Source: Ceratodon purpureus | Taxonomy: Eukaryota; Streptophyta; Bryopsida; Pseudoditrichales; Ditrichaceae | Direction: 5' to 3' | NCBI GenBank assembly: GCA_014871385.1 | Contig: CM026423.1 | Coordinates: 4,530,408 to 4,594,407, forward strand | DNA: 64,000 bases | Shown here: positions 1-64,000 of the stretch, in pieces | Position numbering within the stretch: the stretch's first letter is position 1 | How the letters are laid out: each line of letters begins with the position of its first letter | Notes under the pieces: generated by a model | Databases searched by the model: none | The model's input: the letters and a program-made list of their open reading frames with translations, nothing else | Told to the model about the DNA's origin: nothing | Translations under genes and position numbers: made by a program

Positions 1-3000
1 TACATGTTCAAATTCCAAAAAAGCCCAAATGTGGCTAATTCTCCATTAGGGGTAAAAATTAATTCAAAAATTAATTCAAGTTTATAAACATAAAAATTAT
101 GAGAAGTTTTAATTACAATTCAAATCAATGAATTGTATTTTTTAGAGAATTAATATGCTAAATATATAATATTTATCTAGATATATTATCGCTATATAAA
201 TTTAAAGATTGTAGTGCAATAGTAGAGTAAAACAATTCAAATTACATGCATGAAAACATAAGGTTGTTATCTTAAACAAATTGAATGAAATAAACTGAAA
301 GCAATAAAAGTCTCAGGTAATTTCTAATAAAAATTTTGTATGAAAATAATCTATATTGTTGAAAGTAACATTTATTTGTCCATTCAACTGTCCTTCTGAT
401 TTTCTAACACATGATAATATAAGGAAGATTTTATCGAAGCCTAAATAAAATTTAATTATCAATGTGCCTTTATAAAACATATATCATTTTTTGACTATTT
501 AAAAGGTTGTTTGTATCTTCTTTAAATATCTTCAAATCTATGATTTCTCTCTTTTAATAAAATTTACAAAAAGAAATTTATTGATATTTTTTTACACAAT
601 GTATATTTAAGACAATAAAAAATTACTTAAATTAATCAAATTCTTTGGAATTTAATTAAAGTAATTATGTTTTCTAAATTATAATATCAAAATTATATTA
701 ATAAAAAGAAGTTGCTTAAAATAGAAATAAAAATATTCCAACTAATGAAAAAAGTGATATATTAAAGTAGATGTGTTATTTTTAAATTTTGTAATATATA
801 ACTTTAGTTTATAAATCTGATTTTATTGCATTAAAAAATAAAACAATAATTAAATGGATATCAAAGTATTGTAATATGATTAAAATTTTAGTATATAAAG
901 CTTTTCGTATTAAAATTATTTTTTGAAATTTTATCTACTAATGGGAGTGGTAGCTATAAATGTCAAACCACATTATGCATACAATTAGGCATAATCTAAA
1001 AAAACAAAGATGTATAGTTGAGTTTTTTCAATATGACAATGTTTTGAATATCTTATCACTCAAATTAATCAATATAATTTTATCAATTTATCAAATATTA
1101 CAATCAATCATTTGGAAAATAATGAAGCGATTAAAACAGTTTAAAGAAGATAATTAAGATCCTGAAGACTATGATCGAAGTGGAAATCATGATGGCTCTG
1201 TAAAAATTGGCGAGCATTGCCAACAACATTTGCCAAGTGAATTGCGGTGCGAAAGTAATGGTGGTGATTATGCGTATCAATGTAGAGATCAGCCATCCGT
1301 AGCAACTGACCAAAGGTGCAAGCCCCATTGTCATAACGCAATCTAGACTTACTTGCAATCAGTGTTTGTGCAATCATCGCCGTGCTGGCACGGACAATTC
1401 TCCTCCATCTCCGTGTTGTATTAAAGTTGAACTATATGCTTTATATGTAGAGCACGATGAAGGGTGATCAAAAATCTCTATCAAAGTTGAACTATATATG
1501 CTTTATATATCCAGTAGAGTTCATGTAAATGTCTATTTCTTCAACGTGTGTTGGACTATACATGTATTTGATCAAAAAGCTATGACTATCGGTTTTTCAA
1601 GTGGGAAAATGATGGATTACTATGACGTACTAGGTGTGCTTGTGAACCTCTGGCTTGCGGTTATACAAAAGGTGTAACATATCAACAAAACGGTACATCA
1701 TCTAGATGTTCTTGGCTCAGAGATGTGTTATTGCAAGATTCATCATACGGAATTAATTGTCCTAGTTTTTGACTATTTTTCTACTTAACATTCCTTTTGG
1801 CCCAAAAAGCCGTTCGAGTATTTGAAAAATAGCCTATCTTTAATAGCAGATGTAGTTTTTGTCATTTTCATTGTCGGCCGCAATTGACGTGGACAAGGCT
1901 CACACTTGGAATATAAAACATAGGGCACAAACTAGAGGAAAAAAATTGCCAAAAACTAAAACAGAGGGACGGAGTATTCTTGTAACATCGATTTTATTTA
2001 TCTTTATTTATTATAGCAATGATTTTATATGATTTAATTGTTAATAACTTCTCGTAAAATCATTTAAAAAAAACTTCAAACTAACTACAAGCAAAATAAA
2101 AATTTTAGTGTTGGTTAATGTTATTGTATGTGCTATGTTACGGAGCAATATAAGAGCTTGCACAAATATCTCAAACAAAAAGTTTTTGTATATTCTTAAG
2201 CTAAATGGAGAAAAATGCTTTAAATTACAAGTTTAAATTTCTTAAAATTTATAATTGAAATTAAATTACTTCAAGCTTTTAATTTGCATTGATACTAATA
2301 GTTTGCAAACATTAATGATTTGCAATGGGCTACAATTTGCAACAACATGATATTATTCCTTAAGACTTAATTTCAATAAAAATCATTCTATACAATTTGT
2401 CACAATTTTTTTTTAGTAAAACCTTCTTATTGTAGATTTTTTTTAAAAGACTATATTCTATAGTTTTTATTATTAAAAATAAATAAAATAATTGAAAATA
2501 TATCTAAGCATGGCTTTCAACTAAAAGTTAATTTTAAATATTTTATTGCAAAAATTGTTTTAACTTTCTAGCCAATGATTTTAAAATCATCTTAAAAAAA
2601 ATTAAATATATATATGAAATGATGTTTAATTTATTTAAATCATTTTTATAACGTAATGAAAGGACAAACATATATCTAAGTAATATTTTATCTTAATTTT
2701 TAATAATTTCTAGTAGTAAACGATTAAATATAACTATTTTTACCCCAAGCAGGCTTCATAATGTAGCTCAATTATTTAAATGAATGATTTTACGAATTTT
2801 CACCTTGATTTTCTTAAATTTGATACTAATTTAAAATAGTAATATATCTTTATTACTACAACAAAGCAAAATACAACATATAACAAAAACAATAAATAAT
2901 GCAAAAATTGGTGTACCAGAACCCTGACGAGACCTTAAAGCAACCCATTTTTGTTGAGTTGATGCTTTAAGAATCAAACCAAGTTTCCTCATATTTAAAA

Positions 3001-4000
3001 TAAAGACAACCTTTTTCAAATGAATCCTTAATCATGTAAATCCTTTTTGCCTCTCAAGCACCTCTCTTCTATTAGATACCAGTCAAACTACTTTGACTCA
3101 ATACATGGAGTAATTTTCACTAATCCACTGCCAGAACTAGATAAGAGCAACTTCACCCACACTAAACTAGCCCATTCCAAGCCCCACACCGAAACTCCAC
3201 TTCTGATATCATCAGTCCGAAGTAGAACAGCCAGATGGCATTCAAGACCAACTTCACCCATTCGGAGATCCACATAACTTCAACTGAACTTGTTGGCCGA
3301 GCTCTCCGAGTTCCAGATGTCTGAACAACAGAATTACACTCCGCCGAAGCTAGAAATTATCATCTCCAGAGCCCAAATCGTGGACAGATCCTAACCTTCG
3401 AGACTTCGCAGGCGATTAGTTCGGGATGCATCGACCACTTCGGTAACGAATTTGCACGAGCATGATTCAGGAGCTTCGAATTGTCGCCTAAAGTACTGGA
3501 ACCACGCCTGGTAAACTGCAAGTTTACTATGCTATGGAGGAGATTCTTTTCCTAGAGTCAGAGAAGAAAGTTGAGATCCCAACTGGCAACAGTTTTCAAT
3601 GGGATAATAATATTGTATTTTATGTGATTTGTCTTGTCTTTGTCTTTTTGGATATCCGAAGGGTAAGTTGCGATTGCAGTCATTGGGTTCATCTTTTGGG
3701 GGCAATGAATGTGCCAGCTTGAGTTGCTGAACGCGTGATTTCGAAGTGGTTCTACTTTGAGCCACTTCTGGAGGCTTTGGAGGAGGAGAGCTAGCTGCAG
3801 AGTGGTGAGGTCGGCAATGGGCATGACCATTCAAGAGTGAGGGCGGTGGTTTACGTCGTCGTGGATTCTTTCGAAGATGATGTGACCTTAATGCAATGTT
3901 ACTAAATGTAGAAGTCCTTGTGTTAGAAAAAATAAGAAAAAATAATGTGGAAGCGTATTCAGTCTTTCTTCCGCCTCATCTGTCGGGACACTTGGCGTAC
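1..4000. other. AT-rich intergenic DNA
   Basis: No supported gene is seen. The first 3 kb is strongly AT-rich with short chance reading frames. A short direct repeat built on GTTGAACTATAT occurs near 1425 and 1487. From about 3050 base composition becomes more balanced and short reading frames appear on both strands, but none has a recognisable domain or convincing splice context. Confidence 0.6.
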
Positions 4001-4001
4001 T

Positions 4002-4283
4002 TTAGAGGTTTTTAGATGAAGATGCCAGCCGCTGCCATCGCACCTTGCGTAATATCTTGCCCTCCGTCAGTTGCACTAGCAGTTCATTCCGGATACTCTC
4101 GTCCCCTATTGATACTTTTAACTCGGAGGCCGAAAAGTGACGATGCCTGTAGTTTGGTTTTTTGGTGCCGTAGCCAACTTGGAAAACTAAAGTAGACAAA
4201 AGCAGGAGCAGAATGGTGAGGTCAACGAAGCCATAGCGGAATCTCAATGTCACTTCGGGAATGTCAGGAATCAGAATAGCTGC
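4002..4283 (-). CDS. Possible terminal exon of an unknown membrane protein
   Basis: The minus strand has an open frame with a candidate splice acceptor (a CTATTGCAG context near 4284) that runs to a stop at 4002. It encodes a Leu-rich hydrophobic stretch (TILLLLLSTLVF) that could be one membrane segment. A basic, charged tail containing KPNYRHRH and LVQLTEGKILRKVRW follows. There is no convincing ATG in this frame, so it would have to be the last exon of a spliced gene, and no upstream exon was identified. It lies just downstream of the Ser-rich gene at 5067 on the same strand and could also be untranslated DNA of that gene. Family not recognised. Confidence 0.25.
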   Translation of the reverse strand, partial: AAILIPDIPEVTLRFRYGFVDLTILLLLLSTLVFQVGYGTKKPNYRHRHFSASELKVSIGDESIRNELLVQLTEGKILRKVRWQRLASSSKNL

Positions 4284-5066
4284 AATAGCAGAATTGCTGT
4301 ATCAGGATAACAATCAATTAGATCTGCACGCGGTGAATTATTTTGGTATGGATGTTAATACACTCCTCTTCAGAATCCGCTTGGGAAGCCAAGTTTAGTG
4401 TTGGCTGGAAGCTGTCTGAATACAATAAAATCTTTTGCAGAGTGGAGGTGTTTGGAGATAACACTGGAGTCCATCACAGATTAGTTTCCACAATTACGCT
4501 GACCATTTTCTTATCCTTTACAGCCATTAATGTCAAGCTGTTCGCCACTCAAGCATCAAATTTAGAGCAATTTATTCCAGAACTCACAATGTCACTGCAG
4601 CATTCCTTTTGAAGAACGAAGATACACTCAATCTTTGTTGCTCACAATGATCAATAGTCAAGCTCCAAATTTGTGCCTACTCCACAGTACTGAAGCGATT
4701 GAATAAGAACGCCACATGAGAGGTTATGCTTGACTGTTTACAAAGTACAATCTATCTCATTCCCTTAGAATGAAAACCGAATTTTTTTGACTGTGAACTT
4801 CTGAAAGACTACATTATCAGAAATCAGAAAATGAAAACGCAAAACAGAACTCCAACTAGAATTGGAACTCGACACCAAACTCGAACACGAAGAAAAACTT
4901 CAACTCAATCTGAACGTATTCCAGACTTTGGTAATTGCAATGCCGAAGAAACTCAAATTATTATACACGCACAGAGTAATACACAGTTCTGCAAGTGAAC
5001 CAACGCTTTCACTCTGTAATGATAATCTACACATCTACCTGCCGGCTCTGAAACTAAGAATTCTCA

Positions 5067-6005
5067 TCACCGAAATTTGTGTACTTCTATTCTGGAGAGA
5101 TCCAATTTTCCGAACCGCCGAGAAGGCCCTGGACTTGTTAACCCATTAACTGCAACGGAGGTACGTGTTCCTGCTTTCGGGGTATGGTGTCCCGAGCTAC
5201 TTAGATGCTTCATTGAAGTGCTCTGCCTTCCACGAACTGTCGGCGAGTCCGCATTGAACATTTCATCGCGAGGTTGGTGCCAAGCAGACTCGTGGGGACC
5301 ATTGAGGCTCGCCATAGTCGGAATGTCATCTTCAGAGCTACCGTGCTCGTCACTTGCACTCCCACTTGCATTGTCCTCTTCGTCCATGATAGAAATGAGG
5401 ATGTTGGCCATGAGCTGCGAATTCGTAAGCTGGCCGGAATATAGGCAGGGACTTCGCGGAGTACCTGATGATCGGTTGCTCTCTAGTTCAGAGGAATTTG
5501 AGTTCCGAGAGGAGCTCGAGATCATGGAGGACGAGGAGGTCTGTGTGTCACTTGCATAGTTCCCGCTGTGCTCATCAGAGTCGTAGTTGTACCTCTTAGT
5601 GACATCGTCAACTTGGAATCCAACTTGTACTGGAGAGGGAAATTGTGTGCTGTGGCTGATAAGGTCTTGGAAATGGAGCACTCGCAAAGAAGGTTGATGA
5701 AAGTCCTCCATGGGGAGGTTAACAGCGGGTGCAGCAGAGCTCGACTTCTTCCGCAGCTTCAACAGCTTCAAAATCTTCCCACCTAGATTGTTCCTTGAAG
5801 GTTTCAGCAGCTCCGGCGGGGGCTCGAAGTTGTCGAATGGAAGGTCTGCGAGGTTGGCGGGTTTAGCGCCAGGAGGAGGACGAAGATGAGTAACAGGAAA
5901 TCCCTCCAGCGCTCTACCACTAACTTCTGCTACAGGTCTACGAGGTGCTCCGTCCCAATTCGCAGCAGGCATTGCATAAGAAAGATCACACTTCGACTGT
6001 CCCAT
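5067..6005 (-). CDS. Ser-rich protein of unknown function
   Basis: A long minus-strand frame ends at 5067. The first in-frame ATG is at 6005 and gives 312 residues. The frame stays open upstream to about 6158, and a CTCTACAG acceptor near 6081 suggests that an upstream exon may join, so the true N-terminus is uncertain. The protein has a basic patch (GKILKLLKLRKK) and a central Ser-rich region. An acidic Ser/Asp/Glu stretch (MDEEDNASGSASDEHG) and a Pro/Ser/Thr-rich C-terminus ending in LDLSRIEVHKFR follow. No signal peptide or membrane segment is visible. The composition suggests a largely disordered, possibly nuclear or phosphorylated protein (inference). The family is not recognised. Codon-like composition and length support a real gene. 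Confidence 0.5.
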   Translation of the reverse strand: MGQSKCDLSYAMPAANWDGAPRRPVAEVSGRALEGFPVTHLRPPPGAKPANLADLPFDNFEPPPELLKPSRNNLGGKILKLLKLRKKSSSAAPAVNLPMEDFHQPSLRVLHFQDLISHSTQFPSPVQVGFQVDDVTKRYNYDSDEHSGNYASDTQTSSSSMISSSSRNSNSSELESNRSSGTPRSPCLYSGQLTNSQLMANILISIMDEEDNASGSASDEHGSSEDDIPTMASLNGPHESAWHQPRDEMFNADSPTVRGRQSTSMKHLSSSGHHTPKAGTRTSVAVNGLTSPGPSRRFGKLDLSRIEVHKFR

Positions 6006-6158
6006 CACGCCTACTTCCAACCACGTCCCCTTCAGAAACTCCGGCCTGACGTAGCCAGGTGCCCAGCGAACGACTATCTGTAGAGTCGGGTCAAACTTTT
6101 TCCTCAACAATGCAGATTGGGCTACAAATTCCGCACCACATTCAGCTCCAGCACCCAC

Positions 6159-8460
6159 ATTCCTTCAATCTGCATCGTTCGCGAGCTAGCTCCCCGTCTC
6201 GTCCCGACATCCAAGCGACGCTTACAACTTACACCGTCTCGACAATGTGGTGCACTCAAAATACAGAGTCCACCTAAGTTGCACAAGAATTTGCTAAATT
6301 GCCCTTCTGCTCCCTCAGGCTGGCTAGAAGACACTACTTCGAGCTAATAAACTGCAGACATAGGAGAAATGTGGTAGAATACTACACCAAGGCTCACACA
6401 GCGCGTAAAAGAGTTTCCCAATTGAAAATCCGTGTAGAACTTTGACTGGCTGCGATGTTAACTACTGCACAAAATAGAACGAAATCGGAGAAGGTCGAGG
6501 GCCAAATGCAGAGAACAGAACAGCAGATTATGAGAATGAAGTAGCTGTGAGAGCCTTGCGAGAGTCTTGTAGGAGAACAATCAGAATTGCGGGAGGGAAA
6601 ACTTGAAGAAATGAGGAGACCAGGCGTCTTTAAGCACAAGACGTCAAAACGGGTGCACGTCCGCTGTGTGCAGGTCATCTTGGTGGCCCCTCCCCTAAGA
6701 CTTCGCCCCGCTTTTCTGCACGAGAGTGTCCGTTTCCTCATCACTAATTGGATCACGTCGCCTTCCTGCCGCCTAATGCCGGCCCCTCCCCATGGAGTCA
6801 AAGTGGTCAAAATTTTCACTAGCTGGGCTGTAAGACAATGCCGAAAAGAAATGTGAAATCCATCCACCCGAGTACGTCCCGACGAACTATGATAGCTGCA
6901 AATTCACATACGTGCCATTCACTGATCCCTCATCTCAACCCAGACTCATCATGAAAATGCGAGCATCGAATTCGAATAAGCCACGAATCACACTGTTCAT
7001 GGCATGCAGCATCGATATCGAGTCCCAAGAAATACTGCAACCAGGCTTTGTCCTGCCTCCTTTTCCTTCACTTGACTTTCATCGCCAAGGCATCTGGGAT
7101 CAGACATGATTTCGAAAAACAAACGGACATGTCGACGTACGTGCAGCGGTGCCGACGAACTCAAACCAGCATTCAAAAGACTGACATGATTCAGGCAATA
7201 CGACAACAGCATGCGACTGCTGCTTTCTCCGAACTTCGATCGGAGTAGATGCCCACTTCGGGGACTGTTTCTTCTCGAATTCCCAGAGCTTCTGTAGCTG
7301 CATGCGATTTTCAGTGTCATGGCAGCATCCCGTTGTTGTCAGAGAGCAGCTCAACGTAACTTGCATCGATCCAACCCCCGCTTTCTTATAATTCATAGTT
7401 AATGAATTGTTTGAAACTGGAAGAACATGGAGTCTGACCCTCTTCGTCAGTTTGCTCAGGCTCCCCAAAGTGCTTTCAAAAGGAGACCACGACAGCAATT
7501 ATAAACTTGGAAATGAATCCAACATTCCATGTGTGTAGTTGCAATTTGCATCGATTACTGGAAGCTGACTTAAGAATTGGGAAATTATGCATCATACTTC
7601 AACTAAATTCTTATCTTTGCTGTTAATTGGCCATTATGTCTACCGGTGCAACGTTACAGTACTCACCAGAAAGTTGACGATCTGTGCCCTGGAAATTCAG
7701 AAACAGGGCACATCCCATCAATTTCAAGTTGCCATCATGGGTTCAAAAAACAATGGTCCAGATGTGAACTGTAAGGTGTGTCGTAAAGACAATCGACTAG
7801 TGATGTACCGTATGAAATTTGCACCATGAAGTTTAGAAAAATATGTAAGTCAATTGAGATTTTTGTGACACATTGCTTACCACCTGGTGCTACAGACTTA
7901 CTGCTTGTGATAATTAAGACCATCTCTTAGACTCCAAGAAGATTTGATAAGAGACATCTAATGTTCTCACTTGCAACATTAGATTTTCTTATACCTTTTC
8001 ACAATGTACATGCCAAAAAGGTTTTGGAGGAAGATTTGATTCTTGATCAAGTTCCCAAATGATTCCCCATGTGCTTGTTCTTTGGTAGTTCTTGTCCCTG
8101 TATCCCTGCACAACCTAAATATGTAATCCATAAAGGCCCTTGGGGTAGCCCACATTTTAGGTCCTAAAATGTGATTTAAGGGTCAAACTCTCCTTTTCCC
8201 TTGGTGCAAGGCAGCACTGGGCTCTCGGAACTCGGGATGATTCTCATCTTTGTATTCAGGAAACAGTCCGTCAGAAACTTGTGACTTGCAACACTACTTC
8301 TAAAAAAGGTAGGAATCCAAATACATGGACGCTATCAATGACTCCAGTCAACATGCTGCGGCAGTAGTCGAAAATGACGTACTGTACGTTGTAAACACTT
8401 ATCAAAGCAAAGTGACCTCAAAAACTCAAAAATGTTAAAGTCTTCTTTATTAACATAGTG
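6159..8460. other. Intergenic region between the Ser-rich gene and the SPC3 gene
   Basis: The region separates the 5' end of the Ser-rich gene from the 3' end of the signal peptidase subunit gene, both on the minus strand. It should hold the promoter and leader of the Ser-rich gene and the 3' UTR of the SPC3 gene. Short frames occur on both strands, but none shows a domain or a splice pattern. No RNA gene or repeat was recognised. Confidence 0.5.
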
Positions 8461-10153
8461 CTAATTATACGATATTGGGAGTTGGAACCCTGGAACAACA
8501 GCTTTGTCCGTAAAAAAGGCACCACTGATAGGCATCACGTTCCAATACATTGTTAGATTGAAGTCACGGCCTCTCAAGTCTTTGCCCTGTAGGCAACAGA
8601 ATAACTCATGTTAGTAATTCAACGGAACATGACAGAACTAGCTGTTTCAATAAAAGAGATCATTCACTTTCATTGTGCACATGAGCATGGACAACAATCG
8701 GCAGAAAAGTTCCAAGCTCACCTGGAAGGGGTACGTGAAGTATCCCACTCTAGTTGCTTTCCTCAACATTTTGGACTTTATTTGCTGGTCGATTTTCGCG
8801 TTTTCCTTCTTCTCGATAATTGTGTCCCACAAAGAAATCTGCATTGCGACAACGTCCAACAAGATTAGTTCCGACCCGTACTTACAACGGCACGCACAAG
8901 CGGTATGAGAATCTACTGAGTCGCTGTACAACAGGTGGAGTAAGGTAAATTGTACCTGATTGAACCCCTCTTCGGGACTCCAATACTCAGCTGCTACAAA
9001 CACGAATAGCTGGAAAAGGGAAAAAGTAACTTCAGATAAGTCGCAAGCATAGAAGAAATACTCAGTGTGAACAAATCAGAAAAGACTACAGTGCATATGG
9101 AGCAGCACAAACAGAATCAATAATGTATGCAGACCAACCCAGTAACTACAGTATCACATTTCAGTTTCACAGCAAATTTATCAAAGAAAGAAATCGCCCT
9201 GTTTATTCACCTGTCTATGAGACCTCTAGAATGACTAAGCACTTGCTTGTTATAGCAATGATGACAATTACATAGGTATCAAACCATCACAGCAGGTAAC
9301 AGAAAACTGCGATCAAAAAAGTCTCTGAAGGGGACGACTGAACAGGTCTTAGAATAACAAGACATAACCCGCACCTGTTTCGTGTTCCACGTGAACACGG
9401 ATTCCAAGTCTGCCTTGATGCTCAGTGTCAAAGCAATCTGCACAAGAATACACAAACCAACGTAAGCCAACAATCAAATTCCACCTACTTCAACAGTGCG
9501 CTAATCAAAGCTCAATACATCAGTGACCTCTAGAAAATGCAGCAAACAAACTGGCAATAAACAGACATCGTGCAGCTATCATTACCAACATTTCCAACCA
9601 TGTAAACTAAACCATCCAATTCCAAGGCATACTAACAAGCCTGTTAAAAGCAGCCTCGAATTGCAACTCTCCATCCCAAAAACCCAGGGTAAAAGAAAAC
9701 TATGTCGGGATGGTCCATACCCTGTCGTCACCATTGCGCAGTCTTTCCAATGGTCCAACATTCAAAACCTGCCAAAATTCAAGAGTGCGATCATGTTATC
9801 ACAATCCCAGCGAAACGAGAACCCGCCCCTCAGATCGACCATCACAGCTAGGGTTTATAACCTAGAGCCCCTCCTCCAATTACCAAGCTCACTGAATTCC
9901 GATTCATGTCAAGCACCACTACAACAAACTCAAAACACCCGCACAGACACAATCCAGACACCAAACCCGCGCTTATCCAAAAACCTAAACCAAACAAAAG
10001 CGATCCAATCAACCCGAGTCGTCATACCTTCAATTCCACAGCCGGCGACGGGCGGTGCAGCCCGTCAGTCATGGACGCGACCGCGCACAGAGCAGCCAAC
10101 ACCGTGACGCTCAGCGTGAGCACCGTGTTCACGCGCAGAATCCATGAATACAT
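8461..10153 (-). CDS. SPCS3: Signal peptidase complex subunit 3 (SPCS3/SPC22-like)
   Basis: This is the small membrane-anchored subunit of the ER signal peptidase complex. It supports removal of signal peptides from secretory proteins. Five exons can be assembled with GT-AG borders: 10028-10153, 9375-9437, 8956-9009, 8722-8838 and 8461-8586, giving about 161 residues (family usually about 165-180). The start MYSWILRVNTVLT is followed by a hydrophobic N-terminal anchor. Lumenal family motifs follow: SIKADLESVFTWNTKQ, FVFVAAEYWSPEEGFNQ, ISLWDTII and LRGRDFNLTMYWNVMP. The start is the only ATG giving the anchor directly upstream of these motifs. Oddity: the segment between ISLWDTII and GKDLRG (exon 4, KIDQQIKSKM...) aligns poorly with the family consensus I know. 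Exon phases remain compatible throughout. Confidence 0.88.
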
Positions 10154-10696
10154 GGTCCCCCGACACCAAACGAGCTCCCCGCAGCTACTCTACTCCACGG
10201 AATGACACGCTCCGCAGCTCAATCTGTGCGCCGGAATGCAGCGGAGACGGCGACGGGCAGAACAGGAAGCTCCAGGACGACGTTACCGCGCTGTGGCGAT
10301 GCGGAAGGCGTGGATCGTGCAGCCCACGACGACAATGCTCGTGCACTTCGCCATCGCCGGTGCTCTGTTCTCGCTCTCACTCTCACCGTGTACTTAATTC
10401 TGGCAGTCTGCGCCAAAGCAATCCTCTCTCTCTGTTCTTCGTGATCCGTATATTTTGGATAGTTGGCTGTACGTGTGCGGAAGATGGTGTTGGTTTTGGG
10501 GTATGGTGATGGATTTGGGTCCAGCTCTGTGTTCCGACTTCCCACGTTCCTGCTTCCGTGACGATGGTCATTGGTCACCATTGGTGTCTATGACTTAAGT
10601 TAACTCTGTTATTTTTTGGGTTCTTTTTTTCTTCTCTTGACCTTATGAGAATTTTATTTTACTTTTCTAGATTTTTGAGTCTGTCAAAGGTCGATA

Positions 10697-10890
10697 GCAG
10701 GAAAATGGAAAAAATTGGAAATTTTAAGGATGGAAATATGAAAATATGAGAAATTATACTATGTGATATTTGTCAAATTTTAATTCATCTAAAGTTATTT
10801 TTAGTGATTTTTTTGAAAAAATTGAAAATGAAAAATTTAATTTTTAGAAGATAAACCTTATTTTCTCTAAAAAAATAAATATTTGTTCAA
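10697..10890 (-). mobile_element. Truncated MITE, GCAGGTTTGTT family (copy 1)
   Basis: The sequence starts with TA-GCAGG and then resembles the reverse complement of the complete copy at 57039-57273. Shared features are the runs around GAGAAATTAT, the GTGATATT motif and the ATAAACCTTATTTT segment. The second terminus is missing, so this is a truncated copy. It carries no coding capacity. Confidence 0.5.
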
Positions 10891-11504
10891 GAATGAATGA
10901 ATATGCTATTGATGTACAATACATTACTTTTGAGGGATATGTAAGAATATTGAATACCTATATTTAAATATCCACTCAAAAAACATACCACCAATAATCA
11001 CTTACTCTCATATTTTACTTCAAGGCATAATTTAATCCTCGAAGATGAATATATTTTCAAGAATAAATGTTTTGATACTCTTCACAAACATAAACCTAAT
11101 AAAACACAACACATAAAAATATTAATCAAAATTAAAAGCAATACACCATCATAAAAACCAAATTGCAGTAGGCAACACCACATAATATAACAACAATGTT
11201 TTTTTTTTCCTTCTGGCTTCTAGTGGTCACATTATAACAAAATATTTTCTCTCAAAAATGGCCTTTGTTCATTTTAAGAGAAAGATTTGGATGCAGAAGC
11301 TAAATCTAATACAAATATTTCTAGAAATTTAGATGAAGATGCCAAATTATTGGATGAGATTGATAACAAATGAATGAAAGAACATTTTATGTATAAATTA
11401 TAGATGAATGTAGATATATTTGACCACCCTCAAAAAATTATGTTACAATTTGAATATGTGCAGAAACATAAAAACCTTGCTATTATAAATTATAATTCGT
11501 CTAT

Positions 11505-11624
11505 AGCAGGTTTGTTCATAAATAATTATAGAAAAAAAACAAAAAATATTGAAAATTTTCAAAATAGAGAAACAAAAAAATGAGAAATCATTTTAAGTGA
11601 TATTTACAAGTTAACAAACCTGCT
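11505..11624. mobile_element. Short MITE with inverted ends (copy 2)
   Basis: The ends are inverted repeats, AGCAGGTTTGTT on the left and AACAAACCTGCT on the right, separated by about 95 bp of AT-rich DNA. The ends are bordered by TA, which fits a Tc1/mariner (Stowaway-like) MITE. The family assignment is an inference from termini only. Confidence 0.6.
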
Positions 11625-12120
11625 ATCAACGTACGGTAGCACAGCATTCACAAAGAGAATAATCAGCTAAATAAAATGTAATAAATAATTAAAATGGAGT
11701 AATTAACCAGAGTAAATCCATGGGATAAGTTTTTTTCACCACTAGTGAGAAGTGAAGTGAACTAGACAGAGAGCACTTGAAGAGAACGAAGCGAGGGCGA
11801 CGACGACGACGACGAAGCGGGACTCAGCCAACTCCGGATCCAACACCTTCGCAACGCGACCCGATCGAATGCGAGCACTCAATCGCACGCAGCGCCCGCA
11901 CGCCCTCGCTTCCGACCCCGGCGTCGCGCCAGGGAGCTTGCCGAGGACGGGCTGATTCCGGCGATGGGTGACAAGCCTATGTTGCGAGTGCCGGGCGCGA
12001 TTTAGGGTTTCGGGGTCGGAGGGGGTGTGTGTTGGTGGATGTTGTTGCGGAGTTTTGTGTTGGTTGCCACGCCATGCGTGAGGGGCCTTGTGCTCCGGAT
12101 TGTATAATAGTTGTTGCGCC

Positions 12121-15100
12121 ATGAGCCGGCTGTCGTTCCGGCCCCGGCCGTTGGACATCCATAAGAAGCTGCCGATTGTGAAGTCGATCAAGGACCTTGA
12201 CATCGAGGATTCCGGCGTCGGGCGGGCGGGCCATGGCGGGAGCGCGTCCTTGGACGGGGACTGCGAGAATTTGGTGAGAGTTGGGATGTGTTGAGATGTG
12301 TTGAGATGTGTTGAGATGATGTTCGATGTAGATGGAGATGAGATTTGAAGGCATGGGGTTTTTTTTGGGTTTTTGGTTTTTTTTCGGTTTAGGGTTTGGT
12401 TGTGTTTCTGAGGTGCGTGTGCGGGCTCGCAGGTGCTGACCCCTGCGAAGAAAGCTGGAATTGGGTCGGAGATTCCGACGCCCCAGTATTTGGTCGTTGA
12501 TAGCTATGAGAGGGACTACACCCGCTCGTTTGTGCAGCCGCCCTCATACATACGGGGTCGACCAGGCAAGTGCAGGGGATGATTGTGATCTTCCCTCCTA
12601 GTTTATAATCTGGAGTTGCTTTTTGGTTTTCAGCAAGTAGCTGATTGATTGGACTTGATTACACAAGTTTTGTGAGCTTACTTTTTCTGAATTTGAATGA
12701 ATTTGGATCTTCTGCTGTTTATTGTATAGAATTCTGTGTGGCTCAGTTTTTGGTGTTACTTGGTTGATCTGTGTTGGTTGTGGTAGTGTATTATTTGTGG
12801 AGGTTATACTTTTGTGTTGGTCAATGCAGCTGAGTTTGGATCCTGCCCCTGTCTTGGTATAGTTGTGCAACAGTTCTTACATTTCTGCTCGTGTTTTACT
12901 GCGGTGATAACAGGGACAATGACCACGTTATTTCCTTTGTTTTGCAGCTAGAAGCGAGAACGTCGAATTTTGTGAATACGACTTGGATAGCGATGACGAG
13001 CACTGGCTTTTGCAGTTCAATAGCGAGCGCAAAATTCTACCTCCAGAAAAGTACAGTTTCTGAATATTTTCAGCTCCATTATTTTATTTCTTGCACTTAA
13101 GATCTGGTGTTTTTCGTACTGCATTGATTCACTTGGTGGAGTGAGATAAAAGCTGTCTAATTCCGGACATGATGAACATAGAAATATGAACATGATGACT
13201 TTTTTTTAACTGTCAAAATAGTACCCATAATGTGAGTGGGTGATCGCACTTTCGCAGGTTCGAGATGATGTTGTACAAGTTGGAAATCATGGATCACAAG
13301 GCAGCGGAGAAACAAGGGTCATTAGTACCAGTGTTGGGCTCGCCTATTCCAGTTGTTCTCACCAGGGATTCTGCAATTGAGGTCTTTCTTACTCCTTTAT
13401 GCTCTTCAATTTGAAGTCTTTTTTTCTTGAGGGATAACCAATTCAAATACGGTGATTGCAAGTTAAGCAGCAGATGGTACATATATTATTGTTATGGGGC
13501 TAATAGCGGTGTTGTTCTGGAACTGCAGGTGCTGAAACAAGTAATCAACAGACCTGCTGTACTTGGAGCTGTGTTTGATTACTGGAGGACAAAGGTTTGT
13601 GCTTCATTTCTATTCTGTTTGTTTTCTTAGTGTGGAATTATGTATAGTATTTCAATTTCCTGGGCACTGCGTTTGTGGTTTATTGGGATAATCCTTACAT
13701 TCATCCTGGATACATAGTTCCTGATTTCTTCACCTATCGCTTTAGTGTCATGGGACAATACCTGTACAATGTTTTGTTATTTAATTGTGGATGTGGTTTG
13801 CTATCGGGGTGTTCAGAGAGAGGTTTGGCAAAAACCCATTCTTCGCCGATTACAGGTGCATACCTTCACTATCATCTCGCTTTGTTTCCTTTATGTTCAC
13901 GTAAAAAGCTGTTTTTTCTGCATGTCGTGGCGTTGCATATTTCTCATGTGTGGACATCGTGCTTTTATCATTCTGTATTATTTCTTTCGGTATTAAGCCC
14001 TTCTCAGACATAACAGGAAATAACAAGAACAATTTTGTTTTTGCAGCCACCTCCACCAGTGAATGACACGAATCCGTTCAACGTGTTTAGACCAAGGGAG
14101 AAAATCCACCGGCCACACACTCGTCGTGTAACTATTCTATTTATACCATACCTCTTCGCTCTCTGTGTCCGCTATGTGATTAAATTTGTTTTTGGTCTTA
14201 CTGTGAAACATCTCTCGACTGCTATTCACTCTGTAGATCATAAGCCATATACTAATCATTTTTAATCAGTGAGTTGTTCTTGTAAGTCGTATTAATCAGA
14301 TGGCCAGTATCATGCACAGCTGTAGTGCTTATTGGAGTTCTTTATGTTTGCAGATGCAAAGACGCGAAAATGATGTCCAATCCTTTGAAAAGCTTAAACA
14401 GGTACATTACTCCTTTGCTTATGTGTGGTTGAGGAGCAAAATCTCACCCGAAGTTATTTCGTTCTTATTGATGTTTCTTGTTGTTAAAAGTTGCACCAAA
14501 GTCTGCAAAGCGGTTGATTCGTGCTGTTCCGGCTTTCTTTTGAGTTTCTTATTCTGCTGCTGATCAATCTTTGATATCAGGACAAGTAGAATGAGTGACA
14601 ATTCTGATAAGTTTGTGACGTGAAATTGTTTGGGCTGGGTTAGGTTCGGTACGTTATCGAGAGGTCCCTGGTGCTCGTACGGGCTATACAGCAGGTGCAA
14701 TTTTGTCCATTCTGTTTTAAAAGATTGACATTCCAGTGTTTATTTGCCAGCTCAATATTGGTGCTCTTTGTTTAAAGGTTTGCTGTGTTAAATGAGAGGT
14801 TGTATACCAGACTGAATCATGTCTGCCTGACTATTTTAGTTTCTGAAAATTTTGTAGAGAGAGGAAAAGAAGCGGGAGCTTGTGGAGGTAGAAGCAAATA
14901 CCCAAAGATTGCAGCTGAGACTGAAGGCTAGTCAGGTAAAGCTCGTATGCCCTGGCCTTTCATCACGTGCTATCAGGCCTCATACTTTGGTTGTAAAAAC
15001 CTTTGTCGGGGAAAATGTGACAATGTGTTGTTGTACCTTCTTTTCGTGAGATATCTTAGACGCTGTTTGATGTTTATAATTGCAAGCATGTGTTGCTTGA

Positions 15101-16065
15101 AATGATTTAGCCCTTCAGCTCCTTGGCCTTGTAAATTTCTTGAGCCATATTATATTAGTTGGGGTCGAAGGTCTAAGAAAAACATTAGATCACTGAAATA
15201 TGAGGGTTAAGTTCGTGACTATGTGAGTGGGTCGTTGATACCTCGTTTGCACGTCTTGTTGACACGTGACCAGTATGCTCAATACGATGCCCTACGACTG
15301 GGAGACGACGGAGGAGGACTGGTGCCAAGCAAGTTCGGCCGGTCAGAGGATGGACAACGTTTCATGTCGAAAGGGGAGCATGTGAATGGAAATAACTTCG
15401 GCCGTTCGATGTCGATGGAGTTGAACCCGTCTGCTTACGATGGCGCCACTGTAAATGATCACCAGGACATTCGTAGGCCAAGACGAAGGCCAAGATTCCC
15501 TACAGCTAGAAATCCTTTGAAAGAAAAGGTACCGTTCCTTTCATCCATTTAGAATAAAATAAAAATAAAATCGAAGTCAAGAACTGTTGATGTCTTTTAT
15601 GTCTATTTACGATTTCGGTGCGCTTAGAGTGTGAAGTGCAAGCATCTTTTCTTCACCTACTTGTGCAAAACACATTCACCACTTTCCCTAATTTATAGTT
15701 GCTGGTGTGTCGTGCAGATGAAGAACTTGGATCCCATGGAGCCCGTATTTTTGTTCACAAAACCATTAGATTCAGGAAAGCTAGCAGCTGCAGGTATTGG
15801 TTTTAGAGATAATGAAACCAAATTCTCACCAATTCGCTTGTCTGGTAGAATTGGTCGCGGTGGCCGTCTTGTATATGACCGGTGGAACCCACAAAGTGGA
15901 TCGCCGTTCGATAGCCACAGCCATCATATCTCATCATTGTCTATTGGAGCTCCTGTAAATAGATTTGGAGCCCGCCCGTTCAGGCGTGTTGTAGAGCCCC
16001 TGGCACTTCCAGATGCTGTGCTGTGCGGTCCGGCACCTCCCAGTACCAGTGCTGCACCCTTCTGA
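12121..16065 (+). CDS. EPL1: Enhancer of polycomb-like protein (EPL1)
   Basis: EPL1 proteins are the scaffold of the Piccolo/NuA4 histone acetyltransferase module in the nucleus. Twelve exons assemble in frame into 492 residues: 12121-12273, 12433-12565, 12948-13050, 13258-13381, 13529-13594, 13817-13855, 14047-14127, 14354-14401, 14644-14694, 14858-14935, 15274-15528 and 15718-16065. The start has the diagnostic MSRLSFRPRPLDIHKKLP. Other family motifs are YDLDSDDEHWL, PAVLGAVFDYW, WQKPILRRLQPPPP and FNVFRPREK. A charged helical segment (REEKKRELVEVEANTQRL) follows. The C-terminal third (PRRRPRFP, SGRIGRGGRLVYDRW) is basic and less conserved. Intron 2 uses a GC donor (GCAAGT at 12566). The last codons and 3' UTR are duplicated downstream as the start of each unit of a tandem array. 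Confidence 0.92.
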
Positions 16066-16950
16066 CTTTGGTGTTAAGGGAACTCAATTGACTTTGGAGT
16101 AAAGAGAATTAAGTTAACTGCTAATCAGCTCATGCTGTTGTGCCATAATCTTTCTTTTCCTTTCGTATAAAGAATTGTACAAAACTTAACTTATTCGGCA
16201 TGTGCCATCTCTCTGTGAATTCGGCTACTTGTGGCATCACAGCGAGAACCGCACCACATCAGTGACCAGCTTGTGAATTGTGATGGATTTGGTGGAGTAT
16301 GCAATGGATCCTCGAAATTGGATCTGATGCAGCATGAGACAGCAGAGTTCGGGTGCTGATAACGGATTCGTAGTTGGGTGTTTGGGATCACGAAACCCTA
16401 CACCCTGTCTTTCAGAGCCAAGCTACCCGTAAAACTCGGCATAACCATGGTCATGGCCAAAGCCATGTGCTTAAAGTGATATAAGAGATGCCCAAAACTG
16501 CAAATGTATCACTCAGCTAGTGGACACAAGTACAGGAGCAAACAAGCTTGAAATGAAGAAGACAAGTACATAAGCAGGCAACCATTGATCCAATGAGGGT
16601 CTGCTGCCGGCTAGGATACAGACGGCCTTGATCTAGAGCTGATTCATCTTCCAGCACAAGTAGGCCAAGAACATCTCTTTAAAGTTCATACAAGTCAAGA
16701 ACCGCAGAAGCACATGCCAACTCACCCCACCATATGTTGCAAGTCCAGCTGAACGCAGGGACTCCATGACACTAAAACTCAGACATCACTCGTTTCTCAT
16801 ATTGTTGGTGATCAAGCTCGAAGCAAACCTCCAGAGCAATGAACTTCCATTCCAAGACGGATTAAGCCGCACGATAAACCTGCATACAGACATTATCAAC
16901 ATTATTCACAACCTGTGCAAGCTGGAAACAATACTGTGAGCAGGAATAAG

Positions 16951-16980
16951 CTATCTAGTTACTTACAGACCCAGCATAAT
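16951..16980. other. Empty target site matching the CACTA insertion in unit 2
   Basis: Unit 1 reads CTATCTAGTTACTTACAGAC here without interruption. In unit 2 the same sequence is split, with GTTACTT ending at 22694 and CTTACAGAC starting at 44421. Removing the element and one CTT restores the unit 1 sequence exactly around the junction. CTT is at 16962-16964. Confidence 0.9.
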
Positions 16981-18861
16981 TTGTTTCGCCCCAAAACTTT
17001 GCATAGATGATCAGATAGCTTCTTCCTTACCGCAACATTTGGTGGATGGGCTGACATTTTCGACGGTACTTCACTTTGGTATGAAGTTCAGAGAGATGGT
17101 TTGAACAACTTACTGTTTGATTCAACTCCATGCTACTCCATGCTACTCCATGCTACCGGCATCCTTTGGCACATGGCTGACCTGCAAGATACAAACAATA
17201 TATCACACATCCTGTCTTCAACACACTCACAGTACTTGAGACTAAAGCAGCTTCGTCGCTATCCCTAGATAATATGGGCAGCAAATTGGGTGTGCCCATG
17301 ATACATAAGACAACTTGGAATCAAGAAGCATGATAGTTTCAGTACTCATTAGTGTGGAATGGATGTTCTGACTGACCAGAACTAATGGTCATGTTCCTGG
17401 TCACCAATTGTGGTCATTCAGGACATCCTTTCCACTAGTGTCACCATGGCCAAGTAGAGAAACCAAGGTGTGTTTGCACACCAAGATGAGTGATCATTGT
17501 CTTCATTAACACACTTTGGAACTAACTTTCTGGGCTGCACAACTCTTTTCTAGAATAATTACTATATACTCATAAACTACAAAACTACAACACTTATTGT
17601 GTGCAAATAGCATGCTCTGCCTACAAACACAGCTCTCTTCTAGAATAACTACTTTACACTCTTATGCTCTTCTAAACTTCAAAACTATAACACATATTGT
17701 GCACAAATAGCATGCTTTGCCTACATTCCAGAGTGCATACATTTCAGCACTCATGTGTGTCGAAACCAAGCCCGGATTGAACAAGATGATGAACAAAGAA
17801 CATGGCCATTTTCACTAGATTTTCCAAAATGGTCTTGTTCTTTGTCACCAGTCTTGCTCATTTCGGGAACCATGGCCAAGTAAAAAAACCAAACTCTCTT
17901 TGCACACCAAGATGACTGATCATTGTCTTCATTATCACACTTTGGAACCAACTTTCAGGGCTGCACAACTCTCTTCTAGAATAACTACTTAACCATCACA
18001 ACTCTCTTGTAGACTAACTACTTTACACTAAGTAAACTACAAATCTATATCACTTAGTATGCTCAAATAGCATGCTCTGCATGTATACAAACAGAGCACC
18101 TAGAAAGGATAAGCACCTTTCTATGTTCTAATATTGGAAGGTTAGGGTTAGGGTTCCTTATTTATATGTTAGGTCTCAAGAGACGGCAAGAAGTCTCACT
18201 ACACCCTTAAAGACGAGATGTCAATCTATATCTTTGAGACTTCAGATGCAGACTTCAGATGCAGACTTCAAATCCACACATGAAGCCCATTTGATTGGGG
18301 TACTGGATCATACTGCTGACATTTTGTCAGCAATATTTTAAGTCTTTAGATGGTAGATTTGAATGTACTTCAAAATCTTCCTGGAGCCAGGAGCCTAAGT
18401 TATGCATAGTCCACCAAGGCACCGACCTTTTAATGAAGTACGTAAATTATACCAATTCAGTGAACCATATGCTACAAAGGCAACTACTTGGTGATTAGAG
18501 GCTACTATGAAAGTAGCCTTGTTGCTAACCAAAGTTCATTATTTTGAACCATGTATTCAAGTGTAAGTCAAGATTTTGTTACTAACCTTCATTTTCTGGT
18601 TGTATCGATATGGTCACTAATTTTTGATCACTTTTCAATTTTTGAATGCAAATCCAACATTTCACCTACAATTAAATGAAATTCAATGTTATAATTGTAT
18701 TGATGAAAGTATGTATTACTTGTGTATTGTAAGATAGTCATACATATGAGAGTAACTACCTTAAAATGTTCTAGTGTTCAAAAGAAAAATTTCTAAAAAA
18801 AGAAATTTGTGCATCTTATTGTCTTTAGTAAATCTTGCAAATCCATTGTAATACTTATTAT

Positions 18862-19407
18862 TCCCTCGAGGCCCAACCCCTTTTTAATGTAATCAAACTT
18901 CAATTTGAGACCCAGTTTTTCATTTTAGATATGAGAAAAAAAATTGATTTTTTTTTCAATAGTTCATCATATACATTTTCTTTACATCTTAGTTTTTTCA
19001 TATTTTTCTCTTGGAAATTTTCATAATTATAATTTTCTTTAATACTGTTTTCTTCAAAAAATCATATTATTTACAACAAGTATCTAGAATTGACGAAATG
19101 TTTACCCTAGATAAAAAATACAAGCAAAAACGCTTTAGTATGTTTGAAATTTACATGAACATTCAAATTTCAAAAATTAAATAGGAATTATGTGTTGAAG
19201 AACAAATTGGCTCATAATTCATGAATTGGTAACTTCTCTAAATGATTTAATAATTGAAATATTGATGAATCAAAAAGTGGAATAGAAACTAGACTTGATT
19301 ATGTGTACTTTGCTCATTCAACTGAAATAGAAAAAAGATTGTTTTAAAAGAAAAAACTAAGTTTGACCATAAGGGAGTCTTTTTTTGGCCTCTTAGGCCT
19401 TCATGGG
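18862..19407. mobile_element. Probable inserted non-coding element in array unit 1
   Basis: Units 2 and 3 pass from a CTTATT(A) context directly into a sequence like AAAGTGCAATA. Unit 1 instead carries about 550 bp of AT-rich DNA. Its ends resemble imperfect inverted repeats, CCCTCGAGGCC on the left and the complement of CCCATGAAGGCC on the right. Boundaries and target duplication are not clear, so the superfamily is not assigned. No coding capacity is seen. Confidence 0.4.
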
Positions 19408-19538
19408 TTTACATGTAACTGCAGAAAGACTTCTATGCTTTTGGAACATTCTAAATTTGAGTAATATCATTTGTAATGAAGCTTTACTTGTTTAATTGAG
19501 TTTAGATGTATAATAAAGTTATTATAATGACGGATTAA

Positions 19539-20328
19539 CCCCTAGAGTTCCTTGACTATGTTTCACCAAAAAACGCTCCAAAACTGCCATTTCCAATGTA
19601 AAAAACATGGATGACTAAAAAATCATTAATTTCTAATTCTATCCGTAAGATCTTCAACTAGATTATTGTAATAGAGAACTCAAAATTTTTCAATATAATC
19701 GACCATAGAAATTTGAAGATTATAGCAATTGAAATTTAAAAACAAACTTTTTTGACAAGATTTTTGACTAGGTTGACACACTCTTACTTTTTTTTCTTAT
19801 GTTTTTTGCATTTTGGATTTTGGGGGTTTTGATGCCTATCAAATATGTTTAAGTTGGCTAATTTTATTTAAAAAATTACACTCAAAAGTTAAGTGTAGCA
19901 TGTTGAAAACAATATTTTTATTAAGTTGAATACACAAGAATGCTAAATCTTCTTTCTTTCCTTGAAATTCCATTGTTTAATAAAGTCCTAATCCAAATGG
20001 TCAAAGTAAAAATTAATGTCCATATTTTAAGTGAAAAAAGAAAAACCTAAAATAATATTTTTTTCTAACTTTTATGAAGGAAAAAAAAATTATTTTTTGG
20101 ACACTACTCGAAACGGTGACCCAAATTGCCCATCAAACAGCTTTTTCCACTTCGGGAACTATAACTATTTTAAAAATGTCCAATTGAAGAAAAAAAAATA
20201 TTCCCTCAAAGTTCATGATATGGCGTACATTCACCAAAAAAATTCAAAAAGAAATATCTAAAATTGAGATCACATGTACCTGCCCAAAATTTTAAAAAGC
20301 TCATTCTAGGACAATGGTCCTTTAGGGG
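19539..20328. mobile_element. piggyBac-like non-autonomous element with TTAA target duplication
   Basis: The 790-bp insertion is bordered by TTAA at 19535-19538 and again at 20329-20332. Its ends are short inverted repeats, CCCCTAGAG on the left and CCCCTAAAG (complement) on the right. Unit 2 of the array has the uninterrupted sequence with a single TTAA near 45832, followed by the same CCTCTACTAAATGTCC. A TTAA duplication and ends starting with CCC are hallmarks of the piggyBac superfamily. The interior is AT-rich and no transposase is seen. A 76-codon Lys/Asn/Phe-rich frame at 20031-20261 is probably chance. Confidence 0.65.
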
Positions 20329-21274
20329 TTAACCTCTACTAAATGTCCAATAAGAACAATAAATATGTTGTATAACATTTTGCTTTTGCTTTCATCAAGA
20401 AACTTCTAAATAAGTATTCCAATGACTCATTCGAACTTCATAGATTAGTATTTTAATTGTACTTTTGACCTTAATCCTATCAAAGTTGTAGATCCATTCA
20501 TAGTACAACAAAATAGATCTACTTGCTTGAAAGGCATGTCATGGTGTTTAGAGGCTAAATTGAATGATCTATAAGATAAATAAATAAATAAACACCCTAT
20601 GTGACAATCTATATATTTACATATAATTTTGAAGTGGAGACCCCATATAACATCTAATAATAACAATTACAAATAGCCAATTTTACGAAGAGGAAATGAT
20701 AGAACAATTTGTCCTACATGTTGAAATGAACAGAGAGTGTCATCAAAATGCAACAAATAATATTGGAAGAAATTCAAGGTTAGTAGTAAAAATAGACTTG
20801 TTGATTTTCAATGAAAAATGAAGACTGGATGTAATACTTTGTAGATGAAAACCATATTTGGAAAGAAACTGAGTTATTGATGGTAACTGTCATTTCAATA
20901 AAACAAATTCAGGAATGAAGACAACCCCTCTAGATAAGAACTGTTAGTTAAATGAATAATGTCTATCAAATCCAAATTGTCATCAATGTCAATGAATGGA
21001 GAAACATAGGGCCTGTTATTTCATACATGCCCATCCTTTGAAATATAGTCTTGTCACTTTCTCCCTCTACGAATGACGGGCAACTTGGGCAGAAAATAAA
21101 AGATTCTAATTGTATCCTAACTGCCCAAATTTAGCAAAAAATCTTCCAAAATTCATAACTTCTCCATTGTAACTCTAAATGCTTTGAAATTTGCGGCACT
21201 GGATAGCTATCCTTGAAAGCTATGTGAAGAAATAATTTCAAAATATATTTCAATTCATCAGAGACCTTCGAATA

Positions 21275-22694
21275 GCACCTCCCAGTACCACTGCTGCACC
21301 CTCCTGACTCTGGTGTTAAGGGAACTCAATTGACTTTGGAGTAAAACAAATTAAGTTAACTGCTAATCACCTCATGCTGTTGTGCCATAATTTCTTGTAT
21401 CCTTTTGTGTAAAGAATGGTACAAAACCTATTCAGCATGTGCTGTGCCATCTCTCTGTGAATTCGGCTACTTGTGTCATCAGAGCGAGATGCGCACCACA
21501 TCAGTGGCCAGCTTGTGAATTGTCATGGATTTGATGGAGTGTGCGATGGATCCTCGAAATTGGATCTGATGCAGCATGAGACAGCACAGTTCGGGTGCTG
21601 CTGACGGATTGTTTGGGATTCTGGGTTTTACAGCCTGGTCTTTCAGAGCCAAGCTACTCGTAAAGCTGGGCATAAGCATGGCCATGGCGAAAGCCATATA
21701 CACATGTGCTTGTGTCCTTGAGCGATCCAATTGTGTCATGGGAAAACGTCGTCGACAGCGAGTGCCAGCACCTTCAATAATGATTCTGAGCAACACTGCA
21801 GTCTCTCGTTCTTGTGTTAGTGGGCGTTGTGCCACTTAGAGAATGAGGAAGTGAAGAAATTTTTTCTGCTTGTGGAGTTTATCTCCCACCTTGCCAATCG
21901 ATTTCAAAGTCTAAGGCAGCCCTGGCGCTAGGCGAAGGACCTTGGTTATCAGCGAAGCGATGTTATGGATGCCCCAAGTGATGTAAGAGATGCGCAAAAC
22001 TGCAAATGGATTACTCAGCTTGAAATGACGAAGACAAGTACATAAGCAGGCAACCATTGGTCCAATGAGGTCACTTGAAACAACTGAATCAAAACAACAA
22101 GCTCTGATGCAGTAAGCAATAACAGGGGGACAGGAAACCCCAAATTTTTGATATCATATGTTACTAGTGGGCATATAGGGTCTGAGCTAGCAGTACTTGA
22201 ATCTTGCTCATCGCTCGCAAGATCAGCACAGCTTCGATATGGTCCCTGTTTTGACATAATTTCCTCCACATTCAGAACTCTGGAGACGACGCAGGAGCAG
22301 TTTGTGTGCAAGTCTCTGCTGCCGGCTAGGATACATACGGCCTTGATCTAGAGCTGATTCATCTTCCAGCACAAGTATGCCAAGAACATCTCTCTAAAGT
22401 TCATACAAGTGAAGAACCGCAGAAGTACATGCCAACTTCACCCCACCAAATGTTGCAAGTCCAGCTGAACACAGGGACTCCAGGACACTATAAGAAAAGC
22501 AGACATCACCTGTTTCTTATGTTGGTGATCAAACAATAAGGAAACCTCTACAGCAGTGAACATCCATTCCATGATCGATTAAGCCGCACGATAGACCTGC
22601 ACACAGACATTATCCACATCATTCACAACCTGTGCAAGCCGCTGGAAACAATATTGTGAGCAGGAATAAACTGAAGTCAGCTATCTAGTTACTT
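21275..22694 (+). repeat. Tandem array unit 2, left part
   Basis: This repeats the EPL1 last codons and 3' UTR (GCACCTCCCAGTACCA onward) and the following non-coding DNA of unit 1. The EPL1 stop codon is still recognisable, but there is no upstream coding sequence, so it is an exon-end fragment. The unit is cut by the CACTA element after the CTT at 22692-22694 and resumes at 44421. Confidence 0.85.
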
Positions 22695-22725
22695 CACTAC
22701 TAGCAAACTGGTCGTTTTTCATTCC
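22695..22725 (+). repeat. Left terminal inverted repeat of the CACTA element
   Basis: CACTA at the very end is followed by ten bases that differ from the other end. The block GGTCGTTTTTCATT at 22710-22723 then matches the right end inverted at the same distance from the terminus. The flanking CTT lies at 22692-22694. Confidence 0.9.
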
Positions 22726-23685
22726 TTTGAACGCGGTAAAGTGCCAGGGTTCCGTTGACGAGGCTGAACATTTGCTTGAAATAGCATGTAAGCTACCGGG
22801 TCCGCGAGAAGCTCTTCTGTGACCAATCAGGTGCATCCTCTGTGCGGGGCATCGCCTAATGCTTCGGGGGTGGGCCTGCGATCCCTGTATTCTATCTGAT
22901 AACTGCCGATGGGAAGGTGAAATCAAGATGGTGTGGTTAAAGTGCCCCTCGAAGATCCTGCTCCATCCCTGGGCTGTAACCGCGACCAATTAAGACCTCA
23001 TTTTTTTCCTAAGTGTCAAGGGAAGTGAACGTTGAGGTCCCGCGTTCAGGGTGTTTAGGTTATGCTGTTGCAACGTGTGATTTGTATTCCAATTCTGTTG
23101 CATACATCAAATACGTCAAATACATTCCGAACTTTACCTCTTCGCATACACCAAATACACCCTGAATTTAACACATCAAATACATTCAAAACTCGACCTC
23201 TTTGTAACACCAAATACACACTGAACTTGATCATGTATTAAACAAAGAGATACAACTGGATTCAGAGTTAGAAGGCCCTGTGAATCTCGTACATGAACAA
23301 GTTGTTTTACAATGAAGAAAGGTAGGCTTCAAATCTGTCTGGATTTAACATAGTCTGAGAATGCATATTGCTGTTCCTCTCTCGGTATCCAGTGGCTTCG
23401 CAGGTAATGCTTCGAACTGTTTATGTACACATCGGCTAACTCCTGTGGGTGGGGGGGGGGGGGGGGGGGGGGGGCTGTTGAAGGCCTACTCCAATATCTA
23501 GTATTCAAAAAGGAAAACTACAAAACGAGGACCGTTCGCTGGAAGTGTTCATCAGGTTTACGGTTTCATCACATGTCCCAAACTACGAACTCTACGGATG
23601 ACTATTTCAGAGATACGAAATTGATTTTCAATGCGGCCCTCTGTCACATAGTGCCGCTGTTCCTTCGCCAGACGTCGTTCTTTCT
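22726..23685. repeat. Left subterminal region with internal repeats
   Basis: Two imperfect copies of a repeat of about 65 bp lie at roughly 23104-23236. Each contains TCAAATACATTC, then ACCTCTT, then ACACCAAATACAC and then a CTGAA motif. Subterminal repeats in CACTA elements are binding sites for the TNPA-type protein, so these are candidates (inference). A run of 24 G residues lies at 23451-23474. No gene is seen. Confidence 0.5.
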
Positions 23686-25796
23686 TCATTCGGAGTCGTC
23701 GTCTGTTAGCACAATGAATTCAGCTCCGCAGGTACATGGAACACTCGTCATCTCCTCGCCATCAGGCCGCGGCACGTCATCTCCTGTGCAAAACGAATAG
23801 CATAAGTACTGGCATTGTGAAAATGTTTTATCAATAATGCACCGTCACAGGATTGCACACCCTTTCCATACTAGAGGGGGAGTCAGTTCTTACCTGGGAT
23901 GGACAAAGGGATGTTCCGTTTCAGGAGAGGAGAGAACGGTGGCGTTGAGGTGCCCCCCTCCTCTATGGTGAACTGCTCCATCACATAGTCTTCCGCATAT
24001 TCTGGAGCAGGGTTACGGTGAGCTTCGGAAATGGCGACGCCCTTCATTTTCGATAGAGCGTACTGACAATTCTGTCTGCTGAACGGTGATTTCGTAGCGG
24101 TTTGCGGAGGGACTGATCCATCCTTGTTTCCTGTCTCTGCAACTTTCTCCACATCCGGATGGAGAAATCTCTTCTCTGCTATCTCCTGTAAGGTGCCATC
24201 GTCCTGGACCTTCCGCTTTCCAAGGAATTTCGAAGATGATCCACTAGCAGGGGGCTCGGAGCAGTACTCGTAGAAGCACGTCTTCCCCAGCCAGTGCTCT
24301 GTAAAATTACCCTTCCGAACCGGTGAATAATCGCCAGAAATGGCTTCGGCATTATCCTGTCCATTAGTCGGGGTTGATGGCGATTTCGGTGATTGCGTCC
24401 CAGGGGATCCTATGTGACACACAACAGACCCTCGGTTATTCCCAAAACAATTGCACAATCCTCACTTCACAGAATTCATTGCACATTCCAGAATGTTTAC
24501 ATTCAACGCTCTACATTCCGCAATCCACACCCCAGAAACCACGTTACTATCGCCATCACGATGCCAACAGCATGGGTAATGGAATTGGCTTACCCTCGCG
24601 GTCATTGCGTTGAGGAGAGGCAGGTGGATACTCAGAATCGCTGGATGGTGTGAGCTGGAGGCGTCTTGCCTTGGTCTCCCTCTTGTTTTTCGCCTTCTCA
24701 TCTGCCGTGATACATGACGAGTGACAAGCTTTTCAGTTGATATGGAACCGGGTGATAACAGAATGGACTTCAGACAAATAACGGAATTCATTTTTGGTTT
24801 AGGGAGAGGTACTTACGTTTTGGGCGAGACTCTGTGGCGAGGTACTCGCGGTCATTGCGCTGAGGAGGGGCAGGTGGATACTCAGAATCGCTGGATGGCG
24901 TGAGGTGGAGGCGTCTTGCCTTGGTCTCCCTCTTGTTTTCCGCCTTCTCATCTGCCGTGATACAGGACAGGTGAGAAGCATTTCAGTTGAGATGGAACCG
25001 GGTGATAACATGATGGACTGAAGACAAATAACGTAATTCATTTTTGGTTTAGGGAGAGGTACTTACGTTTTGGGCGAGACTCTGTGGCAATCACTGGATG
25101 GCGGTTTAGGGGAGGATTGGAGGGAGCAGGGTTGGCGGCTGGCTCCTCAGATGTTGCGGTGGTGTTCTTCTTCCACAGCGGCCGTTCCGCAACTGTCGGC
25201 GGGGGGGGCTGTAGAAAGCGGATGAGATTAGGCGAGTTCGCCCGCGTGAACTTCCTCGCATTCCGGTTTATCTCCCAGTCGTCTGGGGCCCCTTCCAGCT
25301 CGTCCAGGCCCTCTGCAGATACTTCGTTTGGGGGCCACTTAGCCTCCCCTCTCTCGCATTTTGCCCGCAGGTCTTCGAATGACTCGAATGGCAGGGTAAG
25401 TTTTTTGCCCCTTCGACATTGCTTCATGGCGAAACCGGCCCAATCCACGGCGTAGCCGAACATCTCCGCGATAAGACCTCGAGCGAATGCCAACCCAAAA
25501 GCCTTGACCGCTCCAATAGGACGCTGGTGCGTCTTCTGGTAAAGGATTTCGATGTTCCTCTGCATTCTCGGGCTCTCGCATCTGCCTGGGCGATCATACC
25601 TGAATCTCCCCCCTTCCATCGGGCCCCAACGGTCGATGCAGTGTTTGACGGAGGCGACAGTGTGTGGCATGTACCCTGGTTCTCCTTCCCGGATTCCAGG
25701 AATGTATCCAATGTCATTAAGTCCCTGGTCCCTACGTAACCAGTTCTTGGTGCCCTTGATCGGCACGCGGTAAGTCTCTTCGCGGAGGGATGCCAT
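23686..25796 (-). CDS. Transposon accessory protein of unknown function (528 aa)
   Basis: Five exons assemble in frame with GT-AG borders: 25067-25796, 24817-24951, 24594-24701, 23894-24409 and 23686-23783. The start is the ATG giving MASLREETYRVPIKGTKNW. The N-terminal 240 residues look like a folded domain, with motifs NDIGYIPGIREGEPGY, CIDRWGPMEGG and AVKAFGLAFARGLIAEMF. A Pro-rich linker follows. A repeated basic/Ser segment (ENKRETKARRLHLTPSSDSE) is encoded by two duplicated exons. The C-terminus is acidic and ends with CTCGAEF and VLTDDDSE. No known family is recognised. The frame may have non-coding leader exons up to about 26600, since donors occur near 26055 and 26540. It lies downstream of the captured exons on the same strand, at the left end of the element. 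Confidence 0.6.
24597..25088 (-). repeat. Tandem duplication of a 249-bp exon-intron unit
   Basis: 24597-24845 and 24846-25088 are near-identical copies, each covering an exon, its flanking splice sites and intron of the accessory gene. Both copies keep the reading frame, since the exon is a multiple of three. The duplicated segment encodes the EKAENKRETKARRLHLTPSS-type stretch twice. Only a few substitutions separate the copies, so the duplication is recent. Confidence 0.85.
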
Positions 25797-27352
25797 TGTG
25801 GACAACCTGCACTGAATTCCCAAAGACAATACATTAGAAAGGGAAGTTGTCCTCGTGAATTGGCAAGCTACATTGGGTGAACAGTAAGTGACAATGGAGT
25901 TTTGCAAATCACGGTAATGGAAGCCGTCTGCTGCACAAATGAATAGTCGTTGCACGCAAACTACGACTGGCAACTACGAAGTGGCTCAATTACTGAGGAA
26001 ATCAGGATTGAGGGGGGTTTTAGCTAGGGTTTAGAGTAGACATGTTACTTACCGGGTGGGCAGTCCTGTGCACACGTCTCTGAGAGGGCTGTTAGGTTTG
26101 CAGTGTCGGGTGCTCCACAGATGCCTGCTTCAGAACACTGAACACGGGCATGGATTAGCCGACAGAAAATAAAGCAAAGCAAGCCTCCAAATGCAACCTC
26201 TCCCTGTTCAGACAACCCTAATCCAACCCAAATAACCCAAAACACAAACCTACTCCCAAAGGCACCAAATTACAGAAGCAACTATCAACTCCCGAACTAA
26301 CACCTAAATTTATCAGAACAAGCTTAGGGTTCGCCATTGCCTCCTACTCCCTCCTAAACCCCCCTCAATCCTGATAGACGACGAGAAATAAGCACGGTTT
26401 ACGGAATGAACGTGCGGGACATGGCCATGGCGGGACAGAATTGCAGAGTCACTAGAGATACAGAGTTGCAGCAATAGAAATGCGAGAGAGAGAGAGGGGG
26501 GGTTTGGAGAAGGGAAGAACCAAGGATGCATAGAACGAACCTGTGCTCGGAATATACGAGTCGAGGGTGTCCAGAACTGGAGGGTTACAGCTCCGAGGGG
26601 TGATCGGGGGTATGGCAACGGCGCTAACAGGAGCAGGCGTCTACGCAGTCGCGAGAGCAGCTCCGACCGCCATCTCTACAGGAACAGGATCGGGAAACGA
26701 GGGCAACTCCCATGCGCAGCTGGGGTTTTTGTAGTGCCTGGGAAGGTGGCGCCCGGGAAGACGAAGATGGGTGTGATTCGTGACAACATCGTGGTGCTCT
26801 AGTTTTAGGGTTTGCAGTAGCCCACTATCGAGGCACAACCGCGTGATTCGATGGGTGTGGTGTTTCGTGGCCTGAATCAGATGCAGGCTGCCAATCCCAT
26901 CAACCGATCCTCTTTGGCATTACTCTCGAAAGACATCCCATCAGATGGAGCTCAGTAATCATGAAGTGTACACCAGAGTCCACGAAGGGTAATGAAGACA
27001 TTGAGGTGAATGGCCATGTAATGCGAGACGTATGCTTCAGATGATGAGAAGTTTGAGACTCATTTCATGTATTGTTGGAAGGGATTGATAAGAGAGTTGA
27101 AGAGGTCACTCATCTGATAATGTAGTTCGTGGGGGAGATGTGACAGGTGCTGAAGCGTATTCCACCAACAGTTGGAGATATTGACTCTGACATTACAGAG
27201 GGCCCCTGAACCGTTAGCAAAGTAGTTGGCACTATGTAGGTGCTGGAACGCCCTGACAACCCACACGAACAAGTTGTCAGAGATGGTATTAATTTACATT
27301 CTAAGTGATTGTATTTTACAGGTGATTTATAGATCTGTTTGTAAGTACTCAC
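25797..27352. other. Leader region of the accessory gene; no clear gene
   Basis: The minus strand shows candidate 5' leader exons of the accessory gene, with splice donors near 26055 and 26540 and an acceptor near 25812. Short frames lack start codons in context and show no domain. 26600-27270 may include further captured or transposon DNA, but nothing is recognisable. Confidence 0.4.
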
Positions 27353-29260
27353 ATGATGGAGGGCCAATATAGAGAAGATGGCTTCCACAGCTCCCGCTGC
27401 TCCCAGCAAGTGCCCGGTGGCGCCCTGTGCCACCAAACAACATTCAATCCCAGAACAAGATACATCTAGATGACATTACAAAATTTACTCGAGAATCATC
27501 AACCATTCTCGAGGTATGTAGGACTTTTGGGCCTAGGTAGTTTGAGAAGTGGAGTATTTCCTACAGCCTTGATTTAGGACTCTCTGAAGTGCCCCCAGGT
27601 AGGATTATCACCTTTCCCCTCACTTCACGTTGGCTCACCATTGCGAAGGCTTTGTTCACCTGCAGAAGAGGGTAGCATTCATGTTAGTGAGGTATTACAA
27701 ACAACAAGAATGGCATGCGTGTACTCAGAATCATTTGCTAGCATAATACATTCACCAGCCGAGAGGTATGAATAATGTAATGCCAGCAACAAACATCTTA
27801 ACAATGTGGATTGCAAGAGGTTGGACAAAGTAACACATACATTCTTTAAAATGCAGGAACAGAATATGCCAAAGCATCACGTTACAAACTTTGAGAGTAA
27901 TGGGTCGAATATCCAGGCAAAGCATACCTCAGTGAGCGAGAATGTGTGAGAGATGTGAACGCGCAAGCTGCCATTTGTCAACATTTCAAGCAATCCTTGC
28001 ATAGAGTCTTGCATCACTTTAGGGTTGAAAGTTTTGTAGCTTCCCCAGTACAAGCCATGAACGGTCAGATTCTGCAAAGAACACGATGGACTTTCAAAAT
28101 CAATGTTACAGCGTGGATTTTCATAGTACATAAAATTGGCCGAATGGATCTTAACTTCGGAACCCAAAGCTAGAAACAAACCAAAAAATAAGATCCTCAG
28201 TTCAGTTATAAGCATGACTTTACAAGAGCAATCTACAAAACACCATAGGATTACCAAAAAACTCACCTTGACGAGTAGAATATTAGCAGGGATGCTGGGA
28301 ATTTCCCCAGTGGTAAACCCAATGACCAAGATCTTTGCACCCCAGCTCAGCAGCTTCATGCTGTCTTTGAAAAGCTTGCCACCCACTGGATCATAAAGTA
28401 CATCAACGCCTCTAAGCTTCCTGGATTTCAAGAATGCTTTCACAGTGTTGATCAGTCCACCATCAGTCGGGTCCACAACAAGATCAGCTCCAAGCGTTCG
28501 AAGCAACTCTGCTTTCTCCTGCCCCCTCTTCACAAGAAAATCCATGTAAAGACTTAATGCACATCTGTGAAACACCGCATGTCTTAGCAAAGAAGAGCTT
28601 CTAAAGAGCACTTGATTATGCTACGAACACTAGACTGAAATCTAAAGATGAGAAAATAATGCAGAAATACAATATTGACAATACAAGGAGGACCTCAACA
28701 ATACTACGAATTACCTGGCCACACCAATTACAACTGCACCTAACAGCTTGCCAATCTGCACAGCGGAAGAACCAACACCCCCGGCTGTTTTAAAAAACGC
28801 ACCTAAGGGGGTTGATGTGGCGTGTGCATTACTGTAATGTACATCGTCAGGTCGAAGTCCTGCCTGCCCCAGGTGCCCATCAGAACGTATACTTGACATG
28901 GATGATAAATGATGCGAGAATTTCGGAAACATAAATCCAAGAATTACATTATTTCACTGATATAGTGTTCACATGTAAGAATTAAGACAAACCTGTTGCA
29001 GAGCGCGACTCATGGCCAAATATGCACCTCTCCCCTCTTGCGATGGTTGGGTAATATGGTGTGCATCTCCTGCATCCATTACATTAGACAGGTTAACTAA
29101 TCCCTCAGAAATGATTACAAACAGATATTAAGGATGTGTGGTTAATAAAATGGAGCTGAAGAGCTACAAAGAGAACGCACCCAAAGGTACCCACCTGACA
29201 TGCCATAACCTCGTACTTCTGCATAGATCTTTGCTCCTCTGTCTAATGCATGTTGTAACA
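27353..29260 (-). CDS. Captured chimeric exons: KAS fragment, quinone-oxidoreductase-like fragment, KAS fragment
   Basis: Seven exons join in one open frame. KAS exons 29195-29260, 28993-29069 and the first part of 28715-28863 encode GAKIYAEVRGYGMSG, DAHHITQP, SRALQQ and the NAHATSTPLG motif. Dehydrogenase exons follow: the rest of 28715-28863, then 28267-28525, 27928-28071 and 27639-27659. They encode TAGGVGSSAVQIGKLLGAVV, GVDVLYDPVGGKLF, SWGAKILVIGFTTGEIPSIP and LTVHGLYWGSYK. Exon 27353-27424 then returns to KAS with GATGHLLGAAGAVEAIFSIL. KAS enzymes elongate fatty acids on ACP. The second part is the NAD(P)-binding half of a medium-chain quinone oxidoreductase. Two KAS catalytic His motifs remain, but no Cys active-site exon is seen. 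The first exon's start is uncertain and no ATG is assigned. The exons lie inside the CACTA element on the tnp2 strand. Confidence 0.8.
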
Positions 29261-29561
29261 CTTGCCAAACAATGCTGACATTATCAGCGTCAGAGCAAAC
29301 AGTTTAGTTCTATTTCGGGAGAGGATAGTAACGTTATTGGGTGAAAGAATGTACTTATTGCCAAGCAATACATTATGAGGAATGTAAGTTTAAAAAAAAA
29401 CCAGAATAGCCATTGCATTGGAGTCGAAGACAAAAAGGAACAATCACCACTGCAATTGATCAAATGTCGCTGAATTGATGAAAAAAAAAAAACCATCTAT
29501 GACTTCAACAGTCGAATGGGATTTTCAAAATACATACGTAGACAAGTGAGTGAAACAGTAC

Positions 29562-29686
29562 CTGTACATATAGAACTGATCTCTTTGTTTCATGTTGCAG
29601 AAGGCCACACACCAGGACTGGGTTTGTCTTGTACGAGTTCAGGAGCGGTTCGACTATAGATGCAGAGACTTGAAGAATATCTAATC
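29562..29686 (-). CDS. Possible further captured exon of unknown origin
   Basis: A minus-strand stretch bordered by an acceptor (TTTACAG) and a donor (GTACTG) is open in one frame. It encodes about 41 residues including SIVEPLLNSYKTNPVLVCG and HETKRSVLYVQ. It does not look like KAS or the dehydrogenase. It may be an exon of a third host gene captured with them, or unrelated DNA. Confidence 0.3.
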
Positions 29687-29699
29687 CTGTAAAGCACCC

Positions 29700-30800
29700 A
29701 CTAGACCAAACACTATGAAGAGAGTAATGATGAAAACTGTTAGAGCAGTTCCCGAATAAGGAATAAAGATCCCAAGATTACTGAGAGGGCGCTAATCATG
29801 TACTGGAATGCCAAAACAATATTAAATCGACAGCAATAAAACAACCATATGGATGTCGCAAGGTAAGGAATACATGACTAAGTATAGGCCACACGTAAAT
29901 GATTACTAAACAAACTATACAAACCAGTATAGAAGACACGGTTCCTGAACTGAGACATACGAATTCAAACATCCATCCAAGTTGTTCTCATGATGGAGTA
30001 TATGAAGCAACTCACTATAAACAACTTATGGTCAGTATTGAATGACTAACTCAAATTCCAATTCCGCAAACTAAGACCCCTGCAATAGCATCAAGAGAAT
30101 GAACAAATTGTCCGTCGGAACACTGTACTGACATTATCACAAACAACCTACTTATCACCAAGATACGGTGACTTAATGCATTATGGATTGAAGTGTCCTT
30201 TACTTAGCTAAAACCGCCGTTGCTAACACAAGACCTAAGACCTGGACGCGGCCAAATTAACGGTGACGCAGTTGGGTTCAATATATCCGATTTTGAGTTA
30301 GGACTTGATACTCAAATGTAAAACAGGGTAAAAGACGTGTACTTCAACACTCAAGTAAATCCACTCGAAATAAACCTCCTGCCTAGGCTACACATCACAG
30401 CCATTGGTGACGGACTGTGGCCGCATATATACCAGCAGATACAGATACACGGATATCAGGTTCCTACACAGGTACACAATAACCGGGCTGAACCATACCC
30501 GCAGGAAATTGTAATCACATGTCTACAGAGGTCAAGAGAACACGATGCAATACTGATGATTATACACCATAATTACTCCAACACACGTGAAGTGATATAT
30601 GTTAGCAATTTAAGTAAGAAACTCCAAAGAAAGGTTAGCCCTTTCAGAGAAAGGTACCTGCTGAATCTGTTGGTGTTCACTGACTGGAACCTGTTCATAC
30701 GACATGTTAAAAGCATTAACGTAGTACATGATCTGATACCTTTGAGAGTTATTAACCTGGGAAAAGAAGAGTGGGAATGTGATGGGCCGCAATAGAGGAA
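29700..30800. other. Non-coding transposon DNA between captured exons and tnp2
   Basis: No gene is supported. A 152-codon plus-strand frame (30337-30795) overlaps the expected 3' side of the tnp2 gene and has no recognisable domain. The region probably contains the 3' UTR of tnp2 on the minus strand. Confidence 0.45.
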
Positions 30801-30812
30801 TGAGGTCCTCTA

Positions 30813-33800
30813 TCAGAGGTCCATTCCCACTGTCGGGTCCGCTGCTACGGCTTCCGTATTTCCATCCATGATGTCGTCGAAGTCATTATCGGAGCCCACT
30901 TCGTCTACTTCCTCCATGTCCGCGTCGGCGTTTTCGTGGTACTCCTCTTCTCGGTGTGCAGAAACCTGTTCGACGTCAGCAGCCAGTATAGGTTCAGCAT
31001 CAACCTCGACTCTGTCCCCTGCGTGTCGCGCAATCCTGTCCGGGAGGAATGTTGTGGCGTCTATATGCCCTGCAGCTGATAACGTTTCTGTATCGCTGTC
31101 TGAAATAACCCGCTTTGATCTGGGTTCCTTATGCCTAACCACCTTCCACCCAGCTTCGAGCACGTCATCTACGAAATACACCTGCAACGAAGTAACAGGT
31201 CAGGCAAGAACTTGCAGTAGTTGGAACTTAGATCACGACATAAACGCCATATTCAGAGCACTTGCCTGTTGCACGTGTTTTGGCAAAATGTAGGGTTCCA
31301 CATCCGCGGGCTGCCGTGCATCGTACTTGACGGACCAGAACCCGTGATCATCTTTCCTCATCGTCTGTGCCCCCTCCAGGTCTGGCCGTATCCAGGAACA
31401 TCTCAACACCACGTACTCATGGATTCCATAGTCCACAAGCAAGATGTCCTTAATAATACCAACATATGTTAATTCGGCCTCGATCGGATGCAGATCAGCG
31501 CGGGATGACCGACAGTCCTGTGTGATGATCGCAGCCACTCCTGCGTCGAATGAAACGTTACTTCGGCCATCCTCATCGTCGGCACGCAAGTGATACCCAA
31601 ACGCCCACATCGACGTGTAATGCTTAACTGTCGGAGAGGGAAGTCTTGACATGGTCTCCAGAGATAGGGTGATGTCCTCACCAGCGGCAGCCATTTCCCG
31701 AACTCGGTCTCGTATCCAGGTAGTAAATGGAGGGAACGGACGACCCCTTCTATTACCGCGCTGGAGCAACCTCTCTTTGTACTGCCTGAACATTGCATGC
31801 GGTTCAGGTGAGAGCCGTAAACATCCAATACTGTAAATGCTCGGGGGGTTATACAGTGCATAGCGGAGATGTCCAGACGCCATCTCATGGATGCGTTTTC
31901 AGCGCAAATAGATGCGGGGACATGAGAGTCACATCAACTGCGATGCATGGGGAAACTCAAACGAGTCCCAGACTGACTGTAACTTTGGCATAGGAAACTT
32001 ACTCGTACAGTGGCTCCGTCAGGATGTTGTGGCGGATAATGAAGTCATGTAATGCGAGGATCTCTGCGTCTCCCAATTGGCTCTCGCGGGGGCGTCCTTC
32101 CAGCACTTCTCCTGAATCTCGGATGTCCTCATCCATGTCCCAAATGACACGGGCCGACCCGGGATAAAGACGGAAGTGCTCCGTCACAAAACCCAAGGCT
32201 TCTTCGTACATGTAACCCATCGCGATCGAACCCTCTGGACGCGCCTTGTTCCGAACAAGGGTCTTTAGATGTCCAAGGTATCTCTCCACGCCGTACATCC
32301 ACCTAGCATGAACTGGACCGCACCAGTACAGCTCTCTGGGTATGTGGAGAACTAGATGTGGCATCGTGTTCCAATATCCGGGAGGGAAATAGATCTCAAG
32401 GAGCGATGCTGTCTCTGCCACGTAGTTCTGTAAGTCCTCGACTTCTCGTCGGTCAATTGCCTTCTCACAAAAACGTTTGAAGCAGTGAGCCAACCTAATG
32501 ATGGCCACTCGAGGCCCCTCTGCTAAGGATCCCCGTATAGCTGCGGGCAGGATCTCCTGGAGGAGTATATGCCAATCATGGCTCTTCATGAACTGCATCT
32601 TCCCTTTCTCCAGACTCACTAGCTTATCAAAATTACCACAATGACCAGAAGGTGTTTGGACTGCTTTAATAGTCTCTAGAACCTTCGCTTTCTCCTCAGG
32701 ATGAAGCACGTAGGGGGCATGGGGTTTAAGGTAGTTGTCACTTGTACCTTGTCGAACGAGGTGGATGTCAGGCATGACACCTTGCTCTTGGGCATCTTTC
32801 CGCACCGCAATGGTGTCATTCTCACCTAACAAAAATCCCATGGTCGTAGCGGCGACGTTCTTCTCTATATGCATTAAGTCTAGTGTATGCCTGACGGGAA
32901 GAGCCTGCGCACCACTCCAGTTCAGTATCGTTAGTTCAGTGACATTTCAGATATCCACATTCATAATCACAAGCATAGAAGCCATTGCCCAGAGTCAATT
33001 ACATGGCACACGCTCGCACTCTCTGCAGTTGTCCAGGATTGATAGATGCTAGGATTATAGCTATGGCTAACTACTATGTTGGAACGAACACCATCCTAGG
33101 CATCATCGCCTCTCTCAATCCTAATGCTACAGGTTCACTTACTGCGGGGTATGGGCAGTGCGGGGTATGGGCATCAGGCATGGGGCATGCATACTGCTTG
33201 GCATGCCCCGAACTTGTCTCTTCGATGTACATATAGGACATCACATTCGGCACATGGCGTTAACGGTACGGGATTAGTGAACGTGTTCCGTTCTCACCTC
33301 CCAATAGGGCAACCGGTACAGCGACGACACTCTTTTGATACCGTGCCGGCGAACTGGGTCGTTTTCGGGAGGGCCCCCTTCCTCTCTGAGCCATCTCTCC
33401 CTCTCTTCCCCCCAGACTTTCACTTGTGCACCAGTCGTCGGTGGAGGCGCGCGCCTGTGCTCCATGTTCGGGAAGTTCGTATTGTCGTTTCTAAGGTGAT
33501 GATCATCATATAACCACCTCCGTGCACAATTGCAGAACACATTCTTGTGGAGGAATTTCGATCGCCTGGAACAAAAACCTTCACCGCACACGGGGCACCC
33601 CACAAACCCCTTCGTAACACAGCCAGCTAGTATGCCATATGCAGGGAAGTCGCCAATTGTCCATATCACCATGGCTTTCATCAAGAAGTGGGAAGAACCC
33701 TTGTAACATGCTGCGTCCATACAGTACACTCCATAATTCCATAAGTCAAGGAGTTCATCAATGAGAGGCTCCAAGTAAACATCGAAGTGCTCAGAGGTCA

Positions 33801-35332
33801 CGGACTTCGGACCTGGAATTAGGATAGCTAGCATCATAAAATACTTCTTCATAGTTAGCCATGGCGGAATGTTGTAATTCAATAGTAACACGGGCCAAAG
33901 AGAATATACACTCCTTTTGTCGCCGCTGGGGTTGATCCCGTCCGTAACTAGCGCCAAACGGACATTGCGATCTTCGTAGCCAAACTCCCTCCTGAACCGC
34001 TCGTTGATGAACTCCCACTGTTTGGCTTGCGAAACATGCCTCATTATGTTACCGTCGAACTCCTGCATTGCGTGCCAGGTCATGGCACAGGCTTGCTCAA
34101 CACTGCGAAACACTCTCTTCAGTCTCGGGGTTACCGGGAAGTACCTCGCAACTTTTTGGGAAACATTCGACTTCCCAACCCGCTTCCTCCTGGGCGCTCT
34201 ACACTTGGGACAGGTAGTCGCTGCGGCCAATGCATTTCGAAAGAGGACGCAGCTATTGGGACAGGCGTCTATGCTCTGATAGGAGTGTGCCAACCTCTTG
34301 AGATACTCAGATGCCTCACGGTATGACTTCGGCAGGGAGTTCGGTGTTGGCAGAATCGTCATACTAAGGGTGCGGAACAATTCATCCAGGTACGTATCTG
34401 TGCACTTGTGCAGCCTAGCGGAACTCATGAGCAAGTACGTTGCGCCCATACTTGAATGTTCCGATTCAGCAAACAGCGGGGTGGCTGCTGCCTCCTCCAA
34501 CGCCTGCAAGCCATCGTCGGCCTCGTCGTCACTCTCTCCCCAAGTAACATCTTCTTCATCCGATGAGTCCGGGTCGGAGTCGGGCAATGGTGGACGGTCT
34601 GGCGAGTTTGCATCGACGTGGTACTCCGCTTCCATGGGTACGATGACGTCGTGGTCTTGCGAGGCGGGTACCCCATCGGGCTCTACATGCGGGCCACGGT
34701 CAGGCGATTGCGACGCACGAGGACGGCTTTCGACGGGAGCAGAGTCGGAATTGGTTGGAGGGCTTCTCGGGGGAGAAACGGGCACTTCCGGCGCAGCATT
34801 GTTCAGGGTCTCCGCGTGAATACGGTCTGCTCTGTCCAGTGTCTGAATTAGCATCTCCTGGAGATCCATTCCGGGGTCCATCCCTCCGGGACGAGCTGGA
34901 CGGGCACGCTCCACAGCTTGGGCTCCGTAATACCAATTTATGTGATCATCCCATTCGGTGTCGCTGTCGTCCGGTTCGACACCCTACGAGCCCACAGTAC
35001 CCTAGTCACCGACTAATCCACTCTTGCCATGCTGTGCGATGACATCAAATCCTGAAACCCTCCCCTATGCGATGAAACCCTCCCTTACGCTACAAGGATC
35101 TTACCTCCAAACTGCCGAAGAACCACGGATGCCTTCCATTCGCAGTAACGCATCTCCTGTAAGATGTTAAGATCTTCTCGGAGTGTTGCTCACGCATACA
35201 CAACCTGCACGGGCATGGTAGCTTCCGCCGTCCATGGTCGTTGGCATATTGGAGCTCCCGGCGGAGCAGTTTCTCCTCTCGAGCCCTAACACGCCTGGGG
35301 TCGGGCATCCGTCGGCGTATTCCCTCGTCCAT
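30813..35332 (-). CDS. tnp2-type CACTA transposase (TNPD-like)
   Basis: This is the catalytic transposase of the CACTA superfamily. Five exons give about 1249 residues: 35105-35332, 33298-34983, 32003-32904, 31266-31830 and 30813-31181. Exon 1 resembles the transposon-associated domain, with the Cys motif CPCRLCMREQHSEKIL. Exon 2 has an acidic linker and then the tnp2 domain: LVTDGINPSGDKRSVYSLWP, LLDLWNYGVYCMDA, and a Cys cluster in GFVGCPVCGEGFC. Exon 3 starts LPVRHTLDLMHIEKNVAAT and carries the DUF4218-like part (FPPGYWNTMPHLVLHIPREL, GVERYLGHLK). Exon 4 has the DUF4216-like part (YVGIIKDILLVDYG, EYVVLRCSWI). Exon 5 is an acidic tail. Intron 4 has a GC donor (GCAAGT). No internal stop interrupts the assembled frame, so it could be active. 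Confidence 0.9.
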
Positions 35333-35802
35333 TGAGCCCTAAATCCCTGCACTGCACCAAACCTCTGTCAATGACTCCTGGTGTTACCTATTACGACCAA
35401 TCCTCTCCTATGTGCAAACCACCTCAATTGACCTCCGCTGGGGTTGCAAGACCCCCGCGAACGCTCTAGGAGAGACAACGCTGCCTGACCCTATTCACCC
35501 GCGAACGTATCATTCCGGATAGGGCAATCCACGTTGCAATGAGAAGATGACTCCGCGACTGTGACGGCAAGCACATCGTGGACATGGACTGCGGACAATC
35601 ATGTAGACGAAGACGTGTTTATTGAGTGCATAAAAACATACAGTCCAGGATCCATTGATCCAACTGCTGGAGCAACTCTATGATGACCCAGATTTGGACG
35701 CTCCTACAGACTACTTGATGGGTCGATGACGGAATACAATGATTAGACGTATCCACTCACTCCTCATTAGGGTTCCGCGAAGCCCTCTCCCCTCTATCAA
35801 TA

Positions 35803-36630
35803 CTAATATTGCGAGAGTACTCGTTCCTGATTAGGAGAGGAGTTACAGTGTTCCTCCCCGAGTTGTCGCTCGGGTGAGCATTGCGCACTGGCGGAGGCAT
35901 TGAGCTTTCGCTTCAACCCCGACGATGATGCAGTATCCGCGGTCTCGACGTTAGGTTGCAGGTCTTGAGCGACCCCGTCGAGAGGGCCGACGCCATCTCC
36001 CCCCACAGGGGACCCGGGGAAAGGCACGGTATTACCAGGGGACGGGATTTGTACCGCGGTGGACCACGTCCCCGTCCACGGGTCATACCCGCGCGGAGGG
36101 AACTTCCACCCGTTCCTGAGCATCCTCTCAATAATCTCCCTGGCCCATGGAGCGAGCTCGGACGGGTCTCCCAACGAAACCTCTGGGCTCTCACCCTCGC
36201 TGTCAGCATACGGAATGTCGTATTCAATTTTCGTTTGCGGGCTGCTGGCCTCTTCATTGGGATCCCACTCCTGAGTTGGAAGTAGTAATAAGCACCTGCA
36301 CACCGACTCCTCTACAGGGGGCCGCGGCTCAGGTTCACATCGACATTTTTTCCACTTTTGCCGCATCGCGTCGTCTAGAGTTAGAGAGTATTCCCAGTGC
36401 TTACCCAGGAGACAATTGCATTTAGGGTTCTGTAACCATTTCATTCTGCAACACGAAATGCAGTCGCAATACTCTCCGCACGCATGAAATGGACCCTGAT
36501 GCCCAAGCTCGTATTCCCTGATTACTGTCTCCAACCAACTAGGCTGACCCCCAAATCTATCTGACCTTTTGGACCACACCCCAAACTCACGTTGATAGGT
36601 CAAGCCCCGTAGCGCCATAGCCACCCACAT
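35803..36630 (-). CDS. Cys-rich transposon accessory protein, unknown
   Basis: The minus-strand frame from the ATG at 36630 to 35803 encodes about 275 residues. The frame is open further upstream, and a separate open stretch at 36663-36923 may be an earlier exon, so the start is uncertain. The N-terminal half has closely spaced Cys residues (ACGEYCDCISCCRMKW, NPKCNCLLGKHW, KKCRCEP, ESVCRCLLLLP) that suggest a metal-binding domain. The C-terminal half is Pro/Gly/Ser-rich and probably disordered. It lies upstream of tnp2 on the same strand. No family is recognised, and a DNA-binding role would be an inference. Confidence 0.45.
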   Translation of the reverse strand: MWVAMALRGLTYQREFGVWSKRSDRFGGQPSWLETVIREYELGHQGPFHACGEYCDCISCCRMKWLQNPKCNCLLGKHWEYSLTLDDAMRQKWKKCRCEPEPRPPVEESVCRCLLLLPTQEWDPNEEASSPQTKIEYDIPYADSEGESPEVSLGDPSELAPWAREIIERMLRNGWKFPPRGYDPWTGTWSTAVQIPSPGNTVPFPGSPVGGDGVGPLDGVAQDLQPNVETADTASSSGLKRKLNASASAQCSPERQLGEEHCNSSPNQERVLSQY

Positions 36631-37502
36631 AAACAGAACCCAATACGAGGACAAAAGAGAAACTATGCATCAGCCACACAGTCGAGTTCAAGTAGAATTA
36701 CCGAAACCAAGTTTGCAGTCGTGATGGCCTCTTCGCAGTGCTCCCCTGCCCAAGTGTCCACGCTCGTCTGGTACTCCACAGCCCTTCTTCCCTCCACCCA
36801 GCAAGGGGCTGATGCCAGGATATTATCTGCGAATGGGTGTTCATTCCAGACTTGTGAAGCCCATTCCACAGTAGCGGACAAGGAGGTGAGCTCTCTTCTC
36901 GATGCTTTGTCCAAATTTAGCAATGTCAGTTATCTCATTCATTTGCAAAAGACAGAATGCCAGGCCCGGAATCTCCCCAGAGGACAGAATGGTTGTCATG
37001 CTCGGTTGCGGTACTCAGAGGAAGGAGGTGGGCGTTGCACACGTCTCGGATTCCTGGCCCTCTCACAGCGTTCCCAATGCGCCATACTCTTGGAGACTTC
37101 GACCTGGACCATTCAATGAAGGCACTGTCTCCCCGCCGTAGCTCGAGACGCCTCCCTCTTCGGTCTAGGTGGCTTAATTTGGCCTCGCATCTTCAAGGGC
37201 CGTCAGGTCACTGCTCTTATCTTTAATTTTGTTGGCGATTCTTGGACGTAGTGGCAGGATGTACGTAGTGGCTCGATGGCCGCCTTACCCACCACACAAT
37301 GCGACCCCAGTCCTCCATGTATCGGAAGGCGCCGTAGGGTTTCAAGAACTCCTTCCATTTCCGGGCGCTTTGTACTTCGACCAAGTTCCAGAGGTACTAT
37401 CTCCTTCCAACCTGCTCCCTACCTGATTGTTGTTACTATTTGTCCACACTCCCTTCCTTCTCCAACCTTGATGTGCGTTAGATCCCCCATTTCTCTCGCG
37501 TC

Positions 37503-37886
37503 ATGTCGAAGGAAACAGCGGAGCATGTCTGGAAGGTCTTAATGGAAGTAGACAGCGACGGGGAGCCAATCGAGAGGGCGCTATGGCACAGCAGGCAGAG
37601 GGTGGTCTCGGCTCCTGAAAGAGCTGCGACTGGATTTCTGGATGATCTACCCCTAGAAATTGCCCGCTCCATATGGAATCGCATAATGAGCGATGGCACC
37701 GTGTACACGAGCTTTCTGCACTGCTCCCTCATCCGCGCCGTCTGCAAGTCGTGGAAGCGGCATGTCGACGCCCAGCCGGAATGGACGCAGGGCATGCGTG
37801 CCTGGTTTCGATATTGCTTTAACGAGGAATCTGAAAGCGACGAGGAGTGGGTCGACGTTGAGGCCCGGCGCAGATTCCATAGATAA
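37503..37886 (+). CDS. Small F-box-like protein inside the transposon
   Basis: A single plus-strand frame of 127 codons begins MSKETAEHVWKVLMEV. The motif FLDDLPLEIARSIWNRIM, followed about 15 residues later by LIRAVCKSWKRHV, has the spacing and key residues of an F-box (LP-E----IW, then R-VC--W). F-box proteins recruit substrates to SCF ubiquitin ligases. The protein ends in an acidic segment (EESESDEEW) without a typical substrate-binding repeat domain. A similar domain forms the last exon of the neighbouring Transposase_24-like gene, so the two are probably related copies. The F-box call is from pattern only. Confidence 0.5.
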   Translation: MSKETAEHVWKVLMEVDSDGEPIERALWHSRQRVVSAPERAATGFLDDLPLEIARSIWNRIMSDGTVYTSFLHCSLIRAVCKSWKRHVDAQPEWTQGMRAWFRYCFNEESESDEEWVDVEARRRFHR

Positions 37887-38267
37887 GGGTGTTGAGCATG
37901 CCATACGTAGAATAGGATTGTAGGAAGTCCACATCGTTGAGATGAACTGAAGACATAGTTCCATCTCTGATCAGACGATGCTTGCTCGTCGTACTCCACT
38001 GCCTCGCTTCGACTTAGTCACCCATCATCTCCAGAGTCCGAGATAGGTTGTGCGGATGTAACTTCCTTGTTTTCAATGAAATATAAGTCTGTCTCAAAAC
38101 TCAGAGGGCCACATTTTCGATATCTACTTGTATCTCCAATTTGATTTGGTTGTTCTTTGTTTGATCAATATGACACGTTGACAATGTGATAATGGAACAT
38201 AGAATCAGATGCACTCAGTGATCAACTTTCACAATTTCTGCCGACGCAGGTAGTACCGTATACCACA

Positions 38268-40863
38268 ATGTCGGGGGGAGCGGATTCAGGAGGCACCCCA
38301 TCCAGCTCTCCAGAGCCCGTTCAGACGTCTGGACATGGCCCCAGAAACGGCCAGTCTCAGGTAAGTCCATCAAACCTTTAAAGTATCTGTATTTTGGTGC
38401 ACCGTGTTCCACATGAGCAATTTCATAACCCAAAACGTCCCTTCAGTAATACAGACCATAACTACTTTGTCAAATACCACACACAATTAGGCATCACTTG
38501 TCCATTGCTATACATGCTTTCTCATTTGCTATGTCCTGCGCAGACTGTCAGCAACCCAGGGATGACGTTCTTACCCCCATACCCCCAGCGACCTCTGTAT
38601 ATGCAGCCATGGGCTAACCATGTCCTATACGGGGACGGTGTCCCTGAAACCATTAGCGGGGTTAACCCATTGCAATACATGTTCCAAGGGTTTCCTCAGC
38701 CCCCCATGAACCAACACCAGCAGGACCCCGGATCGCCACAGGTGCAAGGTCGTTCGCAGGGCGTGTCACCACGAACGAGAGCACCCTCTCCAATCAGCCA
38801 ACGCTCGATGAATCCTGGGCAACAATCAATGGGATCCCCTGGTTACGTCCACACCCGGCAACATGCCGGCTTGACATTCCCGACTTCAAGTTCGCTCTCT
38901 CAAGGGAGCAGTAGCGCCAACAGCATGGCGTCGACAGCGATGGCCGGAATGCATGCTTCTCTGTCAAAGGCCTTCTTGTACGACATGCTCCAGCAAGGGC
39001 GCGCCCACGCAGCAGCGCCAACCTTCCAGGGCACTCCAGAGTGGCCGGCCTGGGGAAACGGGACTCCTACTACGCCCTTGCATGTGGTTGCACCCGCCCC
39101 CTCTCAAGCCATCCCCCCTGCTCCAGTTCCCACAGCTGTCCCGACTATACGGAACAACGCTGGACCAGAAGGCACAGATTCGGAGAATAGAGTTGTCCAA
39201 TGCCCTGAATCGACACGCACGCGGCAGAGGAGGCTCCAAAAGCAAGCGAAGACGTCATTCAAGAAGAAGGGGGCAGAGTGGCCCATGAAGATCCCGACTA
39301 CAGCAGACGGGGAAATTGGAGAAGGATATCGGGTTTTTGTGCATAGAGTCATGCGAGCCACGGCTCGTCGGTTCCTGGACGTATCAGTTATATCCTTCAA
39401 AGACCACCCTCCGAAACAAGTGAAGATCGTGACTGACATACTAGGGCAACAATACAAATTCGAGCCGCCACTTTACGATGGCTACATACTGTGGTACCTT
39501 GAGGACTCCATGCGGACCTGTCGATACCAATGGCGGAAATACTGGATCAAAACTGGGAGAGGTCAGAAGCACCCTCAATGTCCAGGAGAAGCATTCCCGG
39601 CATTGGCAAAATACTGGGTGACGTTCGAGGCGAAGGAGGAGGCCAAAAAGATAAAACGTGAGCGACTGGAAGCCAGGGCGGCAAAAATGAAGCTGATTAC
39701 AGAAGGCCAACTGACTCCGTCTATCAGCGAAGACACATGGGAGGTAAGAGAGTTGTATTCGTAATCCTCAACATCTGCATTTTGCATTTCATGTTTTTTT
39801 CACTCTCTGGTTTCCAGAGTGCACGCTCCCTAAGCCTCTCTGTCTTAACACTATCAAACGTAAACCGTAGGCATCACTCAAGGAATCAAACAATTGAACT
39901 TCACGATCAGATACTATGCACGTGAATCTTTTCTTTGCAGGCATTGACAGACGAGGAGGATCACGAGTCCATGTTGTGGGACGACATCGACACATTCGAT
40001 GACGAAACAGAACCTGTTAGCGAGTCCATCGCCAACAACGACCTCCAACCACAGGTACGTTTGCAACTATAACACATCAAATGAGAATCCAAGCCACTGT
40101 AACCCCCGATCCTGTACGCCCCCTGCACTTCAATGCTCGGCAAGAGGAGAAGATGATGCGCCATCTCACTATTGGACTCCGTTGCGACATGGCTGTACGA
40201 CTCTTCCAGTTCCAATTCCCGACGTCGAGGTGTCATTGGTATAACAGCGTGGACGGCTATGGCCTAGTAGAACTGCGTTGCATAGTCTTGTTACCATCCC
40301 CACACGTATTCAATGGAGAATGGTTGTAGTCAGCTGCAGACTGTAGTCATGTGTCCACGTCGAACCAATCCTCGTATTCGGAATTGTTTCAGGCTACGGG
40401 ACTCTTATCATCCCGACTGAAGGCTCTTGACCTCGGCCGTGTCGCTGAATTCCCCGTACCCAACCAACCGCAACCGACTGGGCGAGTCAGCCATGACGAG
40501 CGGCGTTCACTCCCGCTGCGCCACACAAATGACACACAGTCAGAATCCGATCGAACAGATGGAGTGCTTCAGGATGATTGTGCCGATTCGCAGAACGATA
40601 TCCAATGCCAGACTGAGTTGGACTTCTCTTTCATTAGGAGACTACCGGCAGAGTTGTCACTACCAGTGATTTGGGCACGGGTTATTGCTGATTGCCAAAC
40701 GGGGGCAGCCAAGTTCAGGACTATTGCCACTTTCAGATCCGTTTGTGCAGAGTGGAGGCTGTGGGTGGAGTGTACTCCTGAGTTCAGAGACTATTGGGAA
40801 TCGTGGGTGGACAACCAAGCCCATGAGGACTTCGCCCGAGGGAACTTTGGATACTTTATTTGA
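38268..40863 (+). CDS. Transposase_24-like (TNPA-like) protein with a C-terminal F-box-like exon
   Basis: Four exons join in phase 0: 38268-38360, 38544-39743, 39941-40054 and 40393-40863, giving 625 residues. The start MSGGADSGGTPSSSPEP leads a long Pro/Gln/Ser-rich region. A conserved block follows, with AEWPMKIPTTADGEIGEGYR, RVMRATARRFLDVSV, FEPPLYDGYILWYLEDSMRT and YQWRKYW. A basic helical region (EAKEEAKKIKRERLEARAAK) comes next. This matches the layout of plant Ptta/En/Spm proteins (Transposase_24), the DNA-binding partners of tnp2. The last exon has LPAELSLPVIWARVI and TFRSVCAEWRLWVE, an F-box-like pattern close to that at 37503. A stop follows at 40861-40863. The fusion rests on matching splice sites at 40054 and 40393 and could be alternative splicing. 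Confidence 0.65.
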
Positions 40864-41196
40864 GGCCTCAGTGCCAGCGCTGACCCTAGCACCCACTCGT
40901 GAATGAAATCCGTTAACCCCCAAAAACCATTATTCCCCACTTAAAATAATCACTACGGGACCATGAACTAAGCTCCCCGCAACCGAGATATAGTAGATAT
41001 TGATACTGAGTCGTTGCTTGACGTTCGGCCCTAAACCAATAAATCCGGTTCCCATGTAGTACTCGCTGAAGTGCTTTATAGTCAGGCCTCAATTTGATTT
41101 CGCATTCTGTTATGAAGATGGTGGCTGTATTCTAGTGCCTACCTAGTATAACTCATGCTCCTGACCAGAATCTGAAGCACGCTGTTCATTGCACAG

Positions 41197-43237
41197 GTAG
41201 GGACATCTAGCACCCCACCACCTCGCAAGTTCACTGCGTCACCTCTTCCGGTGAGTCTCTCTCTGGTGGATAATGTGATGTGCACATTGATTTTAGTATT
41301 CTAAGGGCTGTCACTTCTGCTTAACCGACGTCTCATTTTTTATTCGCTGCAACGTGCCCGACCTTTAGCTACCCGATCGGAGCGACGCTGTTGGATGCCA
41401 GTCAGTAATAGACGAAGCAGGAGAGAAGATAATTACATCGAGTGGAGTGAACCGTTTGGTTGGGCGGGAGTTGCAGTTTGTGAAGACCTCAATCCAAGGC
41501 ATAAGCGACTGGCGCTGCGAAGTGGACAAAAAGCTTTCAGAAACGGCTTCGGACTTGTCATCCTTGAACTCTGACCTGTCATCTATGAGTAAGAAAATAG
41601 ACCTGCTCCTACGACTGCAGATGTCCGGGACACGATCTCCCGCACCTGGATCGATTGATGTCGGAGGACTTCCTACCTCTGCACATGGCGATACGACCAA
41701 AGAGACAATGAACGATCAGACAATCTCGGATGGACCTCAGGTAATGAAGTCCGGAGAGAGAACGTGCTCAGCGTCTGGCGTCTCGCACGAAACGCGTTTC
41801 GTCGACACTGCAACATGCGATGCAAGTGGGTACCCTCAACACTGAAACAGTGTCTTCCTGTTAACATTAAAAATTACACCAAGTCCCCGTCATCCGTCAC
41901 GTGCTTATTAACAACGTCGGAGATGCAGATGGCGGCGCGGAGTCAAATGTCAATGCCCGCAATGCCGACGTTAGCACCGTCGGCGGTGGAGGACGTAGGC
42001 CTCCCCCTAAGTCGTTAGCGCTATCCTCGAAAAAGAAGGCACCTACGTAGAGAGCTTCCTCGTCCGAGCAGATTATTCACGGTCCAGCCAGTACAGTAGT
42101 GGATGGGTTGACCATACCCGGCGAGGCGTCGAACACTGTCACACACACAACCCAGTCCCCTTCTGCGATGGAGATCGCATTTGGATCATACAACGATGTT
42201 AACCTACGGACGCAGAAGAGGGCGGCACCTACTAACGGTATGCTCCTTCACCACATGCGCAGGGGACGCGCTCACAGATTGAACTGACTCGTGGTAGGAA
42301 GACGGAGGCAACCGGTAGCACATCTATCATCGTTTATTCCGTTATTGTAATTGATGTCAACGGCACATTGTTGTGACAGATGAAACGACAGACGCTGATG
42401 GTTTGCGGAAAAGGCCGCGGTGCGACCCCGAGCAAGGTATGAGGCCTTCATAACCCCAAGATCGTAATTCTGTATAGGTTGTAACTGAGTCCGGTGTACT
42501 CCGGCTTCTTATGTGACAATTGATTCCTTGTAACAGATTCTACCCCAGAACCTTTAGCGGTTCCTCAACGGAGTCAGCAACCGAAGAGTACGAGCAGCAC
42601 ACCTCTGAAATCGCACCCTCCACCTCTCCCGGATAACGTTAGTATGACAAGACAGAGACCAGGCAAACGCGTCTCCAAACGGCCCTCCAGGTATTTGGAT
42701 CATGCTCCACCCGAAGAAAATAAGCCTCGAAGTGACAAGGTACGTTCTTATATTCCACGTTTCAATGACCCCATGTCTGTATTGAAATCACAGTTGTAGC
42801 CATTGCAACAGCGCAAATGATGAACATGTTTGAAGTAGGTCATTCCAGGTAGTGTACTTACAGTCCAGTTACTGACATGTGTGCACTTGACATTTCAACA
42901 GCAAGGACCACTACATCCCAAGAGATACGTTTGGATAATGCATCCGGATCACGTGAACGAGACAATCGCCATCGGTCGCAGTGGCCCGCATTGGAAAAAC
43001 CAGAAAGCGAAACTGGCTTCAAATGGACCAGGTGTGCCATGGGAAGCCCGAATGCAACAAGTGACAATTGACTACGTATATCCTCAATGGACGGGGGTGG
43101 TCCCCATGTACCCAGAGCTGCAACGGGAGGGCATACAGACCATGGGGGACATTGCAAACGCGGCTTTCGACGAAGACAGCACCCTCATCTGGAGGACAAA
43201 CTACCTCAAATACATTGTGTTGGACAAGATAAACTAA
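41197..43237 (+). CDS. TNP1/Transposase_23-like reading frame of the CACTA element
   Basis: Several plus-strand exons are visible. 41197-41250 encodes VGTSSTPPPRKFTASPLP. 41369-41740 includes SDLSSMSKKIDLLLRL, a possible coiled coil. Less certain exons lie near 41920-42045, 42385-42435 and 42538-42739 (KRVSKRPSRYLDHAPP). The final exon, about 42902-43237, ends in a stop after VLDKIN. It has KRYVWIMHPDHVNETIAIG, then VTIDYVYPQWTGVVPMYPE, then GIQTMGDIANAAFDEDSTL and WR. That order resembles the C-terminal Transposase_23 (TNP1/EN/SPM) domain of TNPA-type proteins. It may be the downstream part of the same transcription unit as 38268-40863 through alternative splicing, as known for En/Spm. The middle exons are tentative. 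Confidence 0.5.
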
Positions 43238-44388
43238 GTTCTAGGTAAGGCATCGCCCAGATATTGCTCCCCCAAACCCACACACTCATTGCTGATCCTC
43301 CCCAGTGCTTTCCCCTTTTGCACAACCCTCGGTCGTGATGAGAATTGATGTGAAGCTGTGCCACTTGACCTGTGCATAAATGACGTGCTTGGCTGTGGAT
43401 AATGCAGCGTCACCCGAAGTTGAAGAGGCAAAAGGGGCGACGGGCTACAGGTTGGAGCAACGCGGCTCCGCTCACGTTGCAAGAGCGATGTTAACAGCTG
43501 TGCGATCGATGGTCGTTGAGCTGTTCTACGATGTACAACGTGTCCACAACCCGATCAAGACGGGGGAGGCTACACTGTTTAATGTAGTGAGTGAATTGTA
43601 CCTACTCATTATTCAATGACAAGATTTCGGTTTGATCTGTAAGTTTATGGACTCATTGTCGACATCATGTACGTTTATCAATGTCTATGCACATGGCCTG
43701 CAATGTGCATGTCAGTATTTCATTTCACCTTGAATCCCCCCACTCCATGTCGTTGTGCGGTCATTGTGTTGTGTACATCCTTCAGTGATATGAACTCACT
43801 TCGGGATTCCTCGAATCCCTGGAATTTGAACCATAGCACCACGAAACACCACCAGTCATACCCCCCATACACGGCAGTACAATTCACACCGCAATATACC
43901 GTACAACTATACTACCGGACAACACTGCGCATACCAAATTTGCACCACTCAAATGCTCGCACCCGTCACAAATCGCACGGACATCGAGACATCGACCCAG
44001 ATCTCATGCGGAGGTGTCGATCCCTGTTCGCACGTCAACACGACGACACGGCACGTCAGTGCCCTATTGCGGTGAAGCACATTTCCACATCTCCGATCTT
44101 CACAGAGAACCTGGGACTTGGAGTGAACGGCATCCCTCGGCCGGTAACATCCCTCGCAGAGACACTGGTGTCAATCCACGCAAGCACTCCGGTAATCCAC
44201 GTCTGCTCCACGTCGGAGGGAAAGGCAAATTCACAACGTCGAGGGAGTTTTTGCTCCGACCAATGAACGCAGAGATGGGGGCCCGGTCCCTTGTCGCGTT
44301 GTGACCGATTCTACTGCTTTTCTCCGCCACAGCCGCGCTCCTCGTCTCTCCAAGACTGGCGCCGTTCCACCACTTTACTACTAATTCA
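43238..44388. other. Right subterminal region of the CACTA element
   Basis: No convincing gene is seen. Short plus-strand frames (for example 43380-43619 and 43667-44266) lack domains. The stretch 43850-44050 is rich in short CACAC/ACCG-type motifs that could be protein-binding sites, but no clear repeat unit was defined by eye. Confidence 0.4.
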
Positions 44389-44420
44389 GGTAATGAAAAA
44401 CGACCCGTATTCTTCTAGTG
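44389..44420 (-). repeat. Right terminal inverted repeat of the CACTA element
   Basis: AATGAAAAACGACC at 44392-44405 is the complement of the left-end block. The terminus ends TAGTG. The duplicated CTT follows at 44421-44423. Confidence 0.9.
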
Positions 44421-47400
44421 CTTACAGACCCAGCATAATTTGTTTCACTCCAAAACTTTGCATAGATGATCAGATAGCTTCTTCCTTACCGCAACATTTG
44501 GTGGATGGGCTGACATGTTCGACGACACTTCACTTTGGTATGAAGTTCAGACAGATGTTTTGGACAACTTAGTGTTGTGCTTGGCATGATCCAACTCCAA
44601 GCTACCGACATCCTTTGGCACATGGCTGACCTGCAAGATAGACATACCACACATCTAGTTTCCTGCACACTCTTACTTGAGACTAAAGAACCGTTGTCGC
44701 TATCCCTAGATAATATGGGCAGCAAATAGGGTGTGCACATCATATATAAGGAATCGGTTCGGACAACTTCGTATCAAGAAGCGTGAATCATGAGACGAAG
44801 CTATTCAAACCTATTCCTTATGTATCATGAAATTTGGTCATGTTCGTTGTCATCTGTTCTGCTCATGGTTCATACACTCAAAAACTTCAAATCTATAACA
44901 CTAAGACTGCACAAATAGCATACTCTGCCTACAGACAGAGCACCTAGAAAGGGTAAGCACCACTCTATGTTCTATTGTTGAGGGAGGTTTAAGGTTCCTT
45001 ATTTATAGCTTAGGTCTCAAGGGACGGCAAGAATTCTCACAACTCCTTCAACTTAGATGAGATGTTAACTTATATTTTGAGACTTCAGATGCAGACTTCA
45101 AATCCGCACATGAAGCCCATGTGACTGGAATACTGGATCATACTACTGACATCTTGTGAGCAATATTTTAGATGATTACACAGTAGATTTGAATGTACTT
45201 CAAAATCTTGTCGGTGCCAGGAGCCTAAGTTATATACAATCCATTAAGGCACTTGTAATGAAGTTCATCAATTATTGAGATTCATTGAACCATAGACTAC
45301 AAAGGCAACTAATTGGTGAGCCAAATTCCAATTATAATCAAAGGAAGTTGTGATAGTGGCCTTGTTGTTAGCCAAAGTTCATTATTTTGAACGGTGTATT
45401 CAAGTGTAAGTCAAGATTTGGGTACTAACCTTCATTTTTTGATTTTAATGACATGGTCACTAATCTTTGACCTCTTTTTAATTTTTGAATGCAAATCCAA
45501 CATTTCACTTACAATCAAATAATAATCAATGTTATAATTTTATTGATGAAAGTATGTATTAGTTGTATATTATAAGATAGTCATACATATGAGAGTAACT
45601 AACTTAATATGTTGTAGTGTTCATAAGGAAAAATCATATAAAATAAGACAAATGCACTTAACATTGTCATATGTAAATCTTGGGACTCAATCGAAGTACT
45701 TGTTATCGTGTAAGTGCAATAAGATTTCTATATTTTCTAAACAATATAAATTTGAATGAAATCATTTGTAATCAAGCTTTACGTGCTTAATTGAATTTGT
45801 TAGACATTATATTAATGCCATTATAGTAATAGATTAACCTCTACTAAATGTCCAATAAGAACAATAAACATGTTGTATAACATTTTGCTTTTGCTACCAT
45901 CTAAAAACTTTAAATTGGGATTCTAATGATTCATTAGAACCTCATAGCCTATTAGAATTTTCATTGCTCTTTTGACATCAGTCCTATCAAAGTTGTAGAT
46001 CCATTCCAAGTCCAACAAAAAATATCAATGCATTCTTCTTGCTTCAACGACATGTCATGGTGTTTAGAAGCTAAATGGAATGATCTATAAAAAAATCAAA
46101 AAAATCATGAAATCAAAATAGACTTTATGACAATCTGTAATTATTATTGATTTTGAAGTGGAGACCCCATATAAAATCTTAGAATAATTCATATAGTTTA
46201 AAACCACAAGAAGAAGAAATGATAGAAACATCTTGTCCTACATGTTGAAATGAATGGGCAGTGTTGTTGAAATGCTACAAAATGGTGCTAGAAGCAATTT
46301 AGGGTCAATAGTAAATTATTCTTGTTTATTAAGAAGTAGCCATTTCCAAGTGTAAGTGCTCTAAAATACAACACTATAAGTTCTCTATGATGTTTTAATG
46401 CAAGAAAGCATAAAGATAGTAATTGTTCAAGATTGAAGCTTGCACATTACTTTACAATTTTCTCCTTCTCAGTCTAAAATCTTCAAAGATTGATAGGACT
46501 TGATAAGAGGTACTTTTTATGTCTAAGTGTTTGAAAGAATTAAAAACATGTCATATTTTGTGATCACCTACAGTCAATGAGACAATTGCAAACAATGTTA
46601 ACACCTAAAGGCTCTTAATGTTTTTCGAGCCAATACTGCAAAAAAAAAACCCTACTCATACTACTCTATTGATTTCTGTAATTATACATCCAATGGAGTA
46701 TAAAAGTGCAGGATCTTATATCTACCTTGTTAAAATGGTGTATATCACATTTGAGCTCATTCTAGCATATAGATTGCGAGAATATAAGGATACTGAGATT
46801 ATAATGTTTGAACTAACTGTAAAAGGTTTTTTTAACAGTGCCCTAGTCGCAAAGTTTTACCCCCAACTAGACTTGGAAAAAGGAAATAAATCCTTGATAT
46901 TGTAAAAAACGCAGTGCTGAAAATGCCTTACATTCACCAAAATTAAAACTACCAAATGGGATATCTTAACCCTCTAAACTCCCATGCAATTAAAACTACC
47001 AAATGGGTTATCTTAACTCCCATGCAATTAAAATGTGGTTGCAGGCTATTTTGAACAGGGTCTGATAGTGTCAAAAATAATTATCAAGTTCTGATATTTT
47101 GTATGTAGATTCTTTAGGTCATTATGTAGAAGTTTCATAAGTTTTGGGTATATAATGCAAAAGTTATGAATGGTTGAAGGTTCTAAATCTCAATGCGGGC
47201 AGCCACAAAAACTTTTAAGTATATTTTAAAAATTAATAAAAATACTAGACCATCATTTTATAAAGATTAATATTTGCATATTATAATTTGCTTCATTCCA
47301 TTTCAATAAGTAAAGTAAGAGATATGACAAGTCATGTTATATTGGCACTTTGATCAAATCTTTATAAAGAATAACTTTAACAACTCATTTCCAATTCAAT

Positions 47401-48641
47401 TTCAACAATTTTTCAAAAATAAAAATTGAAATGGTTTTTGGTTATGTATTACATCATCTTTACCATTGGAATTGAAATTGTCCACTTTTATGTGGATGTA
47501 ATCAACAATTTAGTTTTAACTTCTATTCTATATATTATTTTGATTTATATCACTTTCGAAGATGCAAATCTAGGTTTTTTCTTTTGAATATTTTTGAATA
47601 TTCAAAATATGGAATATGGAATGTAGAAAAGTCATTTTTCTAGAGAAATATGGAGTTCCCCATTCCAAATTTGTAAAGCGTAATTTTTGAAAATTCATTG
47701 AAGGTGAGATTTGAGCTTTTTGGAACATTGAAAAAAACTTGTTTTTGAAATTCAAACATTACGATCTTGCACTTGATTTTGTTTGTGACTCTAGAAATTT
47801 GAAATATAATGTTTTGATAAGTTAGCTGTAAGATCCTATGGTTCTAATAGCAAAAAAATGTCATAAAATTGAAAAAACTAACTTGCTTCACAGAGGTGTG
47901 TTGAAAGATAGTTTTTGGTGTTAATTCATTGTGGGCATTTAGGAATTAACATGTCCAATTGGAAACCTAACGGTAGATATGTTCATCTCAATGAGAGAAA
48001 GAATCGCAAAAAAAATTCAAAGTCTTCAGAGTAAAATTCAGATTTTTGGAATTTTCTAAAGTGCAAATTGTATATTACTCTTTAATTACTAGAGGCAAAT
48101 TTGGTAATAAGACTTTTGAACATAGACCCTTGCCACATCATAGATATTGAATGAGTTTCTTTCATTTTCAATGAATAATGAAGATTGGATGGAATGTTTT
48201 GTGGATGAAAACCATATTTTAGATACAAACTAAGTTACTAATGATAATTCTCATTTGAATGAAACAATTTAAGGAATGAAAACAACCCCTCTAGACGGAA
48301 ACTGTTAGTTAGATGTAAAATGTCTATTGCACGAAAATTGTCATCCATTGTATGAATGAAAGAATATAGGGCCTATTATTTCGCAAGTGCCCACCCTTTG
48401 AAATATGGTCTTGTTACTTTCTTCCTTTGTGAATCACAACCAACTTGGGCACAAAATGGAAGACTTTGATTCAATACTAGCAGCCCAAATTTAGAGCACA
48501 ATCTTCTAAAATTCATAACTTCTGCATTGTAACTCTAAATGCTTTGAAATTTGCACCATTAGAAAGCTATCATTGAAAGCTGTGTGGAAAAAATAAAATC
48601 AAAAAATTCAAAATATATTTCTATTCAGACACCTTCGAATA
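44421..48641 (+). repeat. Tandem array unit 2, right part
   Basis: The sequence resumes at CTTACAGACCCAGCATAATTT exactly where unit 1 continues after 16962. It keeps the unit order and is non-coding. Compared with unit 1 it lacks the insertions at 18862 and 19539. It has about 1.8 kb of extra AT-rich DNA between roughly 46330 and 48150, the start of which is shared with unit 3. The unit ends where the EPL1-end sequence starts again at 48642. Confidence 0.8.
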
Positions 48642-51600
48642 GCACCTCCCAATACTAGTGCTGCACCCTTCTGACTTTGGTGTTGAGGGAACTCAATCGA
48701 CTTTGGAGTAAAGAGAACTAAGTTAACTGCTAATCACAGGCTCATGCTGTTGTGCCATAATTTCTTGTATCCTTTTGTGTAAAGAATTGTACAAAACCTA
48801 TTCGGCATGTGCTGTGCCATCTCCCTGTGAATTCGGCTACTTGTGTCATCAGAGCGAGAAGCGCACCACATCAGTGGCCAGCTTGTGAATTGTGATGGAT
48901 TTGGTGGAGTATGCGATGGATCCTCCAAATTGGATCTGATGCAGCATGAGACAGCACAGTTCGGGTGCTGGTGACGGATTCGTAGTTGTATGTTTGGGAT
49001 CACGAAACCCTACACCCTGTCTTTCAGAGCCAAGCTAGCTCGGCATGACCATGGCCATGGCCAAAGCCATGTGCTTGTGTCCTTGAGCGATCCAATTATG
49101 CCATGGGAAAACGTTGTGGATGCTGTGCGCAGCGAGTGCCAGCACCTTCAATAATGATTCTGAGCAGTAGTGCAGTCTCTCGTTCTTGTGTTGGTGGGCG
49201 TTGTGCCACTTAGAGAATGAGGTAGTGAAGAGAAATTCTGCTTGTGGAGTTCAATATTTCGCACCTTGTCAATTGATTGAAGTCTAAGGTAGCCCTGGCG
49301 CTAGGCGAAGGACCTTGGTTATCAGCGAAGTGATGTCATGGATGCCCAAAGTGATGTAATAGGTGCCAAAACTGCAAATGCATTACTCAGCTAGTGGAGA
49401 CAACAACAGGAGCAACAAGCTTGAAATGACGAAGACAAGTACATAAGCAGGCAACCATTGATCCAATGAGGTCACTTGAAACGACTGAAACAAAACAACA
49501 AGCTCTGATGCACTGAGCAACATGAAAACAGGGAACCCCGATTATTTGATATCATATGATGCACTAAGCATTAACATTGAGACAGGGAACCACAATTATC
49601 TGGTATTACATATATGAGTGGGCATATAGGGTCTGAGCTAGCAGTAGTTGAATCTTTCTCATCACTCGCAAGATCAGCACTGCTTCGATATATATGGTCC
49701 CTGTTTTGACATAATTTCCTCCACATTCAGACGACGCAGGAGCAGCTTGTGTGCAAGTCTCTGCTGCCGGCTAGGATACAGACGGCCTTGATCTAGAGCT
49801 GATTCATCTTCCAGCACAAGTAGCCCAAGAACATCCGATCTCTAAAATTCATACAGGTGAAGAACCGCAGAAGTACATGCTAACTCATCCCACCATATGT
49901 TGTGAGTCCATTTAACTCCATTCAACTCCATTCAACTCCATGCTACCGGCATCCTTTGGCACATGGCTGACCTGCACGATACAAACATACCACACATCTC
50001 GTCTTCAACACTCTCACGCTAGAGATCATCTGGCCAGAATGGCAAACAACATGACCATTTTGGAAAATACGGACAGAATCGCGTAGCCATTCTGATCGGA
50101 TTTTCAAAAATGGTCGTGTTCTTTGTCACAAGTCTTGGTCATTCCGGGCATGGTTTCAAGTAGTGCCACCATGGTGAAGGAGAGAAACCAAGTTCTGTTG
50201 CACACCAAGATGACTGATCATTGTCTTCATTATTACACTTTGGAACCAATTTTTTTAGGTTGGAGAGCTCTCTTCTAGAATAACCACTATACACTTTTAA
50301 ACTACAAATCTCTAATACCTAGTATGCACTCATAAACTACACTTAGTATGCACTCATAAACTACAAATCTATAACACTTAGTATTCACAAATAGCATGCT
50401 CTGCCTACAAACACCTATAGCACCTACAGCACCTAGAAAGGGTAAGCACCACTCTATGTTCTAATGTTGAGGGAGGTTTAGGACAGTGTTGGTATCATGA
50501 TTTAGAGATACCAGCCGGTTCCAAGTAATAAAGATTCTTTAGAATCCAGGAGAGGGCGGGTGCATGGTATTTGAAAATCTAATTTTTTTAAATCATGAAC
50601 AATATCAATCTAAATTTTTCCAGTGCTTAATAGCAAAATATCAATAGCGCAATATCACCACAGCTAATACGAGGGCACTATGCACACGGGTATGGTATTA
50701 AAAATCACTCATACAAAAATCACTCAAAAATCACTCATACACCAAACAAAAAACTCTCAGGGCATCTATCTCAGACTACACTGTTGAACAGAATTGGTCA
50801 TCTATCTGTTGACTACACTCAGGGCATCTATCTGTTGACTACACTCACTCTAACAAACCCTACCTTGCACATCGTACCCTCACACAGAGAATCCAAATCT
50901 CAATACCAATGAAGCCAGTTCGAAATCACCGCAGTCGGGTACACAATGCAGTATGGTGGAGACGCAGTGAGGGGCAACATGCATAAACCCTGCTTTCACG
51001 CCCATGCACATAAGCCTGTATCGGTTCCGTGAGACCCTGTATATATTTACTATTGATACCCGGCTAAACCCTCTATACCCGACCAACACTGGTTTAGGAT
51101 TCCTTATTTATAGCTTGGCCTAGGGGACCGCAGGAATTCTCACAACATCTTTAAAGACGAGATGTCGATCCATATCTTTGAGACTTCAGATGCAGACTTC
51201 AGATGCAGACTTCAAATCCTCACATGAAGCCCACGTGACTGTGATACTAAATCATGCTCCTGACGTCTTGTCAGCAACATTGTAGGTATGTACAGTCCAC
51301 CAAGGCACCGACCTTTTGATGATGTACATCAATTATTTATATTCATTAAATCATAAGCTACAAAAGCAACAAATTAGTGAGCCAAATTCCAATTATAATT
51401 AGAGGCAGCTGTGAAAGTGGTCTTGTTGTTAGCCAAAGTTCATTTTTTAGATCCATATATTCAAGTCTAAATGAAGATTTTGTAACTAACCTTCATTTTT
51501 TGGTTTTAACTTTATTGTTTATAATCTTCGACCACTTTTTAATTTTTGAATGCAAATTTAGCCAACATTTTATCTACAATCAAATGAGATTTTAATTTTG

Positions 51601-52325
51601 TAATTTTATTGATGAAAGTATGTATCAGTTATATATTATAAGATAGTCATATATATGAGAGTAACTATCTTAATATGTTGTAGTGTTCATAAGAAAATTT
51701 CCTAAAAAATAAGACAAATATGTTTAATATTGTCATTAGTAGATCTTGCAACTCCATTGTAATACTTATTAACATGAAAGTGCAATATGATTTCTATATT
51801 TTTGGAACATTCTAAATTTAAGTGAAATCAAAATTGATTGATCTGTAAGAAAAATCAAAGTTAAAAAATACAAAATACAATATATGACAATCTATATTTA
51901 CTAATGATTTTGAATTAGAGACAAGTCTATACAAAATCTAAGAATAACTCTTATAGTTTACAACCACAAATAGCCAATCACAAGAAGATGAAATGGTGGA
52001 ATCATTTGTTCTACATGTTGAAATGAATGGAGAGTGTCGTTGAAATGCCACAAAATGGTGTTGGGTCAGTAGTAAAATTAGACTCATTTATTAAGAAGTA
52101 GCCATTTCCAAGTGCAATGGCTCCAAAATACTACGCTACAAGTTCTTTTTGATATTTAATGCCAAAAAGCGAAAGATAGTAATTGTTCAAAATTGAAGCC
52201 CTTAGACTATTTACAATAATCTCCTTCTCACTCTAAAATCTTCAAAGAATGATAGTACTTGATAAGAGGTGATTTCCATGTCTATATGCTCGAATGAATT
52301 ATAAACATGTAATATTTTGTGCCCA
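48642..52325 (+). repeat. Tandem array unit 3, truncated
   Basis: A third copy begins with the EPL1 last codons and 3' UTR (GCACCTCCCAATACTA). Near 49910 it has a deletion relative to unit 1, so the region homologous to the CACTA target is missing. It contains an hAT-type insertion at 50484-51091. Similarity to unit 2 fades at about 52325, after the ATAATCTCCTTCTCA and ACTTGATAAGAGGT landmarks. Confidence 0.75.
50484..51091. mobile_element. Non-autonomous hAT-type element
   Basis: The 608-bp insertion starts CAGTGTTGGT and ends ACCAACACTG. It is flanked by the 8-bp duplication GTTTAGGA at 50476-50483 and 51092-51099. Unit 2 has the uninterrupted GAGGTTTAAGGTTCC near 44985. An 8-bp target duplication and CAGTGTTG-type ends are typical of hAT elements. 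The interior has short direct repeats (AATCACTCATAC; GCATCTATCTGTTGACTACAC) and no transposase. Confidence 0.8.
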
Positions 52326-53346
52326 CCTACATGTCCTATAGTGGACCAAATGTAGTTTTCCTTGTTTTTTGGATGATCCTATCAGCTCGGAGGCATGACA
52401 GAGTGGCGGCAAGGAGACAATCAAAAGTAGTCTTAAAATTGAAAACACTATTAGATAGTGTTTGTTTCTTCAGCCTACGTTGTTACGTTATAAGTCAACC
52501 AAGAATTATCATCAAGGGTAATGTTATAGCCTGCAATAAATGGAGTGTACTATTATAGAAAATGTGAATTTGGATAGAGGTTATAAGAAATAGGATAAAG
52601 TGCCCGTATGGTATCACTCCGCATAGGTACCCTTTCATTGCGCCCAATCAACTTGAAACCCTAAAAATTGTTATGCAAAAATTGCAGAACAAGCTTGCAT
52701 TACATCATTATAATTTGAGCTTATGTGGAGCAAAATGAACGTGATGATGTTGATAAGAAGAGGTTGAAGGAAGTGAAGATGTAAGTGCGAGAAAGGAAGA
52801 AAGCTTTGGCTATTGTGAAGAAGGTTAAAATTGAGAAGAAGACTGAAGCTGAGAAGAAGGTTAAAGGTGAGAAGAAGGTTAAAGTTAAGAAAAAGGCTAA
52901 AGTTGAGAAGAAGGTTAAAGTTGTGAAGAAGCAAAAGAAGATATCTATGATGATTCCAACTCAATCTACATTCCTCAATTTGAAAATTCACCCTTGAAAC
53001 TTGTAGAAAGAAGATTTGCAAGTGTTATATTTGATGTGGATGGTCACTAAATGTGAATTTATGTCCTTTTTATGTTTCCATTTCCATATATTATTGATTG
53101 GGTTCAGGAATTAGTTTAGGATTGTGTGCTCGTTGTGGATTCTTTAACAAGTTGTTGGCTGGGAAGTGGGTTGATAATAAGTTAGTTGCTATAATGCAGA
53201 AACCAGCTCAGTAAAGTTCTTTTGAATCTTATAACATCAACCAATGTTTGTCATTTTCTTGCATTGTGGATGGTTGAGAATAGAGACCTTGATGTACCTG
53301 TACGCAGGAGTGGTGTTTTATATGTTGTGTTTCTGCCTGCACTTTA
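52326..53346. other. Intergenic DNA with a Lys-codon minisatellite
   Basis: No supported gene. A tandem repeat with a period of about 18 bp (GAGAAGAAGGTTAAAGTT-like) occupies roughly 52810-52935 and produces an open frame of Lys/Val/Glu repeats (KKVKVEKK). The frame starts at an ATG at 52785 and ends after the repeat, so it is probably a low-complexity artefact or a decayed exon. Confidence 0.45.
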
Positions 53347-53666
53347 TGGTAGAACGACCAAAAATGGCACAGTGCCGAAAATGGAGCTCTAGTCATCTTC
53401 CCTCATAGGTACATAATAGCTTCCCCACCCAACAGTGCCATGTACTGATGGAAAAAATTATAGGGTGCCATTTTAGGGCGCCATTTTAGAAACACCTATG
53501 AATCCATCTTCAAAAATTCATAACTAATTGTAGAAGAATCCAAAAATGATGATTCCACTTGCTCCAACTTTTTAATTAGCTTCCCCATGCATGAAAAATA
53601 TTTGCACTGTTGATTTCGCAGCAGATTCTCCAAGCTAAAATTTGCGCCATTTTTGGTCTTCTACCA
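53347..53666. mobile_element. MITE with TA target duplication
   Basis: The ends are inverted repeats, TGGTAGAACGACCAAAAATG on the left and CATTTTTGGTCTTCTACCA on the right, each bordered by TA. The 320-bp interior has no coding capacity. TA duplication and the structure fit a Tc1/mariner-type MITE (inference). Confidence 0.7.
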
Positions 53667-55562
53667 TAATTCTTGAAATTAATAACAAGAACTAATTATT
53701 CTTGGAATTTGTGAATGGATTCATTATGCAATGAAAGGGCCATTCTGCAGAGAGGTTGTGCAATGATTGGATCCAGTGCGCATCAAGGTGCCCAGTGATT
53801 GATCCATAATGAATTTGATTGTTTTTTAAACCCCATCACGCTCATTTTTATTTATTGTGCAAATGATATTTTAGAAAGAAGTTTTGTAAGTTGCTATGTA
53901 GAAAAAGTCTCATATGACTTTTTGGTTTCAATTTCTTTTGTAATTTTCCATCAGCTTCAAAGCTTCAAAGTTATCTACATAGTGATAGGGCTCTTTACCC
54001 TAAGATGTCTTTGTAATGACATTCTGCATTTGTATTTCTTATAGTGATTCTAATTTGGATTCAACTTTTGTCTTTGAAATTTATTTTGAGACCTTCTTTC
54101 TACTTCACAACTATGAATTTTCAAGTTGAAATTGAGTCTGATTAGGAAGTTAGAAAAGATTAAGATCATTTGGATGAAAAAACATTATTCTTGGATGTAA
54201 ACATTAAATAGATGTTCTAGATTATATTTAATCTATTTTTTTAATCATTATGTATCATTTCTTTTAAAGAGTGATATTACAGTCATATAAGTGTATTTAT
54301 TCTATTTTTCTTATTGTTTTGAGATTGTGAACAATTGTAAATCATATATATAGCATATGTTATACATGTCATTACAATGTATATATTGAAAAGAAGATTC
54401 AATAAATGAATTGTGATGAATGTAATAAAATTATGTTTTATGAGCATTTAATACTTTTATTTGGTGTGAATGTTTTAGTAAGTCAATGGATTTCTTATGT
54501 CTTAAATCTTTAGGTAACTATCAAATCTTGTAATTCAATAATCTACAAAATATCTATTCAAAAATCATTGCCCAAAATCACCTTTGTCAATCAAAAACGG
54601 TTTTTGGTTGATGGAAACTAGCAAAATTTATTCTTAGACATCAATTTTTGGTAAAGAGAAAATGACTTCTTCTTGCTTTGAAATTAACTTAAGAATCAAT
54701 CCATGAAGTACATGTTTCTCTAAAATAATGTTCATCCATGTTCACACATCAAAACTAAAACCCTTCATATTTTTCCAACATTATTGTTGAATACTATAGT
54801 TCTCCGGCAAACTTGATTCTCAAAAAGAATAAGCTTGTAAAGTCACCCATATTATAAGACTTCTACATCAAGAACATACTAGTTAGGTATCCTACAAACC
54901 AATGATGAAGAGACGCCAACCAATTGTCTTGCTTCTCATGAACGATGCCCTTGCCTAAACATAGCAATAGAATTGAACCTTTGTTGATTTGTCACTTCTA
55001 TCATTGCTTAAAGCTGCTTTCTACAAATGCAATACACTACCATTTGAAAAGTCATGATGCTCAAATGAATTCAGTAAAACAACTTTATCCACTCTTTCAA
55101 CTTATTTATACAAAACAAATATAAATAATGATGGTGATTTCAAAACTAAATTTATAGACCTAACCATTTGGATTCAAACTTCACTTTGACCTATGTTCAC
55201 CTTCTCATTTGAAGATTACATCATGGCTTATTTGTAGCATTTCCAATTCAATTATATTTGAGTGTTTTATGGCTAATTATTCATACTAATCAAGCACATT
55301 CTGATGTAGACTCTTGTAATTTGGATTAGAAAGATATCACAATGCCACTTATATTCATGCTTTAAACTGCAACAACTCATTACATTAAAGTTAAAAAGCT
55401 TGTAAGAAGTTAACCATCTTCTCACCAATATCCAAATGTATCCATGTTGTGTAGAATTATTTGGTTGCTTATGTATCAAGGATAATTCAAGATTATGATT
55501 TATCTTAAATTGTCAAAAAGACAAAGCTTTAATCTACTTTTCATATAAGAAGCACCTTTTTT
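53667..55562. other. AT-rich intergenic DNA downstream of malate dehydrogenase
   Basis: Nothing recognisable beyond short chance frames. The right end should contain the 3' UTR of the malate dehydrogenase gene, which ends at 55563 on the minus strand. Confidence 0.5.
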
Positions 55563-58500
55563 TTAACTCTTAGCAAAATCTACCCCTTTTTTTATAGAAC
55601 CTATCAATTCCTTTTTCATAGCCTCCAATGCTTTCTTCTCATAATCTGACAAATCTCCCAATCCCATAATTTCTTCTGCACCATTAGGACCCAGCCGCAC
55701 CTACATTTCATTTAGATTCAAATTTCATTTAGATACAAATATCATTTAGATACAAATTTCATTTAGATTTTGCAAGTATATATTTTTAGACATGTCAAAA
55801 AGACACATATTAGTCTAGTTACATATTCGGCTAATACATGTTAAAAGGACCCATATTCATATTCTATTAGGCATATTAAAAAGACACAAATTAGTCTAGA
55901 TTTTTCAAAAACAAAATTATCTATTTATTCAATAAATATAATTTTAAAATCGTATTTATATTTAATGATATTCTAAATTTAAGAAGACATTTAAAATGAA
56001 GGATTCTAATTCATTTATATGTTTAACAAATTTTATAAATTGTTGTAACAGTTGAGCAAAATAAATACTTGCCTTAGATGAAAAAAATGATATGCCTGGT
56101 ACTACTTTGGATTCTACATATGCACACTCTACCACACCTTTTGCACCTTCTAGGCCTTTTAAACATGCTTCCGCAAATAGAGCTCCCGCATAACTAACAA
56201 ATGTTGATAGAAAGGCCACCAAAACATAAACCTACTTTAGTTAAATGCAATTAATACTATTAACATGATATTCAGTATCATGTTGCATAATAAGCAATTA
56301 CAATGATATACTTTATAGTTTTGATTTATTGAAATTACTATAATATCTAACAAGTCCTATTACAATTCAATTTGCATTCAACATTAATGACACCAGTAAG
56401 GTAGTCTGGGTTTTATATCAAGCTTTTCATTGTGGATTTAACCCTTTTAAATCCTTTATTTTTAAAATTAAAATTTAAAAGATATCATCAATAGGTAAAA
56501 AAGACATTTAGTCTTTTCAGTTGATTATAAAAAGATACATTTATTTATGTTTGTTTTGAAACTATCGGAATTATTTGTTGAATTTGATGTAGACAACAAT
56601 TCAAAATGGATTGCAAAAGTCTCAATCCCCATATGCATGAGCCTATGACCACAAAAATGAGCTTCAACTATGAATACTCTATTTGGATACTATAACTAAT
56701 GTAAAATATAAACTTTTAATTCTTCCACACTAAATACATATGTTATTAACAAACAATAATTTTACAATGGTTTTAATTAACTTTCATTAACGTCTTAATA
56801 TTTATAGATGTGGCTCTTTCAATGGTAAAAACAAATACACTTACGCCATAGACAAAGTGGCAGAGCCCTTCCCGGCCTTCGCTTGTACAACCTCTGTTCC
56901 TCCGTCTTGGGTTCGTTTTGTGAGGGCATCAATATCTGCTGCAGACATTTGCTTCTTTGGTTTAACCTGTAAATTGTATTATTACAACCTCTTACTAATC
57001 AACATCATATGATACATTGACATTACCGTACGTTAACAGCAGGTTTGTTCACCCGTGAACAAATATTGATTTATTTTGGAAAAATAAGGTTTGTCTCCTA
57101 AAAATTTAAAATTTAAATTTTTGTTTTTCAAAAAAATTACAAAAAATATTCCTAATTGGATTTGAAATAAAAGAATATCACGTAAAATAATTTCTCGTAT
57201 TTTTAATTTTTCATTCTTGAAATTTCCAATCAGTTTAGTTTTTTTTTCTATAATTATTTATGAACAAAATTGCTATCAACATATGGTTGTATTATCTATT
57301 TATCTATCTATCTATTTTTAAATGTATACAAAGCTCAACAATATTTCAATTGCAAGGATAAGCTTGATGAAAACCTGGGAAAATACAGGAAGAATTGTGA
57401 TCCCTGCATGACCACCTACTACAGGCAAATCAACCTCTGTACTCAAAACCACAATATTATTCAATTCATACAGTCCGTTTTGCAAAAGCAAAAGAAAATG
57501 ATTAAATAATATTTAATTTCATAAATTTTTCTTATTGAACTTCTATAAATGTAGTGTGGATATCTTGTGTTAGCATCAAGCTTAATATTGTTTTTATGAT
57601 GAAAAGTATATATAAAGTTAACCGAGGAATGATTTGCATGATCAACATGGTTTTTCTAAATTCTATAAATTAAAAAATAAAGAAGGTCTAAGTTCAAAAG
57701 AAGGCATTTGAAAGAAAAAAATGAAAGAAAAAAATTAAAAAAAATAAAAATAAAAATAAAAAAATAAAAAAATTATTGGTATCAAAAAATTTAAGAGAAA
57801 TAGATGCTTTTCTGTACAGTACCAGGCAACTCTCAATCGTCCCCCCATTTCTGCCATCCCTTCAAAAATTGCAGAATGCATTAAATATTTTATATTTTTT
57901 GTGTTGCATAATTATCATACAATTCTTGTGCAATTTCAATGTAGCATACCAAATTTAGATTTCAAAAAACCAAAACTTTGTTTTTGGTGAATTTTTTTAT
58001 TCAGTTTCAATGATTTTACAAATTAATTCATTGAGAAACATTGATGAGGAATTAATTTAATCCGATTGTGGCAATATGTAGGAAACATCTATATACACAT
58101 CTTTTCTTTAATAAGCATCTCCAAAAGGTTTTAGAATTTCCTCGCAATGGTTTCAAAAAATGAGGTGACACTATCCAAATTTTGAAAAATAGATATTTCT
58201 TCATTGTAATCAGATTTTGGCAAAGCAATTGTACTTTCATGGTCAAATGTACAAAAATAGTAACAATGTGAAGGTCAAATAGAAAAATCTAATTATAATT
58301 ATTAAATATCTATTTTTTCAAAATTTAGACATTGTCACTCCAAGTTTTGAAAATTTTGTGGGGAAATTTTAAAACTTTTTTAAGATGTTGGTTGAAGCAA
58401 AGATGTGCATTTGGATGTTTCCCACATATCGTCACAATCAAATTAAAAAAAATCATCACCAATGGTTTTCAATGAATTATTGTGCAAAACTATGAATTTT

Positions 58501-60322
58501 AAATGAAATGATTTACCAAAAATGGAATTTGCCTTTCTTGAAATCCAAATTTGGTATGTTTGATTGGAATTGTGTAAGAATTGAAAGTTTATAATGCAAG
58601 ACAAAAAATATCATTTACATTCTATATTATACAAAATTGTTTTGACTGGAGAATAGGGGGGACGATTGAGAGTTGCCTGGTACTGTACAATTTAGATAGA
58701 GTTCAATGTACCTTTCACTGGAACCTTCATCCTCACCGCATAAAAAGTTCTCGCTCGCACAACATCCAGAGTCGTAACACCAAACAACCTCTTTGGGTCG
58801 TATGTGCCAGCTTTTTTGAACACTTCGGCAGCTATGGGTACAGTAGAGTTTACAGGATTACTGATGATATTTACCAAGGCTTTGGGACAATGTTTTGCAA
58901 TTCCCAAACACAAGCTCTTCACAATGCCAGCATTGATGTTAAACAAGTCATCACGGGTCATGCCCGGCTTGCGCGGCACTCCTGCGGGAATGATCACAAG
59001 GTGACATCCCTTCAATGCTTTCTCTAATTCCGCATCTCCTGCATATCCGGCTACCTGCCATGCCATGGATTCCATCGTAAAAATATGAGTTTTTATAGAA
59101 GATATTAATGATTGATATAATGCTTCCTAGAGATAACCAATGTAATTTATCAAGGCATGTGCACCAAAACTAGTAGAAAGAAAAAAATGTGTTAGCTCCA
59201 AAAAATTTAGAATCAAATATATGCAAAGTCCATTTTTTTCATACTGTACTAAATGGAAATTACATGTATAATTATTTCATTGGTAGAAATCAATGAATGC
59301 AGAAAAAATCACACCCATCTTTGGAGTGCTTATTTATTCCACCAATGAGCCTATGTCCACAAGACATAGGTTAGTAGTATATTACAATACAAGGATTTGT
59401 GCATATCTCTAGATTGGACTCAATTAAAGATCACCCTTTGCCAATAAATATTGCTCAAATTAGCCTTAAGTTATTTCATCAATTCAATTGGGTGAATGGA
59501 CTAACTTTTGAGAAAGGTGTTGTATAGGTATTGATTCTTAAAAAAATTATTGAATGAATCATCTTAGAAATGGATTGCTAGTATTATGGTATAAAAATTA
59601 TAAGATTCTACTTAACATTTGTAATAATTTGTAAAACAAAATTGACCTATAATCCAAAAACATTGTTGAAATAATGTTTTATAATGCACTTCAAAACCTA
59701 TGAAAGAATTCATATAACATCCTCATTGTGCACTTTAAGATTCTCTCATAACAACTTACTTTCTCACTTGGTCACTCAAATATAATTGAAGTGGAAATTT
59801 GAAATCTTAACCCTATTTGTGTTTTGACAATGAACTCAATGAGTAAAGTTGAGACTCACGATATCACTTCAACAAAGAAATATGACATCTATAGATTACT
59901 GTATATAAAAGGATATCAAATAAAAGGGTTGTCCGGTTATATCATCAGAACTTGATATAAGCTTTGCACACCTGTGGAATGTTAAGTGAATATAAAGACA
60001 CGATAAATACACAATTACTACAATCAAATGCCACCAATATTTTTTCATTCACTATGCTTACCATTGCTTGTGTGTTAACATGGCTAATGTCACATGCGAC
60101 ACCCGGTGTGCCCGCAATATCAAACAACCTCAAATCCGACACAAGAGGGTTCAACTTCATTAACAATCCTAATGGTTGACCTATGCCTCCGGCAGCTCCC
60201 AAAACTGCCACTGTCCGTTTTCCTCGTGTCCATTGTTGTTGCACATTTCCATGACTACAGCATACTGCTTGCGCTTGGATTTTAGGTATGAAATTGCATC
60301 CAACTTTCAAAAATGACATCAT
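55563..60322 (-). CDS. Malate dehydrogenase, NAD-dependent, mitochondrial type
   Basis: The enzyme interconverts malate and oxaloacetate with NAD. Six exons assemble in frame into 348 residues: 60062-60322, 58712-59054, 57375-57436, 56845-56966, 56073-56193 and 55563-55700. Exon 1 has the NAD-binding [18 protein letters not shown]. Exon 2 has the substrate-binding Arg motif [13 protein letters not shown], then [14 protein letters not shown] and [11 protein letters not shown]. The 62-nt exon 3 carries the catalytic His in [14 protein letters not shown]. Exon 4 has [13 protein letters not shown] and [13 protein letters not shown]. The C-terminus ends KKGVDFAKS. The start at 60322 gives a presequence of about 45 residues before the core. 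TKRTQDGG and [17 protein letters not shown] favour the mitochondrial form. Introns are long and AT-rich. Intron 2 holds a foldback element, intron 3 a MITE, and intron 5 has a GC donor. Confidence 0.9.
57039..57273. mobile_element. MITE, GCAGGTTTGTT family (copy 3), in a malate dehydrogenase intron
   Basis: The left end is GCAGGTTTGTTCA and the right end is TGAACAAAATTGC followed by TA. The interior matches the truncated copy at 10697-10890 in reverse orientation. The element lies in the intron between exons 3 and 4. Confidence 0.6.
57813..58689. mobile_element. Foldback element with arms of about 400 bp in a malate dehydrogenase intron
   Basis: The ends are near-perfect inverted repeats: TGTACAGTACCAGGCAACTC at 57813 and its complement ending at 58689. 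The match continues through the GATTGAGAG and run-of-G block for about 34 bases and then, less perfectly, through most of both arms (about 57813-58200 against 58290-58689). No clear target duplication was found. The element lies in intron 2 of the malate dehydrogenase gene, and its right end is only about 22 bp from the exon 2 splice donor. Confidence 0.75.
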
Positions 60323-61149
60323 TTTTAGCACCCTTAGTGTTTCCCACTTAAAGATGGCGCTTATTATTTGTTTTGCGATAACTGGATAAATTGTTGTGAC
60401 GGCCACCACAACTTAACTTTGTTGTACATTGAATGAGTAATTGCTCCATAACTATTCATATGGGCCCAACATTACTTTAACATAGCTACCAAAATTTCAT
60501 TTCAAGATTTGAAACCATAGTTCTTGATTATTCTTCCTTCTTTACATAAAATCCAGCAAATTTGAATCACAACTCCAAAGTAGACATGACTTCGAGTATT
60601 ACTCAATGATGTTGTCTGTCAAAGTTTACAAGCAATGACAATTCTTCTATAGTTGACAAATTAAGACTTTGATTACAAGTCTTATATTCAATTGAAATGA
60701 AATTAAAGCAGGAATCTATATGCCATACAATTGCAAGGCTTTAAATTACAAGGTGAAGGTAATTGTAAACATTGTGTGTTTGGATGAAAATGCCAAATTT
60801 GCAACTCCTACAAATTAGCTACCCTTAAGGCACAACATCCCTAACAACATTTGATAGGATTCATTATTGTGTTAATGATTGGTCATCCCTAATGGTAATC
60901 CAATAGTAGTAAATTTTAAATCACTATTTTTATTTTAGTTAAAATACAATTAACAAACAATTTAATTACAATTCAATATTAAATCATTACACTTGAATAT
61001 CAAAATTTCTGAGCACCTATGCTTCTTAGGCATTTACAAAAGAAGAACCATTCAATTTTCAGTTGGATTTGTAATATTCATTACTTATCTCTGTCTTGTT
61101 TTCTTTCAATCTTCAAGTCTTGCTAACAATTAAAAAATACTAAACAAAA
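60323..61149. promoter_or_regulatory. Shared upstream region of malate dehydrogenase and COX5C
   Basis: The two genes diverge from this 827-bp AT-rich gap, so it should hold both promoters and leaders. No specific element can be named with confidence. Plant COX5C genes often carry an intron in the 5' leader. No clear splice pair was identified here. Confidence 0.45.
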
Positions 61150-61371
61150 ATGGTGCCTCCAAGAAAAATGGTCTCAAAAATAACCCATGCCCTTCACGCT
61201 CATGACTTTGTCCACACAAAGATTGTGCCTAAAGAATTAGTGGCCGCCTGTGTATCTGGTATTGTGTGCGCAATTCCTTGGAAAATGCTTCACCTCAATG
61301 AACGACGCAAAGTCGAAGAATTTTACTCAAGATTGGAAGCTGGAGAAATTACTGTAATACCTGATGAATGA
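61150..61371 (+). CDS. COX5C: Cytochrome c oxidase subunit 5C
   Basis: This is a small plant-type subunit of respiratory complex IV in the inner mitochondrial membrane. The single-exon frame has 73 residues (family usually about 63-65). After a variable N-terminus (MVPPRKMVSKITHALHAHDF) come a short hydrophobic membrane segment (VAACVSGIVCAIPWKM) and the conserved tail pattern WKM-H-NE-RKVEEFYSRLEAGEI with a terminal acidic cluster. This order and spacing match COX5C. The start is the first ATG of the frame. It lies head to head with a mitochondrial-type malate dehydrogenase. The N-terminal extension of about ten residues compared with flowering plants is the only oddity. Confidence 0.85.
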   Translation: MVPPRKMVSKITHALHAHDFVHTKIVPKELVAACVSGIVCAIPWKMLHLNERRKVEEFYSRLEAGEITVIPDE

Positions 61372-64000
61372 CCATTGGTATCATACTCCAACAAAATACA
61401 CAAGCTTTCAAAAAAAACATTGTTAATAAATTTCTATAATTGAATCTCATGTAAAGCCAACAAGAGACGTTGTAATATAATCCCACAACATTTATTACAT
61501 TGATTTATAATGTTATCACAATAATTTTTTATATGTTTCTAAGAAACTAAATTAGTTATCATACAATAGAATTTTATAGACGATTTGTCATAATTACTTT
61601 GAATTATGTATTATGGATATATAAATTTTATTTTTCCCTTGTAGATAATGACTATATTCTTTATCTAAATTATGTAATGATTATATTCTTTATCTAAATT
61701 ATGAAATTTAATTTGGTATTTGAAAATTGATAATCGTTTTAAATTATTAAATCAAATTAATGAATAAGACTCTACGCATTCAATTAGAATTATTTATAGT
61801 TCACTGTATTAGATAAATTATAAAAATTTCATATCACATATAATTGCCTGATTATACGTATTGAAGTGATTCATGAAAAATAAAAATACATTGTGTATTT
61901 TTTTCTAGTTTTATGTAATATATTTATGTTGTATGATTCATATTAACAATTAAATTTTATTGTATTTTTCTACATCGATAATATCTAATGACTCACATTG
62001 ATTCAAAGAAATGAAGAAAAAATAATTTTTTCAATGCCTATATTCATATGCACATGGATTATTTATAATGAAACTCCAAGAATTATTCAATGCTGAAATC
62101 CAAACTTAAAAAATGTACAATTTATCAGAAAATTCATGTTTTGAAAGTGGTGGCTTTTAAAAAAAAATACACTTGTACAATCAAATTTTTGAATTACGCA
62201 AACAAAATATGAATTTATTTACGGGACTTTTTTTTTCAGCATATAATTAAATAATATACTGTCAACTCGTTTCAAAATGTCATAAATAAATTTAAAACAT
62301 ATGATTGTCAAACACTTAATTTTGCTTTTAAATAGTTCATAGCCACTTCCATTAACAATACATATTATTATCTAACACAAATCAAAAAATCTATAAATAT
62401 TGTTAATATTAATGAAGAGATAATACAATCATCTCAAATAATTTTGAAAAATTATCATTTTATTGAATTATATATTTTTTAAAACTTGTTTATGACAACT
62501 TGTTGATTATCATGGTTGTTATAAATGATATGTCACAACATTATCCTTTATATAAATGTGATTTTTTGCGTTGAGCCAATTGCGACAATGTTGTGTGAAA
62601 GGATTACCAATTTTATTATAATTAATTTAGTTCATATCATCAGATCCTAAGTTATGAGATTTAAAAATATCAAGACCGTTGAATATGTTAGTAGTTAATA
62701 TAATTCAGTATATACTATAAAAATATTTAAAAGTATTTTTATTGGCATTCTATATGTTTTGATTATACTTTTACGAAGTTATCATGAATTTAAAATATTT
62801 ACATTTTATGATGGAAAATTTGTAATTTTCATAAGATTTCTTATTTAAATGCAACAAATGTCTTATAGAAGAAATGATAAAAAAAATCTTGGAATAATCC
62901 AAATTTTTTTATCAATGTGTAGAATATTGTAAAAGAAAAGTAACATTCGGTATTATCTAATTTCAAGATTCCAAAGGATCTTTTCTATAAATGATACACA
63001 GTTCTCATCTTTGGGCCATGCATTAATGCAAATATTTATATAAGAGCTCAAATGAGGTCATAGATAGCAGTGTTATAAGAAAAAGTCATTATATTGGCAA
63101 ATTGATGGATTTATTTGTAATGTACTTTCTCACAAGATTATATGAATGTGAACCAGTTACATCTTTGATGTGAGATATTTGAAGAACCTAATTGTAAAAG
63201 GATATTTGTAGATATAAAAGATAAAGTTGAAAGATGTACTAACAATATACACTTATTGAAGATAAATCTAGTATAGACAATTACAGAAGTAAAGAATTAT
63301 GCCTACTAAATGATTGCTACTACAGCTGATGATCACATTGTGTATGATGCAAATAACTTATTATTTATGTGCATCCTTCTCTTGCTAGGATCTATGAATC
63401 TATGCTTGAATGAGCTTTGAACTTTTCTTACAAAATTTGAAAAAGTTTATCAAAGTAAAGCTAGTAGCTATCAAAAGATCAACAAATATGTATCATTGAA
63501 AGAATAGACATTGTTCTTAAAAAATAAATAAATTGGTGTGGAGTAATAATGATTTGATATATTGATTTGCTATAGTAATAATTTTGATTTATATAATCTA
63601 TAATAACATGCTTATTTACAATTCAGTGAATGGAATTAAAGTGTGTTTGAACCTCCTACTGCGCATAGAAATAATATGATATTGTAAAATAGTGATTAGA
63701 TTAGTCGTTCTCATCTAACAAAGCACACTCAATTCATGCTATAACAATGGCCTTCAATCCATGTTTACTAAATTAAGAAAATAGAGCACATAAAATTCAT
63801 GTTTTCATTCTAATTTGAATTTTGTGTAAGTCCTAAAATTAAATGTTTTACACCAATTTTAAGTTGGAGACCTACTATCACAAGGATATTTTTTTCCTCT
63901 CCTCCAAAAAAATTGATTTTCAAATACCATCATATTCTTCACTACAATTTGTCTTCACAGTGAAAATACTAAAAGCACTATTAAGTACTTTATAAATCAA
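61372..64000. other. AT-rich intergenic DNA
   Basis: The first few hundred bases should be the 3' UTR of COX5C. The rest is strongly AT-rich with stops in all frames. No gene, RNA or clear repeat was recognised. Confidence 0.55.

Follow-up and report, generated by a model that had tools for sequence, protein, structure and literature searches.

By what route does a DNA transposon come to hold exons of two unlinked host genes in a single open reading frame, and does such a frame announce a new gene? The question is raised by a locus of the moss Ceratodon purpureus, analysed here in a window of 64,000 nucleotides (the whole stretch of DNA under analysis, C3:4530408-4594407) and by searches of the 362.5 Mb genome (151 contigs). 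A sequence-only reading of this window had described exons of a 3-oxoacyl-ACP synthase (KAS) flanking exons of a quinone oxidoreductase (QOR) inside a CACTA transposon. It had proposed that the chimera, credited with an open frame, compatible phases across KAS-QOR-KAS and all of its splice sites, could be a new gene in the making.

The transposon is a complete element of 21,726 bp (22695-44420) whose tnp2 gene lies on the minus strand. Its 29-nt terminal inverted repeats are 83% complementary and both start with CACTA: the left one, CACTACTAGC, occupies positions 22695-22723 of the plus strand and the right one (44392-44420, minus strand) reads CACTAGAAG inwards. They are bracketed by a target-site duplication CTT (22692-22694 and 44421-44423). 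The element carries a tnp2-type DDE transposase gene, with a Transposase_21 exon (33274-34983, minus strand; Pfam E 2.1e-59) and a transposase-associated DUF4218 exon (31999-32946, minus strand; Pfam E 5.4e-28). These are the features of CACTA (En/Spm) transposons, and the terminal repeats together with the paired CTT confirm that the KAS and QOR exons lie inside such an element. Two further full-length copies were found in the genome (C10:13816725-13838503 and C6:37402505-37422394). Perfect 3-bp target-site duplications flank all three copies (CTT in C3, TCA in C10 and CAA in C6); the right end of the C6 copy reads CACTGG. Identity to the C3 element, gaps counted, is 96.6-99.7% for the C10 copy (seven blocks) and 93.4-97.8% for the C6 copy (six blocks).

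The long ORFs 38382-39764 (plus strand) and 25038-25973 (minus strand), candidates for the second, tnpA-like gene of CACTA elements, have no Pfam match, and the Rfam search of the window gave no match at gathering scores. Pfam searches of both strands of 36000-44420 found no captured domain, with a single sub-threshold match to DUF6358 (0.032); elsewhere in the element the searches covered the complete minus strand of 22695-31000 and the long ORFs of 31000-36000. A 177-aa ORF inside the element (40330-40863, plus strand) is somewhat F-box-like by eye and has no Pfam match, while the ORF 59945-60412 (minus strand), outside the element, resembles by eye a malate dehydrogenase N-terminus. Segments 24595-24838 and 24845-25088 (244 bp each) match the same sequences of the C6 copy (cross-matches 92-93%) and two matches to the C10 copy overlap by 244 bp at 24595-25088; this region is probably a near-tandem duplication.

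The captured exons are all read from the minus strand. Those of KAS are Ka (29258-29195), Kb (29069-28993), Kc (28863-28803), Kd (27424-27353) and Ke, which starts at 27252; those of QOR are 28784-28715, 28525-28267, 28071-27928 and 27659-27561. The best PDB match of the spliced KAS translation is 1w0i (E 6.5e-27), with a Pfam match to Ketoacyl-synt_C (3.1e-15), and the spliced QOR translation matches PDB entry 4eye (E 2.2e-25) and Pfam ADH_zinc_N (3.7e-24). By these similarities the two sets of exons are assigned to a 3-oxoacyl-ACP synthase and a zinc-type quinone oxidoreductase, and the flanking of QOR by KAS exons, as given in the sequence-only reading, is confirmed.

Relatives of both parents are present in the same genome. 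When this was queried with the 1,908-bp segment, the best candidates were five places, the window itself included. The others were the C10 element (99%, full length), C5:3040245-3041499 (95%, QOR) and two stretches of a KAS locus, C1:6499273-6499740 and C1:6499978-6500162 (99%), the match to the latter extending to 6500281. The insert is composed, in the order of the minus strand, of a KAS 5' piece with truncated Ka, Kb and Kc (28792-29259; C1:6499273-6499740, 98.5-99%), a filler of 4 nt, AAAA, recognised by comparison with both donors (28788-28791), a QOR piece with four exons (27536-28787; the C5 match) and a KAS 3' piece with Kd and truncated Ke (27234-27537; C1:6499978-6500281, 98%). The element thus passes from KAS to QOR and to KAS again, with one KAS exon replaced: 237 bp of C1, including the exon encoding DVVEARAIRDVFKDHAQSGHLAFSSTK, are missing between the two KAS pieces. 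The C1 and C5 loci look like ordinary host genes because domains of both halves of each enzyme are found there (pieces of the KAS N- and C-terminal domains on C1; ADH_N, 5.1e-11, and ADH_zinc_N on C5, by Pfam). The possibility that a parental gene itself had the chimeric exon order was examined, and neither the C1 nor the C5 gene has it. Capture of host exons from two unlinked genes is upheld by these close matches, and a chance arrangement is ruled out since close relatives of both parents exist in the genome and the same arrangement recurs in a second element copy. Capture through spliced RNA was rejected because the KAS and QOR pieces retain introns and because of where the skips of another captured piece, fragment A, lie (see below). 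The stretches compared of the C1 and C5 donor loci have no match to other parts of the element; one gave a weak match to window positions 57024-57204, outside the element. QOR is further from its C5 relative than KAS is from its donor (26/670 versus 7/477 non-exon sites, p = 0.019), so the true QOR donor may have been another allele or an intermediate copy rather than the C5 gene itself.

The four joins were compared with the donors, whose exon edges were read by eye. At the outer join KAS begins two to three bases inside its exon, and Ka therefore has no acceptor. At the KAS/QOR join, 11 nt of the next KAS intron are followed by AAAA and then by QOR coding sequence. QOR is entered inside its coding sequence (the parent has VLLVLGAAGGVG, the element AGGVG alone after the join) and its first exon has lost both acceptor and start. 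The QOR piece ends a few dozen bases past its stop and shares the dinucleotide CC with the KAS intron that follows, and Ke is cut within its coding sequence. Microhomology at the joins is of 0-2 nt, a length that could be due to chance.

The C6 copy has no insert. At the insertion point it reads GGCAAG-TGA-AGTGCC, where the C3 and C10 elements carry 2,027 bp, and no KAS or QOR trace was found at this C6 site, where no base requires either source. C10 contains both of the 30-nt junction strings, C6 neither. No target-site duplication was found around the insert, which therefore did not arrive by ordinary transposon insertion. Between C3 and C10 the insert shows 14 differences over 2,027 sites and no indels (99.3% identity). 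That the arrangement is an assembly chimera is scarcely credible: the same joins are shared by two elements that lie on separate contigs and differ in their flanks and target-site duplications, and an assembly error was rejected on the strength of the C10 element. Extremely unlikely, too, is an origin in which neighbouring elements lost complementary ends and enclosed the host DNA between them, a mechanism given for Arabidopsis Pack-CACTA according to a 2026 review (PMC13317346). The model fits poorly because a complete element is interrupted at one point by unlinked genes: apart from the insert, the element is contiguous with C6 on both sides, and the insert has its sources on C1 and C5, the piece of one gene being nested in that of the other. 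The contiguity of the C6 element across the insertion point led us to reject the hybrid origin.

We infer that C6 preserves the state before capture, i.e., that the insert was gained after the C6 copy had split off rather than lost from it. Divergence, computed on mismatches only, gives a mixed argument for gain. The non-exon KAS sequence differs from its donor at 7/477 sites (1.5%), fewer than separate C3 and C6 in two zones flanking the insert (89/2333, 3.8%; p = 0.008), but the C3-C6 divergence over all six backbone blocks is 2.5%, not significantly above the 1.5% of KAS (p = 0.18), a result with which a loss in C6 would also be compatible.

The reading frame is shorter than had been thought. 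It runs through Ka, Kb, Kc, an 18-nt stretch and the four QOR exons to the QOR stop TAG (27561-27563, minus strand), and is open over 263 codons plus stop in both C3 and C10. One continuous KAS-QOR-KAS frame was rejected, contrary to the earlier reading, because this stop precedes Kd and the later KAS exon. Skipping of the last QOR exon would put QOR and Kd in phase, but translation would end shortly afterwards at a stop in Ke. Retention of all splice sites also failed to hold, as three exon edges are lost (the acceptors of Ka and of the first QOR exon are missing, the latter together with the start, and Ke is cut in its coding sequence). The apparent intron between KAS and QOR (28802-28785) is 18 nt long, shorter than a plant intron can be. 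It is in frame and is made of the KAS intron remnant, the filler and QOR coding sequence, and was therefore rejected as a real intron and taken as junction debris. Five native introns retain donor and acceptor, and the fused exon 28863-28715 retains the KAS acceptor and the QOR donor. In the unspliced sequence there is no in-frame ATG before Ka, the first in-frame Met being that of GYGMSG, and in C3 alone the second QOR exon has had its acceptor CAG changed to GAG. If the frame were transcribed and translated, its product would lack the N-terminal half of KAS, with the catalytic cysteine, and the N-terminal GroES-like domain of QOR, to which the ADH_N match of the C5 locus corresponds.

These features bear directly on the proposal of a chimeric gene, in which the KAS-QOR frame would yield a spliced transcript and a protein of use to the host or the element. 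The frame open in both copies, the five introns with their donors and acceptors and the fused exon with its two splice sites speak for it, and some genes captured by CACTA elements are described as transcribed (PMC1947982; PMC4290129). Against it stand the absence of the first halves of both enzymes, the missing upstream ATG, the altered C3 acceptor and the pattern of substitutions. Since the C3 and C10 copies split, the 599 nonsynonymous sites of the frame have taken 7 changes and the 190 synonymous sites 2, a Ka/Ks of about 1.1 from small counts that matches the expectation without selection (binomial p = 1.0). Exon columns changed no more slowly than non-exon ones (9/865 versus 5/1147, p = 0.17; indel columns set aside). 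The intact frame itself says little, because only 0.36 stops are expected among 9 random changes in it, so that its survival does not call for selection.

The differences from the parents that are common to C3 and C10 tell another story. Within the frame all of them fall in QOR, and of these one is nonsynonymous and seven are synonymous (Ke has two more shared changes, which lie beside a join and outside the frame and were excluded from this count); QOR exon columns were spared among these older differences (8/572 versus 26/670 non-exon columns, p = 0.008). The ratios before (1:7) and after (7:2) capture differ (Fisher p = 0.015). The older differences thus bear the mark of constraint on the gene from which QOR was taken, of which the changes made after the capture give no sign. 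No selection is detectable on the fused frame, although with only 9 changes weak selection is compatible with the data, and the purifying selection expected after fusion of a functional chimeric gene was not found. The proposal of a new gene in the making receives no support from these small counts, and we regard it as very unlikely.

The KAS-QOR insert is not the only foreign DNA in the element: the zone behind the transposase holds another three captured fragments. Fragment A (30362-30700, minus strand) consists of three colinear pieces matching C1 at ~9.753 Mb with 77-85% identity. In its donor region Pfam gave matches to WW (2.6e-5) and RRM (0.0024), neither of which reaches the cut-off. 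Like KAS, it skips parts of its donor in colinear order (~78 and ~780 bp), one skip lying within an apparent, otherwise retained donor intron and the other spanning several exons, as judged by eye. Fragment B (29534-29704, minus strand) is a TSR1/BMS1-type exon (29686-29562) with its flanks and matches C2 at 24.2187 Mb with 80% identity. The C2 locus has a RIBIOP_C match of 1.8e-28 and the element's own exon one of 0.0084; a PDB search with this exon gave no match. Fragments A and B are present in all three element copies and are older.

Patch E (26162-26375), the second recent patch, is shared by C3 and C10; in the C6 element its place is taken by 13 different bases. Its positions 26162-26364 (203 bp) match C6 at ~15.398 Mb with 98.5% identity. 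Its last 20 nt (26356-26375) repeat positions 26001-26020 of the element perfectly in inverted orientation, and 9 of them also belong to the donor match. Both the source and its inverted copy are present in C3 and C10; in C6 the source differs by one base and the patch is absent. The donor of E is adjoined by two diverged copies (78-79%), so it could be a repeat instead of a gene; Pfam identified no family on the plus strand around it. The recognised donor loci thus number five: C1:9.75, C2:24.22, C1:6.50, C5:3.04 and C6:15.40 Mb.

It is very probable, in our judgement, that 27234-29260 is a repair patch in an already complete CACTA element, captured by break repair with template switching. 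A break would have occurred in the non-coding stretch behind the transposase gene and been filled by DNA synthesis that copied part of the C1 KAS gene. The template would then have switched to the 3' half of the QOR gene, that of C5 or a relative, before resuming 237 bp further along the same KAS gene, with short filler and microhomology left at the joins. The patched element would later have transposed to give the C3 and C10 copies, the fused KAS-QOR frame being a by-product. Template-switching repair, in one complex event or two, is the mechanism that we infer because of the order and orientation KAS-QOR-same KAS, the filler, the very short microhomology, the lack of a target-site duplication and the inverted snippet in patch E.

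A sub-case of this explanation is serial capture, in which a KAS patch came first and a later QOR patch in it deleted the 237 bp with one KAS exon. QOR does lie within an otherwise colinear KAS sequence with the missing 237 bp exactly there, and the separate KAS-QOR and E patches indicate a lineage patched more than once. A later QOR should, however, be nearer to its donor than KAS is, and it was found to be further away (95% versus 98-99%); nor was a KAS-only copy present among the five best-scoring places of the genome search. We give this order of events somewhat less than even weight. Whether in one step or two, repair with template switching remains our preferred explanation of the insert.

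All recognised captured pieces sit between the 3' end of the transposase and the next ORF. This confinement need not mean targeted breakage, because captures in coding parts would probably be lost. A sister clade of the element has members at C1:27.59, C8:17.33 and C6:68.16 Mb, whose transposase ends are 90-91% identical to the window over ~1.8 kb. In their zone behind the transposase (about 1.5 kb compared on each side) no match to the window was found. The C1 member (C1:27594292-27595891) is there a mosaic matching C1:15.52, C1:12.30, C1:12.34 and 12.40 Mb as well as weaker places, and the 12.30-Mb piece is present in this one of the three sister members only. Pfam identified no family in the frames scanned from the compared zone parts and two donors. 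The sister-clade pieces would be genomic fragments, possibly repeats, for which the direction of copying is assumed. That in complete elements of this family a tolerant stretch behind the transposase breaks time and again, and is mended by template-switching repair with copies of unlinked host DNA, is a proposal to which we give about an even chance.

Multi-fragment CACTA elements with chimeric frames are already known from soybean (PMC1947982) and wheat (PMC4290129); the record presented here is unusually complete. Tgm-Express1 of soybean (Zabala and Vodkin 2007) is described as a CACTA element of 5.7 kb with five host gene fragments and transcripts detected by RT-PCR (PMC1947982). In both elements CACTA ends enclose pieces, with exons and introns, of host genes unrelated to one another, and chimeric open frames arise; the donor matches of the moss element likewise point to several unrelated host loci. 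The moss element differs in its length of 21.7 kb, in having kept tnp2 and in having a sister copy without insert. For the gene-capturing CACTAs of wheat chromosome 3B, 140 capture events and 17 genes possibly arising from exon shuffling are reported (PMC4290129). Exons of different parents were captured and fused there too, but 19 of the captured genes are given as expressed with dN/dS below 0.4, whereas the frame described here looks neutral. CACTA termini that mobilise host DNA are shared with Arabidopsis Pack-CACTA (Catoni 2019, as cited in PMC13317346 and PMC8903248). Pack-TYPE elements are presented in these sources as non-autonomous and explained by tandem-element hybrids; a Pack-CACTA lacks the transposase gene and has host DNA between halves of two elements, unlike the moss element, in which DNA from unlinked genes lies within a single transposase-bearing transposon.

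A mechanistic parallel comes from animal Pack-TIRs, for which gap filling with template switching and replication-fork switching have been published (PMC8277862). Capture inside a TIR element and breakpoints marked by short microhomology or short de novo insertions are common to both, the present case being distinguished by a plant CACTA element and by two templates in one patch. Among the listed titles and abstract openings of open-licence literature on CACTA gene capture, alone or with mosses, and on capture together with repair, no such case was found.

When a transposon contains a chimeric reading frame that is open and has splice sites, this alone is no evidence of a new gene. Since the stitched frame bears no sign of selection, it is instructive about how transposons acquire host DNA and not about the birth of a gene. 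How DNA transposons acquire pieces of unlinked genes is not settled, and the 2026 review allows that a capture route for unlinked genes may exist, as yet undiscovered (PMC13317346). In C. purpureus a single genome holds an uninserted element (C6), two inserted ones (C3 and C10) and relatives of the donors, so that the joins of the capture, its order and its neutrality can be read directly. If repeated re-patching behind the transposase is indeed a habit of this family, an autonomous CACTA element would shuffle exons continually, and the copies found here would form a before-and-after record of a route by which unlinked genes are captured.
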